Assembly (NCBI RefSeq): GCF_001936595.1
Contig: NZ_MLBG01000012.1
Coordinates: forward strand, 1-64,000
Reading direction: 5' to 3'
DNA length: 64,000 nucleotides
Source of the DNA: Desulfovibrio sp. DV
GTDB taxonomy: Bacteria; Desulfobacterota; Desulfovibrionia; Desulfovibrionales; Desulfovibrionaceae
The notes under the pieces were generated by a model that did no database searches, was not told the DNA's origin, and worked only from the letters and a program-made list of their open reading frames with translations. Every line of letters starts with the position of its first letter. The first letter of the stretch is position 1. The position numbers and the translations under genes were made by a program. Shown piece after piece: positions 1 through 64,000 of the stretch.

Positions 1-58
1 CCGGCCGGAAGCCGCCCGGAACCGCCAGCCAAATCCCAGACCCCAACTCGCCAGCGTC

Positions 59-104
59 GGGGCCGGTTTTGCGCGATCAAAGCCTCGCGCAAAACCGGCC
101 CGGA
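59..104. repeat. Long perfect hairpin A (left copy)
   Basis: A 17-bp perfect inverted repeat (60-76 paired with 85-101) has an 8-base loop. Read on the minus strand it is preceded by AAATGCG and followed by CGCTGGCGAG. The same flanks surround an unrelated but equally perfect stem at 27968-28019. There is no T-run, so a simple terminator is unlikely. It lies beyond the 3' end of the 5'-nucleotidase gene. Confidence 0.75.
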
Positions 105-203
105 CGCATTTCTGAAAGATGGGTGTTTCCTGAAAGGGGAAGTGTTTTTTAGAGAAACGTGGATGTGTCGTCCCGTTGGTTCTACTGCCTTTCCGGGCGA
201 ACC

Positions 204-277
204 GGTTGGTTGGAATCGGGGCCGCCGTGCTCCCCGCGCTTCGCGGGGAGTGTCGGCGGCCCCGATTCCAACCAACC
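204..277. repeat. Long perfect hairpin B (left copy)
   Basis: A 24-bp perfect inverted repeat (204-227 with 254-277) encloses a second 9-bp perfect stem (230-238 with 242-250) with a 3-base loop. The outer arm contains TTGGAATCGGGG. A related arm, TTGGAATTGGGGG, forms the 19-bp hairpin at 28029-28099. Function unknown. The structure would fold very strongly as RNA or single-stranded DNA. Confidence 0.8.
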
Positions 278-318
278 ATGCGGCACAGCCGCCAAGCGCT
301 CCCGCGCCAACAGTCTTC

Positions 319-487
319 CCGCGCCTCCGCGCCCTTCCCGGTCCCTTACCCCGTCCGCACCATGCGCCCCCCAATCCAGGGGGGTCCGGGGGGGATGATC
401 CCCCCCGGCGGGGTCCGGGGCAGCGTCCCGGCGGAGAGGTCCAGGAGAGGCAGCGCCTCTCCTGGTGGGGTCTGGGGCAACGCCCCA
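319..487 (-). repeat. 3'-UTR hairpin repeat composite after the 5'-nucleotidase gene
   Basis: Reading away from the stop codon on the minus strand there are tandem short hairpins (for example CCAGGAGAGGCGCTGCC with its partner arm), then a GGGGGGGATCATCCCCCCC hairpin, then an approximately 70-base tail. Positions 319-408 are a nearly exact inverted copy of 27718-27805, which sits in the same place relative to the TupA-like gene. Positions 1-502 contain only these repeats and no convincing gene. Confidence 0.75.
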
Positions 488-502
488 GTTCTTCTTCTTC
501 TC

Positions 503-2107
503 TTATTTCGCGACTGCGATGCGTCCGTCCAGTTCCAACTGGAGTGGGTCGTGTGCGCCGAGCCATGCCACGATGAGATCGGCCACGGCCATGCCGTCGG
601 CTTCGACGTCGCGGCCTTTTTTGCCGAGCATGGTGTAGTTGTCGCCGCCGCGAAAGAGGAAGTCGCTGACGGCTATGCGGTAGTCGGCGTTGGGAGTGAG
701 GGCTGTGAAGTGGCCGTTGGCGTCGGCGGTTTCGATGGAGGTGATGCGGCTGCCGGCTGGCGCGGCGGGGTTGTAGGTGTAGGTCAAGCCGGCGACTTGC
801 GGGAAGCGGCCGGTGCCGTCGGTGAGGCCGACGTTGGCGACGCCGTGTTCCAGGGCGGCTTTGAGGTCGGCGCCGGTCAGGGTGAGGACGGTGAGGGTAT
901 TGGGGAAGGGGTAGGCGGTGAGCACGTCGCCGAGCGTGATTTTTCCGGGGGCGATGCCGGCGCGGATGCTGCCGCCGTTGGCCAGGGCCAGGGTTGCGCC
1001 GAGGCGGCGGCCGCCGGCCAGCAGGGATTCGGCCAGGACGTCGCCGGCGGTGCATTCTTCCTGGCGGCACATGGCAGCGCCCAGGGCCTTGGTGGTCTGG
1101 CCGACGACGGTGGTCCGGAAGGCGTCGAGGGGTTTGGCGAAGCGGTCCACTTCGGCCAGGGTGGCGGGATCTTCGGGCATGGCGGCGTCGAGGCGGATGG
1201 GGTTGCCGGTTGTGGCGGTGATGTTGCCGTCGGCGTCGAAGGTGGCGGTCAGGCTGCCGAGGTAGCGGCCCCAGTAGCCGGCGGTGACGATACGGGTTTG
1301 GCCGCCGTCCGGGCCATCGATGACCAGCGGGCAGGGGCCGACGGCTTCGGGGTAATCGTTGCCGAGCAGCACGTGGCTGTGGCCGCCGACGATGAGGTCG
1401 ATGCCGGGCACGGCGGCGGCGAGTTTCTTGTCGCCGGTCAGTCCCAGGTGGCTTAGCACAATGATGATGCGGACGTTTTGGCTGTGCAGTTCGGCCAGAG
1501 CTTTTTTGACCGGCCCGGCAGCGGCGGCGAAGGTGACGGTGGGGCCGGGGCTGGACATCTGGGCGGTCTTGGGCTGGCCCAGGCCGATGATGCCGACTTT
1601 TTCCCCGCCAATTTCACGAACGATATACGGTGTGACAAGGCCCTTGAGGTCGGGTGAGGCTGCGACATCGACATTTGCCCCGAGCATTGGGAACTTGAGG
1701 GACCGAATAAAATTCGCCAAAGTGGCCGGGCCGTCGTCGAATTCGTGATTGCCCAGGGCCATGGCGTCGTAGCCCAGGCGGTTCATGAAAAAGGCCGCGG
1801 CTTCGCCTTTGTATTTGGTGAAAAACAGCGTCCCCTGGAACTGGTCGCCGGCGTCGAGCAGCAGGCTGTTGCCGCCTTTGGCCCGCTGCCGGGCCACGGC
1901 TGTGGCCAGCCGGGCCGCGCCGCCCTGGCATTTGCCGGCCGCGTCTTTGGCCTGGTCGCAAAAGGCCCCGAATTCGTCGAAGGCGGCCAGGTGGGCGTGG
2001 ATATCGTTGGTGTGGAGGATGGTCAGGGAATAGTCGTTCCCGGCCAGGGCGGTTGCCGCCAGCAGCCACAGCCCGAGAAACAGTCCAACAGCCTTGAATC
2101 GCGCCAT
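503..2107 (-). CDS. Secreted 5'-nucleotidase / UshA-like metallophosphatase
   Basis: The 534-aa protein is predicted to hydrolyse nucleotides or related phosphate esters in the periplasm. A signal peptide spans about residues 1-22 (cleavage near ALA-GN). The calcineurin-like metallophosphatase domain (about 27-260) shows all metal motifs: DIHAH (D35, H37), GDQ (D88), GNHEFD (N120, H121), SHLG (H220) and GGHSH (H243, H245). The C-terminal 5'-nucleotidase domain has NGGSIRAG and TLGDVLTAYPF. Length fits the two-domain family. It is monocistronic and divergent from the Lrp-putA pair, with a hairpin repeat behind the stop. Substrate specificity cannot be read from sequence. Confidence 0.9.
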   Translation of the reverse strand: MARFKAVGLFLGLWLLAATALAGNDYSLTILHTNDIHAHLAAFDEFGAFCDQAKDAAGKCQGGAARLATAVARQRAKGGNSLLLDAGDQFQGTLFFTKYKGEAAAFFMNRLGYDAMALGNHEFDDGPATLANFIRSLKFPMLGANVDVAASPDLKGLVTPYIVREIGGEKVGIIGLGQPKTAQMSSPGPTVTFAAAAGPVKKALAELHSQNVRIIIVLSHLGLTGDKKLAAAVPGIDLIVGGHSHVLLGNDYPEAVGPCPLVIDGPDGGQTRIVTAGYWGRYLGSLTATFDADGNITATTGNPIRLDAAMPEDPATLAEVDRFAKPLDAFRTTVVGQTTKALGAAMCRQEECTAGDVLAESLLAGGRRLGATLALANGGSIRAGIAPGKITLGDVLTAYPFPNTLTVLTLTGADLKAALEHGVANVGLTDGTGRFPQVAGLTYTYNPAAPAGSRITSIETADANGHFTALTPNADYRIAVSDFLFRGGDNYTMLGKKGRDVEADGMAVADLIVAWLGAHDPLQLELDGRIAVAK

Positions 2108-2162
2108 ATTTTCATCCCCGAAGGTTGTTCGGTTTCTGACTGGGCCAAACAGAAGAAACCAC

Positions 2163-2191
2163 TTGACAAGATGGGCAAAATCGAATTTTTA
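2163..2191 (+). promoter_or_regulatory. Candidate sigma-70 promoter for the lrp-putA operon
   Basis: A perfect -35 TTGACA (2163-2168) is followed 17 bases later by a poor -10, TTTTTA (2186-2191). It lies just upstream of the Lrp-like start. The weak -10 would fit an activator-dependent promoter, but that is inference. Confidence 0.4.
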
Positions 2192-2215
2192 ACTCAATAT
2201 CAGGAGATAACAAGA

Positions 2216-2689
2216 ATGATCGACGAAATCGACCGCCGGATTCTGATGATCCTTCAGGACAACGCGCGCACGTCCAACGCCGACATTGCCAGGGCTGTTT
2301 CCATGGCCCCGTCAGCGGTGCTCGAGCGGGTGCGCAAGCTTGAGCGCAAGGGCGTCATCACCGGCTACGAGGCCCGCATCGATCCGTCCAAGGTGGAACT
2401 TGATCTCACAGCCTTCACCTTCGTCAAGACCGACGAGCCGGTGGGGGCCATTGACACCGGCCAGCAGCTGGCTGCCGTGCCGGGCGTCCAGGAGGTCCAC
2501 TACGTGGCCGGGACGGCCGCCTACCTGATCAAGGTGCGCGCCCCGGACACCAGATCGCTTGCCGATCTGCTCAAGGTCATTGGCCGGCTCTCCACCGTGC
2601 GCGACACCAATACCACGGTGGTGCTGCAAACCGTCAAGGAAACCGGGGCGCTTCCCCTGGGAGCGTTGCCACAACCGGGAGAGGAATGA
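2216..2689 (+). CDS. Lrp/AsnC family transcriptional regulator (PutR-like)
   Basis: The 157-aa protein has an N-terminal winged HTH (about 1-55, MIDEIDRRILMILQDNAR) and an AsnC/RAM ligand-binding domain (about 65-145). ATG 2216 is chosen because AGGAG lies 9 bases upstream; an in-frame ATG at 2171 lacks such a site. Its TGA overlaps the putA start (ATGA), so the two are translationally coupled. Lrp-family proteins commonly sense amino acids and control the adjacent catabolic gene, so a proline-responsive activator of putA is the natural inference. Confidence 0.88.
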   Translation: MIDEIDRRILMILQDNARTSNADIARAVSMAPSAVLERVRKLERKGVITGYEARIDPSKVELDLTAFTFVKTDEPVGAIDTGQQLAAVPGVQEVHYVAGTAAYLIKVRAPDTRSLADLLKVIGRLSTVRDTNTTVVLQTVKETGALPLGALPQPGEE

Positions 2690-5600
2690 TGCAATCGCAG
2701 CTCGACGAGGCTATTGCCCAGCGCGGCAAGGCCTTTTTCGCCAGCATCCGGGGCGAGTCGCCCTCTATTTTCAACAAGGGCTTCTGGACCGGCAAGGTCA
2801 TGGACTGGGCCATGCAGAACGAGGCCTTCAAGGTCCAGCTGTTCCGGTTCGTGGATGTGTTGCCCTACCTGACCACGTCGGACAACCTGTCGCGCCACAT
2901 CGAGGAGTATTTCTCGGGCGGCGACGCCGGGGACATTCCGTCGGTGCTCAAGTGGGGGGCGGAAAAGTCGGGCATGTTCGGGGGTGTGGCGGCCAAGCTC
3001 ATGGGCAAGGCCATCCGTTCCAATATCGAGGGCATGGCGCGCCAGTTCATTGTCGGCGAGAAGACCAAAGAAGCCGTTAAGAATATCGCCAAGATCCGCA
3101 AGGACGGCTTTGCCTTCACCGTCGACCTCCTGGGCGAGGCCACGGTGTCCGAGGGCGAGTCCGACGCCTACCGCGACGGCTATCTGGAAGTGCTCGACGC
3201 CATTGCCGCCGAGCAGGGCTCCTGGAAGGCCTTTGCTCCGGGCGAGGGCGGCCTGGACTGGGGCAGCGCGCCCCGGGTCAATGCCTCGATCAAGCCGTCG
3301 GCCCTTTTTTCCCAGGCCCGGCCCATGGATTTCGAGGGCTCGGTTGAGGGCATCCTGTCGCGGATGCGGCCGGTCTACCGCAAGATCGTGGCCATGGGCG
3401 GTGCGCTTTGCATCGACATGGAGCAGGTCAAATACAAAGACATCACCATCGAACTGTTCAAGCGCCTGCGCAGCGAGCCGGAATTTCGCAGCTATCCGCA
3501 TCTGTCCATCGTGCTGCAGGCCTATCTGCGCGACACCGAACACGATTTGCGCGAACTGATCGCCTGGGGCCGGTCCGAGGGGCTGCCGTTTGGCATCCGG
3601 CTGGTCAAGGGCGCGTACTGGGACTACGAGACGGTGGTGGCCAAGCAGATGGGCTGGCCGGTGCCGGTGTGGACCAAGAAGCCCGAGTCCGACCTGGCCC
3701 ATGAAAAGCTCTCGCGCATCATTCTGGAAAACAGCGACCTGATCTATTTCCAGTGCGCCTCCCACAACATCCGCACCATTGCCTGCGTCATGGAGACGGC
3801 CTCCGAGCTTGGCGTGGCCGATTCCCGCTATGAGTTCCAGGCGCTTTACGGCATGGCCGAGCCGGTGCGCAAGGGACTGCTCAAGGTGGCCGGCCGGGTG
3901 CGGCTCTATTGCCCCTACGGCGAGCTGTTGCCGGGCATGGCCTATCTGGTGCGGCGGCTTCTGGAAAATACCGCCAACGAGTCGTTTTTGCGCCAGAGCT
4001 TTGCCGACGGCGAGGCCGAGGACGTGCTGCTGGAAAATCCCGAAAAGACCCTGGCGCGGGAATTGGCCCGCCAGCCGGTGCGCGAAGCCGAGCCGGCCGG
4101 CATTGACGGCCTGACCGCCTTTCGCGACGAACCCCTGGCCGATTTCACCGTTGCCGAACTGCGCACCGCCTTCCCGGCCGCCATTGCCGCTGTCCGGGCC
4201 AGGGCCGGCCGCGTGATCCCGCTTTTCATCGGTGGCAAGGCCATGGAAACCGGCGACCGCATTCCGACCGTCAACCCGGCCGATCCGGACGAAGTGCTGG
4301 CCAGCGTGTGCCAGGCCGGCATTGCCGAGGTGGACGCGGCCATTGCCGCAGCCAAGGCCGTCTTTGGTCCCTGGCGCGACAAGACGCCCAGGGAGCGGGC
4401 CGACGTGCTCTTAAAGGCCGCGGCCATTGCCCGGCGCGAGATCGTGGCCCTGTCCGCCGTGCAGGTGCTCGAAGTCGGCAAGCAGTGGGATCAGGCCTAC
4501 AACGATGTGGGCGAGGCCATTGATTTTCTCGAATACTATGCCCGCGAGGCCGTGCGCATCGGCACGCCGCGCCGCATGGGCCGCGAGCCCGGCGAGAAGA
4601 ACCACCTTTTCTACGAAGGCAAGGGCGTGGCTGCGGTCATTGCGCCCTGGAACTTCCCCCTGGCCATTTCCCTCGGCATGGCCTCGGCCGCCATTGTCAC
4701 CGGCAACACCGTGGTCTTCAAGCCCTCAAGCCTGGCCTCGCTCATCGGCCACGGGCTGGTGGACATCTTCAAGGAGGCCGGGCTGCCGGACGGCGTGTTC
4801 AACTTCTGCCCCGGCCGCGGTTCGGTCATGGGCGACTATCTGGTCGAGCATCCGGCGGTCAGCACCATTGCCTTCACCGGCTCCATGGACGTGGGCCTTC
4901 GCATCATCGAAAAGGCGGCCAAGGTGCAGCCGGGCCAGGAGTATTGCAAGCGGGTCATTGCCGAGATGGGCGGGAAAAACGCCATCATCGTGGACGACGA
5001 CGCCGACCTCGACGAAGCGGTGCTCGGCGTTGCCTATTCGGCCTTTGGGTTCCAGGGCCAGAAGTGTTCGGCCTGCTCCCGGGTCATCGTGGTCGATTCC
5101 ATTTACGACCGCTTCACGACCCGGCTCAAAGAAGCCTGCGAGTGCCTGAAAATCGGCCCGGCCGAAGACCCGCAAAATGCCATGGGACCGGTGGTGGACG
5201 CCGGCCAGCAGGCCAAGGTGCGCGAGTATGCCGCCCTGGCCCGGCAGGAAGGCCGGGTGCTGGTCGAGCGCACGGTCGAAGGGCCGGGTTATTTTGCGCC
5301 GCTGGTGGTGGTCGAGGGCATCCGCCCCGAACACCGGCTGGCCCAGGAGGAGATCTTCGGGCCGGTGCTGTCGGTCATGCGGGCGAAAAGCTTTGACGAG
5401 GCCATCGAGTGGGCGGTCGGGACGCGCTATGCGCTGACCGGCGGCGTCTACAGCCGAAGCCCCCGCCATCTGGAAAAGGCGCGCCGCGAGTTCCGGGTGG
5501 GCAACCTCTATCTCAACCGCAACAGCGTCGGGGCCATGGTCGGCCGCCAGCCCTTTGGCGGCTCCAAGATGTCCGGTGTGGGTTCCAAGGCCGGCGGCCC

Positions 5601-5700
5601 GGACTACCTGCTCCAGTTCGTCGATCCGCGGGTGGTCACGGAAAACACCATCCGTCGCGGCTTTACGCCCATTGACGCGGATGATGAGTGGGTGGAGTAG
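2686..5700 (+). CDS. putA: Bifunctional proline dehydrogenase / L-glutamate-semialdehyde dehydrogenase PutA
   Basis: The 1004-aa enzyme oxidises proline to glutamate in two steps. The N-terminal half (about 140-450) is the FAD proline dehydrogenase barrel, with conserved VKGAYWD and RLYCPYGELLPGMAYLVRRL-type stretches. The C-terminal half (about 500-985) is an aldehyde dehydrogenase with PWNFPLA, FTGS and the catalytic Cys near residue 794 in GQKCSACSR. No N-terminal RHH DNA-binding domain is present, so regulation probably falls to the overlapping Lrp gene. ATG 2689 is an alternative start three bases on. A strong terminator follows. In a sulfate reducer this supplies electrons and glutamate from proline. 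Confidence 0.95.
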   Translation: MMQSQLDEAIAQRGKAFFASIRGESPSIFNKGFWTGKVMDWAMQNEAFKVQLFRFVDVLPYLTTSDNLSRHIEEYFSGGDAGDIPSVLKWGAEKSGMFGGVAAKLMGKAIRSNIEGMARQFIVGEKTKEAVKNIAKIRKDGFAFTVDLLGEATVSEGESDAYRDGYLEVLDAIAAEQGSWKAFAPGEGGLDWGSAPRVNASIKPSALFSQARPMDFEGSVEGILSRMRPVYRKIVAMGGALCIDMEQVKYKDITIELFKRLRSEPEFRSYPHLSIVLQAYLRDTEHDLRELIAWGRSEGLPFGIRLVKGAYWDYETVVAKQMGWPVPVWTKKPESDLAHEKLSRIILENSDLIYFQCASHNIRTIACVMETASELGVADSRYEFQALYGMAEPVRKGLLKVAGRVRLYCPYGELLPGMAYLVRRLLENTANESFLRQSFADGEAEDVLLENPEKTLARELARQPVREAEPAGIDGLTAFRDEPLADFTVAELRTAFPAAIAAVRARAGRVIPLFIGGKAMETGDRIPTVNPADPDEVLASVCQAGIAEVDAAIAAAKAVFGPWRDKTPRERADVLLKAAAIARREIVALSAVQVLEVGKQWDQAYNDVGEAIDFLEYYAREAVRIGTPRRMGREPGEKNHLFYEGKGVAAVIAPWNFPLAISLGMASAAIVTGNTVVFKPSSLASLIGHGLVDIFKEAGLPDGVFNFCPGRGSVMGDYLVEHPAVSTIAFTGSMDVGLRIIEKAAKVQPGQEYCKRVIAEMGGKNAIIVDDDADLDEAVLGVAYSAFGFQGQKCSACSRVIVVDSIYDRFTTRLKEACECLKIGPAEDPQNAMGPVVDAGQQAKVREYAALARQEGRVLVERTVEGPGYFAPLVVVEGIRPEHRLAQEEIFGPVLSVMRAKSFDEAIEWAVGTRYALTGGVYSRSPRHLEKARREFRVGNLYLNRNSVGAMVGRQPFGGSKMSGVGSKAGGPDYLLQFVDPRVVTENTIRRGFTPIDADDEWVE

Positions 5701-5754
5701 GGCAGCGCAGCAACGCTTTGCACCAACGGAAAACGGAAGTGAAACAGCCGGGGG

Positions 5755-5780
5755 CGGGAGACCGCTCCCGGTTTTTTTTT
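5755..5780 (+). terminator. Rho-independent terminator of lrp-putA
   Basis: A CGGGAG (5755-5760) and CTCCCG (5765-5770) stem with a 4-base loop is followed by a run of nine T. Confidence 0.92.
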
Positions 5781-6251
5781 CTGGGCAGGGTGGTCATTGG
5801 CGGATCGTCCGAACGGGTGGGGCGAGTTGTGATTGCGAAACGGAGAACAGAAATAAATAGGCTGTTATTTTAGGGCATTAAACGATACGACAGTGCGTCA
5901 CAAAACCATTGCGTGGTGTTGTATTATTTACTATTGAGTCTGTATGGTGACAGGTTCTACGGTAGATCCAGTGTCATGAATGACCGTTAACCGCTCAAAG
6001 TTGATGCAAACAGAGCGAATGACGACTACGACTGATCAATAAATAAAAGTGTATAAAATTGTTTTATGGCCCATTTCGTGTAGTCAATGCAGGGCGATAT
6101 CCTTCAATAAAATGCAAAAGCGATGGGAAAAGCATGGCATCTATCGTTTCAAGATCAATAGTTGAATCATTTAAAGTATGGCAGGGTGTTTTTTTGATTA
6201 TTCATCAATATATTTATGGTGTTGGCAGATAGATTGCCGCCGGAGTGAAAA
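5781..6251. other. AT-rich intergenic region without a recognised gene
   Basis: About 470 bases of markedly AT-richer DNA lie between the putA terminator and the FIST gene. No ORF with a ribosome binding site is visible. It presumably contains the FIST promoter. The base composition change begins near 5840 and continues through both following genes. Confidence 0.6.
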
Positions 6252-7406
6252 ATGTTTGATGCATTGGTAGGACAAAGTGAAGATGTTCTGGAAAGAGAAG
6301 CAACAGAAGAGGCGTTGTCACAGATAAGGCCCAGGCTCGGAAATCGCCTGCCGCAAGCTGCGATTCTATTCTGCTCGATCGAGTATGATCACAGCGTGAT
6401 ATTGGATATTGTAAATAAAGAATTTCCATCTATAGATTTAATAGGTTGCACGACAGACGGTGAAATCTGTTCGCATTCAGGCTTCACGGATGATTCTCTC
6501 GTTTTGATTTTCTTTGTTTCTGATACGGTAGAGATCCGATCAGGCAGTGGCTTTGGAGTTTCCTCTGAAGGAGCCCTGGCAGGAGAGCAGGCCGCCCTTC
6601 AGTGTGTCAGCAAATTGCAAAACAAGAAAGGGCATGAAAAATTTGCAGTTATTCTGTCTGACCCAATAAGTGCGGGTATATCCGGCGTCGATATTGGCAT
6701 AAAAAAAGTTTTAGGTGAAAATTTTCCTGTCTTTGGCGGGGTGGCTGCCGCCCATTCCAAGCGACGGAAGACCTACCAAATGATTAATAATACCGTCGCA
6801 ACGGATAGTGTTGTCTTGCTTCTCTTTGCGGGCGAGGTCCATTTTTCATTTGGCATAAGGGGAGGCCATTCTCCTTTGGGTTTAAGAGAAACCGTGAGTC
6901 ATGTTGAAAAAAATACACTTTACAAAATAGGCCACCGTACCGCGTATGACTATTTCAGGCACTATATTGGAGATATCGACATGTTCATGAATTATTGTTT
7001 GGCGGTGTTTCCAGATTGCTCTGATGATTATTATGTTCTTAGTGCTCCAAGCTCTGATTCAAAACTGGGAAGCGTTTCTTTGAATGGCTATGTGCCAGAA
7101 GATGCTGAAGTACAGATAGGGACAGCGGATAGAGACGTGATAGCAAGCTCATGCCTGGAGTCAGTTCAAGGTGCAATTGACCGTTATCCCGGCAAGAAAA
7201 TTGCTGCAGCCCTGGTGTTCTCGTGTGCCGGGCGAAAAATGATTATGGGAACGAAAATCATTGAAGAATATGAAACAGTTAAGAGACTGTTGCCGGATAT
7301 ACCGTTCTCTGGATTTTATTGTTATGGAGAATTTGGCCCAGTACAGTCAGATAGTTCTTTTCGATTTCATGGGACAACTTTTGTGACACTCCTTGTTGGT
7401 GAATGA
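6252..7406 (+). CDS. FIST N/C-domain sensor protein
   Basis: The 384-aa protein has a FIST N-terminal domain (about 35-230; LIGCTTDGEI, FGGVAAA) and a C-terminal FIST_C domain (about 235-375; ending FSGFYCYGEFGP and TFVTLLVGE). FIST proteins are proposed small-ligand, possibly amino-acid, sensory modules. No membrane segment or signal peptide is seen, so it is cytoplasmic. GGAG precedes ATG 6252 by 7 bases. The stop overlaps the GGDEF gene (ATGA), suggesting the FIST protein is the input to that output protein. Codons are clearly more AT-rich than those of flanking genes, hinting at transfer. Confidence 0.88.
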   Translation: MFDALVGQSEDVLEREATEEALSQIRPRLGNRLPQAAILFCSIEYDHSVILDIVNKEFPSIDLIGCTTDGEICSHSGFTDDSLVLIFFVSDTVEIRSGSGFGVSSEGALAGEQAALQCVSKLQNKKGHEKFAVILSDPISAGISGVDIGIKKVLGENFPVFGGVAAAHSKRRKTYQMINNTVATDSVVLLLFAGEVHFSFGIRGGHSPLGLRETVSHVEKNTLYKIGHRTAYDYFRHYIGDIDMFMNYCLAVFPDCSDDYYVLSAPSSDSKLGSVSLNGYVPEDAEVQIGTADRDVIASSCLESVQGAIDRYPGKKIAAALVFSCAGRKMIMGTKIIEEYETVKRLLPDIPFSGFYCYGEFGPVQSDSSFRFHGTTFVTLLVGE

Positions 7407-8134
7407 TAAATATTGATCTTGATTTTAGCTTTAATAATATGCAACCCGAAGATCTTGAAAAACAAATCCGCATACTCAAGCGAAAACTCACGCGAAGTGA
7501 GGAAAACCGTGTATTGCTCGAAGAGGCCCTTGAAGGTCATATACGATCTCTTAGGGTTGGCATTGAAGAGCTCACGGAGTCGCATGAAATAATTAAATCG
7601 TCGGAGGCAAGGTTTAAGCAACTCGCTTTGTACGATACGCTTACGAAACTTCCCAGCCGCGTTCTTTTCTTTGAAAAGCTCGAAAGATCAATTTCCCAGG
7701 CGGAACATGCCGGCTGTTCTTTGGCTGTGTTGTTTATTGATTTAGACAATTTTAAACAAATAAATGATAATTTCGGGCATCAGGCCGGAGATGCTGTTTT
7801 GCAAGAAGCCAGCGCACGGCTTTTGTCCAGTGTGCGAAATGGAGACACGGTCTCCCGGCTGGCCGGCGATGAATTTTCTGTTCTGCTCGAAGCGCTCAAA
7901 ACCAAGTCTGAAATAGAAATAATTGCCGAAAGAATCGTATCGACATTGGCAGCGCCTATGCACTTCAATTCGAACATGCTTGTACTTGGTGCAAGCATTG
8001 GAATCAGTATGTATCCTGGCGACGGGGATAATCCGGATGAGCTTCTCAGAAAAGCCGATATTGCAATGTATACTATAAAAAAAGAGCAGGAAACAATTGG
8101 CAGTTTTATACCGATTGACGTTCCCGCCTCATGA
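7403..8134 (+). CDS. GGDEF-domain diguanylate cyclase, FIST partner
   Basis: The 243-aa protein has a predicted coiled coil (about 14-70) followed by a GGDEF domain (about 76-235). The signature is AGDEF (154-158), a Gly-to-Ala change tolerated in some active cyclases. The inhibitory I-site RNGD (145-148) sits exactly five residues upstream, and metal-binding FIDLDNFK is intact. No EAL domain is present. It overlaps the FIST gene by 4 bases and shares its AT-rich composition. I infer a two-protein module in which FIST senses and this protein makes cyclic di-GMP. Confidence 0.9.
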   Translation: MINIDLDFSFNNMQPEDLEKQIRILKRKLTRSEENRVLLEEALEGHIRSLRVGIEELTESHEIIKSSEARFKQLALYDTLTKLPSRVLFFEKLERSISQAEHAGCSLAVLFIDLDNFKQINDNFGHQAGDAVLQEASARLLSSVRNGDTVSRLAGDEFSVLLEALKTKSEIEIIAERIVSTLAAPMHFNSNMLVLGASIGISMYPGDGDNPDELLRKADIAMYTIKKEQETIGSFIPIDVPAS

Positions 8135-8173
8135 GGTGCAAGACTCTTTGACCCAAACACTTTCGGAGGCCGT

Positions 8174-8494
8174 ATGAAACGCCTTGCCGTCTGCGTCCTT
8201 CTTGCCGCCCTGGCCCTGCTCCCTGCCTGTTCCCTTGGGGGGCCGTCGGACGCCGAGGTGGAACTGGCCTTTCGCAGCGCCATCCAGCGCAACGATGTCC
8301 TGGGCCTTTTAAACAATGTCATGGCCATCGAACGCTTCGTGGTGGACAAGACCGAGCGCAAGGCCGATGGCGTTTACGAAGCAACCGTCACCATCGTCTC
8401 CTCGGCCTCGCTTGGGCCGCTGTCCGTCGGCGGCGCCAAACAAACCGTGCTGCGTCTCAAAAAAATCGACGGCCGTTGGACGGTGTTGCAGTAA
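8174..8494 (+). CDS. Small predicted lipoprotein
   Basis: The 106-aa protein has a lipoprotein signal peptide with lipobox LPAC (Cys19) and a compact domain of the DUF4878-like or NTF2-like size ending in DGRWTVLQ. GGAGG lies upstream of ATG 8174. GC-rich codons return here, marking the end of the AT-rich island. Function not recognised. It may be independent of the following acylation genes. Confidence 0.7.
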   Translation: MKRLAVCVLLAALALLPACSLGGPSDAEVELAFRSAIQRNDVLGLLNNVMAIERFVVDKTERKADGVYEATVTIVSSASLGPLSVGGAKQTVLRLKKIDGRWTVLQ

Positions 8495-8661
8495 CGCCTG
8501 GGACTCTTGTTGTGGCCGTGTTGTCGTAATGAATTATAGTTATTCCAGTGTGGTAAAGAGACGGTCTTGACAGGCGCGGCGGTTGGATGGCACAGCTTGC
8601 CGGTGTCCTGGTGCAACGGTTCCGCCTGTGGGCCGTGTTGCCGGGCGCATTCCCCCGGACA

Positions 8662-9921
8662 ATGCCGCTCATGGATGCCCATACGCGATTCCTCGCCGTC
8701 TTCCTTGCTGTCGTGGCCGTGGGCTGCGGCGGTGTCGCCGTGTTTTCCATTGGCGTCGATCCCTACGGCGTGTTCGGCATGCCGCCGATTGCCGGCCTGA
8801 CCACAGTCAAGACCCTGCCCGACCACGTCACCAAACCCTACGTGGTCCTTCGCGGCAACTACGACACCCTCATCGTCGGCTCCTCACGCGCCCGCGACAT
8901 CTTCTGCCCGGATCTGGCCGCCCTGTACCCGGACGAAGTCATGCACTGCTACAACGCCGGCATGGCCCATGCCGATTTTCCCATGGCCCGACGGATGCTT
9001 GTCCATGCCAACACGGTCACGCCGCTTCGGCGCGCGGTCATTGCCCTGGATTTTTTCGGGTTTAACACCGGCTACACCCCTTTTGACAAGACCGATGCCG
9101 AGCGTTTTCTCGGCCAGCCCGGCCGGCTGCCCGGCGACATCATAAGCGATGTCTGCCGGCTCCTGTTTTCCCGCGACGCCCTGGCCAAGGGGGTCGAGAC
9201 CATTGCCAAAAGCCGGCCGCCAGCGCCGCCCGCGACTCCGGCCGTGGCTTCGCCCGACAGTCCAGGCCCCGCCCCGGCGGCAGCTCCGGCCGATGCCCCG
9301 GCCCCGGCCGCCCCGCCGGCGACGCCGCCCGTTGCGCACAATCGCTATGTCGGCTTCTATCCGGCCGTGCTCCAGTTTTACCGGAACTTCGCCTTTGCCA
9401 ATGCCCGGACCGGTGTCTCGTCCCTTGAAGACTTCAAAAGCCTGCTGCGCTATTGCCGCAACCAGGGCATCGAAACCTCCGTGCTCATCAATCCCTTCCA
9501 TGCCGTCCTGTATGACGTGCTGCGCGAAGCCGGCCTGTGGGACACCTACCTTGCCTGGCGGCAGGCGGTTATTGCCCTGACGGCCGAGGCCAATGCCGAC
9601 GGTGTGGGGCCGCACATCGCCCTGTGGGATTTTTCCGGCTACAATGCCATCACCACCGAGCCGGTGCTGACGGCCGACGGATTGCGGGACGATCTCGACT
9701 ATTTTGCCGATTCCTTCCACTACAAGCGCGACGTCGGCAATCTGATGCTGCGCCGGATGCTGGCCGGCGAGGAAGGCGTGCCAGGGTTTGGCCGGGAACT
9801 GACCCCGGCTGACGCCGCTGCCGACGCGGCCCGGTTTGAGGCCGGTCATGCCCGGTACGCCCGGGACAACGCGGCCTATATCGATATGGTGCTCGGCCGC
9901 GCTCCCCGGAGCGGATCGTGA
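8662..9921 (+). CDS. SGNH/DltD-like membrane-anchored protein of the MBOAT cassette
   Basis: A single N-terminal membrane anchor (about 10-32 from this start) precedes an extracytoplasmic domain with IVGSSRARDI, the pattern of block I (GxSxxR) in proteins paired with MBOAT acyltransferases such as AlgX/DltD-like partners. An Ala/Pro-rich linker of about 40 residues interrupts the domain near residues 180-225. Starts at 8587, 8662 and 8671 are all in frame and none has a good ribosome site, so the start is uncertain. The stop overlaps the GTG of the next gene. It is probably the periplasmic partner in polysaccharide O-acylation. Confidence 0.65.
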   Translation: MPLMDAHTRFLAVFLAVVAVGCGGVAVFSIGVDPYGVFGMPPIAGLTTVKTLPDHVTKPYVVLRGNYDTLIVGSSRARDIFCPDLAALYPDEVMHCYNAGMAHADFPMARRMLVHANTVTPLRRAVIALDFFGFNTGYTPFDKTDAERFLGQPGRLPGDIISDVCRLLFSRDALAKGVETIAKSRPPAPPATPAVASPDSPGPAPAAAPADAPAPAAPPATPPVAHNRYVGFYPAVLQFYRNFAFANARTGVSSLEDFKSLLRYCRNQGIETSVLINPFHAVLYDVLREAGLWDTYLAWRQAVIALTAEANADGVGPHIALWDFSGYNAITTEPVLTADGLRDDLDYFADSFHYKRDVGNLMLRRMLAGEEGVPGFGRELTPADAAADAARFEAGHARYARDNAAYIDMVLGRAPRSGS

Positions 9922-10820
9922 TCCGGTTTTTCACTTCGCCTGCGGCCGACGCGGCCGCTTCCTTGCGCCGGGAGTATGCCGCAGTGGCTGCCTTGCGGGC
10001 CGGCCTCGAGCGGTTGCTCGATGCCGGCGACTTGGCCGCCGCCCGGACGGCTCTTGTCCGGTTCGAGTCCCAGGCCCGGGCCTTGCGCCAGACCCTGGCC
10101 GGGTATGCCCCTGAGGCCCTCCCGCCGCCCGGGGGGCTGGACATGGCCGGCATCCTGGCCGCAGATGACCGCACCCTGCGTCTTGCCCTGCCCGACCGGC
10201 TCCAGGCCGCCATGGTCTGGCTGGCCGGCCGGCGGCGACAGGCCCTGGCCGCCCTGGGAGAGGGGCGGCGGCGGGTGTTGCGGCTGGCGGCCTGGGCCCT
10301 TTGCCTGGGGCTGGTCGGGGCTGCGGCAGCCGGCGGGCGCGAGGTCTGGCGCTTACGGCAGCAGAGCCGGGAGCGCGAGGCCCGGGCCACCTTTGCCGTG
10401 GACCTGCTTGACGCAGCCAGCCACCTGCCGCCGGATTTCAAGGTGGCCGGGTTGCTGACGCCTGAGCAGCGGGACGGGCACCACTGGCGTTGGGGCGTGG
10501 GGCCTCGCACCGTTGTGGCCTTTGTCCTGCCGCTGCCGCGTACCGTGCGCCTGACTTTTCGGGTCAACAACCCCGTGCCCGACCAGACGTTGACCATCAC
10601 GGCCAATGATGCCGCCGCAATCCTGCCCCTGCCCAAGGCCCACCCCTGGATGGAAGGAGAGGAAACCTTTGCCCTGACCTTCCCCGGACAGGCGGGCCTC
10701 AACTCCATCACCATCGACTACAAGGCATTCAACCAGTCCGGCATGGCCTTTGTTCCCGACGACCCCACCGGGTATGCCGCTGCGTTTACAGCCTTTGCCA
10801 TTGTCACGGAGAAGCCGTGA
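9918..10820 (+). CDS. Single-pass membrane protein of the MBOAT cassette
   Basis: The 300-aa protein starts with GTG overlapping the previous stop. An N-terminal cytoplasmic helical part rich in Ala and Arg (1-120) is followed by one transmembrane helix (about 121-140) and a C-terminal beta-rich domain (about 175-300; RLTFRVNNPV, ITIDYKAFNQ) that looks like a carbohydrate-binding or jelly-roll fold. No named family recognised. Position between the SGNH-like and MBOAT genes suggests a scaffold in extracellular glycan acylation. Confidence 0.65.
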   Translation: MIRFFTSPAADAAASLRREYAAVAALRAGLERLLDAGDLAAARTALVRFESQARALRQTLAGYAPEALPPPGGLDMAGILAADDRTLRLALPDRLQAAMVWLAGRRRQALAALGEGRRRVLRLAAWALCLGLVGAAAAGGREVWRLRQQSREREARATFAVDLLDAASHLPPDFKVAGLLTPEQRDGHHWRWGVGPRTVVAFVLPLPRTVRLTFRVNNPVPDQTLTITANDAAAILPLPKAHPWMEGEETFALTFPGQAGLNSITIDYKAFNQSGMAFVPDDPTGYAAAFTAFAIVTEKP

Positions 10821-10922
10821 AGCGCCGGCCGTCCCGTCCGTCCCTGGCCCGGCGCCTTTCGCCGGCCCGGTGCGTCCCGCCCGTCCCCCCTGTCCCGGGG
10901 AGCAGCCACCGCAGGCCGGTCA

Positions 10923-12408
10923 ATGCTTTTTAATTCCTATATCTTTCTTTTTGCCTTCCTGCCCCTGGCCTTTGCCGGGTTCGCCCTGCTGGCCGGCCGG
11001 GACGACCGCCGGCCGGCCAAGGTCTGGCTGATTGTCTGTTCCCTGGCTTTTTACGGCTGGTTTGCCGTGGCCGATGTGCCGGTCATCCTGGCCTCCATTG
11101 CCGCCAACTACCTGCTGGCCCGCACCATTGCCGCCGCCCCGGGGGAGGCCGGCCGGGCCCGGCGCAATCTGGTCTTTCGGCTCGGTGTGGCCGCCAACGT
11201 GGCCCTGCTCGCCTATTTCAAGTACACGCGCTTTTTTCTCACCGAGGTGCTGTCCCTGTTTGGCCTGTCTGTACCGGCACCGGCGATCGTCCTGCCGCTT
11301 GGCATTTCCTTTTTCACCTTCCAGCAGATCATTTTTTTGCGCGACATCCGAAGCGGCGCGGTGACGCAATTCAATGTTCTCGACTACGTCTTTTGCGTCA
11401 CCTTTTTCCCCCATCTCATTGCCGGTCCCATCATCAAGTACAAAAACATCCTGGCCCAACTGGCCTCCCGGGCCTTTTTCGGGCTGTCACCGGTGTTTAT
11501 GGCCTCGGGTTTTGCCTGGCTCACCCTGGGGCTGGTCAAAAAAGTGCTCGTCGCCGACCTGATCGCACCCTATGCCAATGCAGTCTTCAGCCAGGCAGCC
11601 GCCGGCGGCCCCCTGGACGGGGCGGCCGCCTGGGTGGGGGTTCTGGCCTACACCTTCCAGATCTATTTCGATTTTTCCGGTTACTCGGACATGGCCATCG
11701 GGTTGGCTCTGCTCTTTAAGATCGAGCTGCCGGTCAATTTCGATTCACCCTACAAGTCGCAAAGCATCGTGGAGTTCTGGCGGCGCTGGCACATCACCCT
11801 GTCCTGGTTTCTGCGCGAGTGCCTCTACATCCCCCTTGGCGGCAACCGGCACGGGGCGCTGCGGCAATACGCCAACTTGCTTGTGACCATGCTTCTTGGC
11901 GGCCTGTGGCATGGGGCGGGCTATGGCTTTATCCTGTGGGGCGGGGTGCACGGGCTGGCCTTGGCCGCCACCCACGCCGCCACCCGACTGCGCGGCGCGG
12001 CCGGGCCGGCGGGCCGGGCGGGCCGGGGCGCGGCCGTGGCCGGAACGTTCGCCCTGACGGCCCTGGCCTGGGTGCTTTTTCGGGCTGATACCCTGCCGAC
12101 GGCCGGCCGGGTGTATGCGGCCCTTTTCGGGGCCGGTGGCGGGGCAGGGGGGCCTCTCTATGACTGGCCGGTGTGGAGCGCCCTGGCCGGCTGCGCTGCG
12201 GTGAGTTTTTTTTGCGCCCAACACCCAGCAGATCATGGCCGGTGTGCGACCGCGCATCGAGGCCTTCCTGGCTCCGGGCGAATCGCCTGCGCCGCGCCCC
12301 ATGCAGTGGCGGCCGACTGTGGCCTGGGCGGTGCTGCTGGGGCTGCTTTTTTTCGTGGTGGTGACGAATCTATCCAATGCCACGGATTTTTTGTATTTTC
12401 AGTTTTGA
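10923..12408 (+). CDS. MBOAT family O-acyltransferase (AlgI/DltB-like), frameshifted
   Basis: This polytopic membrane acyltransferase moves acyl groups to a periplasmic partner. The N-terminus MLFNSYIFLFAFLPL is typical. Core motifs FFPHLIAGPI, FDFSGYSDMAIG and the catalytic-His segment LWHGAGYGFILWG are intact. At a run of eight T (12206-12213) the frame breaks. The uninterrupted frame runs to 12668 with a non-homologous tail. Removing one T gives APNTQQIM and a normal ending FLYFQF with stop at 12406-12408, making a usual-length 494-aa protein. Either a sequencing error, a genuine mutation, or slippage at the T-run. Confidence 0.85.
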
Positions 12409-12495
12409 TACGGAGAGCGCTTTCGGATTCGGGAAAGTGGCTTGACTGCCGACGAGACGGGGAAGGGGTATGGTCCTTGTGTTGTTCGTGCGGCT

Positions 12496-13377
12496 TTATT
12501 GGCCTGTTTTCAGCCGCTGCACCCCAAGCCCGGCCAGAATCAGCCCCAATCCCACCACCGTGGACGGCAAGATGGCCTCGCCCACGAAGAAATGAATCAG
12601 CAGCAGCGAGCAAAACGGCGACAGGAAGATCAGGTTTGCCACCCGGGCGGCGTTTTCCGCGCATTTAAGCGCCGTCAGCCAGGTGACAAAGGCCAGCCCC
12701 ATCTCGAAGACACCGACGTAGGCGGCACCGGCCAGGCCCGGCCAGGAGGCCGGGAACGGGTCGGAGAAACACAGCACGGCGAGAAGGGTCAGCGGCAGGC
12801 TGCACAGGAAATTGGCGAGAAGCCCGGCCACCGGGTCGCGGTCGTCCCTGGCGCCGAGTATCCAGTAAAGGGCCCAGATCACCGTGGACACAAGGGCCAG
12901 GGCCACCCCGGACGGACTGGCAAAGTGCATACCAAGCACCTCGCCGTGGGTGGAGATGACCACTACCCCGGAGTAGCTGACCAGAATGGCCAGCAGGTCG
13001 CGGCTGCGCAGCTTCTGGCCGAGCATGGGGACGGCCAAAAGCGACAGGGTGATGGCCCAGGTGTAATTGAGCGGCTGGGCCTCCTGGGCCGGGAGCAGGT
13101 CGTAGGCGGCAAAGAGGATGGTGTAGTAGAGAAAGGGGTTGAGCGCGCCAAGATACAGCGAGCGCCGCCACTGGGCCGGGGTGAACCGGCGCAGGGCCCC
13201 AAGGCGGCCGGTTGCGGCCAGAATGCCGGCCAGGGTCAGGCACGAGGCCAGACTGGCGTAAAGGAGCAGTTGGAGCGGGGTCAGGTGGGCCAGGGACAGC
13301 TTGAAGGCCGAGGCCACCGTGGACCACATGGCCACCGTGGCCAGCCCGTAGCGCGTGGCCCGTTTCTGGTCCTTCAT
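12496..13377 (-). CDS. EamA/DMT-family transporter
   Basis: The 293-aa integral membrane protein has ten predicted helices arranged as two EamA repeats, the usual drug/metabolite transporter size. The first repeat starts near YGLATVAMWSTVASAFK and the second near VSTVIWALYWILGA. It is a lone gene convergent with the MBOAT gene. Substrate unknown; members export amino acids, nucleotides or other metabolites. Confidence 0.88.
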   Translation of the reverse strand: MKDQKRATRYGLATVAMWSTVASAFKLSLAHLTPLQLLLYASLASCLTLAGILAATGRLGALRRFTPAQWRRSLYLGALNPFLYYTILFAAYDLLPAQEAQPLNYTWAITLSLLAVPMLGQKLRSRDLLAILVSYSGVVVISTHGEVLGMHFASPSGVALALVSTVIWALYWILGARDDRDPVAGLLANFLCSLPLTLLAVLCFSDPFPASWPGLAGAAYVGVFEMGLAFVTWLTALKCAENAARVANLIFLSPFCSLLLIHFFVGEAILPSTVVGLGLILAGLGVQRLKTGQ

Positions 13378-13448
13378 GGAAACTCCCTTGTTCCCGGCTG
13401 GTTACACCGGGACCGGATAAAATCCAAGGCGATTTTCAAACTGCCCGG

Positions 13449-13476
13449 TTGACAACTTCCGTAAAATCCGTATTCT
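13449..13476 (+). promoter_or_regulatory. Sigma-70 promoter of the DEAD-box helicase gene
   Basis: TTGACA (13449-13454) and TATTCT (13471-13476) are separated by 16 bases. Predicted transcription starts near 13483, leaving an untranslated leader of about 210 bases before the TTG start at 13695. No gene is seen in 13378-13694. Confidence 0.7.
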
Positions 13477-13694
13477 GACGTCTTGGCATTCATCGGCCCA
13501 GGGCATCGTTCCCGCGACACGGTCTCGCTGCAAACCGGTCGCTCCCACCCGGAACGCCTTCTCCCCCCCGATGGCCACTGGCCCCGATCTTACGATTCCT
13601 GACGCGGCCCGCAGCTTCCGTTTCTCGCATCGCCGATCGCCGCCGCGCGCGATTTCAAGCAGCGCGGTTACACGTCTTGCCAAAGGATATCCTT

Positions 13695-15179
13695 TTGAGC
13701 TTCGATTCTTTTTGCCTGCATTCTGCCCTTGTCGCCAACATCAAGCGCATCGGCTACGAAAACCCGACCCCCATCCAGACCGAATCCATCCCCCACATCC
13801 TCGAAGGACGTGACCTGATGGGTCTGGCCCAGACCGGAACCGGCAAAACCGCCGCCTTCCTGTTGCCCATCCTGCATCGTCTGCTGACCACCCCGGCCAA
13901 GTCGCGCTCGCCACGGACCCTGATCCTGGCCCCGACCCGGGAGTTGGCTGAACAGATTTTCCGTTCCGCCCTGGATTTCATGCGCGGCACCAAGCTGCGC
14001 GCCGCCGTCATCTACGGCGGCATGGGCATGTTCCCCCAGACCCGCGCCCTGCGCCAGGGCGTGGACATCGTGGTGGCCTGCCCCGGTCGCCTGCTTGACC
14101 ATTTGAACCAGGGCAACGTCCGTTTCGACGGCCTGGAGACGCTGGTCCTCGATGAAGCCGACCACATGTTCGACATGGGCTTTTTGCCGGACATCAAGCG
14201 CATCCTGGCCGCCCTGCCGACCAAGCGCCAGACCCTGCTTTTCTCCGCCACCATGCCCCCGGCCATCTCCGGCCTGGCCGGTGAGACGCTTTCCGACCCC
14301 GTAGCCGTGCGCATCGGCAACATGGCCCCCCTGGCCACCGTGGAACACGCCATCTACCCGGTGTCCCACAACCAGAAGGCTCCGTTGCTCCTGCATCTGC
14401 TCGGCGAGGCCGGAAAATCGTCGGTCATCGTTTTCACCCGCACCAAGCACCGGGCCAAGAATCTGGCCCTGCAGCTGTGCCGTTCCGGCCATAAGGCCAC
14501 CTGCCTGCAGGGCAACCTGTCCCAGCGTCAGCGCCAGATCGCCATGGAAGGCTTCCGCCGCGGCGCGTTCCAGGTGCTGGTGGCCACGGACATTGCCGCC
14601 CGGGGCATCGACGTCTCCCAGGTGGGACACGTCATCAACTTCGATATCCCGGACACCGCCGAAGCCTACACCCACCGCATCGGCCGCACCGGCCGGGCCG
14701 AACATGACGGCCAGGCCCATACCTTCGTCACCGGCGAAGATGTCGGCATGGTCCGGGCCATCGAGTCCCACATGAAAAAGGCCCTGCCCCGCCGCGAGCT
14801 GGCCGGCTTTGAGCCGGAGCCGGGCGAATTCCGCCGCAGCGCCCCGGCCCCGCGCTACCCGGCCCGTGGCCGCCAGAACTACGGCGACCGGTCCCGTCCG
14901 AGCTACGGCGATCGGTCCCGTCCGAGCTACGGCGACCGCTCCGGCCGTCCGGCCCAGGCTGAATCGGCCCAGGGCGACCGTTCGCGCAATGACCGTCCGG
15001 CTGGCGAACGCCCGGCTGCCGACCGTCCCCGCAGCGACCGTCCGGCCGGCGAGCGTCCGCGCACCGACCGTCCGCGCAACGATGACCGCCGCACCACCTT
15101 CGGCCTGGCCGACGGCGGCAACCAGCGCGATGGCAGCCAGCGCCCCCGTCGTCCCTACCAGGGCGCGACCGCTGCCTAG
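13695..15179 (+). CDS. DEAD-box ATP-dependent RNA helicase (RhlE/CsdA type)
   Basis: The 494-aa helicase carries all core motifs: Q (PTPIQTESIP), I (AQTGTGKT), Ia (PTRELA), II (DEAD), III (SAT) and VI (HRIGRTGR). TTG 13695 is preferred over TTG 13677 because AAGGA ends 7 bases upstream and the product then begins MSFDSF, as is usual for RhlE-type proteins. The last 110 residues are a disordered Arg/Asp/Ser-rich tail with SYGDRSRP repeats and then DRPAGERP-type repeats, probably RNA binding. A long leader suggests temperature or autoregulatory control. A terminator follows. Confidence 0.93.
   Translation: MSFDSFCLHSALVANIKRIGYENPTPIQTESIPHILEGRDLMGLAQTGTGKTAAFLLPILHRLLTTPAKSRSPRTLILAPTRELAEQIFRSALDFMRGTKLRAAVIYGGMGMFPQTRALRQGVDIVVACPGRLLDHLNQGNVRFDGLETLVLDEADHMFDMGFLPDIKRILAALPTKRQTLLFSATMPPAISGLAGETLSDPVAVRIGNMAPLATVEHAIYPVSHNQKAPLLLHLLGEAGKSSVIVFTRTKHRAKNLALQLCRSGHKATCLQGNLSQRQRQIAMEGFRRGAFQVLVATDIAARGIDVSQVGHVINFDIPDTAEAYTHRIGRTGRAEHDGQAHTFVTGEDVGMVRAIESHMKKALPRRELAGFEPEPGEFRRSAPAPRYPARGRQNYGDRSRPSYGDRSRPSYGDRSGRPAQAESAQGDRSRNDRPAGERPAADRPRSDRPAGERPRTDRPRNDDRRTTFGLADGGNQRDGSQRPRRPYQGATAA
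14878..15078 (+). repeat. Tandem repeats encoding the helicase tail
   Basis: A 24-bp unit (TACGGCGACCGGTCCCGTCC plus GAGC) is repeated about 2.5 times from about 14880, followed by looser GACCGTCCGG-type repeats. These encode the Arg-rich C-terminal tail. Such tracts can change copy number. Confidence 0.75.
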
Positions 15180-15202
15180 GCAGCCCTGACAAGACCGCCA
15201 AA

Positions 15203-15234
15203 GGCCGCTCCGATTCGTCGGGGCGGCCTTTTTT
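15203..15234 (+). terminator. Rho-independent terminator of the helicase gene
   Basis: GGCCGCTCC and GGGGCGGCC arms (15203-15228) are followed by six T. Confidence 0.93.
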
Positions 15235-15327
15235 CGGTAGTGGACAAGGCCGCCGCCTTGCGGCACATCCCATGGACCGCCGCCGCCCGGGCCTGCCACG
15301 GTGGACGCGGAAAGGACGCCCGGCCCT

Positions 15328-16017
15328 ATGAGCAGCCACAAGCAACACCGCCTCAACCTCGATCGCATCGAGGAATCCCTGCATTCCGTGCAAAGCGATT
15401 TCGAACGGGTCAATGAGAAGCTGCTCATGCGCCGCGAACCGCTGACCAATCAGATCATCGGCAACCTGCTCGAAGGCTATGCCTATGTGGACCAGCTTCT
15501 GGAAGACGGGGTGGAGGTGTTCTCGCCGTCCGGGCTCGATCACATCCTCGAACTCAACCACATCGTCCTTTGCGGCTCCAACGACAGCGTGCGCCTGGAA
15601 TACGGTTCCCACCTGCTGGAGACCCGCCACCGCTTTGCCGACGGCATCGGCGGCATTGCCGACTGGTACGAGCGCAAACGCCACAAAAGCGCCACCCGCC
15701 GGGCCGCCGGGGTCTATGTCCTGGGCGTGAGCCAGCCCCAGCTTTTTCTCGAAGGCAACCACCGCACCGGGGCTCTGGTCGCCAGCTACATCCTGGTCCA
15801 GGAGGGCCTGCCGCCCTTTGTGCTCACCCCCAAAAACGCCGTGGCCTACTTCAACCCCTCGACGCTGATCAAGTATCGTGACAAGCAGAAATTTTTTGAC
15901 CGCCAGTACTACCTGAAGAAATACCGCCGGGTGCTCCAGGACTTTTTCGAGGAAACCTTGGACAAGCGCTTCCGCCGATCCCTGCGTCTGGACAAGGACG
16001 TTGCGACACGAGGCTAG
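15328..16017 (+). CDS. Divergent Fic/Doc-like protein
   Basis: The 229-aa protein contains LFLEGNHRTGA (about residues 145-155), resembling the Fic signature HPFxxGNGRxxR. The invariant leading His is Gln, the second Gly of GNGR is His, and the final Arg is missing. The surrounding helical region (RFADGIGGIADWYERKR before, LVASYILVQEG after) is compatible with a Fic fold. ATG 15328 begins MSSHKQ; GTG 15301 is in frame but less likely. Cytoplasmic, no neighbour antitoxin. If the fold is right, AMP transfer by the usual mechanism is doubtful. Confidence 0.6.
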   Translation: MSSHKQHRLNLDRIEESLHSVQSDFERVNEKLLMRREPLTNQIIGNLLEGYAYVDQLLEDGVEVFSPSGLDHILELNHIVLCGSNDSVRLEYGSHLLETRHRFADGIGGIADWYERKRHKSATRRAAGVYVLGVSQPQLFLEGNHRTGALVASYILVQEGLPPFVLTPKNAVAYFNPSTLIKYRDKQKFFDRQYYLKKYRRVLQDFFEETLDKRFRRSLRLDKDVATRG

Positions 16018-16167
16018 GGCGGGGGACGGCGCTTGGCTGCTGTGAAAGACTGGACAGGCGGGGTTGTTGCCATAAAAACTATTGTCAAAGCAGGGTATCA
16101 ATTGTCTTGTACCGGGAGATTGCAGGCCGGGAGGAATGTTTCAGAGCGCATGATGGGTTGAGGCATT

Positions 16168-17865
16168 GTGTTTGGCCGAACGGCCGGGTACTCCTTGAAC
16201 CGTATGACATCCACACGTCGCCCGATTACAGCCGTCCCTCAAAGCTTGCAACGGCGTCAGGCCCTGCTGTCGCGGCTGCACACCCTTTTCCAGACCAATC
16301 CCGTCCGGGGTGTGGTCCTGGCCTGCATCGTGTGTTTTCCCCTGATCCTGCTGTTGGCCTGGGGCCACACCACGGCCTGGAAAACGCGCACCATCATCCA
16401 GGCCGTGGCCGAAGCCAGGCATCAGGCCGCCCTGGAGGAAGCCGAAGTCCTGGCCCGGGTGCAGGCTGCCTTTGACCGCATGCGCAAGCTTTCCCGTCTT
16501 CTGGCCGGCGATGGCCGGGTCGTTTCGCTGCTGCGCCAGCCGACGCCGGCCCTGCTTGGAGAATTTGACCGCTATCTTCAGGAGTTTGCCCGGGATCTGG
16601 ATCTGCACCGGGTCTTCATTCTTGCCGCCGACGGCCGCTGTGTGGCCTCAAACGATTTTGCCAACGCCGAAAGCCTGGTGAGTCGTGATTTCCGCGACCG
16701 CGAGTATTTTTCTTTGGCCATGTCCGGCCAGCCGGCCACCCAGTTCGTGGTGGGCCGGGTCTCGACCGTGCCGGGCTTCCACTTCGCCACCCCTGTCCGG
16801 GACGGGGGGGAGATTCTCGGGGTGGCCACGGCCAAGATCGACCTGCCCACCTTGGCCAAACCCCTGCATTTCACCTCGGGCTTCATCACGGACGACCAGG
16901 GCATCATCGTCCTGGCCAACGATCCCGGCCATCTCCTGATGGCCGTGCCGGACGCGCCGGCCCTGGCCCTGCCGCCCGAGGAGCGGCTGGCCCGGTATCA
17001 GCGCGTGGTGCTGCCCGTGCTGCCCATCGCTTCGTACACCGCCTTGGGCGTGCCCCTTTTTACTCCCGCCTCTGCCTTTGCCCCGGCCGTGCTGCGGGTG
17101 GCCCGCCTGCCCGACGAAGGACTGCACCTGTATCTCTTTCAACCGGTGGCCGGGTTGCCCGGCGTGGAGACCCAGTTCCCCATCCGCCTGGCCCTGGCCG
17201 TGCTGGTGATGTCCTTTGTCCTGGTGGTGGGGCTGTCGCTTTTGGGCTATCTGGTCCGGGACAGCTACTTGCGGCGCAATCTCGTGCGCTTAAACGAACA
17301 GCTTCGGCATCAGGCCCAGCATGATGCCCTGACCGGCTGCGCCAACCGTCGCCGCTTTGCTGCAGTCATGGCCGAAGTTATCCGGGTCAGCGCCCGGGAT
17401 GCCAGTCCGGTTGCCCTGGCCATGATCGACCTCGACCTGTTCAAGCTCGTCAACGACCGTTACGGCCATGGGATGGGGGACAGCATATTATGCCACGTGG
17501 CCGGCCTGCTCCAGCGCCATCTGCGGGCAGGCGATGTCCTGGCCCGTCTTGGCGGTGAAGAGTTTGCCGTGATTTTGCCCGGCGTCGAGGAGGTGGCGGC
17601 CGCAGCACTCCTGGAACGGATACGGGCGATGCTGGCCGCGACACCGTATTGCGACGGGGAAATACGCATCAGGCAGACCGTCAGCATCGGCGTCAGCGCC
17701 GGCCATGGGGACAAAACCCCTGAAAAGCTGCAGCATGAGGCGGACATCGCCCTGTATGTGGCCAAACACTGTGGCCGAAACCAGGTAGTGGCCGCCTCGG
17801 CCGTGGACAAGCGGCTGTCCTTGCAGGATCTTGACGACTTCGATTGCCAAAGCCGTTCAACCTGA
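16168..17865 (+). CDS. Membrane diguanylate cyclase with periplasmic Cache sensor
   Basis: The 565-aa protein has a first transmembrane helix (about 46-68), a periplasmic dCache-type domain (about 75-340; DRYLQEFARDL, SRDFRDREYF), a second helix (about 350-372) and a C-terminal GGDEF domain (about 395-550). The active site GGEEF is at 462-466, with an I-site RAGD five residues upstream, so product-inhibited cyclic di-GMP synthesis is expected. GTG 16168 has GAGG 5 bases upstream; ATG 16204 is an alternative. A lone gene. The ligand is unknown; dCache domains often bind amino acids or organic acids. Confidence 0.9.
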   Translation: MFGRTAGYSLNRMTSTRRPITAVPQSLQRRQALLSRLHTLFQTNPVRGVVLACIVCFPLILLLAWGHTTAWKTRTIIQAVAEARHQAALEEAEVLARVQAAFDRMRKLSRLLAGDGRVVSLLRQPTPALLGEFDRYLQEFARDLDLHRVFILAADGRCVASNDFANAESLVSRDFRDREYFSLAMSGQPATQFVVGRVSTVPGFHFATPVRDGGEILGVATAKIDLPTLAKPLHFTSGFITDDQGIIVLANDPGHLLMAVPDAPALALPPEERLARYQRVVLPVLPIASYTALGVPLFTPASAFAPAVLRVARLPDEGLHLYLFQPVAGLPGVETQFPIRLALAVLVMSFVLVVGLSLLGYLVRDSYLRRNLVRLNEQLRHQAQHDALTGCANRRRFAAVMAEVIRVSARDASPVALAMIDLDLFKLVNDRYGHGMGDSILCHVAGLLQRHLRAGDVLARLGGEEFAVILPGVEEVAAAALLERIRAMLAATPYCDGEIRIRQTVSIGVSAGHGDKTPEKLQHEADIALYVAKHCGRNQVVAASAVDKRLSLQDLDDFDCQSRST

Positions 17866-17882
17866 CACGAAACCGGACGGGA

Positions 17883-18131
17883 TCAGGCCTTTTCGGCCGG
17901 CCGGGCTTCTGCGGCCGTTTCCATGGCCCGGGGAGCGGGTTGGACGTCGGGCTTGGCCGCGGCTTCGATGGACTCTGTGGTCACGTGGTGCTCTTCCATG
18001 GCGGCCTTGAAATCCCGGACGGATTTCCCGAGGTCGTGGCCGATGTTGGCCAATTTGCCCGGACCGAAGATAATAAGGACCACACCCAGGATGAGAAGCA
18101 GGTGCATGGGCTGCAATAAACCGGAAAACAT
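17883..18131 (-). CDS. tatA: Twin-arginine translocase subunit TatA/TatE
   Basis: The 82-aa protein has a single N-terminal transmembrane helix (about 7-22), the FGPGKL hinge, an amphipathic helix (LANIGHDLGKSVRDFKAAM) and a charged tail. GGAGG lies 7 bases before ATG 18131, which fixes the start; longer in-frame starts lack a ribosome site. It exports folded redox proteins as part of Tat. No tatB or tatC is adjacent, so this is an isolated gene. Confidence 0.9.
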   Translation of the reverse strand: MFSGLLQPMHLLLILGVVLIIFGPGKLANIGHDLGKSVRDFKAAMEEHHVTTESIEAAAKPDVQPAPRAMETAAEARPAEKA

Positions 18132-18276
18132 AGGCACACCTCCGTATTGTCCGAGCCTGTTACCCGATGCCGCCTCAGCACAACCTTGCCCGGGCATGAC
18201 AATCCGGCAAGGGAACCGGGCGGCTTCCGGGCAAAACAGTCTGGCGCAGGGAGGCGTCTTGGCGTAGAAAGGGCCG

Positions 18277-19200
18277 ATGGAACAGCCGCACGACGAACCG
18301 ATCCTTGCCGTTTCCGGGGCGCGCAAGACCTATGGCGCCTTTGAGGCCGTGCGCGACGTCAGCTTTGCCGTTAGCCGGGGCGAGTGCTTTGGCCTGCTTG
18401 GCCCCAACGGTGCCGGCAAAACCACCACCATCCGCATGATCTATGGCTTCTCCCCGGCCTCGGGCGGGTCCATCACGGTCTTCGGCCAGGACATCCGCAC
18501 CGGATTTCGCCGCATCAAGTCCCGGCTTGGGGTCTGCCAGCAGGGCAACACCCTCGACCCGGACCTGAGCGTCCTGGAAAACCTGCTCGTCTTTGCCGGC
18601 TACTTCGGCATCCCCCGGGCCGAGGCCCGGATCCGGGCCGACGAACTGCTGGCCTTTTTTGCCCTGGAAGCCAAAAAACGCTTCCAGTACGAGGAACTCT
18701 CCGGCGGCATGGCGCGGCGCCTCATGCTGGCCCGGGCCATCATCAACCGCCCGGAACTGCTCATTCTCGACGAGCCGACCACCGGCCTTGACCCCCAGTC
18801 GCGAAACACCCTCTGGGACCGTCTGCTCGACCTCAAACGCCAAGGCCTGACCATCCTGCTCACCACCCACGCCATGGAGGAGGCCGAGCGGTTTTGCGAC
18901 CGGTTGTGCATCATCGACCACGGCCAGGTGGTGGTTACCGGGGAGCCGGCCGGGCTCATGGCCGAGCGCGTCGGACGCTACGCCCTGGAAGTGGAGTCCC
19001 CGGAAGAGGCCATGGCCGTGCACCTGGCCGAGGCCGGCATCCGGTTCGACCGCTCGGGCCGGCGGCTTATCGCCTACGGCGACGACAAGGCGGCCTTGCT
19101 GGCCTTGCGGGAACGGTTTTGCGCCGAGTCGGGCTTTATCCGGACGGCCACCCTGGAAGACGTGTTTTTGCGCCTGACCGGCAGGGAGCTTCGCGAATGA
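18277..19200 (+). CDS. ABC transporter ATP-binding protein (NodI/DrrA-like)
   Basis: The 307-aa ATPase has Walker A GPNGAGKTTT, signature LSGGMARRL, Walker B LLILDEPTTGLD and switch His TTHAMEEAER. Its C-terminal extension (about 230-307) is typical of DrrA/NodI exporters. The stop overlaps the permease start (ATGA), so the two form one exporter. Substrate unknown; possibilities include lipids, oligosaccharides or drugs. Confidence 0.92.
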   Translation: MEQPHDEPILAVSGARKTYGAFEAVRDVSFAVSRGECFGLLGPNGAGKTTTIRMIYGFSPASGGSITVFGQDIRTGFRRIKSRLGVCQQGNTLDPDLSVLENLLVFAGYFGIPRAEARIRADELLAFFALEAKKRFQYEELSGGMARRLMLARAIINRPELLILDEPTTGLDPQSRNTLWDRLLDLKRQGLTILLTTHAMEEAERFCDRLCIIDHGQVVVTGEPAGLMAERVGRYALEVESPEEAMAVHLAEAGIRFDRSGRRLIAYGDDKAALLALRERFCAESGFIRTATLEDVFLRLTGRELRE

Positions 19201-19982
19201 CGGCCGATGCCCGTTTCACCGGACTGTTCTGGGCTGTGTGGCGGCGAAACCTGCTCGTCTATCGCCGCATCTGGGCCATTAATTTCCTGCCGCCCATGCT
19301 GGAGCCGCTGTTTTACCTGATCGCCTTTGGCCTGGGGTTTTCCGGACTGATCACGGAAGTGGTCTGGAACGGCCGGGCCATGGCCTACACCGACTTTTTC
19401 GCTCCTTCCATGCTGGCGGCAACCGTCATGTGGCAGGCCTTCCTGGAGACGTCCTACAGCTCGTTTGTGCGCATGTTCTACCAGAAGACCTACGACGCGC
19501 TGCTGGCCACGCCGCTCACGGTCGAGGAGATCATCGTGGCCGAGATCGTCTGGGGGGCCACCCGGGCGGTTATTGCCGCCACGCTCATGCTCGGGGTCAT
19601 TGCCGCCCTGGGCTATGCCCCGAGCTGGCAGGCGCTGGTCGTCCTGCCCATTGCCTTTCTCGGCGGCCTGGCCTTCGGGGCCATGGGCATGGCCACCACC
19701 AGCGTCACCTCGTCCATCGACATGTTCAACCTGCCGATCTTTCTGGTCATCACCCCGATGTTTCTTTTTTCCGGGACCTTTTTCCCCCTGGGCGGCCTGC
19801 CGGCCTGGGCAGCGTCCATGGCCACGGTGCTGCCGCTGTACCATCTGGCCGAACTGACCCGGTCGGCCTGCCTGGGCCTTTTAAGCCCGGCATCCCTGGG
19901 GCATGCCTTGTTTCTGGCCGTCTTTGCCGCAATCTTCCTGGTCCTGTCTTTGGCCGGGATGCGGCGGCGGCTGGTCCGCTAG
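19197..19982 (+). CDS. ABC-2 type permease (NodJ-like)
   Basis: The 261-aa protein has six predicted transmembrane helices and the ABC-2 signature region SGTFFPLGGLP before the last helices. ATG 19197 overlaps the ATPase stop by 4 bases. Together with the ATPase it makes a minimal half-size exporter. A TetR regulator follows but with its own promoter region. Confidence 0.9.
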   Translation: MTADARFTGLFWAVWRRNLLVYRRIWAINFLPPMLEPLFYLIAFGLGFSGLITEVVWNGRAMAYTDFFAPSMLAATVMWQAFLETSYSSFVRMFYQKTYDALLATPLTVEEIIVAEIVWGATRAVIAATLMLGVIAALGYAPSWQALVVLPIAFLGGLAFGAMGMATTSVTSSIDMFNLPIFLVITPMFLFSGTFFPLGGLPAWAASMATVLPLYHLAELTRSACLGLLSPASLGHALFLAVFAAIFLVLSLAGMRRRLVR

Positions 19983-20126
19983 GCCGCCGCCACAAGCCCG
20001 CGTCGGCGCAAAAGCCCGCCACCGGGCTGCAATAAAACGGCATTGCTCACAAAATACGAACGCCCTCTGTCAGGGGGCGGCCCTTGGCTGCGGCCGACGG
20101 TTTTGGGGCGAGAAAGCCGTTGACAA

Positions 20127-20144
20127 TGTCACCTGCCAGTGACA
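20127..20144. promoter_or_regulatory. Palindromic operator upstream of tetR (site 1)
   Basis: TGTCAC-CTGCCA-GTGACA is a perfect 6-bp inverted repeat with a 6-base spacer. It overlaps the start of a TTGACA (20120-20125) and lies 10 bases before the tetR start. The same half-sites and spacing recur at 20819-20834, so it is very likely the TetR binding site. Confidence 0.78.
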
Positions 20145-20154
20145 AAGAAGGGCC

Positions 20155-20793
20155 ATGGACACCAGCCACAGCCGCGCCGCCCGTGCGCCCAAGGACCGCG
20201 AAGCCACCAAACGCCGGCTTATTGCCGCTGTGGGCCGGGTGCTGGCCCGGCAGGGCTTTCGGGCGGTCGGGGTCAATACCGTGGCCCGGGAGGCCGGGGT
20301 GGATAAGGTGCTCATCTACCGGTATTTCGATGGATTGCCCGGGCTGGTGGCCGCTTTTTCCCGGGAGGGCGATTTCTGGCCCGATGTGGACGAACTGGCT
20401 GGCGGCGACAGGCAGGCCTTTTTGGCCCTGTCCTTCACCGAACGGATGGTGGCGGCGTCCCGGAACTATCTGCGCGCCATCCGGTCGCGGCCGTTGACCC
20501 AGGAAATTCTGTCCTGGCGGTTTCTCGAACACAATGAACTGACCGAGGCCCTGGATACCACCCGGGCCGAGGTAGGGCAGGATTTCCTGGAACTGGTCGC
20601 CACCGGCGTGGCCTTGCCGCCGGTGGACCTCACCGCATTCAGAGCCCTGATCGGTGCGGCCATCCACCATCTGGTCGTGCGGGAACTGCACGAACCAAAC
20701 TTTGCCGGCCTGCCTCTCGATAACCCGGCCAGCTGGGATCGCCTGGAGGCCATGATCGGCCGCATCATCCGGGGCGCGCTTGGCCCGGAGTAG
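20155..20793 (+). CDS. TetR/AcrR family transcriptional regulator
   Basis: The 212-aa protein has an N-terminal TetR HTH (about 16-62; FRAVGVNTVAREAGVDKVLI, YRYF) and a variable ligand-binding domain. GTCAC-N6-GTGAC palindromes lie immediately upstream of its own gene and between it and the next gene. I infer autorepression and control of the downstream outer-membrane-type protein, and perhaps of the exporter upstream. Inducer unknown. Confidence 0.9.
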   Translation: MDTSHSRAARAPKDREATKRRLIAAVGRVLARQGFRAVGVNTVAREAGVDKVLIYRYFDGLPGLVAAFSREGDFWPDVDELAGGDRQAFLALSFTERMVAASRNYLRAIRSRPLTQEILSWRFLEHNELTEALDTTRAEVGQDFLELVATGVALPPVDLTAFRALIGAAIHHLVVRELHEPNFAGLPLDNPASWDRLEAMIGRIIRGALGPE

Positions 20794-20818
20794 CCGCGGC
20801 CTTTTTTTGGGACTCAAT

Positions 20819-20834
20819 GTCACCGATGAGTGAC
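20819..20834. promoter_or_regulatory. Palindromic operator downstream of tetR (site 2)
   Basis: GTCAC-CGATGA-GTGAC repeats the half-sites and spacing of site 1 with a different spacer sequence. It lies 111 bases before the start of the outer-membrane-type gene. Confidence 0.75.
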
Positions 20835-20945
20835 TTTTTTACCGGCAGGGCCTCCGGCAGGGAGGCAAAACCTCGGGAAAAAGCGCCCGGGTCCGGGCGT
20901 ACAGCGCGAGCCGGCTGCAATCGGCGGATCACAAAGGAGTATCGT

Positions 20946-21947
20946 ATGCATCAGAGGAAGCGGAGCAACGCGTTGCCGGGCAAGGGCCGTCTGACCACAT
21001 TTGGGCCATGGTGCCTAGGCTTGGGCCTGCTTGCCCTGGCCTTGCTGTTGGCTGCCCTGGGCGAGGCCCGGGGGGATGATCGGGCCGGGGTGGCCCTGGA
21101 AGAGGATCTGGCCGCCATGGACGCGGCCAATCGTAAAAAAGGCGCGGAGCGCGGGCGCGGCCTGCGCGTCGAGGCCGGCGGCAGCTACACGGCCGCAGCC
21201 ACGGTGTCCGGGGCCACGGTTTCGGTGTGGCAGGAGGAGGGCCGGGTTGCCTACGACACCGGCACCCTCGCCCTGGATCTGGGCGGCACCACCGGGCAGT
21301 ACGATTTTTCCAAGGCCATCCGCCTGCCCTTTGGCGGCCGGGCTCCATTTGAAAACCTGACCCGCTTTGACGCCGGCGTCACCCTCAAGGGCGGGTTGTG
21401 GGGCGATGTGGCCGGCTTTGTCGGCTTGCGGGGCGATCTCGGCTTTGAAAAGCAGGCCGACAGCAGAGGCCTTGGCGGCACGGCCCTGGCCGGCATTGTC
21501 GTGCCCATGGGCAGCCAGTGGGCCGTGACCCTGGGCGGCGGCGCATCCGTGACCCCGGTGGATGTCCAGCCCGTGCCGGTGGTCGGGCTGCGCTACGAAC
21601 CGGCTTCCGTGCCCGGATTGACGGCCAATTTCGGCTTGCCGCGCACCGAGGTGGCCTGGCGGGGCGGGTCGTGGTGGACGCTTCGGGCCACCGGGGACAT
21701 CGAAAGCGGAACCTACAGGCTTGACGACGACAATCCGACGGTCCCGGGCGGCACGGTCAGCCTTTTTGCCGCCCGGCTCGGAGCCGGAGTCGACCTGGAG
21801 CCGGCTCCGGGGCTTTGCCTGGGGCTTGGGGCGTTTTACGCCCTGCCTGGGACCATGACCTTTTACCGGGAGAGCGGTTCGCGGCTCAAGCGCTATGGGG
21901 TTGGCGGCGCGCCGGGGGGAACGCTGCGGCTTCGCTACGAGTTCTAG
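20946..21947 (+). CDS. Predicted outer-membrane beta-barrel protein
   Basis: The 333-aa protein starts at ATG 20946, six bases after AAGGAG. A long basic N-region and hydrophobic segment (about 23-42) form a signal peptide ending near GEARG. The mature part is rich in alternating Gly/aromatic strands and ends LRLRYEF, with the terminal Phe typical of barrel proteins recognised by BamA. No named family recognised. The TetR palindrome upstream suggests inducible expression with the exporter or in response to the same ligand. It converges on cheC with a 6-base gap. Confidence 0.7.
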   Translation: MHQRKRSNALPGKGRLTTFGPWCLGLGLLALALLLAALGEARGDDRAGVALEEDLAAMDAANRKKGAERGRGLRVEAGGSYTAAATVSGATVSVWQEEGRVAYDTGTLALDLGGTTGQYDFSKAIRLPFGGRAPFENLTRFDAGVTLKGGLWGDVAGFVGLRGDLGFEKQADSRGLGGTALAGIVVPMGSQWAVTLGGGASVTPVDVQPVPVVGLRYEPASVPGLTANFGLPRTEVAWRGGSWWTLRATGDIESGTYRLDDDNPTVPGGTVSLFAARLGAGVDLEPAPGLCLGLGAFYALPGTMTFYRESGSRLKRYGVGGAPGGTLRLRYEF

Positions 21948-21953
21948 GGTGGG

Positions 21954-22544
21954 TCAGCCGGCAGCCAGGGCGTCGATGGAGGTGAGCAGGGAGTCAAAGG
22001 AGGTGAGGCTGAAGATGATGAGCACTTCGCCGTCGATGAGATGGTCCTTCATGCTGAACTGGGTGCTGGCCACCAGGATCATGCCGTCGCCCTGGCCGAT
22101 GATGGAGCTGATGTCGGCCTCCAGGTAGTCCGGCGGCGAATAGCGCAGGGGTTCGCCCAGGATGTTGGCAATGGACCCCATGACGCCGTTTAAGACGATG
22201 TTGCCCACCTCCTGGAGTGTGGCCGTGCGCATGGAGCCGTCCGCGCCGGGCATGGCTCCGTTGCCGAGCACCACGTTGATGAGCTTGGCAGCGGATTCCG
22301 GCGGAAAAATAAGCGCGCTTATGCCGGCGAATTCGCCGGTAAAGGCCAGCTGGACCGCTGAGAAGACCGAGTTGGGGCGGGTGGCGTAGAGCTTGGCCAA
22401 CTGGTCCGGAGCCAAGACCCGCAGGACCGGCACCTGGAGCTGGATGTGGGTGTTGACCATCTGGTTGAGCATGCCGGCGGCCCGACCGACGCCGATATTG
22501 ATCAGCTCCTGCAAGATGTCGAGCTGCAAGGAGGAAAGTGTCAT
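21954..22544 (-). CDS. cheC: CheC-family CheY-P phosphatase
   Basis: The 196-aa protein carries two CheC-type phosphatase helices, LQELINIGVGRAAGMLNQMV (about 10-29) and LQEVGNIVLNGVMGSIANIL (about 109-128), each with the E-x2-N pattern. These remove phosphate from CheY-like receivers. It is the last gene of a minus-strand operon after a hybrid kinase and a lone receiver, 23 bases from the latter. The receiver is therefore its probable substrate, outside the usual flagellar chemotaxis cluster. Confidence 0.88.
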   Translation of the reverse strand: MTLSSLQLDILQELINIGVGRAAGMLNQMVNTHIQLQVPVLRVLAPDQLAKLYATRPNSVFSAVQLAFTGEFAGISALIFPPESAAKLINVVLGNGAMPGADGSMRTATLQEVGNIVLNGVMGSIANILGEPLRYSPPDYLEADISSIIGQGDGMILVASTQFSMKDHLIDGEVLIIFSLTSFDSLLTSIDALAAG

Positions 22545-22567
22545 GGCGGTTGTGGGGGCGTGCCCGT

Positions 22568-22921
22568 CTAGAGCAGGGCGGCCAGGGTCTCGCGCAGGGC
22601 AGCCTGATCCACGGGTTTGTTGAGAAACTCCCTGGCCCCGAGTTCCATGCAGCGCGCCCGGGTGGTCTCCTGGATGTCGGCCGTGACCACGCAGACCTGG
22701 ATGTCGGGCAGTTCCCGGGACAGGACTTCCAGCACGGCCACGCCGCCGGGGTCGGGCATGTTGAGGTCAAGAAGCAGGGCGCGGGGGCGTTGTTCCCGGG
22801 CCAGACGCAGGCATTCCTCGCCGTCCTTGGCCTCGATGACGTCGAAGCCGGCTTCCGTGGCGGTCTTGGCGGCCTGAAATCGCTGGAACATGGAGTCGTC
22901 GGCAATAAGCAATACGGGCAT
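22568..22921 (-). CDS. Stand-alone CheY-like response regulator
   Basis: The 117-aa protein is one receiver domain with the acidic pair (ADDS), phospho-acceptor Asp in LLLDLNMPD, Thr in VVTAD and Lys in LNKPVD. ATG 22921 follows AGGAAA; longer in-frame starts lack this. No output domain, so it acts by protein interaction. It sits between an XRE-hybrid kinase and CheC, which probably phosphorylate and dephosphorylate it. Confidence 0.92.
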   Translation of the reverse strand: MPVLLIADDSMFQRFQAAKTATEAGFDVIEAKDGEECLRLAREQRPRALLLDLNMPDPGGVAVLEVLSRELPDIQVCVVTADIQETTRARCMELGAREFLNKPVDQAALRETLAALL

Positions 22922-22993
22922 GGCGGTTTTCCTGTGCCAGCAGCAGGGCTGGCGGAGCGTAATCTGTATTTGTCGCAAATGCGACTGGTGGCG

Positions 22994-25900
22994 TCAAGGT
23001 TGCCCGGCAGCAGCCAGCACGGCGTCAACGGCCTTTCGGAGCCGGGCGGCCAGATTGGCCGCCTGGGCAAAATCTTGTTGGTTGCCGGCCAGTTCAAGGG
23101 CGGCGGCCAGTCCCTGGCACTCGGCTGCGCCGATGGTGGCTGCCGCCGATTTCATGGTGTGGCCGTTAAGGGCCAGTCCGGCCATGTCCTGCTCGGCCAG
23201 GGCGCGGTCCACCGCATCCAGGCGTTTTTGCAATTCCTGCAAGGAAATAACCAGAATCGGGCCGAACATCGCCGTATCGATGCCGAGCCGGGCCAAGGCC
23301 CAGTCCGTGTCCAGCACGCCCACAGGGCCGGTGGCCGGGCCAGGGCACTGGGCCGGCGAGGCCGGCGGCACGACCGCTGCCGCCGGCCTCGCCGCTTGGC
23401 CCGCTGAATCCTGGGAGGTAAGCTGGTCGATGGTCGAAGCCAGCTCGTCGAGATTGATGGGCTTGCCGATGTAGGCGTTCATCCCGGCCGCGGTGCAGGC
23501 CTGGCGCACCTCCTGGGACACATGGGCGGTGACGGCCACAATGGGCACCTCGGGATCTGTGACCGGGGCATCGGGCCGGCCGCCGGCCCGGATCAGGCGG
23601 GCGGCGGTCAGGCCGTCCATGGACGGCATCTCGATATCCATCAGCACCAGATCGAAGCACGACTCGGCCAAGAGGGCCAGGGCCGCCTCACCAGAGGTGG
23701 CAACCACGGACTCGTGGCCGAGCTTGTTGAGATGGATGTTCATGAGCTTGATGTTGACCGGGTTGTCCTCGGCCAGAAGCACCCGCAGGCTGCGCCACCG
23801 GCCAGGCTGGCGGGATGGGTGGGCCGTAGCCGGCCGGCCAGGGACAAAGGGGACGGTCAGGGTGAAACAACTGCCCTTGCCCGGGGCCGAGGCCACGGTG
23901 ATGTTGCCTCCCATGAGCTGGGCCATTTCCCGGCTGATGGCCAGCCCGAGGCCGGTGCCGCCGTAGTGCCGGGCCGTGGAATTGTCGGCCTGGCGGAAGC
24001 TCTCGAAAATGGTGGCAAACAGGGCCGGCTCAATGCCGATGCCGGTATCGGCCACGGCAAAGTCCAGCCGGGGCGGCTGGCTGGCGTCCGGCGAGGCATG
24101 GCAAAGCCGCAGGGACACGCCGCCGGAGGCGGTGAACTTGACGGCGTTGCCGACCAGATTGACCAGGATCTGGCGGATCTTGCCGGGATCGCCGCGCACG
24201 GCGCGGGGCACGCCGGCAGTGATATCCAGATTGAGCCACAGGTTCTTGCTGCGGGCCGAGACGCCAAGCGTCTTGACGACCGAACGCGCCAGCTCGTGCA
24301 GATCGTAGTCCACCAACTCCAGTTGCATCTGGTGGGCCTCGATTTTGGAGAAATCCAGGATGTCGTTTAAAATGCCAAGCAGATGCTGGGCCGACTGCTG
24401 GACCGTTTCCATGTAGTCGCGCTGCTCCAAAGTGAGCGTGGTGCGAAGCGTCACGTCGGTCAGGCCCAGGATGGCGTTCATGGGCGTGCGGATTTCATGG
24501 CTCATGCTGGCCAGGAACCGGCTTTTGGCCTGATTGGCCCGGTCGGCTTCCTCCTTGGCCGCCTGCAGGGCCTGGAGGGTGCGTCGTCGCTCCACGCCAA
24601 GGGCCAGCTGTTCGGCCACGGACAGGAGCAGCTCGGCTTCCTTTTTGCCGTAACGGGCGGCATCGGAAAAGTGCATCACGGCCATGACCCCGAGCACCTC
24701 CTGGCGCACCCGGATGGGGACGCCAAGCCAGACCTCGGGGGTGCGGGTGCCGGGGCAGGTCAGGCCGGTCAGGCGCATCCCCCGCCGGGTTACGAGGAGG
24801 GGATGGGCTGTGCGCATGACTTCGATCTGCACACTCGTTTCCTTGAAGTCGCTGAAATTGTCCCGGGTCAGCGGGGTGAGCCGGTGGGCCAGACCGGTCA
24901 GGGGCGGCGGCTGCGGTTCCTCCTGGCTGTCAAAGAGCATATAGTCGAGGCAGTCGTTGTCCCGGTCGACCAGGGCAATGGAAAATTCATGCACGTCCAC
25001 AGCTTCGCCAAGGATGTTGCGGATGGCCGTAAACAGGCTGTCCATGTCCTCTTCCGTGGCCACGGCGCTGGAGACCCGGTAGAGGATGGAGGTGGTTTTT
25101 TCACTGTCGCGCAGTTCCTCCACAGCCAGTCTGGTCTCGGTCATATCCCGGGCATTTATGACCACGCAGCGCTGGTCGAGTCCTTCCTCGGACCAGGGGG
25201 AATAGTGGATGGAGAGATAGCGGCGGCCCAGGCCATCCAACTGCAGCCAGCGCTCGAACCGGACACTTTTGCCGCTTAAACACTCGGCCATCCGCGGGGC
25301 CATGACCTCGTCGAAGTAGGTTTGCCCGAGAAAAGCCGCGACATGGCGGCCGACGATGGCTTCCTGACTGAGGCCATAGGCCGCCACATAGGCGTCGTTG
25401 ACAAACAGATACCGGCCATCGCGGTCCACCAGGGCCACCAGATCCGACGAGGCGGCAATGATGCGGGCATAGCGGCGCAGATCATGCTCGGCGCTCTCCA
25501 GGGCCGAAGAATCCTGGACGAAATGCTCGTAATAGGCGACCTCGCCATCGGGGCCGGCCACCGCCCGGACATTGCGCCGGGTGGCCAGCAGCGTGCCGTC
25601 GCGCCGCCGCACCGAAGCCTCGAAGCGCAGCATCCGGCCCTTTTCGGCCAACTGGCGCATCATGTCGTCGCGCGTGGCCGGGTCGGCATAGAGCTGGCCG
25701 GAAATATCCTTGACCGTGCGGGCCAGTTGGGCTGGCGAATCATACCCGTACAGCCGGGCCAGGGCCATGTTGGCCTCGAGATAGCGGCCTTGGGGGGTGG
25801 TCAGGGCAATGCCCAGGGGGGCGTTGTCGAAAATTTCCTGGTAGCGGTGCTCCCGCTCGGCCAGTTCGGCTTTTTCCCGGCGCAGCCGTTCCATGGTCCG

Positions 25901-26569
25901 TTCCAGCCGGACCGTGCGCTCGCGGACCCGGCGATCAACCAGGGCAGCCTCGGCCCGCACCACCCGCTCCAGACGGTACGGTTCGGACACGTCGGCCAGC
26001 ACGCCGACACCCCACAGGCCCTCGCGGTTGTTGCCCACCAGCTCCACCATAAGCGACCCATGGCGCATCTCGCCATCGCGGCGGCAAAAGAGCACGCCCA
26101 GCGTCTGGCGGTCGCCCGGGCTGGTCAGGGCGCTCAGCGCGGCCGCCGTTGCCGCGGCCGCCTTGGGGAAGACCGCATCGAAAAAAGCCTGCAACGGTTC
26201 CTGGCGCGCTTTGCCGGAATAGCCCAGCAGCCGGCGCAGCGATCCGGCCACCCGCATCATCCCGCTCTCCGGCTGCCAGGCGAAAAACCCCTGCCGGGCG
26301 TGGGCCGCAGCCCAGTCTATGCCTGCCGCGTCAGGATCATCCCCCTCGTCGCGGCCAAACAGAAACAACACCGCCGGCTCCACCGCAAGCGCCCGGCAAA
26401 ATGCCTCGACCACTGCCAGGGACGGTGCGGCCGCCCCCCGCTCGATCTTGTTCAAATGCTCAAGGGAAACACCCGACTGCACGGCCAGTCCGGCCTGGGT
26501 CAGGCCGCACAAGCGCCGCAAATGCCGCAGCCTGCGGCCAAAAAGCAAGTTGAAGTCAATCCGGGCCAT
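22994..26569 (-). CDS. Cytoplasmic XRE-PAS-GAF hybrid histidine kinase with receiver and Hpt
   Basis: The 1191-aa protein carries, in order, an XRE/Cro HTH (about 5-60; [20 protein letters not shown]), three PAS-like domains (about 75-190, 250-360, 370-480), GAF (495-650), HisKA with phospho-acceptor His691 in SHEIRTPMN, HATPase (790-905), receiver (930-1050; LVLMDIEMP) and C-terminal Hpt (1095-1185; [11 protein letters not shown]). No transmembrane segment. ATG 26569 gives MARIDFN; an upstream GTG at 26614 overlaps a palindrome and has no ribosome site. A DNA-binding domain on a full phosphorelay kinase is unusual. It heads the kinase-receiver-cheC operon and may bind the 26611-26631 palindrome. 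Confidence 0.93.
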
Positions 26570-26610
26570 GTGTGTTCCCAATGAACGTGGAGTGTGGGGA
26601 TGCGATAAAA

Positions 26611-26631
26611 ACACGTAACAGCATTACGTGT
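26611..26631. promoter_or_regulatory. Perfect palindrome between the XRE-kinase and tupA genes
   Basis: ACACGTAA-CAGCA-TTACGTGT is an 8-bp perfect inverted repeat with a 5-base spacer, 41 bases upstream of the kinase ATG. Its size and position fit an operator of an XRE-type dimer, most simply the kinase's own N-terminal domain. A hairpin in the kinase leader is the alternative. Confidence 0.7.
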
Positions 26632-26699
26632 AAAGCCCCCGGAAGTAGAGGCGGGGCTTTGTTAGAAATGACATAAGAGCCTGATTCGAATTGATTTTC

Positions 26700-26729
26700 T
26701 TGACTTCAACCCACAAAGTGCTGTTATTT
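26700..26729 (+). promoter_or_regulatory. Sigma-70 promoter of the tupA-like gene
   Basis: TTGACT (26700-26705) and TTATTT (26724-26729) are spaced by 18 bases, 34 bases before the start codon. AAGGAG precedes ATG 26764. Confidence 0.6.
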
Positions 26730-26763
26730 TGAATCACGATTCCCCAAAAGAAGGAGACCCCCC

Positions 26764-27618
26764 ATGCGCACCAGCAGCAGCCTTCCGGCCCTGTGCCTGT
26801 GCCTGTGCCTGCTCGCCGTCACTGCACACGCCGGCCCCAAAGTCGAAGAGAGCTACGGTCCCGGCCCCAAAACCTTCACCCTGGCCACCGGAAGCCCCGG
26901 CGAACTCGGCCTCCTGCGCGTCCTCGGCGAAGCCTACTGCACCGCAAACCAATGCCGCCTCGACTGGATCAAAGCCGGCTCCGGCCAGTCCCTCGATATG
27001 CTCAAAAACGGCGAAACCGACATGATCATGGTCCACGCCCCGGCCGCCGAGAAAAAAGCCGTGGCCGAAGGCTGGGCCGGATGCTCAAGCCTCATCGGCT
27101 CCAATGAATTCTTCATCGTCGGACCGGCCAACGACCCCGCCGGCATCGCCAAAGCCGCCACCGCCGCCGACGCCTACCGGAAAATCGCCCAAGCCCAAGC
27201 CAAATTCTTCTCGCGCGGCGATAACTCCGGGACCCACAAAAAAGAAATGGATACCTGGAAAGACGCCGGCATCGAACCAAACGGCGACTGGTACATCGTC
27301 ACCAAAGCCTTCATGACCGCCACCCTCAAACGCGCCAACGACGAAGACGGCTACTTCATGACCGACAGCAGCACCTGGGCCGCCGAAAAAAACAATACCC
27401 CCAAACTCGCCATCCTGTTCTCCGGCGATAAAAAACTCGTCAATACCTACCACGCCCTGTGCGCCCAGAAAGACGGCAAGCCCGCCTCCGATCTGGCCGC
27501 AGGCTTCATCACTTTCGTCGCCTCCCCCAAAGGACAAACCATCATCAATACCTTCGGCAAAGAAACCCACGGCGAAGCCCTCTACAACGACGCCGCCTAC
27601 GCCAGGAAATACGAATAA
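26764..27618 (+). CDS. Tungstate-type ABC transporter substrate-binding protein (TupA-like)
   Basis: The 284-aa periplasmic protein has a signal peptide (about 1-23, ending AHA-GPK). It shows TupA-family blocks in order: FTLATGSPGELGLL in place of the usual TTTS stretch, TDMIMVHAPAAEKK, NEFFIVGPANDPAGI, FFSRGDNSGTHKKE and FITFVASPKGQ. The family binds tungstate, needed for formate dehydrogenases and aldehyde oxidoreductases in this group. No tupB or tupC lies beside it, so it must share a permease encoded elsewhere or have another role. Divergent from the XRE kinase; a hairpin repeat composite follows the stop. Confidence 0.82.
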   Translation: MRTSSSLPALCLCLCLLAVTAHAGPKVEESYGPGPKTFTLATGSPGELGLLRVLGEAYCTANQCRLDWIKAGSGQSLDMLKNGETDMIMVHAPAAEKKAVAEGWAGCSSLIGSNEFFIVGPANDPAGIAKAATAADAYRKIAQAQAKFFSRGDNSGTHKKEMDTWKDAGIEPNGDWYIVTKAFMTATLKRANDEDGYFMTDSSTWAAEKNNTPKLAILFSGDKKLVNTYHALCAQKDGKPASDLAAGFITFVASPKGQTIINTFGKETHGEALYNDAAYARKYE

Positions 27619-27620
27619 AG

Positions 27621-27805
27621 ACCGCCGGGACGCTCCCCCGGACCCTGCCGCCGGGACGCTGTCCCGGACCCTGCCGGGGCGCTGCCCCGGACCCTGCCAG
27701 GACGCTGTCCTGGACCTGCCGGGGGGGATCATCCCCCCCGGACCCCCTGGATGGGGGCGCATGGTGCGGACGGGGTAAGGGACCGGGAAGGGCGCGGAGG
27801 CGCGG
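27621..27805 (+). repeat. 3'-UTR hairpin repeat composite after the tupA-like gene
   Basis: Four short hairpins in tandem, each of the form CCGGGACGCTGTCCCGG with variable arms, run from 27621 to 27717. A GGGGGGGATCATCCCCCCC hairpin and a conserved tail follow. Positions 27718-27805 match 319-408 in inverted orientation almost exactly. Confidence 0.8.
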
Positions 27806-27960
27806 AAAGACAGTCAACGGCGGGATAGCCCGGGTGGACAAGGCTCCATTGAAAATCCGCTGGAATTTGGCAAAGCGCTGTGTCGTTTTGCCCTGGAAAA
27901 CCTGCAAGCGGGCAAGGCAGACCGGGGTTGGCCCACGCCTATCCGGTCGCTCTTTCTCCA
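27806..27960. other. Unassigned spacer between repeat blocks
   Basis: No credible gene. The stretch links the composite repeat to hairpins A and B. An ORF crossing it on the plus strand is a GC-rich shadow. Confidence 0.5.
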
Positions 27961-27963
27961 ACG

Positions 27964-28026
27964 AAATGCGGCCGAAGGATCTGGCACAAGGCTTTGCTTG
28001 CGCCAGATCCTTCGGCCGCTGGCGAG
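27964..28026. repeat. Long perfect hairpin A (right copy)
   Basis: An 18-bp perfect inverted repeat (27968-27985 with 28002-28019) contains a further CAAG/CTTG pairing around the loop GCTTTG. Flanks AAATGCG and CGCTGGCGAG equal those of the left copy (59-104, read on the minus strand), and the loop shares GGCTTTG. The stem arms are unrelated in sequence but both pair perfectly. Confidence 0.78.
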
Positions 28027-28028
28027 GT

Positions 28029-28099
28029 GGGTGTTGGAATTGGGGGCGATGTGTCTGGCGCGCCAGCGCCGGGCGCATCGGCCCCCAATTCCAACACCC
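28029..28099. repeat. Long perfect hairpin B (right copy)
   Basis: A 19-bp perfect inverted repeat (28029-28047 with 28081-28099) has inner CGATG/CATCG pairing and a central CTGGCGCGCCAG palindrome. The TTGGAATTGGGG arm resembles the left hairpin B arm. Confidence 0.78.
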
Positions 28100-28150
28100 A
28101 TTCTCTCACGCTCACGCGAACCGGCCTTGCCGCCACCCGCTTCCCCCATT

Positions 28151-28189
28151 CAGGGGTCCGGGGGGGTGACCCCCCGGCCGCCGGAGGCA
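28151..28189 (-). repeat. 3'-UTR hairpin repeat after the acidic repeat protein gene
   Basis: On the minus strand, after the stop codon and a purine-rich tract, TGCCTCCGGCGGCC leads into a C7/G7-type hairpin. This is the G-run variant of the family. Confidence 0.75.
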
Positions 28190-28253
28190 TCTTCTCTTCT
28201 CTTGTCTTCTTCTATCTCTTCACTTCTCTTTTCATCTCTTCTCTCAACGCAAC

Positions 28254-30281
28254 TTACCCTTCAAACTCCTGCAACAGGGCTGCGATCTCTTCGCGGATGA
28301 CGGCGGCTGCCGCTTTCGGCACGGTGCGTTCCATTTCGGCGGCCATCTCGGCGGTCAAGTCGCTGCGCAGCTTGTTGAGGGCGGCGTCGAGGTCGCCGGG
28401 TGTCAGGCGGGCGTCGAGTCCGTCCAGGGCTTTCTGGGCATCGGCTTTGGCCTGGGCGGCGGTTTCGGCGGCGTCTTTGAGGGCCTTGGGATCGGCGGCG
28501 TCGGCGAGCAGGCTGGCACGCAGTTTTTCGGCCAGTGCTTCGGGGTCGATGCGGTCGGTTTCCAGGGTTTCGATGCGCGAGCTCAGGGCTTCGCCCAGGC
28601 TTTCGATCTCGCCGCGGGCAGTTGTGGCGGCGGTCTGGAGTTGTGCCTCAAGGCTGGCGGTCAGGTCGTCGGCCAGGGTGGTGCGCAGTTTTTCGGCCAG
28701 CGTATCGGGGTCGATGCGGTCTGTTTCCAGGGCTTCGATGCGGCCGGCCAGGGTATCGAGGCCGTCGCTGGCGGTTTGCAGGCGTTCGGCCAGATCGTCG
28801 GCCAGGGTTTCGCGCAGGCTGTCCAGGGCTTCGGTGAGGCGTTTGGCGGTGACGAAATCATCGGGGTCCGGCAGTTCCCGGCGCACTTCGGCGATGCGGG
28901 TTTCCATGTTCTGGGCGAAGTCTTCGAACTGGATGTGTCGTCCCTGGGACAGGGCTTCCAGGCGGGTGACGGCTTCGCGCAGGCTGTCCAGGGCGCCGGT
29001 CACGTCGTCGTTGCGGGCCAGGTCGCTGGTGGCCGGCAGTTCGCTTCGCAGGGCGTCGAGGTGTTCGGCCAGGGTGGTGTGCAGTTCTTCGAGGATTCCG
29101 GCCTTGAGGTCGCCCAGGTCCGGGGCCGTGCTGTGGCTGGCGAGGAGGGTTTCCAGGCGCAGGGCCAGGGCTCCTTCGAGCCGGGCGGCCAGGGCCACGG
29201 CCAGGGTGTTCTCGTCCGGGACCTCGGGAATGGCGTCGAGGCGTTGGCCGAGGTCGGCGGTGGCGGCTTCCAGGGCGGCCAGGCGCAGGGCCAGGGCCTG
29301 GTCGGAGCCGGTCTGGGCCTCGGATTGGGCCTGGGGAGCCTTGGACGAGTCGATGAGGGTGTCGAGTGCCCCGAGGTCGATGCCGCCGACCGAGGGGCCG
29401 TTGTCGGCTCTGGCGGTGGCGGCGACGGCCATGGCGGCCAGCGGCACGGCTGCGGCGGCCATGGCTGCGGCCGGGATGCCGGCATCGTCTTGTGCTTCGG
29501 CGAGTTCGGGGGCGGCGGCAGCTTCTGCCATGTCTGCCCTATCGGGCAGGCCGACATCCGGGGAGTCGGGCAATGTGCCGAGCAGGTCGGGCATGGCTGT
29601 GTCGTTGGCGTCGGGTTCGGCCAGCAGGGCGTCGAGGTCGGCGTCGGACACGCCCGAGTCGGCGTCGTCATCGGTTTCGGTGAGGACGGCGGCGATGGCT
29701 TCGGGTGTTTGCTGCTCCGGGCTGTCCGGGGTGGCGTCGGATTTTTCTTCGAGGTCGCTGAAATCGAGGGCATCGAAGCTGTCGGCAGCGTCTTTGGCCT
29801 TGGGGGTGTCGTCGAGGCCCAGGTCATCGAAGCTGACGTCGGAAATATCCAGGGCGTCGTCGTCCGCAGCGGCGGGGGCGGCGGCCTTGGCGGGGGCGGC
29901 GGGCTTGTCGTCGTCGAAATCAAGCTCGCCCGGGCCGGCGCTGTCGGGTTCGTCGAGGCCAAGGCCCGTGAGGTCCATGATGTCGTCGTCGTCGGCAGCG
30001 CCCGCAGCGGCGGGTTTGGCGTCGTCGTCGGCCACTTCGAAGCCGGCCAGATCGAACAGGTCGTCGTCGGCCTCGGCATCGGCCGTGGCGGCCGGTGCAG
30101 CCGGTGCGGATTTGGCGGGCATGGGTTCGGCGTCGCCGAAGAGGTCGTCGAGTTCCTGTTCGAAGCTCATGTCGACGTCATTGTCGCCGGCCGTGCTTTT
30201 GGTGTCGGTTCCCTCTTCCACGAAGTCGGTGAGGTCGATGATGTCGTCGTCGGTGTCGGGAAGGGGTTTGTCGGTCGCCAT
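28254..30281 (-). CDS. Acidic repeat and coiled-coil protein of unknown function
   Basis: The 675-aa soluble protein has two parts. Residues 1-200 carry at least four short acidic linear motifs of the form DDD(I/L)xDL(T/A)xF, for example DDDIIDLTDF, DDDLFDLAGF and DDDIMDLTGLGL, spaced by Ala/Pro-rich linkers. Residues 300-660 are predicted coiled coil with repeated units such as LETDRIDPDTLAEKLRTTL and LETDRIDPEALAEKLRASL. No signal peptide. Recurrent short motifs on a long rod suggest a multivalent scaffold. It lies upstream of the cytochrome c3 gene in the opposite reading order, with no obvious functional link. Confidence 0.75.
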   Translation of the reverse strand: MATDKPLPDTDDDIIDLTDFVEEGTDTKSTAGDNDVDMSFEQELDDLFGDAEPMPAKSAPAAPAATADAEADDDLFDLAGFEVADDDAKPAAAGAADDDDIMDLTGLGLDEPDSAGPGELDFDDDKPAAPAKAAAPAAADDDALDISDVSFDDLGLDDTPKAKDAADSFDALDFSDLEEKSDATPDSPEQQTPEAIAAVLTETDDDADSGVSDADLDALLAEPDANDTAMPDLLGTLPDSPDVGLPDRADMAEAAAAPELAEAQDDAGIPAAAMAAAAVPLAAMAVAATARADNGPSVGGIDLGALDTLIDSSKAPQAQSEAQTGSDQALALRLAALEAATADLGQRLDAIPEVPDENTLAVALAARLEGALALRLETLLASHSTAPDLGDLKAGILEELHTTLAEHLDALRSELPATSDLARNDDVTGALDSLREAVTRLEALSQGRHIQFEDFAQNMETRIAEVRRELPDPDDFVTAKRLTEALDSLRETLADDLAERLQTASDGLDTLAGRIEALETDRIDPDTLAEKLRTTLADDLTASLEAQLQTAATTARGEIESLGEALSSRIETLETDRIDPEALAEKLRASLLADAADPKALKDAAETAAQAKADAQKALDGLDARLTPGDLDAALNKLRSDLTAEMAAEMERTVPKAAAAVIREEIAALLQEFEG

Positions 30282-30319
30282 GGGATACCTCGGCCGTTAG
30301 GCGTCAATGGGGGGCGCAA

Positions 30320-30342
30320 GGCCGGGGGATAGGCCCCCGGCC
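30320..30342 (-). terminator. Hairpin behind the cytochrome c3 gene
   Basis: GGCCGGGGG and CCCCCGGCC arms close a 5-base loop, 17 bases after the stop codon. No T-run, so termination efficiency is uncertain. Resembles the G-run variant of the 3'-UTR family. Confidence 0.55.
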
Positions 30343-30358
30343 TGCACCGTCGTGGAGT

Positions 30359-30748
30359 TTAGGCGCCTTCCTTCTTGGGATGGCATTCAGGGCACTTGGT
30401 GGGGCCCTTGGCTTCCTTCTTGTGGCAGCCGACGCAGCTCTTTTCGCTCTTCATGTCATGGAAGGCACGGTAGAACGATTTGTCGCTGGTCTTGTCCTTG
30501 GGATCGGTGCTGTCATGGCAGCCGGCCGAAGCGCACTTCTGCGAGGCTTCACCTTTGTGGTGGCAGACTTTGCAGTCGACCTTGGCGTGGCCTTTGTGGG
30601 AAAACTTCACCGGGGCCTGGGTGGCGGTCATGCCCTCGGGGGCCTTGACGATGCCATCAGCCGGAGCATCCACGGCCTGCACGACGGGCAGACCCACGAA
30701 GCCCACCAACGCTGCGCACATGACACACGATAACAACGCTTTTCTCAT
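30359..30748 (-). CDS. Periplasmic tetraheme cytochrome c3
   Basis: The 129-aa precursor has a signal peptide (about 1-25) and four heme sites: CKVCH, CASAGCH (CX4CH), CVGCH and CPECH. His residues near FSHKGH and FHDM can serve as sixth ligands. A CX2CH rather than CX4CH fourth site resembles the Desulfomicrobium norvegicum-type c3. It accepts electrons from periplasmic hydrogenase or formate dehydrogenase and passes them to membrane complexes. GGAGG is 8 bases before ATG 30748. Strong taxonomic marker for sulfate reducers. Confidence 0.95.
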   Translation of the reverse strand: MRKALLSCVMCAALVGFVGLPVVQAVDAPADGIVKAPEGMTATQAPVKFSHKGHAKVDCKVCHHKGEASQKCASAGCHDSTDPKDKTSDKSFYRAFHDMKSEKSCVGCHKKEAKGPTKCPECHPKKEGA

Positions 30749-30867
30749 CCCTCACACCTCCTTCCAAGAATAATTTTTCACTTAGAGGGTGTACGGCCAG
30801 CCCGGACAGCCTGTCAAGGTGTACCGTCCGGATAAGACGGTACATTCCGCCCTGTTGCAGTGGGAAA

Positions 30868-31611
30868 TCACTGCCCCAGGTCGTACTTGCCGGCATAGCC
30901 GCGCGGCGTCAGGATGCGGCCGGCGGCCATGCGGCTGGCGCTGTTGCCGACAATGACCAGGGTGAGCATGTCGGCCCAGGCGGGGTCGGCTTCGGCCAGC
31001 GGGGTGACGCGGATTTTCTGGTCCGGGCGAAAGGCGCTTTTGACCATGCCGACGGGTGTTTCGGGGCTGCGGTGGCGGGCGGCGCAGGCCAGGGCGGCGG
31101 GCAGGTGGCCGGTGCGCCGGCGCGAGCGCGGATTGTAGAGGGCAACGACGAAATCGGCGGCAAAGACGGCTTCCAGGCGTTGTTCGATGACCGGCCAGGG
31201 AGTGAGCAGGTCGGAGAGGCTTATGACGGCGAAATCGTGGGTGAGCGGCGCGCCGAGCAGGGCGGCTGCGGCGCACACGGCCGGGATGCCCGGCACCACG
31301 GTAAAGGTGACATGCCCGTCCAGGCCAAGGGCGGCCAGCATTTCCAGGGCCAGTCCGGCCATTCCGTAGACCCCGGCGTCGCCGCTGGAGACGAGCACCA
31401 CCCGGCGGCCTTCGGCGGCGGCTTCCAGGGCGGCGCGGCAGCGGGCCACTTCATGGGTCATGCCGGTGGCGGCCACGGTCTTGCCGGCCAGAAGCGGCGG
31501 CGGCACGAGTTGGATATAGGCGGTGTAGCCGACCACCATGTCGGCCTCCTGCAGGGCCGTCTGGGCCATGGGGGCCAGGAGGGAGGGGTCGCCGGGGCCA
31601 AGGCCCACCAC
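30868..31611 (-). CDS. cobJ: Precorrin-3B / cobalt-factor III C17-methyltransferase (CobJ/CbiH)
   Basis: The 247-aa SAM-dependent methyltransferase of the corrin ring-contraction step has VVGLGPGDPSLL at the N-terminus, VSSGDAGVYGMAG, VPGIPAVCAAAALLGAPLTHDF and ALYNPRS. The start is placed at GTG 31611 or 31608, just past the cbiG stop, because the conserved domain begins there; a longer frame reaches 31713 inside cbiG. The gene pair cbiG-cobJ is translationally coupled. Confidence 0.9.
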   Translation of the reverse strand: MVGLGPGDPSLLAPMAQTALQEADMVVGYTAYIQLVPPPLLAGKTVAATGMTHEVARCRAALEAAAEGRRVVLVSSGDAGVYGMAGLALEMLAALGLDGHVTFTVVPGIPAVCAAAALLGAPLTHDFAVISLSDLLTPWPVIEQRLEAVFAADFVVALYNPRSRRRTGHLPAALACAARHRSPETPVGMVKSAFRPDQKIRVTPLAEADPAWADMLTLVIVGNSASRMAAGRILTPRGYAGKYDLGQ

Positions 31612-31613
31612 GG

Positions 31614-32648
31614 TCAGCGCGCCAGGGCGATGGCTACCGTGGAAAAGCCGGTCCTTGTTTTCGGGGCCAGCAGTCTGCCTCCCCCCGTCGCCAGTATTGC
31701 CGCGGCCTCGCATACGCTGCCAACTCCCATGTGTTTGGCCACCACCGCCGAGGGGTGGGGCACGCTGACGCCGGCCAGTTGGCCGGCACTGAAAAATTGG
31801 ATGTCCAGGCCAAGGGTCCGGGCCGCTTCCAGGAGGCCGGCCTCATCGCGCTTGGCCTCGATGCTGGCCAGGGCGGCGAGGCTCCCCGGGGCCAGTCGGT
31901 GTTCCCGGCAGACGTGGTCGAGCAGGGACAGGATGTCGGCGGCCGGGGTTCCCCGGCGGCAGCCCACGCCGGCCGTCAGCACCCGGGGACGCAGGAACAG
32001 GCGCGTTGGCGTGGCCTCTCCGGTGCGCCAGTCCACAAGGACCAGGGGCGTATCCGGGGCAACCTGTTCCGGGGCGGCCACCCACTCGAAAGAGTTGAGC
32101 GTCCTGGCGTCTGGAACGGTAAAAAGGCCCAGGGGATCGAAGACGGCCACGGGCTGGCCGGCGGCCAGGGCGGCGTTGATCCGGCGGGTGGCCACGGGGT
32201 TGTCCAGGCCAAGGCCCAGGTCCCGGGCCAGCAGTTCGATGGCCGGAGCGCCGGCGGCATCGGTCGCCGTGGTGATGACCGGCACGGCCCCGGTCAGGTC
32301 GGCCACGCGCCGGGCCAGATCGTTGGCTCCGCCCAGATGGCCCGAGAGCAGGCTTATCGCGAAATGGCCCGTATCGTCCAGGCAGACGACGGCCGGATCG
32401 GATGTCTTGTCGCGGACATGGGGGGCGATGGAGCGTACGGCGATGCCGCAGGCGCAGATGAAGATGTGGGCGCGGTGCCGGGCAAAGGCCTCGGCCACAA
32501 GGGGCGCCAGCGCGGCAAACGGCCTGGCGTCCGGGACGGCCAGCCGGGCCAGGGCATAGAGCCGGGCCGGGAGGGCGGCGGCGAGCCTGCTGCCCAGGGC
32601 GGCCCCTTTTTCGGTGACGGCGTAAATGGCGATGTCGGGAGTGGTCAT
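31614..32648 (-). CDS. cbiG: Cobalt-precorrin-5A hydrolase CbiG
   Basis: The 344-aa enzyme opens the delta-lactone of cobalt-precorrin-5A in anaerobic cobalamin synthesis. Conserved stretches are ICACGIAVRSIAPH, LSGHLGGANDLAR and the C-terminal CbiG_C block GVGCRRGTPAADI with SVPHPSAVV. It precedes cobJ with the stop and start nearly touching. No cobalamin riboswitch is visible upstream (32649-32746). Confidence 0.94.
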   Translation of the reverse strand: MTTPDIAIYAVTEKGAALGSRLAAALPARLYALARLAVPDARPFAALAPLVAEAFARHRAHIFICACGIAVRSIAPHVRDKTSDPAVVCLDDTGHFAISLLSGHLGGANDLARRVADLTGAVPVITTATDAAGAPAIELLARDLGLGLDNPVATRRINAALAAGQPVAVFDPLGLFTVPDARTLNSFEWVAAPEQVAPDTPLVLVDWRTGEATPTRLFLRPRVLTAGVGCRRGTPAADILSLLDHVCREHRLAPGSLAALASIEAKRDEAGLLEAARTLGLDIQFFSAGQLAGVSVPHPSAVVAKHMGVGSVCEAAAILATGGGRLLAPKTRTGFSTVAIALAR

Positions 32649-32746
32649 GCGGAAAGCAGCATAGGCTATTTTCGCGTCGGACTAAAGAAGGGATCCCGGG
32701 CCGCCGATAAGCCTTGTGATACGGAGCGGACCGACAGGAGCAGGCC

Positions 32747-33178
32747 ATGATCGATGCGGTGGACAGCGGCGGCTACGGAGTACTTGGGCTGTATGCGGCC
32801 CAGGCTCCGGTCGTGCCCGAAGCGCCGCCAACGCCGCCGGCCAGCAGTCCTGCCGCCGAACCGGCCCGGGCCTCCCAGGGCGTGCAACCCATCCAGAACC
32901 AGGGCAGCGCCCCGGTTTCGCCGTCCGAGCCCGGTGCGGACGGATCGGCCACGTCCGGGCGCGATTTCGGGGACAGCGGCCAGGGGCTGGCCCGCCAGGC
33001 TGTCGTGCTGACCTCCCTGGCGGCTGCGGGAGCGACTTCGGGGGCGGCCGCCACCGGCTCGGCCACGGCCTCCGGGCCGGCAACCGGCCGGGCGCTTCGG
33101 GCCTATGACCGGGCCGGAGCCGCGACAACTGCCGGCGGCAGCGGCCGCACCGGCATCATGGTGGCCCGCCGGGCCTGA
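32747..33178 (+). CDS. Small Ala/Pro/Gly-rich hypothetical protein
   Basis: The 143-aa protein has a short conserved-looking N-terminus (GGYGVLGLYAAQ) and a low-complexity Ala/Ser/Pro/Thr body. AGGAG is 8 bases before ATG 32747, supporting translation. No signal peptide or membrane segment. Not recognised. Confidence 0.55.
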   Translation: MIDAVDSGGYGVLGLYAAQAPVVPEAPPTPPASSPAAEPARASQGVQPIQNQGSAPVSPSEPGADGSATSGRDFGDSGQGLARQAVVLTSLAAAGATSGAAATGSATASGPATGRALRAYDRAGAATTAGGSGRTGIMVARRA

Positions 33179-33227
33179 GGCCACAGCCCGCCTTTCCTTG
33201 CGCAGCTGTTGCGTCTCGACTTGGTCA

Positions 33228-33296
33228 CGCACCCGGCAACTCAAACTTCGCCCAGGTGGGATTCCAAAGGGCTCAGCCCTTTGGCCGCCGGAGGCA
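33228..33296 (-). repeat. 3'-UTR hairpin repeat after the J-domain gene
   Basis: On the minus strand it reads TGCCTCCGGCGGCC, then CCAAAGGG-CTGAG-CCCTTTGG (33264-33284), then AATCCCACCTGGG and the start of the AGTTTGA module. It lies 66 bases after the stop of the J-domain gene. Confidence 0.85.
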
Positions 33297-33361
33297 CTCT
33301 TTCTCTTCTCTCACTCCCCCGGCCGCCGGAGGCCTTGCCCCGATACACGAGTGAAAAAGGG

Positions 33362-34462
33362 CTAAACAGCCCAGGCAGTGGCGGTGCGTCGGCCGGCAGA
33401 GAAGCGCATGGCCAGTTCGTAGGCCACGTTGACGTCTTTCATGGCTTCTTCGTCGCCGCCGAGATCGGGGTGGTGGATCCGGGCCATGTGGCGGTAGGCG
33501 TTTTTGATCTCATCGACCGAGCAGGGATAATCCAGGCACAGGATATCGTAGGCGCACTTGAGATTCATGCCGTTTTTACGGGCCATTTCCCGGGCCCGGT
33601 ACTGCCGGTCGCGGTCCGGGCGAAACCCTTCGGCCGTGCGTTCGGGCCGGGGCCGGGCATGGGGCCGCGAGGCTCCGGCCGTCTGCTGGCCCGACTGCGC
33701 CGATGCCCGGCCGTTGCCGGCCGCTCCGGCGGTGTTCCCGGTCCGGCCAAAGGCTCCGGAAGCCTGGCCCGGTCCGGCCGTTGTTTTCGACTGCGTTCCG
33801 GCGCTGCCCCCGGCCGTGGCGCGGGACTGGGCTCCGGCGCTGCGCGAATCGGCTTCAGGGCCGGCCGTCCTGGCCCGGAAGGTCGCCTCCGGACGCGGGC
33901 GTTCCCGGTGGGTCCCGGTATGGCTGCTGTGGGCGCGGAAGGTGGATTGGCCGGGCCGGGCCGAGCCGGTGTGGCTGGCGCGGGCCTTGTCTTCGCCGGC
34001 AGCGGCCTGCCCGGCGCCGGGGCGCTGCTGGGCTCCGGCCGAGGCCTGGGCGCTGCCGGCCGAGCCCGGCCCGGCTGTCGGGCCTTTGGCTTCGGCGTGG
34101 GGACGGGCCTTGAAGCGGTTGCGTTCAAAGGCACCGGCCGCGGCCGACGGTCCGGCCGGTCCCTGGGCCTGGGTCCGGGAGGTCCGGTCCGAGGCGCCGG
34201 GCGGCGGCGTGGCCTGCTGGCTGCGAAAGCGGGTGTCGCGGGTGGTGGTGAAGCGGGAGCCGGCGGCCTCGGTCCGGCCGGCAGAGGCGGCGGAACCGTT
34301 TCGGGCCGTGCGCAGATTTTTGAGAACTTCCTGTAAATGAACGAGAATTTCCTGCAAGAGGACGCGGGTCCGGTTGAGCTGCACCTCCAGGGCCTGCCAG
34401 TCGGCTACGCCGCTGCCGGCCTTGGCCCCGTAAGCGCCTTGTCCCTGGGCGTGTCTAGGCAT
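33362..34462 (-). CDS. Protein with C-terminal J domain and disordered N-terminal region
   Basis: The 366-aa protein has an N-terminal helical segment (about 18-55; VQLNRTRVLLQEILVHLQEV), about 220 residues of Ala/Gly/Thr/Arg-rich low complexity, and a C-terminal J domain (about 300-360) with YDILCLDYPCSVDEIKNAYR and an intact HPD in IHHPDLGG. J domains stimulate Hsp70 ATPase. The usual bacterial DnaJ has its J domain at the N-terminus. Start uncertain: ATG 34462 is preferred, 34513 and 34519 possible. Confidence 0.8.
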   Translation of the reverse strand: MPRHAQGQGAYGAKAGSGVADWQALEVQLNRTRVLLQEILVHLQEVLKNLRTARNGSAASAGRTEAAGSRFTTTRDTRFRSQQATPPPGASDRTSRTQAQGPAGPSAAAGAFERNRFKARPHAEAKGPTAGPGSAGSAQASAGAQQRPGAGQAAAGEDKARASHTGSARPGQSTFRAHSSHTGTHRERPRPEATFRARTAGPEADSRSAGAQSRATAGGSAGTQSKTTAGPGQASGAFGRTGNTAGAAGNGRASAQSGQQTAGASRPHARPRPERTAEGFRPDRDRQYRAREMARKNGMNLKCAYDILCLDYPCSVDEIKNAYRHMARIHHPDLGGDEEAMKDVNVAYELAMRFSAGRRTATAWAV

Positions 34463-34745
34463 GGAAGGGTTCCCACGCGTCCCGACCATGGCCGAAGACA
34501 GGTCCGGGGGCATGGCCAAAGGCTATGCAATGCGCTGGTATTGCAGATTTTTTTCGTAACAAAACAACACCTTCCCTTACCATATCTACGCAATAGGCAC
34601 CGCTGTGGCAAGGCGAATTTCCGGCAGCGAAAGCCGGGCAAGCCCCCTAGTGACAGAGCCGCCGGTTTTGATGTACTGTGCAGCGCGATACGTTGATTCG
34701 TTGACACGCCCGCCGTCATATCAGGCAGGCAACCCGAGGACGCCC

Positions 34746-35213
34746 ATGAAACCGACCGATGCCGAAGTTGCCAAGCCCTTTGTCGATGCCACCAGGCATG
34801 TTTTGACCATGATGGCCCAACTCGACCCCAAACCGGGCAAACCTTATGTCAAAAAAGCGTCGGCCGCTGCCGGCGACGTTTCTGCCGTCGTTGGCCTGAC
34901 AGGCGACCGCAACGGCAGTATCTCTATCAGCTTCTCCAAGAAATGTGCCATTGCCGTGGTCAAGAACATGCTTGGCGACGATATTGCCGACATCATCCAG
35001 GATGCCAAAGACGCCGTGGGCGAAATCACCAACATGATTTCCGGGCAGGCCCGGGCAGGACTCAGCCAGCTTGGACTGAACCTGTCCTCGTCCACGCCCA
35101 CCGTCATTTTCGGCGACAACCACACCATCAGCCACATCACCTCCGGTCCTGTGGTGGCTATTCCGTTTTCCACCGAGTATGGGGATTTCACTCTGGAGTT
35201 TTGCTTCGAGTGA
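34746..35213 (+). CDS. CheX-type chemotaxis phosphatase
   Basis: The 155-aa protein is CheX-like, with VGLTGDRNGSISISF, ML-GDD and the phosphatase helix DAVGEITNMISGQARAGL (E-x2-N). ATG 34746 follows GAGGA. No chemotaxis genes adjoin it. CheX proteins dephosphorylate CheY and can replace CheZ; this gives the window two CheC/CheX-type phosphatases. Confidence 0.88.
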   Translation: MKPTDAEVAKPFVDATRHVLTMMAQLDPKPGKPYVKKASAAAGDVSAVVGLTGDRNGSISISFSKKCAIAVVKNMLGDDIADIIQDAKDAVGEITNMISGQARAGLSQLGLNLSSSTPTVIFGDNHTISHITSGPVVAIPFSTEYGDFTLEFCFE

Positions 35214-35278
35214 TCTGCCGCGCCACCAGCCGATCCCGGGGGCTTCGCCCGTCCGGAATCGCGCCAGGGACCGCCGCC

Positions 35279-37387
35279 ATGGCACCAAGACGCCTTGCGG
35301 ATTGTGACCGCTGTCCTCCCCGGCCCAGTGCCCGACACTTTCGACCGGCCCTTGGCGGACTGCTTGTTGTCGGGCTGATCCTTGCGGGCCTGTTCCTTGG
35401 GGCAGGCAGGCTCCTGGCCGCCCCAACCCCTGACAGCGCAGCGGTTGCGGCCCCGGCCGCCGTCCCGACCATCCAGACCGTTGCCCAACCGGCCGCCACG
35501 CCTGTATCCCCGGCTGCCCCGGCCCCGGCTGCTGCCCTGGAGCAGCTGCCGGCCAGCCTGGAGCCGGCGCTCTTCCGACTGCCCAAGGGCGATCCTTCCG
35601 GACAGGTTCTGGCGGTGTTGACCCTGGTGTCCGCACCGGGCTGGCACGCCTACGCCGTGGGACCGGCCGAGTCCGGCCAATCGGCCCGGGCCAGCCTGAC
35701 CGCCGGCGACATCCAGGCCCCGGCCCTGTTCCCCCCGGGCATCCCCACCCCGGACCCGCTGGAGCCGGAAAAAACCGTCCTCATCTATGAAGGCCGCACC
35801 CCCATCTTCGTGCCGCTGTCCGATCAGGCCCAAAGCGCCCCGGCCCTTGGCGGCGAGGTGCGGGTGTTCTCCTGTTCGGAGACCAGTTGCTGGCCCTCGA
35901 CCCTGGCCGTGTCCCTGCCCCTGGGCGGGAAGGCCGCCGGCGATCTGCCGCAGGCCGAAACCCAGCCCTGGTGGCCGCTTTTCCTGGCCCTGCGAAACGC
36001 CGCCCTGGCCTCGCCCCTGACCGCCTGTCCCGATCCGGCCCTGCCGGCCTCCCTGCTGCGTCCCCAGGGTTCGGCCCCGGCCCCGGCCCCGGCCGCTTTG
36101 CTGTCGGCCCAGCCGGCCGCGCCCGATCTGGCCCCGCGCTCCTTCACCCCGGCCCTGGAGGTTTCCGGACTGTTAAAGGCCGCCATGCTGGCCTTTGCCG
36201 CCGGGTTCATCCTCAATTTCATGCCCTGCGTGCTGCCGGTGGTGAGCCTCAAGCTCTCCGGACTGCTGGCCATCAGCGGCGAGGAAGGCAAGCAGGAGCG
36301 GCGGCGGATTTTGCGCGAGCACAATTTCTTTTTCGCCCTGGGCATCGTGGTCTATTTTCTGCTCTTAAGCCTGATCCTCGGGGCCTTTGGCATGGCCTGG
36401 GGCGAGATGTTCCAGTCGCCGGGGCTGGCCATCGTGGTGGCAGTGGTGCTTTTCGCCCTGTCTCTCAGCCTTTTTGGCGTCTTCCATCTGCCGGTGGTGG
36501 ACCTCAAGATCTCTTCCGGCACCCGGGGCCACACCCGGCGCGGCGCGTTTCTGACCGGCGCGCTGACCACGCTTCTGGCCACCCCCTGTAGCGGGCCGTT
36601 TCTCGGCGGCGTGCTGGCCTGGACCCTGCTGCAACCCCAGCACGTCATCATGACGGTTTTCGCCGCCATTGGCCTTGGCATGGCCGCGCCTTACGCCGTT
36701 TTGGCCATCTGGCCCCGGCTGGTGCGCCTGCTGCCCCGGCCGGGTGCCTGGATGCAGGGCCTGGAGCGGGCCATGGCCTTTGTCCTGGCGGCCACCTGCC
36801 TGTATTTTCTGGCGCTTTTGCCCCCCGGGCGCATCCTGCCCACCCTGGCCGCCTTTTGGGCGGTCGCCTTTGGGGCCACGCTTCTTGGCCGGATGCACCT
36901 GGCCCAGAGCGCCTTTCGCGGTGCGCTCATGGGCGTGGCGGCCCTGGCCGTGGCCGGCAGCGGGCTGGCCCTTGCCCTGACCTACACCCCGCCGGTTGAG
37001 GCCGAGTGGGTGACCTATACGCCGGAAACCTTTGCCGAACGTCTGGGCCGGGACAATCTGGTCCTGGATTTTACGGCCGACTGGTGCCCGACCTGCAAGC
37101 TGCTCGAGCGCACGGTGCTCACCCCGCCCCGGGTGGCCCAGTGGGCTGCGCGCCACAAGGCCGTGTTCATGAAGGTGGACCTCACCCGCCAGACCCCGCC
37201 GGCCATGGCCCTCCTGCGCGCCCTGGGCAGCCAGTCCATCCCGGTGGCCGCCTTTTTTCCGGCCGGCCAGCGGGCCACTGCGCCCCTCGTCCTGCGCGAT
37301 CTCTTCACCGCCGGCCAGTTCGAGCAGGCCATGGACGAGGCCTTCGGCAGTTCGGTCGAGATTCCCGCCGTGCATCTGGCGAAATAG
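35279..37387 (+). CDS. dsbD: Thiol:disulfide interchange protein DsbD
   Basis: The 702-aa membrane protein carries electrons from cytoplasmic thioredoxin to the periplasm. After an N-terminal signal helix and Ala/Pro linker comes a periplasmic alpha domain with FSCSETSCWPS. An eight-helix domain follows with its two redox Cys in NFMPCVLPVVS and LATPCSGPFLGG. The C-terminal thioredoxin domain has WCPTCK (Cys603, Cys606). All three Cys pairs are present. It likely supports cytochrome c maturation and periplasmic thiol reduction. The start is taken at ATG 35279 after AGGGA. Confidence 0.93.
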   Translation: MAPRRLADCDRCPPRPSARHFRPALGGLLVVGLILAGLFLGAGRLLAAPTPDSAAVAAPAAVPTIQTVAQPAATPVSPAAPAPAAALEQLPASLEPALFRLPKGDPSGQVLAVLTLVSAPGWHAYAVGPAESGQSARASLTAGDIQAPALFPPGIPTPDPLEPEKTVLIYEGRTPIFVPLSDQAQSAPALGGEVRVFSCSETSCWPSTLAVSLPLGGKAAGDLPQAETQPWWPLFLALRNAALASPLTACPDPALPASLLRPQGSAPAPAPAALLSAQPAAPDLAPRSFTPALEVSGLLKAAMLAFAAGFILNFMPCVLPVVSLKLSGLLAISGEEGKQERRRILREHNFFFALGIVVYFLLLSLILGAFGMAWGEMFQSPGLAIVVAVVLFALSLSLFGVFHLPVVDLKISSGTRGHTRRGAFLTGALTTLLATPCSGPFLGGVLAWTLLQPQHVIMTVFAAIGLGMAAPYAVLAIWPRLVRLLPRPGAWMQGLERAMAFVLAATCLYFLALLPPGRILPTLAAFWAVAFGATLLGRMHLAQSAFRGALMGVAALAVAGSGLALALTYTPPVEAEWVTYTPETFAERLGRDNLVLDFTADWCPTCKLLERTVLTPPRVAQWAARHKAVFMKVDLTRQTPPAMALLRALGSQSIPVAAFFPAGQRATAPLVLRDLFTAGQFEQAMDEAFGSSVEIPAVHLAK

Positions 37388-37450
37388 CTCCTCTTTCCTT
37401 GCGCCTTTCCGACCCATGGCCGCTTGGAAGGCGGGCCTTGCCCGGCGCAT

Positions 37451-37476
37451 AAAAAAGGGAGTGCCTGGGCACTCCC
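37451..37476 (-). terminator. Rho-independent terminator (minus strand)
   Basis: GGGAGTGCC and GGCACTCCC arms are followed on the minus strand by six T. It lies 230 bases beyond the fmdB-like stop and also 64 bases beyond dsbD. Confidence 0.75.
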
Positions 37477-37534
37477 CTGAAGTTTTGGCCACCGCGCGTG
37501 AACTTTGGCGGCCACGGCCCACAGTCGACTTCTC

Positions 37535-37580
37535 CCGTTGGGGGGTCCGGGGGCCTCAGGCCCCCGGCCGCCGGAGCACT
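37535..37580 (-). repeat. 3'-UTR hairpin repeat after the fmdB-like gene
   Basis: On the minus strand, GTGCTCCGGCGGCC leads into CCGGGGGCC-TGA-GGCCCCCGG (37547-37567) and GACCCCCCAACGGG. G-run variant of the family. Confidence 0.8.
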
Positions 37581-37705
37581 CTTTCTCCCCCTCCCGGCCA
37601 CACGATGGACGCAACAAAGCCGCCCGCCGTATCGCCCCGTTTTCCAAAAAGAAAACGCGGTGACACGGCGCAGGCGGGAAATCTCAGGGGTCGCCGGCCG
37701 GGCGG

Positions 37706-38059
37706 CTAGGAGCTGGTGTCTGAACTGGCGGAAGCGCCCGAACCGGCGCTGGGGCAGGACGAACAGGAGCCGGAAGAACAAGGCGATGCGGCCGGGGCAG
37801 CATCGGAAGCCGGGGCGTCGGACGCCTTGCCGTTGCCGCCGTTGCCGCCGGCACCGCCGCCCGAGGCGCTGCAACCGCCGTTGGCCTTGTAATCGGTGAC
37901 GTACCAGCCCGTGCCCTTGAGCACGAAGGACGTATTGGACATGAAGCGCTTGCCGGGCGCGCCGCAGTACTCGCACGGCGCTTCATCGACATCGTAGCTG
38001 CGCTGCAGCACTTCAAATTCCTTGCCACACTTGGTGCATTTGTATTCGTAGATGGGCAT
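37706..38059 (-). CDS. FmdB-family zinc ribbon protein
   Basis: The 117-aa protein begins [16 protein letters not shown] with a second CEYCG, the four-Cys zinc ribbon of FmdB proteins, then [14 protein letters not shown]. The tail is a Gly/Ser/Ala-rich segment with extra [11 protein letters not shown] cysteines, longer than the usual family member. Role in this lineage unknown; the family was named for a putative formamidase regulator. Confidence 0.9.
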
Positions 38060-38428
38060 TATCCTCTCCCCAAAACAAGGCTTGCGACCGTAAAATCCGG
38101 CCGAAACCAGTTCACCTTAAGCCCGTGTTTGTCAAGGGCCGTTCCTGCTGCCGCACGTTTTCGGCAGCACTCGGCAACGTCGAGCGCCAATTAGAATAAG
38201 CGGTTACCTCGGCCAGTCAAGGGGCGCTGCGGGCGAAAAACCCGGCCATGGCAGGCTTCACCGGCCCGCTGCCGGCATCCGCGGAAGTTTTGGGTTCGGC
38301 CGGGCTGCCGCGTGGCGGTCCCGTCCGGGAGCGGACCCGGGGCAGGCCGGGTCCGGCCCGGATCCCCGGTGTGCAGCATCGTCGGACATAAGCGGACCAG
38401 ACGCAGGCGAGGCCCGGCCGGCCGGGGG
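38060..38428. other. Intergenic region without a recognised gene
   Basis: Holds a small hairpin (TGCTGCCG 38146-38153 with CGGCAGCA 38162-38169) and a GC-rich stretch. A 62-codon frame at 38191-38379 lacks a ribosome site and looks random. Confidence 0.5.
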
Positions 38429-40437
38429 TCAGGCCAGGCCGGTTGGCGGCGAGGCGGGGGGGGTGGGCTGGTTGCCCTCCCCGCCCTGGTTGACCTGCTG
38501 GCCGTAGGCCAGAATATATTCCGGGTAGCTCAGTTGGAAAAGGGCCCTGGCCCGAGCCACGGCGTCGCGCAGGGCCGGGGACCCGCCGTCGGCCCGGTCG
38601 GCCAGGGCGGCCTCGGCCAGCGGCACGATGGGCAGGTAAAAAATGCGCAGGGCGGCATCAATGGCCGCGATGGCCACGGCGTCGCTGTCTTGCGTAAACA
38701 GGAAGTCAAAGGCATCCTGGGCCTTGGTGCCCCGATACTGGGCCATGCTTTCGGCCAGGACGATGCGGTTTTCCGGACGGATCGCGTCGGCGTGGGCAAA
38801 AAGGGCGTCTATGTCCAGGCCGGGCAGCGGCGAGGTGAAGCCCAGGGCCGCCAGCCGGACCTGGGAGCGTGATTCCTGGCGCAGTTGATTGCCAAGGACC
38901 ACGCCGGCCAGCCGGAAAAAGCGTTCGGCCGTGTCATTGCCCTGCCGCCACAGGGGATCGACTTCTTCGGCCAGGATCGGTCCGATGTCGCGCACCGCGT
39001 CGGTCTCGGCATTGGCGCTGTCCTGGAGAAACTGCATGACGCCCCGCTCCCCCTTCTTCCAGAAGCCGTGGCTTTCCGTATAATACTTGAGAAACAACGC
39101 TTCCCGGCTGGTATTGAGAAAATACGGCAGCAGATAACCCATGCAATAGCTCTTTCGCTGGTAGGCGGCGTAGCTGTCCATGGTCGGCAGCACCTGATAA
39201 AAATTTCACAGCATTGGTCGAACAGCTTTTTGACGGCCGCATCCTGCAAGGCGTATTTTTTGATGCCAATCGACGGTTTTTCGTCAAAATTTTCCGTGAT
39301 CTCATCGGCAATGGCCGACCCTTTGTAGCAGGTCAGCTTGGAATTCATGGATTCGAGCGACTGGAAGTGGATCCGCTTCATGACGTTTATGGTGTCGTTT
39401 ATTTCCGACACCTTGGTCCACTGGTCAAAAAAGATGAAGCCCGGGTTGGTCGTAATGCCGAGATCGTTTAAGGTGCTGATGGCCTCGATGTGCTCCTCGA
39501 CGGTTTCCTGCTTGCGGTAGCGGTCGAGCACGGGCTGGGAAAACGATTCAATACCCAGAAAGACGCCGGCCAGTCCGGCCTTTTTGAGCAGCCGGAAAAG
39601 CTCCGGCTCAATGGCTGCCGAGCGGCACATGAAGCCAAACCGGATATCCGGCAGCTTTTCCAGGACCAGATGGGCAAAGTGCTCGGCCCGTTTGCGCGAG
39701 CCGGCCGTTGGCAGCACGAAATTATCATCCACAAAATAGAAATGGGCGCAGTGGTGGCGCTTGTGGATAAACTCCATCTCGGCCACGACATCCTCGATGT
39801 TGCGCGGCCGCCAGCCCTTTTTGCCGCCGGGCTGGGGGATGCTGCAAAAGCTGCAACGATAGGGGCAGCCCCGGGAGGCCGAGATGCTCGTTTGCGGATG
39901 CAGGCGCAGCTGCCAGGGCAGCATGTCCCGCGACGGCCAGCCCACGGCGTCCACGTCCAAGGGCACGTCCTGGGACACTTCCAGCACCTCCCGTTCGCCA
40001 GGACCGGCAGCGGCGTCGAGAGCGGTCAGGACCGGCGACACCAGGGCTTCGCCCTCGCCGCGGACAATGGCGTCCGGGGAAAAAATACGCAGTTCGTCGG
40101 TGGTAAGGGAGGTGGGCAGGACGCCGCCCAGGATAATCCGCATCGACGGATCGAATTCCTTGATCTGCGCAGCCACCTGTACGCCGCCGTTGGCGTTCAT
40201 GGTGGAAAGCGACAGCCCGACATAGTCCGGGGACAGTTTTTTAAGGAGCGCGCCGATGAATTTCCCGGCCGGGTCCACAATGGAGCAATCCCAGATATGG
40301 GCCTCGTGGCTGTCGCCGAGATTGCGGCGAACGGCTGCGGCAACGTAGCCGAGGCCGAGATTTTCCATATGCAGTTGTTTGCCGACATCCGCATTGGCCG
40401 GGGGATTGATCAGGAGCAGCTGTTTTTTCGACCGCAT
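38429..40437 (-). CDS. B12-binding-domain radical SAM protein, frameshifted
   Basis: An N-terminal Rossmann-type cobalamin-binding domain (LLLINPPANADVG, GLSLSTMNANGG) precedes a radical SAM core with the cluster motif CPYRCSFCS and a helical C-terminal region. The upstream frame is open from 40437 but leaves homologous sequence after CCEIF. The other frame starting near 39193 continues with VLPTMDSYAAYQRKSY to the stop at 38429. Adding one base to the A5 run at 39199-39203 joins them as CEIFYQVLPTMDSY, about 669 aa. Substrate unknown; a lone gene. Sequencing error or recent inactivation. Confidence 0.8.
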
Positions 40438-40745
40438 GATCTGTCGCCTGTGGGGGAATGGCAGGGTTGCGCGGGCCGACCCGGGACCGACTGCCTGTTG
40501 CAGGCGGCAGCGTATGCCGCCGGTTCACGACGGCCGACGCGGGGGACGAAGGGGCGGCCAAGATTTCGGGAAGTATTTTCCCGGTCGCTTTCTTTACAGG
40601 CAACCTAGGCGAAATGCGGACTCTTTTCCATGCCAATCTTTGGGCGGCAGCCTTGCTCCGCCGGGAAGGGGACAGTCGCCCCGCCACCCGGACAAACACA
40701 TCGGGCCGCGGCCTTGCGGATTGCCGGTGCAACCCGCAAGGACAC
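40438..40745. other. Upstream region of the radical SAM gene, no gene seen
   Basis: About 310 bases with small inverted repeats (for example CTGCCTGTTGCAGGCGGCAG) but no supported gene. It joins the repeat element at 40746. Confidence 0.45.
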
Positions 40746-40863
40746 GGCCCCTTATCATCATTTCTTGCGCAACTCCCGCCTACCGGCTCGGCAACGCCCA
40801 CCGGCAAATCAAACTTCCCCAGGTGGGTTTCCAAAGGGCACTGCCCTTTGGCCGCCGGAGGCA
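40746..40863 (-). repeat. 3'-UTR hairpin repeat (long form) after the MucR-like gene
   Basis: On the minus strand it starts 26 bases past the stop, with TGCCTCCGGCGGCC, CCAAAGGG-CAGTG-CCCTTTGG, AAACCCACCTGGGG, AAGTTTGATTTG, GTGGGCGTTGCCGAGCCGG, AGTTGCGCA and AAGGGGCC. This is the clearest full-length copy. Confidence 0.88.
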
Positions 40864-40888
40864 TCCCCCCGCAACATTTGGCACGCAG

Positions 40889-41284
40889 TTAGGCTGCGGT
40901 CTGGCCCTGGCCGCGACGTTCCCACAGGCGCAGTTCGCGCATTTTCTTGCGGCGTTCGCGCTGCAGCGCCTTGCACACCAGCGGCATGTCCTTGGCGTAG
41001 CCCCACTTGGCCCGGTACTCGTCCGGCGTCAGGCCGAATTTGGCCAGATGCTTGCGGGTGAGGATCTTAAACGGCTTGCCGGATTCCAGGCAGGTGATGG
41101 TTCGTTCCTTGACGGCCTTCCTGGCGTCAGCCGTTGTGGCGGCGGGTGAGGCAACGGCAGCGTCCATTCCACGTATGGTCGCCGATAATTTGGTCACCAG
41201 GGATCGGATTTCCTCTTCACCCATATTGCGGACCTTGGCCTGGGCTTTGACGATTTCCAAGGCCAGGGACAGATGATCGTTCAT
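40889..41284 (-). CDS. MucR/Ros-family transcriptional regulator with degenerate zinc finger
   Basis: The 131-aa protein has the MucR core ITCLESGKPFKILTRKHLAK, FGLTPDEYRAKWGY and a basic tail. In Ros/MucR proteins the finger is CLxCG; here the second Cys is Ser, while one His remains, so classic zinc coordination looks lost. Such Cys-poor family members exist. ATG 41284 follows GGAGGA; a longer frame to 41476 has no ribosome site. Target genes unknown. Confidence 0.85.
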   Translation of the reverse strand: MNDHLSLALEIVKAQAKVRNMGEEEIRSLVTKLSATIRGMDAAVASPAATTADARKAVKERTITCLESGKPFKILTRKHLAKFGLTPDEYRAKWGYAKDMPLVCKALQRERRKKMRELRLWERRGQGQTAA

Positions 41285-41427
41285 TGGTATTCCTCCGGAC
41301 TGCGTGATGGATCGGGCGGCGGCAGGCAACACGCCGCTGTCAGGCATGTCGCTTGCCCCGGAAAAAGGTTGCAGCCGAAGAGATGACAAAATATCCAGAG
41401 GGGAAATATGTTCGCAAAGGAAACTGC

Positions 41428-41748
41428 ATGAACCTGACGTTGCGCCCGGCGGCAATCGCCGCCGTCCTGCTGGCAACCGGCCTGGGCCTTGCCGGCTGTG
41501 GCAAATCCTACGTCAACCCCAACATCGTGGACCAGTCCCAGGCCAAGGAACGCCTCGCCCGGGACAAGGAAATCTGCAAGGCCGAAGCCAACAGCGACGT
41601 GCCGCCCACCTTCGGGCTGGACCGGTTCGAGTACGACCCCACCATCGAGGCCCAGGCCACGCGCTGGGTGGCCAACGTGGCCGAAGACGACGCCAACGAA
41701 GACGCCTTCACCCGATGCATGCGGATGCGCGGCTGGCGGTACCGTTAG
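41428..41748 (+). CDS. Small lipoprotein
   Basis: The 106-aa protein has lipobox LAGC (Cys24) and a charged mature part with two Cys (EICKAEA, TRCMRMRGWRYR) that could form a disulfide. The final CMRMRGW pattern is common in small outer-membrane lipoproteins of proteobacteria. AAAGGA precedes ATG 41428. Function unknown. Confidence 0.75.
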   Translation: MNLTLRPAAIAAVLLATGLGLAGCGKSYVNPNIVDQSQAKERLARDKEICKAEANSDVPPTFGLDRFEYDPTIEAQATRWVANVAEDDANEDAFTRCMRMRGWRYR

Positions 41749-41785
41749 AAAAGGGGAAGGGGAAGAAGGAGAGGAAGAGGAAGAA

Positions 41786-41995
41786 GCCTCCGGCGGCCAA
41801 AGGGCAGTGCCCTTTGGAAACCCACCTGGGGTGCGTGTGATCTGACTTAGCGCGCCGCCTAGTCGACGAGCGGAAGTTGCGCAAGAAAAGAAGAAAAGGG
41901 GCCGGGGTCGCAACCGTTGCTGTCTGAGCTTGACGGGAACCACTGTTGCTCCGGCGGCCGGGGGGAGTTTCGCCCCCCGGACCTCTGCAACGGGA
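41786..41995 (+). repeat. 3'-UTR hairpin repeat composite after the small lipoprotein gene
   Basis: Starts 38 bases past the stop, after an AG-rich tract. It contains GCCTCCGGCGGCC, CCAAAGGG-CAGTG-CCCTTTGG, AAACCCACCTGGG, GGAAGTTGCGCAAG, AAGGGGCCGGGG, GCTTGACGGGAACC, GTTGCTCCGGCGGCC and a second GGGGGG/CCCCCC hairpin. No gene in 41749-42079. Confidence 0.85.
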
Positions 41996-42079
41996 AAATG
42001 GCTCGATGGGAAACCACAGTACGTTGTGTTGTATTGTGGGTGCAGGCGCAGGCTCGTCGCCGGAACAACTCTTTTTTCG

Positions 42080-42571
42080 TTAGTGGATCGCACCACTGGC
42101 CGGCGTGGCCGGATTGCCGGCAGCGGCCAGATTGGCGGCGAAGCGGGCCACGGCCGGGTCCTGCCGCCAGGCAGTGAAAAGCCGCTCCCATTCGAGCAGG
42201 GGCAGCACCTCGGCGTCGAGCATCTCCTCGTGGCCGGACAGCCAGACCGAGAAAAGCTTGAGCATAAGGGCCAGGGATTTGCCGTCAAAGGCCCGGCCCA
42301 CCAAGCCGGTCGGGTAGGAGCCTCCTTCCATGGTTCGAAAGACGAATTCGCCAACAGCCCGGCGCGAGGACTCCATGTCGATGGGCTGGCCGTTGACGCC
42401 GGCAACGAACTCGGCCAGGGCGGCTTCAGTGCCTTTGAGCGCCTCGATGGCCTCGGCCGGCACGTCGAGGAACACCACACCCTCGTTTTCCATGGCGAAG
42501 TAAAACCGCACCCAGTGTTCGGCCATAAAGACCCGGAATATCTCCTGACTGGCTCTTTCGATGTCGTCCAT
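42080..42571 (-). CDS. Conserved-looking hypothetical protein
   Basis: The 163-aa acidic helical protein starts MDDIERASQEIFRVF at ATG 42571 after GGAGAG. It includes HWVRFYFAMENEG and LFSVWLSGHEEMLDAEVLPL. No signal peptide, membrane segment or known motif. Translation is supported by the ribosome site and codon use; function not recognised. Confidence 0.7.
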   Translation of the reverse strand: MDDIERASQEIFRVFMAEHWVRFYFAMENEGVVFLDVPAEAIEALKGTEAALAEFVAGVNGQPIDMESSRRAVGEFVFRTMEGGSYPTGLVGRAFDGKSLALMLKLFSVWLSGHEEMLDAEVLPLLEWERLFTAWRQDPAVARFAANLAAAGNPATPASGAIH

Positions 42572-42769
42572 CGCTTTCTCTCCTTGCATAGCGTTCGTGT
42601 CGTGCCTTGTCCGTTCCCGCCTCTGAAACGTCTCGGCAGCCATCAGGCCTCTGCTGCGGCTGTCCCGGCCCACAGGCGGCCGGATTGCCAGCCAGCGCCC
42701 ACAACCCCTTGAAAAATATCCCCTTCGCAGGGTCCGGGGGTGTCATCCACCGGCCTCATCCCGTCTCTT

Positions 42770-42869
42770 CGTGCCCAACTTCCGCTCGGCAACGTGGCTG
42801 CGCGCACGGTCGCAGCAACCTCCCTCCAGGTGGGATTCCAAAGGGCTCAGCCCTTTGGCCGCCGGAGGC
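42770..42869 (-). repeat. 3'-UTR hairpin repeat after the Opp/Dpp ATPase gene
   Basis: On the minus strand GCCTCCGGCGGCC, CCAAAGGG-CTGAG-CCCTTTGG, AATCCCACCTGG, GTTGCCGAGCGG and AAGTTGGGC follow the stop at 42884. The 42572-42769 stretch holds no gene. Confidence 0.83.
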
Positions 42870-42883
42870 CTCTTTTCCCTCAT

Positions 42884-43861
42884 CTACAGGCGCGGGCAGC
42901 GTACAAAGTGTCCGGGCGCGACCTCGGCCAGGGGCGGGCTTTCATCGGCGCAGCCGGGCACGGCCCGGTCGCAGCGGGGATGAAACACGCAGCCTGACGG
43001 GGCGGCGGCCGGATTGGGCGTTTCGCCGGGCAGGGCGACCCGCCGCCGTTGGCCGGGATCGAGTCCCGGCACGGCTGCGAGCAGCGCCCTGGTATACGGA
43101 TGGCGCGGCCCGGCGTAAAGGGCGGCGGCCGGGGCCAGTTCCATGATCCGGCCCAGGTACATCACCGCCACCCGGTCGCTTAAATGGCCAACCACGGCCA
43201 GATCGTGGGAAATGAACAGATAGGCCAGCCCGAGGCGCTCCTTGAGATCGGCCAGGAGGTTGAGCACCTGGGCCTGCACCGACACGTCCAGGGCCGAGAC
43301 CGGCTCGTCGCACACCAACAGCTCCGGCGACAGGGCCAAGGCCCGGGCAATGGCCACCCGCTGGCGCTGGCCGCCGGAAAACTGGTGGGGAAAGCGCTTG
43401 GCGTGGTCCGGGGAAAGGCCCACCTGGGCCAGAAGCCCGGCCACCCGTTCCCGCCGCTCCCGGCCGGACAGGCCGCCCATGGCCCGCAGTCCCTCGGCCA
43501 CGGTCCAGCCGATGGGCAGGCGCGGATTGAGCGAGGAATACGGGTCCTGAAAGATCATCTGCACCAGACGCGGCAACCGCTTGCGCTGGGCTGCCGAGCC
43601 GGCCCAGGGATCGAACCCGGCCAGACGGACCGTGCCGGAACTGGGCGGCTCCAGGCCGACGGCCATGCGGGCCAGGGTCGATTTGCCGCAGCCTGATTCG
43701 CCGACAAGCCCGAGCGTCTCGCCCGGAGCCACGACGATGTCCACCCCGTCCACCGCCCGCACCACCCGCTCGCGCCGGGTGAAAAAGCCCTCTTTGAAAC
43801 TGTAGCGCCGGGATACGCCGGCCAGTTCAAGCAGCGGTTTGGCCGTATCTTCAGGATGCAT
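42884..43861 (-). CDS. Oligopeptide/dipeptide ABC transporter ATPase (OppF/DppF type)
   Basis: The 325-aa ATPase has Walker A GESGCGKSTL, signature [12 protein letters not shown], Walker B LLVCDEPVSALD and the family's C-terminal Cys-rich oligopeptide-transporter motif (CVFHPRCDRAVPGCADESPP), which can bind an iron-sulfur cluster. It overlaps the upstream ATPase gene by 11 bases. Permease and binding-protein genes are not in the window. Confidence 0.92.
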   Translation of the reverse strand: MHPEDTAKPLLELAGVSRRYSFKEGFFTRRERVVRAVDGVDIVVAPGETLGLVGESGCGKSTLARMAVGLEPPSSGTVRLAGFDPWAGSAAQRKRLPRLVQMIFQDPYSSLNPRLPIGWTVAEGLRAMGGLSGRERRERVAGLLAQVGLSPDHAKRFPHQFSGGQRQRVAIARALALSPELLVCDEPVSALDVSVQAQVLNLLADLKERLGLAYLFISHDLAVVGHLSDRVAVMYLGRIMELAPAAALYAGPRHPYTRALLAAVPGLDPGQRRRVALPGETPNPAAAPSGCVFHPRCDRAVPGCADESPPLAEVAPGHFVRCPRL

Positions 43862-44819
43862 GGAGCCAGCACCTCGCCTGCCGGCCGCCGGATAGGGCAA
43901 TAAGCGGCGGCGTCTGTCGGGAACAGGGTTCAAACGCGTGGGGACAGCGGGGATGGAAATGGCAGCCGGCGGGCAGGGCGGCAAGGCTTGGCACCGTGCC
44001 CGGAATGGGGGACAGGCGGCGTCCGGGCGCGTCCACCCGGGGCAGCGACGCGAGCAGGCCCTGGGCATAGGGATGGGCCGGGCCTTGAAAAAAGGCTGCC
44101 ACCGGGGCGCGTTCCACCACCCGGCCGGCATACATGACGGCCACGTCGTCGGCGGTCTGGGCCACCACCCCAAGATTGTGGGTGACAAGCAGGATGGCTG
44201 TGCCGGCGTCCCGGGCCAGATCGAGCATGAGTTCCAGGATCTGGCCCTGGACCGTGACGTCAAGGGCCGTGGTCGGCTCGTCGGCAATCAGGAGCTCCGG
44301 GGAGAGCATCAGGGCCATGGCGATCATGACCCGTTGGCGCTGGCCGCCGGAAAGTTCGTGGGGATAGCCGGCCAGCCGGCGGTGCGGCTCGGGCAGGCCC
44401 ACCCGGCCGAGCATGGCCTCGGCTGCGGCCAGCGCTTCGGCGCGCGAGGCCCCGGCATGGACGCGCAGCGGTTCGGACACCTGGTCGCCGATGGTCAGCA
44501 CGGGATTGAGCGCGGTCATGGGTTCCTGAAAGATCATGGAGGCCCGCCGGCCCCGGATGGTGCGGCGTTCGCCCTCGGGCAGGGCCAGAATGTCCACTCC
44601 GTCCAAAAGCGCCCGGCCGGCCGTCACCCGGCCCGGCGGCGACACCAGCCCGAGTATGGACAGGGATAGCACGGTCTTGCCGCAGCCCGATTCGCCGACC
44701 ACGGCCAGCACCCCGCCCCGGTCCAGGGTCAGGTCCACGCCGTCGACAGCCGTGGCCGGCCCGGCCGGGCCGTCAAACACCGTGGTCAGTCCCTGCACTT
44801 CCAAAAGCCGTTGCCCCAT
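43851..44819 (-). CDS. Oligopeptide/dipeptide ABC transporter ATPase (OppD/DppD type)
   Basis: The 322-aa ATPase has Walker [11 protein letters not shown], signature [12 protein letters not shown], Walker [13 protein letters not shown] and the C-terminal [20 protein letters not shown] motif. ATG 44819 follows AGGGGAG; the longer frame to 44867 lacks support. Paired with OppF type downstream, giving the heterodimeric ATPase of a peptide or nickel-type importer. No other transporter subunits adjoin it. Confidence 0.92.
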
Positions 44820-44860
44820 GCCGCTCCCCTGCGCTCCCCGCCCGGCTGGCCCGGTACCTC

Positions 44861-44889
44861 TTGCCACCGGCCAAACGGCGCGTTATAGA
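44861..44889 (+). promoter_or_regulatory. Sigma-70 promoter of the Bax-inhibitor-1 gene
   Basis: TTGCCA (44861-44866) and TATAGA (44884-44889) are separated by 17 bases. A 16-base palindrome AGACT-GAATAG-AGTCT (44887-44902) overlaps the predicted start and could be an operator. Confidence 0.65.
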
Positions 44890-44925
44890 CTGAATAGAGT
44901 CTCGTTTTTCCTCAGGAGGATTCAC

Positions 44926-45642
44926 ATGAGCTACCCGTACCGCTCGATGCAAACGACGCAGTCCCGCGTCGAGGTTGTAAACGCCTTCATGCGCGGCGTC
45001 TACGGCTGGATGAGCCTGGGTCTGCTGGTCACCGCTGCAGCTTCGGTCTTTGTGGTCTCAAGCCCGGCCCTCATGCAGACCGTCTTTAGCAATTCCATCG
45101 TTTTCTACGGCCTGATCATCGCCGAACTGGCCCTGGTCGTCGGCCTGTCCGCCGCCATAAACCGCCTGTCCGCCGGCACGGCCAGCGCTCTTTTCATGCT
45201 CTACAGCGCGCTTAACGGCGTCACCCTGTCCTCCATCTTCATCATCTACACCCAGGCCACGATCTTCAAGGCCTTCCTGGTCACCGGCGGCATGTTCGGG
45301 GCCATGAGCCTGTACGGCCTCATGACCAAACGCGACCTGACCAGCCTTGGCAGCTTCATGTTCATGGGCCTTATTGGCGTGATCATCGCCTCGGTGGTCA
45401 ATATCTTCACCAAAAGCGCCATGATGGACTTCATCATCTCCTGTGTGGGCGTGCTGGTGTTCACGGGCCTGACCGCCTATGACACCCAAAAGCTCAAGGT
45501 CATGGGCGACATGGCTCCGGCCGACGACGCCACGGCCGTGCGGCGCGGCACCATCCTTGGGGCGCTGACCCTCTACCTCGACTTCATCAACCTGTTCCTC
45601 ATGATGCTGCGCCTTTTTGGCGGCGGATCGAGCAGGGACTAG
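44926..45642 (+). CDS. Bax inhibitor-1/YccA family membrane protein
   Basis: The 238-aa protein has seven predicted transmembrane helices, starting VYGWMSLGLLVTAAAS, with the family-typical LTAYDTQKLK and final helix LYLDFINLFLMMLRLFG. In bacteria YccA-like members interact with FtsH and BI-1 members can leak calcium ions. GGAGGA is 5 bases before ATG 44926. Monocistronic. Confidence 0.92.
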   Translation: MSYPYRSMQTTQSRVEVVNAFMRGVYGWMSLGLLVTAAASVFVVSSPALMQTVFSNSIVFYGLIIAELALVVGLSAAINRLSAGTASALFMLYSALNGVTLSSIFIIYTQATIFKAFLVTGGMFGAMSLYGLMTKRDLTSLGSFMFMGLIGVIIASVVNIFTKSAMMDFIISCVGVLVFTGLTAYDTQKLKVMGDMAPADDATAVRRGTILGALTLYLDFINLFLMMLRLFGGGSSRD

Positions 45643-45659
45643 GCTCTTCATTCCCAAAT

Positions 45660-45693
45660 GCCCGTTTCCGGCCAGCCCTGGCCGGAAACGGGC
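45660..45693. terminator. Strong hairpin between the BI-1 and LpxK-like genes
   Basis: A 15-bp perfect stem (45661-45675 with 45678-45692), extended by one G-C pair, has a 2-base loop. There is no T-run. It is 17 bases past the BI-1 stop and ends 10 bases before the next ATG, so it may terminate or affect translation. Confidence 0.6.
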
Positions 45694-45703
45694 AATCCCC
45701 GCC

Positions 45704-46867
45704 ATGGCCAACGCACGTCGCACCCGGCGGCGAAGGGACAAACCTTCCCGCCCATCCACCCTCGCGTCTCCACGTCCGGTTCCCGGCGACCTCGGCCGCC
45801 GGCTCCTTCGGGCGCTCCTCACCCCGCCGTCCAGGCTCTTCGCCCTCTACCGACGCCTGGAAGCCCGGTGCTTCGCCCTGGGGCTGGCCAAGGTCTGCCG
45901 GCCGGCAGCCGCCACGGTGGCGGTCGGCGGCATGTCCCGGGAATGCCGGGGCCGGGTGCTGCTGACCTCCTGGCTCCTGGGCTGGGCCGCCGCCCGGGGA
46001 GTGGGCGCGGCCGTGGCCGGGCCGGTCGGCGACGGCTGTCCGCCGGCCCACCCGTTCCAGGTCATGCCCGGCACCCACCCGGACGAGGCCGGCGTCGAGG
46101 CGGCGCTGCTGGCCCGCTATGCTCCGTCAGGCCGCATCCTCATCGACGCCGACCCGCGCAGCGCCGCCACTTCGGCCATACGCACCTTCGGCCCGGACAT
46201 GCTGGTGCTCCAGGACGCCCTGGGCCAGCCGCGCCTGCGCCGGGACCTGGAACTGGCCATCCTCACCCCGGACGACCTGGGCCCGGACTTCGGCCGGGTG
46301 TTCCCGGCCGGCTCCTGGCGACGCGGCGCAGACGTCTTGTCCCAGGCCGCCGCCTTTGTCATCCACGCCGGCCCCTACACCATGGCTGCCGCCATGGCCG
46401 CCGCCGAAAAGCGTCTGGCCGCTTACGGCAAACCCGTTTTCGGCATGACCTTCGACCTCTGGCGCTGGCGCGGCCCTGACGGCCCGGCCGAGGCCTCGGA
46501 GTTGGCTGGCAAGCCGTACATCACCGTCCTTGGCGAGTCCGACCGCGACAGCCTGCCGGATCTCTTTCGCCGCGACCTCGAAGCCGCGCCGCGCATGGCC
46601 TTTTTCGTCCACGACCGCCACCGCTTCACCCGCCAGGACTTCGAACACCTGCGGGCCGATGCCATCCGGCTGCGGGCCGCAACCATCGTGACCAGCCCGC
46701 GCTTCGATCTCAAGCTGCGCCAGGGCGCGGCCCATCTGGACGGCCTGACCGTGTGGACGTATGATCCGGAAGTGGTCTTTGGCCCGACGCTTTTTACCGA
46801 CCAGCCGTTTCTGGCCTGGTGGGAAGACCATTTCGGCGCCGTCTTGTCCCAACGTCTGACCGACTAG
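45704..46867 (+). CDS. LpxK-like protein lacking the kinase motifs
   Basis: The roughly 387-aa protein is collinear with tetraacyldisaccharide 4'-kinase: SRLFALYRRLEARCFALGL at the N-terminus, TSWLLGWAAARG after the P-loop position, DMLVLQDALGQPRLRRDLEL and GRVFPAGSWRRGADVL. The Walker A GGTGKTP is replaced by ECRGRVL, and the catalytic DDGxQH block is QDALGQP. Lipid A 4'-phosphorylation is therefore unlikely. The frame is clean and long, so it is not obviously decaying. The start is uncertain (45704 or upstream 45617). It nearly abuts a Liv-type lipoprotein gene (8-base gap). Confidence 0.75.
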   Translation: MANARRTRRRRDKPSRPSTLASPRPVPGDLGRRLLRALLTPPSRLFALYRRLEARCFALGLAKVCRPAAATVAVGGMSRECRGRVLLTSWLLGWAAARGVGAAVAGPVGDGCPPAHPFQVMPGTHPDEAGVEAALLARYAPSGRILIDADPRSAATSAIRTFGPDMLVLQDALGQPRLRRDLELAILTPDDLGPDFGRVFPAGSWRRGADVLSQAAAFVIHAGPYTMAAAMAAAEKRLAAYGKPVFGMTFDLWRWRGPDGPAEASELAGKPYITVLGESDRDSLPDLFRRDLEAAPRMAFFVHDRHRFTRQDFEHLRADAIRLRAATIVTSPRFDLKLRQGAAHLDGLTVWTYDPEVVFGPTLFTDQPFLAWWEDHFGAVLSQRLTD

Positions 46868-46875
46868 GAGCGCCC

Positions 46876-48054
46876 ATGCCAAAGCGCCGCCGCCCCTCGT
46901 TGCCGGCCTTGCTTGCGGCCCTGGCCCTGGGAACCGGACTCCTCGCCATAGCCGGCTGCTTCGGCCGCAAAACCCCGGAACTGCGCCTGGGTTTCATCGC
47001 CACCTTCAGCGGCGAAGACTTCCGGACCGGACGCGACGCCCTGGAAGCGGCCCGGTTCGCCGTGGACGCCGCCAATGCCGCCGGCCAACCGCGCATCAAC
47101 GGCACACCCTGCCAGGTCCGCCTCTTTATCGCCGATGACAAGGATTCCCCGGAAGAAGCGGCCCGGGCGGTCAAAAAACTGGTGGAAAAAGACGGCGTCA
47201 CCGCCATCATCGGCCCGTACGCCAGCACCCAGGCCGATGCCGCCGCCCTGGCCGCCGAAAGCCTCGGCATCCCGCTCATTGCCCCATCGTCCACGGCTGC
47301 CGTGGTCACGGCCGGGCGGCCCCACATCTTCCGCATCGCCTTCACCGACGCCTTCCAGGGCACGGTGCTCGGCCGGCTGGCCAGCCGGGAACTGGGGCTC
47401 ACCCGGGTAGCCATCATTGCCAACGAGGACGATCTCTCCAGCCAGTCCCTCACCGCCGCCTTTGCCCAGGCCTTTACCGCCTGCGGCGGCAGCCCGTCCG
47501 TGTTTTTTTACGAGGACCGCACCCGGCAGTTCGGAGCCGTCCTGGGGCAAGCCCTGGCCGGTGCGCCGCAGGGCCTGCTTTTGCCGGTGCCCGGCAAGGA
47601 GGCGGTGCTGCTTGGCCTGGCCGCCCGCAAGGCCGGCTTCACCGGCATCCTCATGGGCGGCGATACCTGGGACGGCCCGGAAGTCTCCCGCCTGGCCGCC
47701 TTTGACGGCGCGTATTTCGTGGACCACTGGCGCCAGGAAGCCCCGGGGACGCGGGCTGCCGCCTACTCCGCCGCCTTCGCCCGGGACGGCAAACGCCAGC
47801 CCACCGAGCTCGGAGCCCTGACCCAGGACGCCGTAGACGTGCTCGTCGCAGCCGCAACCCGGGCCGGCTCCGTCGAACCCAAAGCCCTCACGCAGGCCCT
47901 GCTCGAACTGCCGCCCCACGACGGGGTCACCGGCACCTTCGACTTCATCGACGACGGCAACCCGGTCAAATCCCTCTACATCAGCCGCGTTGCCGGCGGC
48001 GGCTCCCGCCTCGACACCATCGAAGCCCCACCCCCGCAGCCGTGCATCCAGTGA
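46876..48054 (+). CDS. Branched-chain amino acid-type substrate-binding lipoprotein
   Basis: The 392-aa protein has lipobox IAGC (Cys28) and a Peripla_BP_6 fold: LRLGFIATFSGEDF, DDKDSPEEAARAVKKLV, IIGPYASTQADA, PLIAPSSTA and GGDTWDGPEV. It should capture an amino acid or similar ligand. No Liv permease or ATPase genes are present. GGAG precedes ATG 46876, 8 bases after the LpxK-like stop, indicating co-transcription. A hairpin repeat follows. Confidence 0.88.
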   Translation: MPKRRRPSLPALLAALALGTGLLAIAGCFGRKTPELRLGFIATFSGEDFRTGRDALEAARFAVDAANAAGQPRINGTPCQVRLFIADDKDSPEEAARAVKKLVEKDGVTAIIGPYASTQADAAALAAESLGIPLIAPSSTAAVVTAGRPHIFRIAFTDAFQGTVLGRLASRELGLTRVAIIANEDDLSSQSLTAAFAQAFTACGGSPSVFFYEDRTRQFGAVLGQALAGAPQGLLLPVPGKEAVLLGLAARKAGFTGILMGGDTWDGPEVSRLAAFDGAYFVDHWRQEAPGTRAAAYSAAFARDGKRQPTELGALTQDAVDVLVAAATRAGSVEPKALTQALLELPPHDGVTGTFDFIDDGNPVKSLYISRVAGGGSRLDTIEAPPPQPCIQ

Positions 48055-48116
48055 GGGAGAGAGGGGGAGTGCGGGAAGGGAGTGCGGAGAGGAAGAGGGG
48101 GAGAGGAGAGGAAGAG

Positions 48117-48343
48117 TGCCTCCGGGGTCCGGGGGGATGATCCCCCGGACCCCGCAACGGGAGAAGTTTTTTAGAGGCGGTCTTGGTGTAGGCCGGAAGT
48201 GGGAGCTTGACGGGAAGCATCGTTGCTGCGGCGGCCAACGGGCCTGATTCGCTTTGGAATCAGGCCTGGAGAGTTTGATTTGAGGGTGCGCCTTGTCAGG
48301 TCGATGCGCGAAAGTGGAGCAGGAAAAGATGGGAAGGGGCCGG
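48117..48343 (+). repeat. 3'-UTR hairpin repeat composite after the Liv-type gene
   Basis: After an AG-rich tract from the stop comes TGCCTCC, then a 12-bp perfect stem (48124-48135 with 48142-48153), CGCAACGGG and a T6 run (48167-48172). GCTTGACGGGAAGC, GTTGCTGCGGCGGCC, a second hairpin, AGTTTGATTTGA and AAGGGGCCGG follow. The first hairpin may be a working terminator. Nothing coding in 48055-48410. Confidence 0.83.
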
Positions 48344-48410
48344 CGCGATCCGGTCAGGGTGGGATCACGCCGGCCGAGGATAATACCGGGGCGCCTTGCG
48401 CGGCGATTCG

Positions 48411-49145
48411 TTAGGCGCCAAGCACCTGGGTGGCCGTGGCCGCGACGCACAGGCCGGCGGTGCCGGCCGGCCAGGGAACGGCCGGTTCGCGGCCAAGGGG
48501 CGACGCCGGCGGTGCCGTTGCCTCGGTGAGGCGCTGGGCCGCCTCCTCCCGGGGCCACGCGGCCAGGCCAGCCGCAAACAAGGCCCGCAGCAGGGCCATG
48601 CCGCCGCATTGCCGGCTCACCGCCGTATCCGACCAGACATGGTCGGCCACATACCTGCCCGACACATACGCCGTCGTGAAGCTCCACAGATAGGGGCTCG
48701 GCACGGGCGGCGTCCGACGGCGGTAGCCAAAGCCGTTATAGCGCTCCAGCACATAGGCCACCCCGGCCACGCTCCAGTCGTCCCAGGCGTCGAGCCCGGC
48801 CAGGGCCAGGGCGTCGGCAGCGCTGTCCTCCCAGGCAAAGGGCGGGGTTCCGGCCAGGGGGCGGCCCTTGGGCACACGCACGGTGCGCCCGGCCAGCGGG
48901 TCGCCGTTATGCAGGTGGCGGGTAAAATCCAGGCTGGCTTCCAGGGCGTGGATGATGGCCACGACAAACCAGGGCACGCCGACCCGGTCGCCGACGGCCT
49001 GATAGCGGTTCCTCCGGGCCGGTTCGGCCATGCGCCGGGCCAGACGGGCGACTTCCTCCGCCCGTTCGGGGCGGATGGCGGCAGCAGCGTAAAGGTTGCG
49101 GTATTCTTCGGCCAGGGACGGGGTGAAGGCAACGGCTCGCGACAT
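48411..49145 (-). CDS. Lysozyme-like putative peptidoglycan hydrolase
   Basis: The 244-aa protein contains the order VPWFVVAIIHALEASLDF, LHNGDPLAGRT, WSVAGVAYVLERYNGFGYR and SPYLWSFTTAY. I associate this with a lysozyme-like family seen in proteobacterial and phage contexts; the conserved Glu in HALEAS would be the catalytic candidate. No classical signal peptide is visible, so export is unclear. ATG 49145 has AGGAG 7 bases upstream. Confidence in the frame is high, in the function moderate. Confidence 0.62.
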   Translation of the reverse strand: MSRAVAFTPSLAEEYRNLYAAAAIRPERAEEVARLARRMAEPARRNRYQAVGDRVGVPWFVVAIIHALEASLDFTRHLHNGDPLAGRTVRVPKGRPLAGTPPFAWEDSAADALALAGLDAWDDWSVAGVAYVLERYNGFGYRRRTPPVPSPYLWSFTTAYVSGRYVADHVWSDTAVSRQCGGMALLRALFAAGLAAWPREEAAQRLTEATAPPASPLGREPAVPWPAGTAGLCVAATATQVLGA

Positions 49146-49274
49146 GAAAGGACTCCTGCGGTTGTGGGTTTCGCGACACTCCCACAACTCTATGAGTCCA
49201 CGCCGGGGCGATTTCGTCAAGCCCGAAAGATGCGCGCCGCCCGGACTGGCAACCCGCGCCAAGCCCCCTTTCCA

Positions 49275-49335
49275 AACTTCTCCCTTTGCAGGTGTCCGGG
49301 GGGATCATCCCCCCGGCCGCCGGAGGCACTCTTCC
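49275..49335 (-). repeat. 3'-UTR hairpin repeat after the histidine kinase gene
   Basis: On the minus strand, 45 bases past the stop at 49380, there is AGTGCCTCCGGCGGCC, CCGGGGGG-ATGAT-CCCCCCGG (49296-49316), ACACCTGCAAAGGGAGAAG. G-run variant. Confidence 0.8.
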
Positions 49336-49379
49336 TCTCCTCTCTCACATCCCCCCAACCAACCCAACCATACGACAAT

Positions 49380-50846
49380 CTAGCGGCGGATGGCGGCTTT
49401 GTCCGGGGTGCGGGGCTTGGGGAAGGCCACGGTGACGGTGGTGCCTTTTTGTTCGGAGGTGGCCATGGCGATCCTGGCCCCGTGGGTTTCGGCAATGAGC
49501 TTGGCCCCGTAGGCACCAAGGCCGGTGCCGTCTTTCTTGCCGGCGGTGGCGAATTTGCTGAAGAAGCGTCCGCGCACCGGGGCCGGCACGGCTCCGGCGT
49601 TGTGCACGGCCACGTCCAGGGTGCGGCCTTCGATCAGGGCCACCGTCACCCGCTCTCCGGCCGGCGAGGCCTCCAGGGCGTTTTTGATCAGGTTCGAAAA
49701 CATGGTATAGAGCAGCATTTCTTCGCCGCGAACCGAGAACGTATCGTCCTCGGCCCGGGTGCGGCCGCGCACGGTCACTTCGAGGCTCAGGTCCGTGGCC
49801 TCGATGACCCCGCGCAACTCGCCGGCGATGTTGTCCAGGATGGGCAGGATGTCCACCTGCTGGGGCGAGAGCTCGTAGACGCCGCGCTCCATGCGGTAGA
49901 GGTCGAGGGACTGGTTGATCATGTTGAGCATCCGGTAGCCGGCGTGCTGCATGAGGCTGAGCATGTCGTTTTGCCGCTCGGTGAGGTTGCCGTCGCGGCG
50001 AAGGAGCTGGGGCAGGGTGAGCACGGCGGTCAGCGGCGACTTGAGATCGTGCCGGGTCATGCGTTCCACGTCTTCGCGCAGGCGTTCGGCCTTTTTGCGG
50101 TCCGTGACGTCAACAATGGTGTAGCCCAGGATGTCGGCGAAATGGGTGGCGAATTCCGAGCCTTTCTCGCTGGTGTAGCGGTGCGGGTTGGAATCGAAGA
50201 AGCTTAGGATGCCGACGAGCTTTTGCGGACCGAACTTGTCGCGCAGCGGATAGATGAAGCACGAGCCCAAAAGCAGGACCTTGCGTTCGGAGCAAAAGCC
50301 CGGACCGAAGAAAAATTCCGGATTGGGCACGGCCTTGATGGACCCCATAAACGGTCCCGGACCGGTGGCCTTGGGCATGAGCTGGGCCAGCCCCTTGCGC
50401 AGATCGGCCGCCTCGGCCAGCCGTGCGCCGGGCGGTTCGAAGGGGGCGTATTCGCCGGCGTCGAGCAGCAGGCTGACGGCGCGCAGTCCGAAGAGTTCCT
50501 GGATGCGGTCGAGCACAACCGGCAGATCCTCATGGGCGCGCATGAGTTCCACCACCCGGATGGCTTTGCGAAATTTTTCAAAGGCCGTGAAACTGCCCTC
50601 AAAGCGGTCCACCACGGTCTTGAGCTTGGCCTGCAAATCCACGCACTGCTTGCGGTTGCGCTCGGTTTCCTTGCGGCTGTCGAGGAGTTCGGCCTGGGCC
50701 AGGGCCGTGGCGTTGGCCCGCATTTTCACGGTCCGGCGCAGTTCGGCCATGGTTTTTTTAAACTGATAGGTGTTATGGTCGGCAAAGGCTTCTTCCAGGG
50801 CGAGCAGGCGCTCCTGGATGTCTGGAAAGTCGAGGGAATCGGCCAT
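49380..50846 (-). CDS. Cytoplasmic sensor histidine kinase
   Basis: The 488-aa protein has an N-terminal coiled coil (about 1-95), a GAF/DUF484-like domain (about 100-250), a HisKA with His in TRHDLKSPLTAVL (about residue 270) and a HATPase (about 370-480; NLIKNALEASP, GTGLGAYGAKLI). No membrane segments. No response regulator adjacent. It is divergent from the dacA-like gene; 50847-51212 between them shows no further gene. Confidence 0.92.
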   Translation of the reverse strand: MADSLDFPDIQERLLALEEAFADHNTYQFKKTMAELRRTVKMRANATALAQAELLDSRKETERNRKQCVDLQAKLKTVVDRFEGSFTAFEKFRKAIRVVELMRAHEDLPVVLDRIQELFGLRAVSLLLDAGEYAPFEPPGARLAEAADLRKGLAQLMPKATGPGPFMGSIKAVPNPEFFFGPGFCSERKVLLLGSCFIYPLRDKFGPQKLVGILSFFDSNPHRYTSEKGSEFATHFADILGYTIVDVTDRKKAERLREDVERMTRHDLKSPLTAVLTLPQLLRRDGNLTERQNDMLSLMQHAGYRMLNMINQSLDLYRMERGVYELSPQQVDILPILDNIAGELRGVIEATDLSLEVTVRGRTRAEDDTFSVRGEEMLLYTMFSNLIKNALEASPAGERVTVALIEGRTLDVAVHNAGAVPAPVRGRFFSKFATAGKKDGTGLGAYGAKLIAETHGARIAMATSEQKGTTVTVAFPKPRTPDKAAIRR

Positions 50847-51212
50847 GGATGGGATCAGCGCCAGCCGGCGGCAAGGTGGTTGGAGGTCTCAGTACGGCAA
50901 CACAAAACCCCGGCCGCCCCCGGCACGCAGAGGGCAGGACGGACGGACAGACGACCACCGGCACAAGGACAGTCGGCCGGACAGGACAAGACGCAATCGA
51001 AACGCGGCATGGAGGGCTCCCTGGGTGAAGCGAGGCCCCCGACGTCTCCCCGCTCCATGACGGCATCCTACGGCAAGCGCCCCCCGGGTGCAACGCCGGG
51101 AATCCGGGCTTTTGACTTTCCTTATCGGCGCGGGTAAAAGCGCAACGTCGCTTCCGGCGCAACCGCCGGCATCACGTCTGGCCCTTTCGCCACGCAAGGG
51201 GAATCCGTTTCC
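50847..51212. other. Divergent intergenic region
   Basis: 366 bases between two divergent genes, presumably with both promoters. I could not identify convincing promoter hexamers or an operator. Confidence 0.45.
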
Positions 51213-52373
51213 ATGCACAACGCACTTCGCGCCCTGATCATAGCCCTTGTGGCCGCCCTGGTCTTTGTTACCGCTCCGGTCGTGGAGAATGCCCAGGCCC
51301 TGGCCAAGGACACCGGCCGCACCGAAAAGCACCCGGCCAAGCCCGCCGCCCGCAAAGCAGCCAAAGCCGAAAAGCCGGCCAAAGCCAATACTGCGGCCAA
51401 AGTCGAAAAACCGGCCAAACGGGCCAAGGCGGCCGTGGCCGAGGGCGCGGCCAAAAAGCCCCGGCGCGGCCGGAAAGCCGCTGCGCCGATCAACCCCGAC
51501 ATCGAAAACGAAGAAGGCGACATCGGTGCCTGCGCCGTACCGACGCTGACCGTCAAGTCGGCCATCCTGTGGAACATGAACACCGGGGAGGTGCTCTACG
51601 AGCAAAACCCCGACGTGCAGATCCCGCCGGCTTCCCTGACCAAGGTGCTCACGCTCTATATCCTGTTCGACGCCATCCGCCAGGGCAAGCTGCGGCCCTG
51701 GGACGTCATCGAGGTGTCGGAGCGGGCCGCCACCCAGGGCGGCTCCAACATGCACCTGCGAAACGGCGAACAGGTCAAGATCACCGATCTCATCCAGGGC
51801 ATTGCCGTAGCCTCGGCCAACGACGCCTGCATGGCCATTGCCGACAACCTGGAAAACGGCAATGCCGAGGCCTTCGTGGCCCTTATGAACGACACGGCCA
51901 AGCGCCTGGGCATGACCAATTCCGTCTTCCACAACCCCAACGGCCTGCCGGCCGAGGGCCAGGTGACCACGGCCCGGGACATGCTCAAGCTGGCCGCTGC
52001 CTATCTGGAGCAGTTCCCCAAGGCGCTCACCATCCACTCCATCCAGTATTTCACCCACAACAACCGCCAGCGCCACAACGCCAATTCGCTGCTTGGCCGC
52101 TATGAAGGCGTGGACGGGCTCAAAACCGGGTTTGTGTGCGCCTCGGGCTACAACATCGTGGCCACGGCCAAGCGCGGCGACACCCGGCTGATCGCCGTGG
52201 TCCTGGGGTCGCGAAACCCGCGCGTTCGCGAGCGCGAGACCGTCAAGCTGCTGGATAAGGGCTTCAAGATCGTCCAGACCAAGAAGGCGGCCGTGCCGGT
52301 GGCCGCAGCCACGCCGGTGCCGGTGGCAACGGCCGCGCCGGTCGGTGGCGCACCTGCGCCGGCCCACCCCTGA
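51213..52373 (+). CDS. dacA: D-alanyl-D-alanine carboxypeptidase (PBP5/6 type)
   Basis: The 386-aa serine carboxypeptidase trims peptidoglycan pentapeptides. A signal peptide (1-30) is followed by an unusual 60-residue Lys/Ala/Pro-rich segment (PAKPAARKAAKAEKPAK), then the catalytic domain with SxxK (PPASLTKV), SxN (SAN) and KTG (LKTGF). The tail is Ala/Val/Pro-rich without the usual C-terminal amphipathic anchor domain. The basic insert may bind teichoic-like or lipid phosphates; that is speculation. A hairpin repeat follows the stop. Confidence 0.92.
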   Translation: MHNALRALIIALVAALVFVTAPVVENAQALAKDTGRTEKHPAKPAARKAAKAEKPAKANTAAKVEKPAKRAKAAVAEGAAKKPRRGRKAAAPINPDIENEEGDIGACAVPTLTVKSAILWNMNTGEVLYEQNPDVQIPPASLTKVLTLYILFDAIRQGKLRPWDVIEVSERAATQGGSNMHLRNGEQVKITDLIQGIAVASANDACMAIADNLENGNAEAFVALMNDTAKRLGMTNSVFHNPNGLPAEGQVTTARDMLKLAAAYLEQFPKALTIHSIQYFTHNNRQRHNANSLLGRYEGVDGLKTGFVCASGYNIVATAKRGDTRLIAVVLGSRNPRVRERETVKLLDKGFKIVQTKKAAVPVAAATPVPVATAAPVGGAPAPAHP

Positions 52374-52417
52374 CAGGCCCGAGGCAGAGGGAACGCAGAG
52401 GCGAGGAACGGGAAGAG

Positions 52418-52500
52418 TGCCTCCGGCGGCCAAAGGGACTGAGTCCCTTTGGAATCCCCTCCTGGAGGAGTTTGATTTGACTGTGGGCGTTGCTGCGCCG
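52418..52500 (+). repeat. 3'-UTR hairpin repeat after the dacA-like gene
   Basis: Starts 45 bases past the stop after a GA-rich tract: TGCCTCCGGCGGCC, CCAAAGGG-ACTGAGT-CCCTTTGG, AATCCCCTCCTGG, AGTTTGATTTGA and GTGGGCGTTGC. Confidence 0.87.
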
Positions 52501-52541
52501 GAGAGCTGTTTCAGGCCTGCCGGATCTCGTGAAAGCGGGGG

Positions 52542-55130
52542 CTACAGGCCAAGCAGCCGGACCACGGCGGCAAGCCCCAGGCTGGCCTCAAGGGTGTCGG
52601 CCAGACGGTCGAGGGCCGGTTCGATGTCGTAGACAGCCGGGCGGCCGATCGGAGCCAGCCCGCGCCGGCTGCGCAGGCCGTCCAGAAAGGCCCGGCGAAA
52701 GGCGTCGGCGTCAAAGATGCCGTGCAGGTACGCCCCCCAGACCAGACCGTCCGCCCCGGCATAGCCGATGGGCGCGCCATCCGCCCGCGACACGGCCACG
52801 GGCAGCCCGTCCCCGGCCGTGGTCACGCCGTGGTGGATCTCATAGCCGCTAAGCGGCAGGCCGGTGGCAGCATGGACCGCCCGGGTTAGGGTCAGGGTCT
52901 TTTCGGCGACAAGCGTTGTTTGCAGGGGCAAAAGCCCAAGCCCGGCCGCCTCGCCGCGCCCTGATTCCAGACCAAGCGGATCGCTGACTGTTTGCCCGAG
53001 CATCTGCAGCCCGGCGCAAAGCCCCACCACCTCGGTTTTCCCCTCTGCCGCCAGGGCCGTAATGGCCGCAGCCAGCCCCGAATCCACAAGCCAGGCCAGA
53101 TCGGCCAGGGTGTTCTTGCTGCCGGGCACGATGACGGCATCAGGCCGGCCCAGGCGGGCCGCCGCCGTCACCCGGCGCACCCGGACATCGCCCTCCACGG
53201 CCAAGGCGTCGCAGTCGGTGAAATTGGACACATGGGGCAGGTCGATGACCGCGATGTCCACCAGCGTGGCGTTGTCGGGCAGCGTCTCGGGCAGGATTGC
53301 CCCGTCCTTGAACGTCACCGAATCCTCTTCCGGCAGCCCCAGGTTTGCCAGATACGGCACCACGGCCAGGACGTCGCGTCCGGTGCGCTGCCGCAAAAAA
53401 TCGTTGGCCGGGGCCAGCAGCCCGGCGTCCCCCCGGAAGCGGTTCAGGATATAGCCGGCAACCATGGCCCGCTCGTCCTCGGCCAGACATTCCATGGTGC
53501 CGAGCAGCCCGGCATAGGCCCCGCCCCGGTCGATGTCGGCGGCCAGCAGCACGCGCGCCCCGGCGTGGCGGGCCATGGCCATGTTGACGATGTCGTGGGC
53601 CTTTAAATTGACCTCGGCCGGACTGCCCGCGCCCTCGATGACCATGACGTCGACGGTGGCGGCCAGGGCGTCGTAGGCCGCTTTGGCCGCGGCAAAGGCT
53701 GTGGGTTTATAATTGATGTATTCGCCCACCCGCATGGTCCCGACCGGCTTGCCAAGGACAATGACCTGGGAGCCGAGGTCGGATGTGGGTTTGAGCAGGA
53801 TGGGGTTCATGCGGGCGTCCGGGGCCAGCCGGCAGGCCCGGGCCTGGACGATTTGCGCCCGGCCCATTTCCAGGCCAGCAGCCGTGACCCCGGAATTGAG
53901 CGACATGTTCTGGGACTTAAACGGTGCCACGCGGTAGCCGGCCCGGGCCAGCAGCCGGCAGATGCCGGCCGTCAGCACGGATTTGCCGGCATTGGAGGCC
54001 GTGCCCTGGAGCATAAGAGCCGGGGTTTGGCGTTTGGGGCGGGTGGCCGGGATGGGGCAGGCGTCAAGGACGGCGGCGAGCCCGTCCAGGATGCGCCGGG
54101 TCTCGGCCGGCGGGCGCACGGCGATGCGCAGATAGCGGTCGGTGAGGCCGGAAAAATTGGAGCAGTCGCGAAGGGCCACGCCATGTTCGGCCAGCATCCG
54201 GCGGCAGACCTCCGGGGCGTTGGGGCCGGTCAGGGACAGCCGGGCCAGCAGGAAATTGGCGGCGCTGGGAAAGACCGTCAGCCCCAGGGCGGCCAGTCCG
54301 GCGGCCAGGGCCTCGCGCAGGGGCGGCAGGGCCCGGCGGCTGGCCTCCAGATAGTCGGCGTCGGCCAGGGCCCGGATGCCGACAGCCTGGGCCAGGGTGC
54401 CGACCGACCAGGGCGGCAGGCTGCGGCGCACCCAGTCGGCCAGATCGGGACTGGCGGCCAGCAGCCCCAGGCGCAGGCCCGGGACGGCGAAACTCTTGGT
54501 CAGCGACAGCAGCACGGCCACGTTGTGGGGCCGGTCCCCGGCCAGACTGGCGAAATCGGGCACGAAATCGGCAAAGGCCTCGTCCACCACGAAAAGGCTC
54601 TGGGGATGGCGGTCGGCCAGGGCCACGATGTCGGCGACATTGGCCAGTGCGCCGGTGGGGTTGGCCGGACTGGCGATGACGACCATGGACGGCGAGCGCA
54701 GAACCGCCTCGACCCGGTCGATGTGCAGGGCAAACCCGTCGAGTTCCGAGCCGGGCAGGCGGCGCACGTCCATGCCGGCCTTGTGGCAGGCGGTGGCGTA
54801 GTCGGCGTAGGCCGGGGAGGGGATGACCGCCCGGGCCAGCCCGGTGCAGCGGGGCAGGGTGAAAAGCAGCTCGCTTGTGCCGTTGCCGGCCACGAAATGG
54901 GAGGCCGGTGCGCCGTAGCGGGCGGCGGCGGCGTTTATCAGGGCGGTGGCGTCGGGGTCCGGGTAATGGACCAGATCGGAGACGGCGGCGCTTATGACGT
55001 CGCGCAGCCAGGGCGGCGGCCCGAGCGGATTGATGCTGGCCGAGGCGTCCAGGATGTCGGCCGGGTCGCGCCCGCCGGCCGCAGCCAGGGCGCGCAGGTT
55101 GCCGCCGTGGGGAAAGGACTGTTGTTGCAT
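52542..55130 (-). CDS. Fused threonine-phosphate decarboxylase (CobD) and cobyric acid synthase (CobQ/CbiP)
   Basis: The 862-aa fusion has residues 1-355 as a PLP-dependent CobD-type enzyme with Lys in [15 protein letters not shown], making aminopropanol phosphate for the nucleotide loop. Residues 365-862 are CobQ, with ATP-binding [23 protein letters not shown] and the glutaminase Cys in [10 protein letters not shown] and His in EIHHG. CobQ amidates the corrin side chains. The two activities act on adjacent steps around adenosylcobinamide formation, so fusion would balance their amounts. ATG 55130 overlaps the upstream dCache stop (TAATG). Confidence 0.93.
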
Positions 55131-56200
55131 TATTTTCCTGCCTTGTGCGGCACGAGCATGACCAGATACCAGCCCGTGGTGCGAAGCCTCGCGGCCAGCA
55201 CCAGATCCTTGCCCTGGGCAAAGACCATGGGCCAGGGTTTTTCCGCCCCGGCCCGCTCGATCACGGCCTCGCCGGCGGCGTTTAACGTCTCATCCGGCGA
55301 AAGCAGCCCTTTTTCCAGGCCCATGGCGGCCAGCCCCCGATCCGCCCGGAAGTAGACAACCGCGTCTTCGGCCTTGGCGTTTTCGGTGTCAAGAAAGGCG
55401 GCAAGCGTCGGATCGCTGGCGGCTATGGCCTTGCCGCGCCGGTTGATGATGACGGCCCTGGCTCCGGGGATGGCGGCCAGATCGGCCAGGATGCGGCCGG
55501 AGAGCTGGCGTATGGTGACGTCGCGGGAGGCCACGCCCAGAAGCGTCTCGCCGTCGAAGACCGGGCAGGACACCGTGACCATCATGCCGTCGCCGGCCAG
55601 ATCGAGGTAGGGCGACTGCCAACCGCAGGCTTTGCCGGCGAAATCGGCCACCGTGTAAAAGTCCTTGTCCGTGGGCTTGTAGTTGTTGACGGCCTCGGCC
55701 AGGGGCAGGTGGGGGTAGATGGCGAAACTCTGGCCCGGGGTGGTCAGGTAGACCCAGGACGAGGGCAGGGCGTCGTAACCGGCGGCCATGGCCGGGGCCA
55801 GCCGGGACAGGACGGACATTTCGCGGAAGGTGTCGTCGGTGAAATTTTCGCCGTCATAAAAAAAGAGGGACTGGCACGGAGCCTTGGCCGCAGGTTCCGG
55901 GCCGCAGGGGCCTTGCAGGTCGCGAAAGGCCACGGTGCCGTCTTTGATGGCATAGCTCTGGAGTGCCCGGCTGCGCTCTTCAGGGCTTGGCGGCCCGGCC
56001 GTGCGGCAAAGCTCCCGGTAGGCTGCGCCAAGGGCCGCAGTGCTTTGTTCCAGGGCGGCCAGGGCGTCGTCCAGGCGGCCGGCGGCGGTGGCGACCAGGG
56101 CAGCGGTCAGTGGCGAGGGTGCGGCCTCGGCCCGGCCGGCTGTCGGCGAAAGGCTGCTGGCGGCTAGGAGCGCCAGGAGAAAAACAGTCACGGCGCGCAT
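55130..56200 (-). CDS. Secreted stand-alone dCache-domain protein
   Basis: The 356-aa protein has a signal peptide (about 1-24, ending GRAEA) and a double-Cache-like fold with [22 protein letters not shown]-type strands, the [20 protein letters not shown] region and [22 protein letters not shown]. There is no second transmembrane helix or cytoplasmic output domain, unlike normal Cache receptors. Its stop overlaps cobD-cobQ by one base, an unexpected pairing. It may be a periplasmic ligand-binding partner of a receptor encoded elsewhere. Confidence 0.82.
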
Positions 56201-56222
56201 GGCGGATCCTCTCGCGGGGTGG

Positions 56223-56657
56223 TTACTGGACGATGAGATGCCAGAAGACCGAAGACAGGCCGACGATCATGCCGACCACGGCCACGGTGAAAATGATGTC
56301 CGGGGTCGGGGAAAAGACCTTTGCTCCGGTGTTGATGCAGCGTCGGATGTACCAGAAGCGCCACACCGCTACAACCATGACCAAAACGCCCACGGCAAAG
56401 GTGGACAGGGTCACGGCCTCGGTGTGCAGATGCTTTTTGGCCATACCCTCGAACATGGGCACGTTTTGCAACTGGCGGATGAAGAAATCAAAACGCTCGA
56501 TAACGAAGCTGAAGCCGAAAAGGGCAAGGCCTGTGCGGCACCAGGCCAGAAAGGTGCGCTCGTTGGCCAGATGGTTGCGCTGCCAGGCGAGAAGCACCTG
56601 GGGGTTGGTCAGGTCGTAGGGGGTGTTTGGGGATGGGGGGGGCGTGTTGTCCGGCAT
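56223..56657 (-). CDS. DUF202/YidH-family membrane protein
   Basis: The 144-aa protein has the DUF202 signature [22 protein letters not shown] and three transmembrane helices, ending [18 protein letters not shown] precedes ATG 56657. Function of the family is unknown. It lies 22 bases upstream of the dCache gene, probably in one operon, and is divergent from the nitric oxide reductase gene. Confidence 0.88.
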
Positions 56658-56905
56658 GGGGCACCTCTTTGAGCTTGGGAGGAGATACCCCGGCGCACCC
56701 GGCCGGTCAACGCAGAGGGCCGGTACTGGGAGCAGCTGAAATCCGGGAAGACGACTTGCAATGGTATGCAACTGCTCGATCGGGAAAGAGATTTGCCGAA
56801 GTTCATCCATGCAGCCAAAATACAGGACAAGTCATTGCGTTCGGGAAAATTTGGTGTAGGTTTGCGCTATTCATCGTAGTGTGTGCCCGGAAAAAGGAGG
56901 AAGGT

Positions 56906-59203
56906 ATGCAGTCAGACGATACTTCCGAAAAACACTTGTCGCCCTGGTGGCGCAAGGGGGTCATCGCGGCGTTGCTGGTTGGTTTTGTTCTGGAAATCCT
57001 TATCGCCTTTCAAGCCTACCAGAATGCGCCGCCTGTCCCGGACAGCGTTCGCGACGGGTCCGGCCAGATTGTCTTCACGGGCGCGGACATCGTGGCCGGC
57101 CAGCAGATCTTTCTCAAATACGGACTGATGGAAAACGGTTCGATCTGGGGCCACGGGGCCTATCTTGGGCCGGATTTTTCGGCCCAGTATCTCCACGAAC
57201 TGGGCCTGTCCGTCAGCCGGGGCCTGGCTCCCCAGCGATTTGGCCGGGATTTTGAGGCGCTCTCGTCCCAGGAGCGCGAAATCCTCAGCAAGGAAGTCTC
57301 CCTGCTGCTCAAGGAAAACCGCTATGACGAGAAAGCCAAAACCCTGCTGCTGACGCCCTTTGAGGCCCAGGCCTTCAGGCAGCAGATCGCGGCGTGGACG
57401 CGCTATTTCACCGATCCGGCCACAAGCGGCGGCCTGCCGGCAAAATATATCAGCGACGCCAAGGAACTGCATGATCTGACGGCATTTTTCGCCTGGACGG
57501 CCTGGGCCTCCATCGCCAACCGGCCGGACACGGATTTCTCCTACACCAATAATTTCCCCTACGATCCGGCCCTGGGCAATACGCCGACCAGCCAGACCGT
57601 GTTGTGGAGCGCCTTAAGCCTCATCACCCTGCTCACCGGCATAGCCCTGGTGCTGTCGGCCTTTGGCAAGTTTGCCTACCTGGGCTGGAAGGGCACGGGC
57701 GAACATGTCCACCCGCAGATGCTTCCGGGCGTGGCCACCGCCGGCCAGCGGGGGCTGGTCAAATACTTCCTGGCGGCTGTGCTGCTCTTTCTTTTCCAGG
57801 TGATGGTGGGCGGGGCCACGGCCCATTTCCGGGCCGATCCGGGCAGTTTTTACGGCTTCGACCTGGCCACGATCCTGCCGAGCAATCTGCTGCGCACCTG
57901 GCACCTGCAATCGGCCATCTTCTGGATCGCCACGTCCTTTGTGGCCGGAGGGTTGCTGTTGGGCCAGGCCCTGGGCGACAAGGAACCCCGGGGGCAGGCG
58001 AAGCTTATTCACGGGCTCTTCGGGGCCTTGGTCCTGGTTGTGGCCGGGAGCCTTTTCGGGGAACTGGCCGGCCTTCGCCAGTGGCTGGGGGATCTGTGGT
58101 TCTGGTTCGGCCACCAGGGTTGGGAATATCTCGACCTGGGGCGGGGCTGGCAGATTCTCCTGGCCATCGGCCTGATCGGCTGGGTGCTCATGCTGCTGCG
58201 AAGCGTCATGCCGGCCCTGCTCGATCCCAACCGCCGGGAGATCACGACCTTGTTCCTGCTGGCCGCCCTGGCCATCCCGGTTTTTTATCTGCCTGCCTTT
58301 TTCTTCGGCACGACCACCAATTTCACGGTGGTGGACAACTGGCGGTTCTGGATCATCCATCTGTGGGTCGAGGGCTTTTTCGAGCTGTTCGTCACCGTGA
58401 TGGTGGCCGTGACCTTTTTCCGGCTCGGCATGGTCTCGCGCACCACAGCCGCCCGGGTCATCTACCTCGACGCCATTCTCTTTCTCGGCAGCGGCATCGT
58501 GGGCACCGGCCACCACTGGTATTTCAGCGGCCAGTCCAACCTCAACATGTCCCTGTCGGCCCTTTTTTCCGCCATGGAAGTGGTGCCCCTGACCCTTTTG
58601 ACCCTGGACGCCTGGGATTTCGTCAAGCTCACCCGGTCGCACTGCGACGTCTGCGGCCAGCCGGTCAACATCCCGCACAAGTGGGCGTTTTATTTCCTCA
58701 TGGCCGTCGGGTTCTGGAACTTTGTCGGAGCCGGCATCTTCGGCTTTCTCATCAACCTGCCCATTGTCAGCTATTTCGAGGTGGGCACGCTGTTGACGCC
58801 CAACCACGGGCACATGGCCCTCATGGGCGTGTTTGGCATGGAAGCCCTGGCGCTCATGGTGCTTTGCTTCCGGCAGGTGCTTACCGAGGAGCAGTGGGCC
58901 GGGCCGCAGCACCTGATCCGCATCTCCTTTTGGGGCCTCAATATCGGCCTGGCCATGATGGCTGCCGGCAGCCTCTTCCCGGGCGGCGTGCTGCAGGTCT
59001 ACGACGTGCTGCAAAACGGCTACTGGCACGCCCGGGGGCTGGACTACCTCAATCGCGACCTGACCCGGCTCATCGAATGGGGTCGGATGCCCGGCGACGT
59101 GGTCTTTATTGCCGCAGGCGTCGTGCCCATGGTGCTGGCCGCGGCCATGACCTATTGGCGCATGAAGACGACGGCCCCGGCGCCGGTGGCAGCGGGGGAG
59201 TAG
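56906..59203 (+). CDS. norZ: Quinol-dependent nitric oxide reductase (qNor)
   Basis: The 765-aa single-subunit enzyme reduces NO to N2O using quinol. The N-terminal membrane anchor and periplasmic domain (about 20-220) replace NorC; GQQIFLKYGLMENGSIWGHG is typical. The catalytic domain has heme and non-heme iron His residues in TWHLQSAIFW, GTGHHWYF and TPNHGHMAL, with the Glu-rich helix WVEGFFELF. About 14 helices. A CDVCGQPVN loop (near residue 578) adds a CxxC not expected in well-studied qNors. AAGGAGG precedes ATG 56906. In a sulfate reducer its role is NO detoxification. Confidence 0.93.
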   Translation: MQSDDTSEKHLSPWWRKGVIAALLVGFVLEILIAFQAYQNAPPVPDSVRDGSGQIVFTGADIVAGQQIFLKYGLMENGSIWGHGAYLGPDFSAQYLHELGLSVSRGLAPQRFGRDFEALSSQEREILSKEVSLLLKENRYDEKAKTLLLTPFEAQAFRQQIAAWTRYFTDPATSGGLPAKYISDAKELHDLTAFFAWTAWASIANRPDTDFSYTNNFPYDPALGNTPTSQTVLWSALSLITLLTGIALVLSAFGKFAYLGWKGTGEHVHPQMLPGVATAGQRGLVKYFLAAVLLFLFQVMVGGATAHFRADPGSFYGFDLATILPSNLLRTWHLQSAIFWIATSFVAGGLLLGQALGDKEPRGQAKLIHGLFGALVLVVAGSLFGELAGLRQWLGDLWFWFGHQGWEYLDLGRGWQILLAIGLIGWVLMLLRSVMPALLDPNRREITTLFLLAALAIPVFYLPAFFFGTTTNFTVVDNWRFWIIHLWVEGFFELFVTVMVAVTFFRLGMVSRTTAARVIYLDAILFLGSGIVGTGHHWYFSGQSNLNMSLSALFSAMEVVPLTLLTLDAWDFVKLTRSHCDVCGQPVNIPHKWAFYFLMAVGFWNFVGAGIFGFLINLPIVSYFEVGTLLTPNHGHMALMGVFGMEALALMVLCFRQVLTEEQWAGPQHLIRISFWGLNIGLAMMAAGSLFPGGVLQVYDVLQNGYWHARGLDYLNRDLTRLIEWGRMPGDVVFIAAGVVPMVLAAAMTYWRMKTTAPAPVAAGE

Positions 59204-59261
59204 GGGACGTTGCGGGGAAGAGCGCCGGCGGCCGGGGGTGCAGGGGAGGGAAGAGGGCGGA

Positions 59262-59460
59262 TGCCTCCGGCGGCCAAAGGGACTGAGTCCATTTGGAATC
59301 CCCTTCTGGGGGGTGATTTGACTGTGGGCGTTGCCGAGCCTGAGGGCGGCAGTTGCGCAGGGAAAGAGGCAAGGGGCCGGAGGCCGTTGGCGCTTGACGG
59401 GAAACACCGCGGCTGCGGCGGCCAACGGGAGTGACCGCCTTTTGGAATCCCCCAGGGGGA
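59262..59460 (+). repeat. 3'-UTR hairpin repeat composite after norZ
   Basis: Starts 58 bases past the stop: TGCCTCCGGCGGCC, CCAAAGGGACTGAGTCCATTTGG (one mismatch), AATCCCCTTCTGG, GTGGGCGTTGCCGAGCC, GGCAGTTGCGCAG, AAGGGGCCGG, GCTTGACGGGAAAC, GCTGCGGCGGCC and a second TTTTGGAATCCC half. Nothing coding in 59204-59624. Confidence 0.85.
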
Positions 59461-59567
59461 TTGTCTGGAGACGGTTGGCCAGGGGACGTTGCGGGCAAAG
59501 TCGGTTTGGATACGAGGCCTCCCGGCGAATCGTGGGTGCGCCGGGGCGGTATGGTGTGGGCGCCAAT

Positions 59568-59596
59568 AAAAAGGGGCCGGGCAAAAGCCCGGCCCC
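59568..59596 (-). terminator. Rho-independent terminator of groESL
   Basis: GGGGCCGGGC and GCCCGGCCCC arms close a 4-base loop and are followed on the minus strand by five T, 28 bases past the groEL stop. Confidence 0.92.
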
Positions 59597-59624
59597 TTGC
59601 GGTACCCTTGGAGGAAACGGTCGG

Positions 59625-61265
59625 CTAGTACATGCCGCCCATGCCGCCCATGCCGCCGCCGGGCATGGCGGGCATGTCTTTCTTGGTGTCGGGCTTTTCA
59701 GCAATGGCCGCCTCGGTGGTCAGGAGCAGGCCGGCCACGGAGGAGGAGTTCTGCAGGGCAATGCGGGTGACCTTTTTGGGGTCGATGACGCCGGCCTTGA
59801 TCAGGTCTTCGTATTCGCCGGTGGCGGCGTTGAAGCCGAAGCCTTCCTTGCCGTCGCGGACCTTGGCCACAACGATGGAGCCTTCGAAACCGGCGTTGCC
59901 GGCGATCTGGCGCAGCGGCTCTTCGATGGCGCGGCGCACGATCTCGATGCCGGCCTGCTCGTCGTCGTCAACGGCCTTGATGGTGGTCAGGCTCTTGACG
60001 CAACGGACCAGGGCGACGCCGCCGCCGGGGACGATGCCTTCTTCAACGGCAGCGCGGGTGGCGTTTAAGGCGTCTTCCACGCGGGCCTTCTTCTCTTTCA
60101 TCTCGGTCTCGGTGGCCGCGCCGACATTGATGACGGCCACGCCGCCGACGATCTTGGCCAGACGCTCCTGCAGCTTCTCTTTGTCGTAGCTGGAGGTGGT
60201 CTCTTCGATCTGGGCGCGGATCTGCTTGACCCGGGCCTTGATCTTGTCGCTGTCGCCAGCGCCGTCAACGATGGTGGTGTTTTCTTTGTCGACGATGACG
60301 CGCTTGGCCTTGCCAAGGTCGGTCAGGGTCATGTTCTCGAGCTTGAGGCCCAGGTCTTCGGAGACACACTGGCCGCCGGTGAGGGAGGCGATGTCTTCGA
60401 GCATGGCCTTGCGGCGATCGCCAAAGCCCGGGGCCTTGACGGCGCAGACCTGCAGGGTGCCGCGCAGCTTGTTGACAACCAGGGTGGCCAGAGCCTCGCC
60501 CTCGATGTCTTCAGCCACGATCAGCAGGGGGCGGCTCATCTTGGCCACCTGCTCGAGGACCGGCAGCAGGTCCTTCATGGCGGTGATCTTCTTCTCGTTA
60601 ATGAGGATCAGCGGCTCGTCGAGCTCGCACACCATGCGCTCGGGGTCGGTGATGAAATAGGGGGAGAGGTAGCCGCGGTCGAACTGCATGCCTTCGACGA
60701 CGTCAAGGGTGGTTTCCATGCCCTTGGCTTCCTCGACGGTGATGACGCCTTCCTTGCCGACCTTGTTCATGGCCTCGGCAATGATGTTGCCGATGGTGGC
60801 GTCGGAGTTGGCGGAAATGGTGCCGACCTGGGCAATTTCCTTCTGATCGCGGGTGGGCTTGGCCAGGGTCTCAAGCTCGGCGACAACAGAGGCGACGGCC
60901 TTGTCGATGCCGCGCTTGATGGCCATGGGATTGCGGCCGGCGGCCACGAGCTTGACGCCTTCGGTGAAGATGGCCTGGGCCAGGATGGTGGCCGTGGTGG
61001 TGCCGTCACCGGCGATGTCCGAGGTCTTGGAAGCGACTTCCTTGACCATCTGGGCGCCCATGTTCTCGAACTTGTCTTCCAGTTCGATTTCCTTGGCCAC
61101 GGTCACGCCGTCCTTGGTGATGATCGGGGAGCCAAACGACTTCTCGATGACCACGTTGCGGCCCTTGGGTCCAAGGGTGACCTTCACGGCATTGGCCAGC
61201 TTGTCCACGCCGCGTTTCAGTTTTTCACGGGCCTTGGCATCGAACAGAATTTCTTTGGCAGCCAT
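59625..61265 (-). CDS. groL: Chaperonin GroEL
   Basis: The 546-aa protein is full length, with canonical [20 protein letters not shown], the ATP-site [12 protein letters not shown] (read [12 protein letters not shown] here) and the C-terminal GGM repeats ([11 protein letters not shown]). It forms the folding chamber with GroES, encoded 54 bases upstream. Controlled through the CIRCE element before groES. Confidence 0.98.
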
Positions 61266-61319
61266 GTATATTCTCCTTGGGCTAAAATTCGTAAAGAAAA
61301 AGCAAAAGGCGTCGGGGCC

Positions 61320-61610
61320 TTAGGCTTCGATGACGGCCAGGATGTCGTCTTCGCGCATGACGAGGAAGTCTTCGTCATCCACCTTGATCTCGGTGCCGGC
61401 GTACTTGTTGAAAAGGACCAGGTCGCCCTTTTCGACGTGCATCTTGAGATGCTTGCCGTCATCGCCGATTTTGCCCGGGCCAGCGGCGATGATCTCGCCT
61501 TTCATGGGCTTTTCCTTGGCGGAATCGGGGATGATGATGCCGCCTTTGGTGACTTCTTCCTGCTCCAGACGCTTCACAAGCACGCGATCGCCTAAGGGTT
61601 TAAGCTTCAT
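61320..61610 (-). CDS. groS: Co-chaperonin GroES
   Basis: The 96-aa protein begins [16 protein letters not shown] and includes the mobile-loop region [20 protein letters not shown] lies upstream of ATG 61610. First gene of groESL; lids the GroEL chamber. Confidence 0.98.
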
Positions 61611-61648
61611 ACTATGACCTCCATGGATTTTTTCGGATGGACCGGTTG

Positions 61649-61675
61649 TTGGCACTCGAGGGGGTCGAGTGCCAA
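61649..61675. promoter_or_regulatory. CIRCE operator (HrcA site)
   Basis: TTGGCACTC-N9-GAGTGCCAA matches the CIRCE consensus TTAGCACTC-N9-GAGTGCTAA with one symmetrical change per arm. It lies between the promoter and groES, so HrcA repression of groESL under non-stress conditions is expected. Confidence 0.95.
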
Positions 61676-61690
61676 CGGTTGGCGGGAAAA

Positions 61691-61718
61691 TATCTAAACA
61701 CATTGCCGCGAAAGGCAA
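61691..61718 (-). promoter_or_regulatory. Sigma-70 promoter of groESL
   Basis: On the minus strand TTGCCT (61718-61713) and TAGATA (61696-61691) are spaced by 16 bases, placing the start just before the CIRCE element. Confidence 0.75.
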
Positions 61719-61930
61719 GGGGCATTCGCGAAAAAAAATGGCTCGGCCCAGTTTTTTTGGGTTCTTTGTAACATATTGGAATTGCGTGCCCTTCTTTTGG
61801 AGGGGCAGGGACGGCCGCAAGGCGGGGCCGTGGCGGAGCGCAGAAAGGCCTGATTTATCCAGGAAAGAGACCCTTGTGAAAGGAATCACGCTGTTGCAGC
61901 GGGTGGAAATATCTCGTAAGAGGCCTAAAC

Positions 61931-61959
61931 TTGACGTTCTTCCCCTGGGGGGGCAAAAT
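61931..61959 (+). promoter_or_regulatory. Candidate promoter of the ech operon
   Basis: TTGACG (61931-61936) and CAAAAT (61954-61959) are spaced by 17 bases, about 100 bases before the echA start. The rest of 61719-62062 shows no gene. Confidence 0.4.
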
Positions 61960-62062
61960 AATCCAAAAGCAGGCGGTCGCAGTGTTTGTGGATTGTTCTG
62001 TCCCGCGGCGGGGGTGGAGCGTGTGTCCCAGGCGGTCCCCTAACTTTTTTATCGAGGTGCCT

Positions 62063-63982
62063 ATGCTCGACACGCTGGTCTTTGTGACGGTGCTGCTGCC
62101 ATTTTTGGTTGCAGCCGTGTTGCTGGTTTTGCGAGAGCAAAATCTGCGCAAGGTCATCCTGGTCGCCACGGCGGGAGTGCTTGCACTCGCGTCGCTGGCC
62201 ATGCTCCGGGGCGGTGCGTTTATCATGTCGCCAGCGCCACTGTATGACTCCCTTATCACCCTGGGTGATTTCGTCATACTGTTTGTGGTGCTGTTTGTCG
62301 GTATGAAACGCAAAAACCAGATTATTATCTGGCTCTCCGTGGCCCAGATCGTCGCCCTCATCTGGTTCGACTTTTTTACGGCGAAGGCGCACGGGTCCGT
62401 ACCGGCCTTCTTCGCGGATGACCTGAGCCTCGTCATGGTGCTGGTCATCTCCATCGTCGGTTCCCTCATAGCCGTCTATGGTATCGGCTACATGAAGGAG
62501 CATGAGGAACATTTGCATCTGACCAAGTCGAAGCAGCCTCAGTTTTTCTTCTTCATTGTGCTCTTCCTGGGGGCCATGAACGGGCTGGTTTTGGCGAACA
62601 ATCTCCTGTGGATGTACTTTTTCTGGGAATGCACCACCCTGTGCTCCTTCATGCTCATCGGGCATGACGGCACGGAAATCGCCCGGAAAAACGCCGAGCG
62701 CGCCTTGTGGATGAACGTCCTTGGCGGCACGGCCTTCCTGTTCGGCATCATCTTGTTGCAAAAGATCACCGGCACCCTGTCGCTCCAGGAAGTCCTGGCC
62801 CGGGGTCCGGAATTCGCCGTGGCCGGCGGAGCCATCCTGGTGCCCATGTTCCTGCTGGTCTTTGCCGGCATGACCAAGGCCGCCCAGGCCCCGTTCCAGA
62901 GCTGGCTGACCGGCGCCATGGTCGCGCCCACCCCGGTCTCGGCCCTGCTCCACTCCTCCACCATGGTCAAGGCCGGCGTCTACATCATCGTGCGTCTGGC
63001 CCCGGTCTACGCCGGGACCTACTTCAGCAACTTCGTGGCCCTTTTCGGGGCCTTCGTGTTTCTGGCCACGGCCTGTCTGGCTGCCGGACAGTCCAACGGC
63101 AAAAAGATCCTGGCCTATTCCACCATCTCCAACCTGGCGCTGATTATTGCCTGCGCCGGCATCAACACCCCGGCCGCCATCACGGCAGCCATCATGCTGA
63201 TCCTGTTCCACGCCATCTCCAAGGCGCTCATGTTCCTGTGCGTCGGGGCCATCGAACAGAAGATCGGTTCCCGCGACATCGAGGACATGCGCGGCCTGTT
63301 CGCGGTCATGCCCCGCACGGCGCTCGTCGCCATCATCGGCATCATGACCATGATGCTGCCGCCCTTCGGCATGCTCATGGCCAAGTGGATGGCCATTGAA
63401 TCCGCCCAGGGGCAGTTCCTGCTCATGATCATGCTGGCCCTTGGTTCGGGCGTCACCGTGCTCTTCTGGTGCCGCTGGGCCGGCCTTATGCTGGGCACGC
63501 CGGTGCCCAAGGCCAAGCCCGAAGCCCAGGACATCACCGTGCGCGCGCCGCTCTACATCCTGGCCGGCCTGGCCCTGGTGGTGAGCTTCTTCTCGCCGGT
63601 GGTCTACAGCACCCTGGTCGCCCCGGTGGTGACCATGTACTACAAGACCGCTCCCTACGTCCTGCGCTACGGCAACTTCGAGTCCCAGGCAGGCATCTTC
63701 CTCATCTACCCGCTGTTCATCCTGCTTGGCCTGGGCTTCTACTTTGCCCTCAAACAGGCCAGAAAGGTGACGGCCGCCCAGTGCTCCCAGCCCTACATGT
63801 GCGGCGAGCAGATGACGGTTGATGGCAAGCCCGGCTTCCTCGGTCCCCTGCAGCAGTATGTGGCCGCGGCCTCCGGAAACTACTACCTTGAACAGTTCTT
63901 TGGAGAGGAAATGCTCTCCAAATGGATCAACGTCATCGCGCTCGCCGTGCTGGTGATCATGCTCTTTGGAGGCGCCCTGTGA
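62063..63982 (+). CDS. echA: Ech-type hydrogenase subunit A (NuoL/MrpA-like ion-translocating subunit)
   Basis: The 639-aa protein has about 16 transmembrane helices and the proton-pumping antiporter core: FWECTTLCSFMLIGHDG, AGMTKAAQAPFQSWLTGAMVAPTP-type helix with Lys, SALLHSSTMVKAGVYI and LILFHAISKALMFL. Length and gene order fit EchA. Energy-converting hydrogenase couples ferredoxin oxidation and H2 to ion transport. GAGGTG precedes ATG 62063. The stop overlaps the next start (GTGA), as in ech operons. A NuoL of another complex is the alternative, but the next gene start argues for Ech. Confidence 0.85.
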   Translation: MLDTLVFVTVLLPFLVAAVLLVLREQNLRKVILVATAGVLALASLAMLRGGAFIMSPAPLYDSLITLGDFVILFVVLFVGMKRKNQIIIWLSVAQIVALIWFDFFTAKAHGSVPAFFADDLSLVMVLVISIVGSLIAVYGIGYMKEHEEHLHLTKSKQPQFFFFIVLFLGAMNGLVLANNLLWMYFFWECTTLCSFMLIGHDGTEIARKNAERALWMNVLGGTAFLFGIILLQKITGTLSLQEVLARGPEFAVAGGAILVPMFLLVFAGMTKAAQAPFQSWLTGAMVAPTPVSALLHSSTMVKAGVYIIVRLAPVYAGTYFSNFVALFGAFVFLATACLAAGQSNGKKILAYSTISNLALIIACAGINTPAAITAAIMLILFHAISKALMFLCVGAIEQKIGSRDIEDMRGLFAVMPRTALVAIIGIMTMMLPPFGMLMAKWMAIESAQGQFLLMIMLALGSGVTVLFWCRWAGLMLGTPVPKAKPEAQDITVRAPLYILAGLALVVSFFSPVVYSTLVAPVVTMYYKTAPYVLRYGNFESQAGIFLIYPLFILLGLGFYFALKQARKVTAAQCSQPYMCGEQMTVDGKPGFLGPLQQYVAAASGNYYLEQFFGEEMLSKWINVIALAVLVIMLFGGAL

Positions 63983-64000
63983 TTACCAAAATCATACTCG
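63979..64000 (+). CDS. Start of the next ech gene, probably EchB (partial)
   Basis: A GTG start overlaps the echA stop by 4 bases and reads MITKIIL before the window ends. EchB, a NuoH-like membrane subunit, normally follows echA. The identification rests on position only. Confidence 0.55.

Follow-up and report, generated by a model that had tools for sequence, protein, structure and literature searches.

What keeps the two arms of a long hairpin complementary when the middle of those arms differs from one copy to the next? The question is raised by a pair of hairpins in a 64,000-nucleotide stretch of Desulfovibrio sp. DV (contig NZ_MLBG01000012.1, positions 1 to 64,000; hereafter the window). 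The first-pass annotation had described two copies of a hairpin A in which common flanks and a common tip enclose a variable middle, and both are indeed present, at 47-111 and 27964-28026. Read in one direction, the hairpin follows the grammar AAATGCG, arm, (A)GGCTTTG, arm, CGCTGGCGAG; copy 1 lies on the minus strand, which corrects the earlier description. The arms had been called unrelated, and this is true of their middle, but the base GCG and the tip around GGCTTTG are common to both copies. A second supposed pair, 'hairpin B', does carry TTGGAAT near the base in both places, but its members are different: 204-277 is a hairpin B, upstream of A, and 28029-28099 is a hairpin C, directly downstream of A. 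The parts of the two copies and their neighboring genes, called by a codon-bias script trained on the window with no annotation used, are as follows:

1-46, minus strand: hairpin C of copy 1, partial (one arm and part of the tip; the contig begins inside it)
47-111, minus strand: hairpin A of copy 1 (arms 54-76/85-107, one C.C mismatch)
204-277, minus strand: hairpin B of copy 1 (24-bp perfect arms 204-227/254-277 enclosing a smaller hairpin)
381-406, plus strand: short hairpin of the G-run/C-run family, adjoining copy 1
503-2107, minus strand: gene adjoining copy 1, 5'-nucleotidase family (PF02872 and PF00149)
26764-27618, plus strand: gene upstream of copy 2, PBP-like protein (PF12849)
27721-27746, minus strand: short G-run/C-run hairpin, array border on the side of the plus-strand gene
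27964-28026, plus strand: hairpin A of copy 2 (arms 27968-27990/27997-28019, loop GCTTTG, one A.C mismatch)
28028-28100, plus strand: hairpin C of copy 2 (perfect 20-bp outer arms 28028-28047/28081-28100; inner part paired)
28153-28178, plus strand: short G-run/C-run hairpin, array border on the side of the minus-strand gene
28254-30281, minus strand: convergent gene of copy 2, 675 aa, without a Pfam match

Copy 2 has no B. Across the window, arms of at least 20 bases with at least 96% complementarity were found only in both A hairpins and at 204-277 and 28028-28100, among the 25 listed of 27 inverted repeats within 120 bases. As had been noted, no transposase was seen beside the copies: of the three flanking genes tested, two carry other domains and the third has no Pfam match.

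Two further repeats of the window deserve mention. The short hairpins at the array borders belong to a family GGGGTCCGGGGGG-n5-CCCCCCGG, whose arms and loop vary too and which gives eight matches in the window at no more than three mismatches, against 0.08 expected (hairpins at 381-406, 27721-27746, 28153-28178, 37542-37567, 48124-48153 and 49291-49321). A second intergenic hairpin repeat, CCAAAGGGACTGAGTCCCTTTGGAATCCCC and variants, lies at about 52432-52470, 59276-59310 and 59420-59455.

Anatomy and distribution of the B-A-C arrays

The element is a composite array of B, A and C, in that order, bordered by short G/C hairpins, and some copies have fewer than all three. Followed in the direction of A, the end of a gene leads into a purine-rich stretch, short hairpins such as GGGGGGATCATCCCCCC, and B; then come a spacer, A, C directly after A, a C-rich stretch, a short hairpin, and the end of the opposite gene. 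The arms measure mostly 22-27 bp in B, which enclose a smaller hairpin, mostly 22-25 bp in A, and 20-36 bp, often at least 30, in C, which has the base GGGGNCTGGAATTT and often the tip GGCGGCTTCCGCC. RNA folding of the 635-base gap at copy 2 gives -361.7 kcal/mol (z -10.2) on one strand and -343.9 (z -6.1) on the other, more stable than 20 of 20 shuffles on either strand. Rfam gave no match in the window at the gathering cut-off; below it, 27600-28260 matched 19 microRNA precursors and one sRNA, as expected of any long hairpin.

A search with the flanks only (AAATGCG N36-66 CGCTGGCGAG, pairing not demanded) located six places in the window's own genome, against none for a reversed control. All six are hairpins, and copies with non-pairing arms, the outcome that would have spoken against the original observation, numbered zero among them. 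A covariance model of A built from these six listed 21 matches in the same genome: seven full copies, one of them beyond the pattern search, with the other 14 being opposite-strand readings of the seven and seven weaker places. Six of the weaker places are shortened, keeping flanks and outer pairs while tip and inner pairs are gone, and the seventh is another hairpin.

We then consider 59 genomes searched with this model, including 14 of the window's genus, which its relatives indicate to be Solidesulfovibrio, a genus of sulfate reducers. Strong full-length A hairpins occur in six of the 14 (G000 and G005 to G009), that is, in five of the 13 besides the window's own, with 13 to 21 matches listed per genome when opposite-strand and weak ones are included; a single weak match came from each of G003, G010 and G012. 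Outside the genus, G018 gave two weak matches (one per strand, best E 2.9e-7) and G054 one (E 0.0013). The G018 hairpin, from another genus of the same family, has a different loop and a CGCTGGCG flank (L041, 1501-1569, 22 pairs) and is possibly a distant relative; strict confinement to the genus is not proved. In a scan of 84,980 species, one genome apiece, among which the window's genome is perhaps absent, the flank pattern returned 18 stretches, 15 of them in Solidesulfovibrio aerotolerans and S. magneticus UBA7700; the other three, in Microbulbifer, Bryobacter and Methylibium, were discarded by eye as lacking a hairpin. A phage origin was set aside on the count of zero pattern matches in viral contigs.

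The flanks also occur around a short stem, AAATGCGGCGCTTCGCCGCTGGCG, which makes up 11 of 18 rows and is present in G001, G003, G004, G010 and G012; in this search, which gave no reward for pairing, 18 of 18 pair. The flank grammar is thus widespread across the genus, and six genomes have it in the long-A form. The model for C matched all 14 genus genomes, with 3 to 47 matches each (E no greater than 1e-4, opposite strands included), and gave weak matches in two of the 45 others; these counts are upper bounds, as the model also picks up other long hairpins. Near-identical paralogues exist among the copies. In assembling the set, 79 places were read, ten own-strand matches lying outside the 79; 15 without the loop motif (forms with a shortened tip or a different loop, one truncated where its contig stops, and weak or foreign matches) were excluded from the pair count, leaving 64. 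Most copies came from a model that rewards pairing, the exceptions being the flank pattern (6/6) and the short form (18/18).

Draft contigs stop in or near the hairpins (start of the window; L016, L026), and G007 scaffolds have N at tips (L039, L053, L072); the arrays seem to break short-read assemblies. Other long hairpins were seen beside the family: in G009, stems of 27-33 perfect pairs that fall outside A, B and C or have another tip (L257 3487-3555, L258 7574-7634, L269 18846-18903), and in G004 a distinct family of long hairpins, GCGAGAGGGGAACCC-TTTTT..AAAAA-GGGTTCCCCTCTCGC (L273-L292; for example L280 4726-4768 and L285 14320-14361), whose arms also vary as pairs.

Arrays between convergent genes

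Wherever both neighbors of a full copy were called, the genes are almost always head-on: 52 of 55 convergent, three unidirectional and none divergent, with one neighbor only in nine of 64. Counting all 79 places, weak ones included, gives 57/64 convergent, and merging by orthology gives 24 of 27 determined loci (30 loci in total; binomial P 3e-14 against 0.20 and 8e-10 against 0.31). The corresponding backgrounds are 20/98 and 22/104 convergent among gaps of at least 150 bases in 400-kb samples of G009 and G004, respectively, and 5/16 among gaps of at least 200 bases in the window. The samples of G009 and G004 (800 kb together) also hold 32 intergenic long hairpins irrespective of family, 17 of them in convergent gaps, with seven more inside or at the edges of calls, so the convergent trend is common to other long hairpins.

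Two genes were traced across the genomes of the genus. The gene before copy 2 has an array, or part of one, and a head-on neighbor in the window's genome, G006, G008 and G012; in G003 an array or part is present and the contig ends there. The array is absent where the neighbor is co-directional (G005, G007, G011) and in G010, where the neighbor was uncalled; G002 and G013 end at this point. In G001 and G009 the neighbor is head-on, yet the array is absent. The second gene faces a head-on neighbor in all 11 genomes where one was called. It is accompanied by arrays in G005, G006, G007, G008 and G009 and by long hairpins of another sort in G003 and G001 (by eye), while G000 has one short hairpin only, G010 short ones and G011 nothing comparable. 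In G004 and G012 the head-on gap holds a classical two-way terminator, AAAAAGGGCAGG..CCTGCCCTTTT, instead of the array. A fixed polarity relative to the genes is ruled out, the element being reversed in G008 and G012.

Synteny shifts at the arrays, with the same gene meeting a different head-on partner by species (L165, L178 (G009), L194-L206). The gene beside G005:454134, for instance, has an array in five genomes, but its partner varies: G005 and G007 share one, G009 and G006 a second, and G008, where the array is reversed, has a third. The two genes beside G005:4406230 are adjacent and separated by an array in G005 and G008, adjacent with N between them in G007, and about 26 kb apart in G009. 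Exchange between copies would be the simple reading of these partner changes, and such exchange could also swap whole stems. At the locus in G008 orthologous to the window's, the A stem is lost, C is shortened at its tip, and one paired T-A to C-G change is seen; shortening of the tip with pairing kept is the outcome that would be expected of deletion within a DNA hairpin.

Paired change in the arms

That arms are replaced as matched pairs had been proposed from two copies, and it holds across the copies and at orthologous loci. For the alignment we took 60 matches from 59 chosen loci, leaving out weak, shortened and foreign ones, which yielded 57 distinct rows. Among these rows 99.4% of 1240 cells are paired, 281 cells are changed on both sides against five on one side, and 17 of 22 pairs show two-sided changes; the covariation score is 0.604, against 0.145 for shuffled and 0.012-0.086 for slid alignments. 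These values come from an alignment fitted to a pairing-leaning model in which related copies are counted repeatedly. Ungapped extension of the 64 loop-motif copies gave 1510 Watson-Crick pairs, 5 G-U, 8 A-C and 3 other. Unique hairpins (24 B, 53 A, 52 C, with the inner 12 pairs of C excluded) gave 2891 Watson-Crick, 11 G-U, 17 A-C and 10 other of 2929. The exception is the inner 12 pairs of C, with 39 G-U against 6 A-C; this excess fits selection at the RNA level there, although a few old changes may be its source instead.

Many copies are orthologous as judged by their flanking genes, which allows change to be followed locus by locus. The comparison covers 17 locus pairs; in 14 of them both flanks matched, and in three, where a contig ends, one did. 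Only hairpins in which 85% or more of the pairs form in the second genome were retained, a filter that favors pairing and kept 33 while dropping five at the B position. Hairpin A then shows 370 pairs unchanged, 10 double changes and 3 single; B shows 95, 4 and 3; and C shows 331, 35 and 24. Of the 35 doubles in C, 16 sit in two hairpins (5 and 11), whose entire stems may have been swapped; once these two are excluded, 323 pairs are left for C, of which 19 changed on both sides and 21 on one. The yardstick for template switching, two-arm against one-arm change, comes to 49 against 30 for all hairpins, 33 against 27 without those two, and 19 against 21 for C alone without them. Without the pairing filter, over 26 comparisons, A has 554 same, 15 double and 14 single; C has 530, 64 and 56, with 8 fitting neither; and B has 153, 29 and 50, with 28 fitting neither and many B lacking a counterpart. 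A count over 33 non-independent comparisons (736 same, 40 double, 13 single) was set aside as it stands because 17 of its 40 doubles come from two comparisons of G007 C143, which has a longer stem and is out of register; without these it reads 23 double and 13 single.

The spacers provide the yardstick for rate, diverging by 10.0% of 3840 bases in locally alignable stretches. A stems change less than this (13 of 383 pairs altered), which indicates that A is under constraint. Two-sided change affects 35/390 pairs in C (9.0%), or 19/323 (5.9%) without the two possible swaps, and 2.6% in A, so that C pairs change between half as fast and almost as fast as spacer bases, and A pairs more slowly. 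By our estimate, independence at 10% per site would give about 1% of pairs changed on both sides, only part of them pairing. Transversions account for 29 of the 49 double changes and for 176 of 385 spacer changes; for rRNA, one study puts the transition type at 61% of instantaneous compensatory changes (PMC8794818). The lack of a G-U surplus outside the C tips and the many transversion doubles favor a DNA-level or two-strand cause of the matched arms. The two sides need not change simultaneously, as single changes occur and one hairpin, G009 C1:296831, includes a half-way pair, with one arm matching G007 and the other G005.

Candidate roles and known systems

The convergent setting points to transcription, as does the locus in G002, where the position of A, ahead of GGCGAG and C, is occupied by AAAAATGGCCCCGCTTCGGGGCCATTTTT (AAAAATGG..CCATTTTT), a two-way terminator in form; together these make a two-way transcription boundary the likeliest role. 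We give about an even chance to the full reading, drawn from sequence and setting, in which the arrays serve as two-way transcription boundaries whose arms are kept complementary by template-switch correction, by two-strand selection, or by both. Under this reading, B-A-C would act between convergent genes such that transcripts entering from either gene fold identical hairpins, which would terminate both mRNAs or shield their 3' ends. The arms would stay complementary because replication switches template inside the quasi-palindrome and transfers a change from one arm to the other, because the hairpin has to fold on both RNA strands, or for both reasons; in the second case G-U would not be tolerated, since a G-U on one strand is an A-C on the other. 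The rate of change in C and the transversions favor the template-switch route. Both options of the first-pass annotation, selection for structure and a templated process, remain compatible with the data.

Two-way terminators are hairpins common to two convergent genes. Strong hairpins lacking a U-tract between convergent genes are what a terminator of the I-shaped or two-way kind consists of, and the arrays have that make-up. The classical intrinsic form, a stem followed immediately by a U-tract, does not fit the window copies, which lack the tract, in keeping with the earlier remark that no T-run follows them; a scan of 20001-40000 flagged only A of copy 2 on the minus strand, with a weak tail GCATTTCGTT, and left C of copy 2 unflagged. 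Classical one-sided terminators were also seen in the window by eye, at 37455-37478 and about 59567-59600. According to PMC12403871, transcripts of high-GC bacteria often end at hairpins without a U-tract, and the I-shaped terminators it describes resemble the arrays as gene-end hairpins of this kind. The arrays differ from I-shaped and two-way terminators in having several giant hairpins, in forming one dispersed composite family, and in their fixed unpaired sequences.

Matched arms could also arise through selection alone for RNA hairpins on both transcripts, each pair change being two independent mutations, an account that we regard as possible but doubtful. It gains from the convergent setting, in which both strands are probably transcribed and two-strand selection would likewise forbid G-U, from the slow change of the A stems, and from the one-arm changes counted above. 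The two-sided rates in C, not far below that of the spacers, weigh against it, as two steps by way of a harmful intermediate should be much slower. On balance unlikely is the view that these are selfish palindromes of the REP/BIME or MITE kind, dispersing and persisting where they do least harm, between convergent genes. The arrays are dispersed intergenic palindromes with several copies per genome, near-identical paralogues and an arrangement of units, and REPs share these arrays of units and lie in convergent gaps (PMC3733652, PMC1525189). REPs, however, also occur between unidirectional genes, where 3 of 55 arrays lie, and have frequent GT pairs in their stems (PMC3733652), of which no surplus is found here outside the C tips; REP/BIME units measure 20-40 bp and carry GTAG or CGTC at one end, whereas the arms here have 20-36 variable pairs with fixed tip and flanks. 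The hairpin ends have no conserved GTAG/CGTC tag: the conserved flanks are AAATGCG and CGCTGGCGAG, and CGTC occurs only in the GCGTCC subfamily, at the base of the stem. A Y1/RAYT transposase, which goes with GTAG REPs, was rejected as the driver, as PF01797 occurs in eight of the 14 genomes and fails to track the element; the copy-rich G007 (89% complete) has none and the likewise copy-rich G000 one broken piece. Nor did any of three loci examined offer a clean empty site with a target duplication, which, with terminal repeats and a matching transposase, marks a MITE. Finally, a role at the DNA level, as a cruciform or a gyrase/topoisomerase site absorbing supercoils between convergent genes, fits the setting and the near-perfect symmetry of the DNA, but the arm middles share no sequence; we consider it improbable.

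The arrays are real, widespread in the genus and no listed family, REP/BIME arrays and two-way terminators being nearest, and the covariation of their arms is unusually clear. Literature searches, whose coverage took in few subscription papers, returned no published account of them. The closest parallels for the upkeep of the arms are studies of template switching, proposed for rRNA helices (PMC8794818) and studied at quasipalindromes in E. coli (PMC7202029), which likewise involve concerted two-arm changes that preserve pairing. The RNA helices there have 2-10 pairs, and the bacterial cases are quasipalindromes of E. coli; the stems here have 20-36 pairs and belong to a dispersed family. Template-switch concerted evolution has also been proposed for long perfect inverted repeats in the mitochondrial coding sequences of Nematomorpha (PMC6649704); those palindromes lie within animal mitochondrial genes, whereas the present ones form a dispersed bacterial family.

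Returning to the two-way boundary, its most far-reaching version, which we hold to be rather improbable in full, would make the arrays two-way insulators of gene ends, a class spread over the whole chromosome, with arm middles that have no fixed sequence and are rewritten pairwise by template-switch correction. If true, they would be DNA elements defined by structure only, with C stems that change at half to nearly full spacer speed and yet stay paired. The set of copies itself bears on the old question of whether stems keep their pairing in two steps by way of G-U or in one template-switch step: with dozens of stems of 20-36 pairs in related genomes, many of them orthologous, the rate and path of two-arm change become measurable in a bacterium. 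The arrays would also reveal how high-GC bacteria of this kind separate head-on genes.
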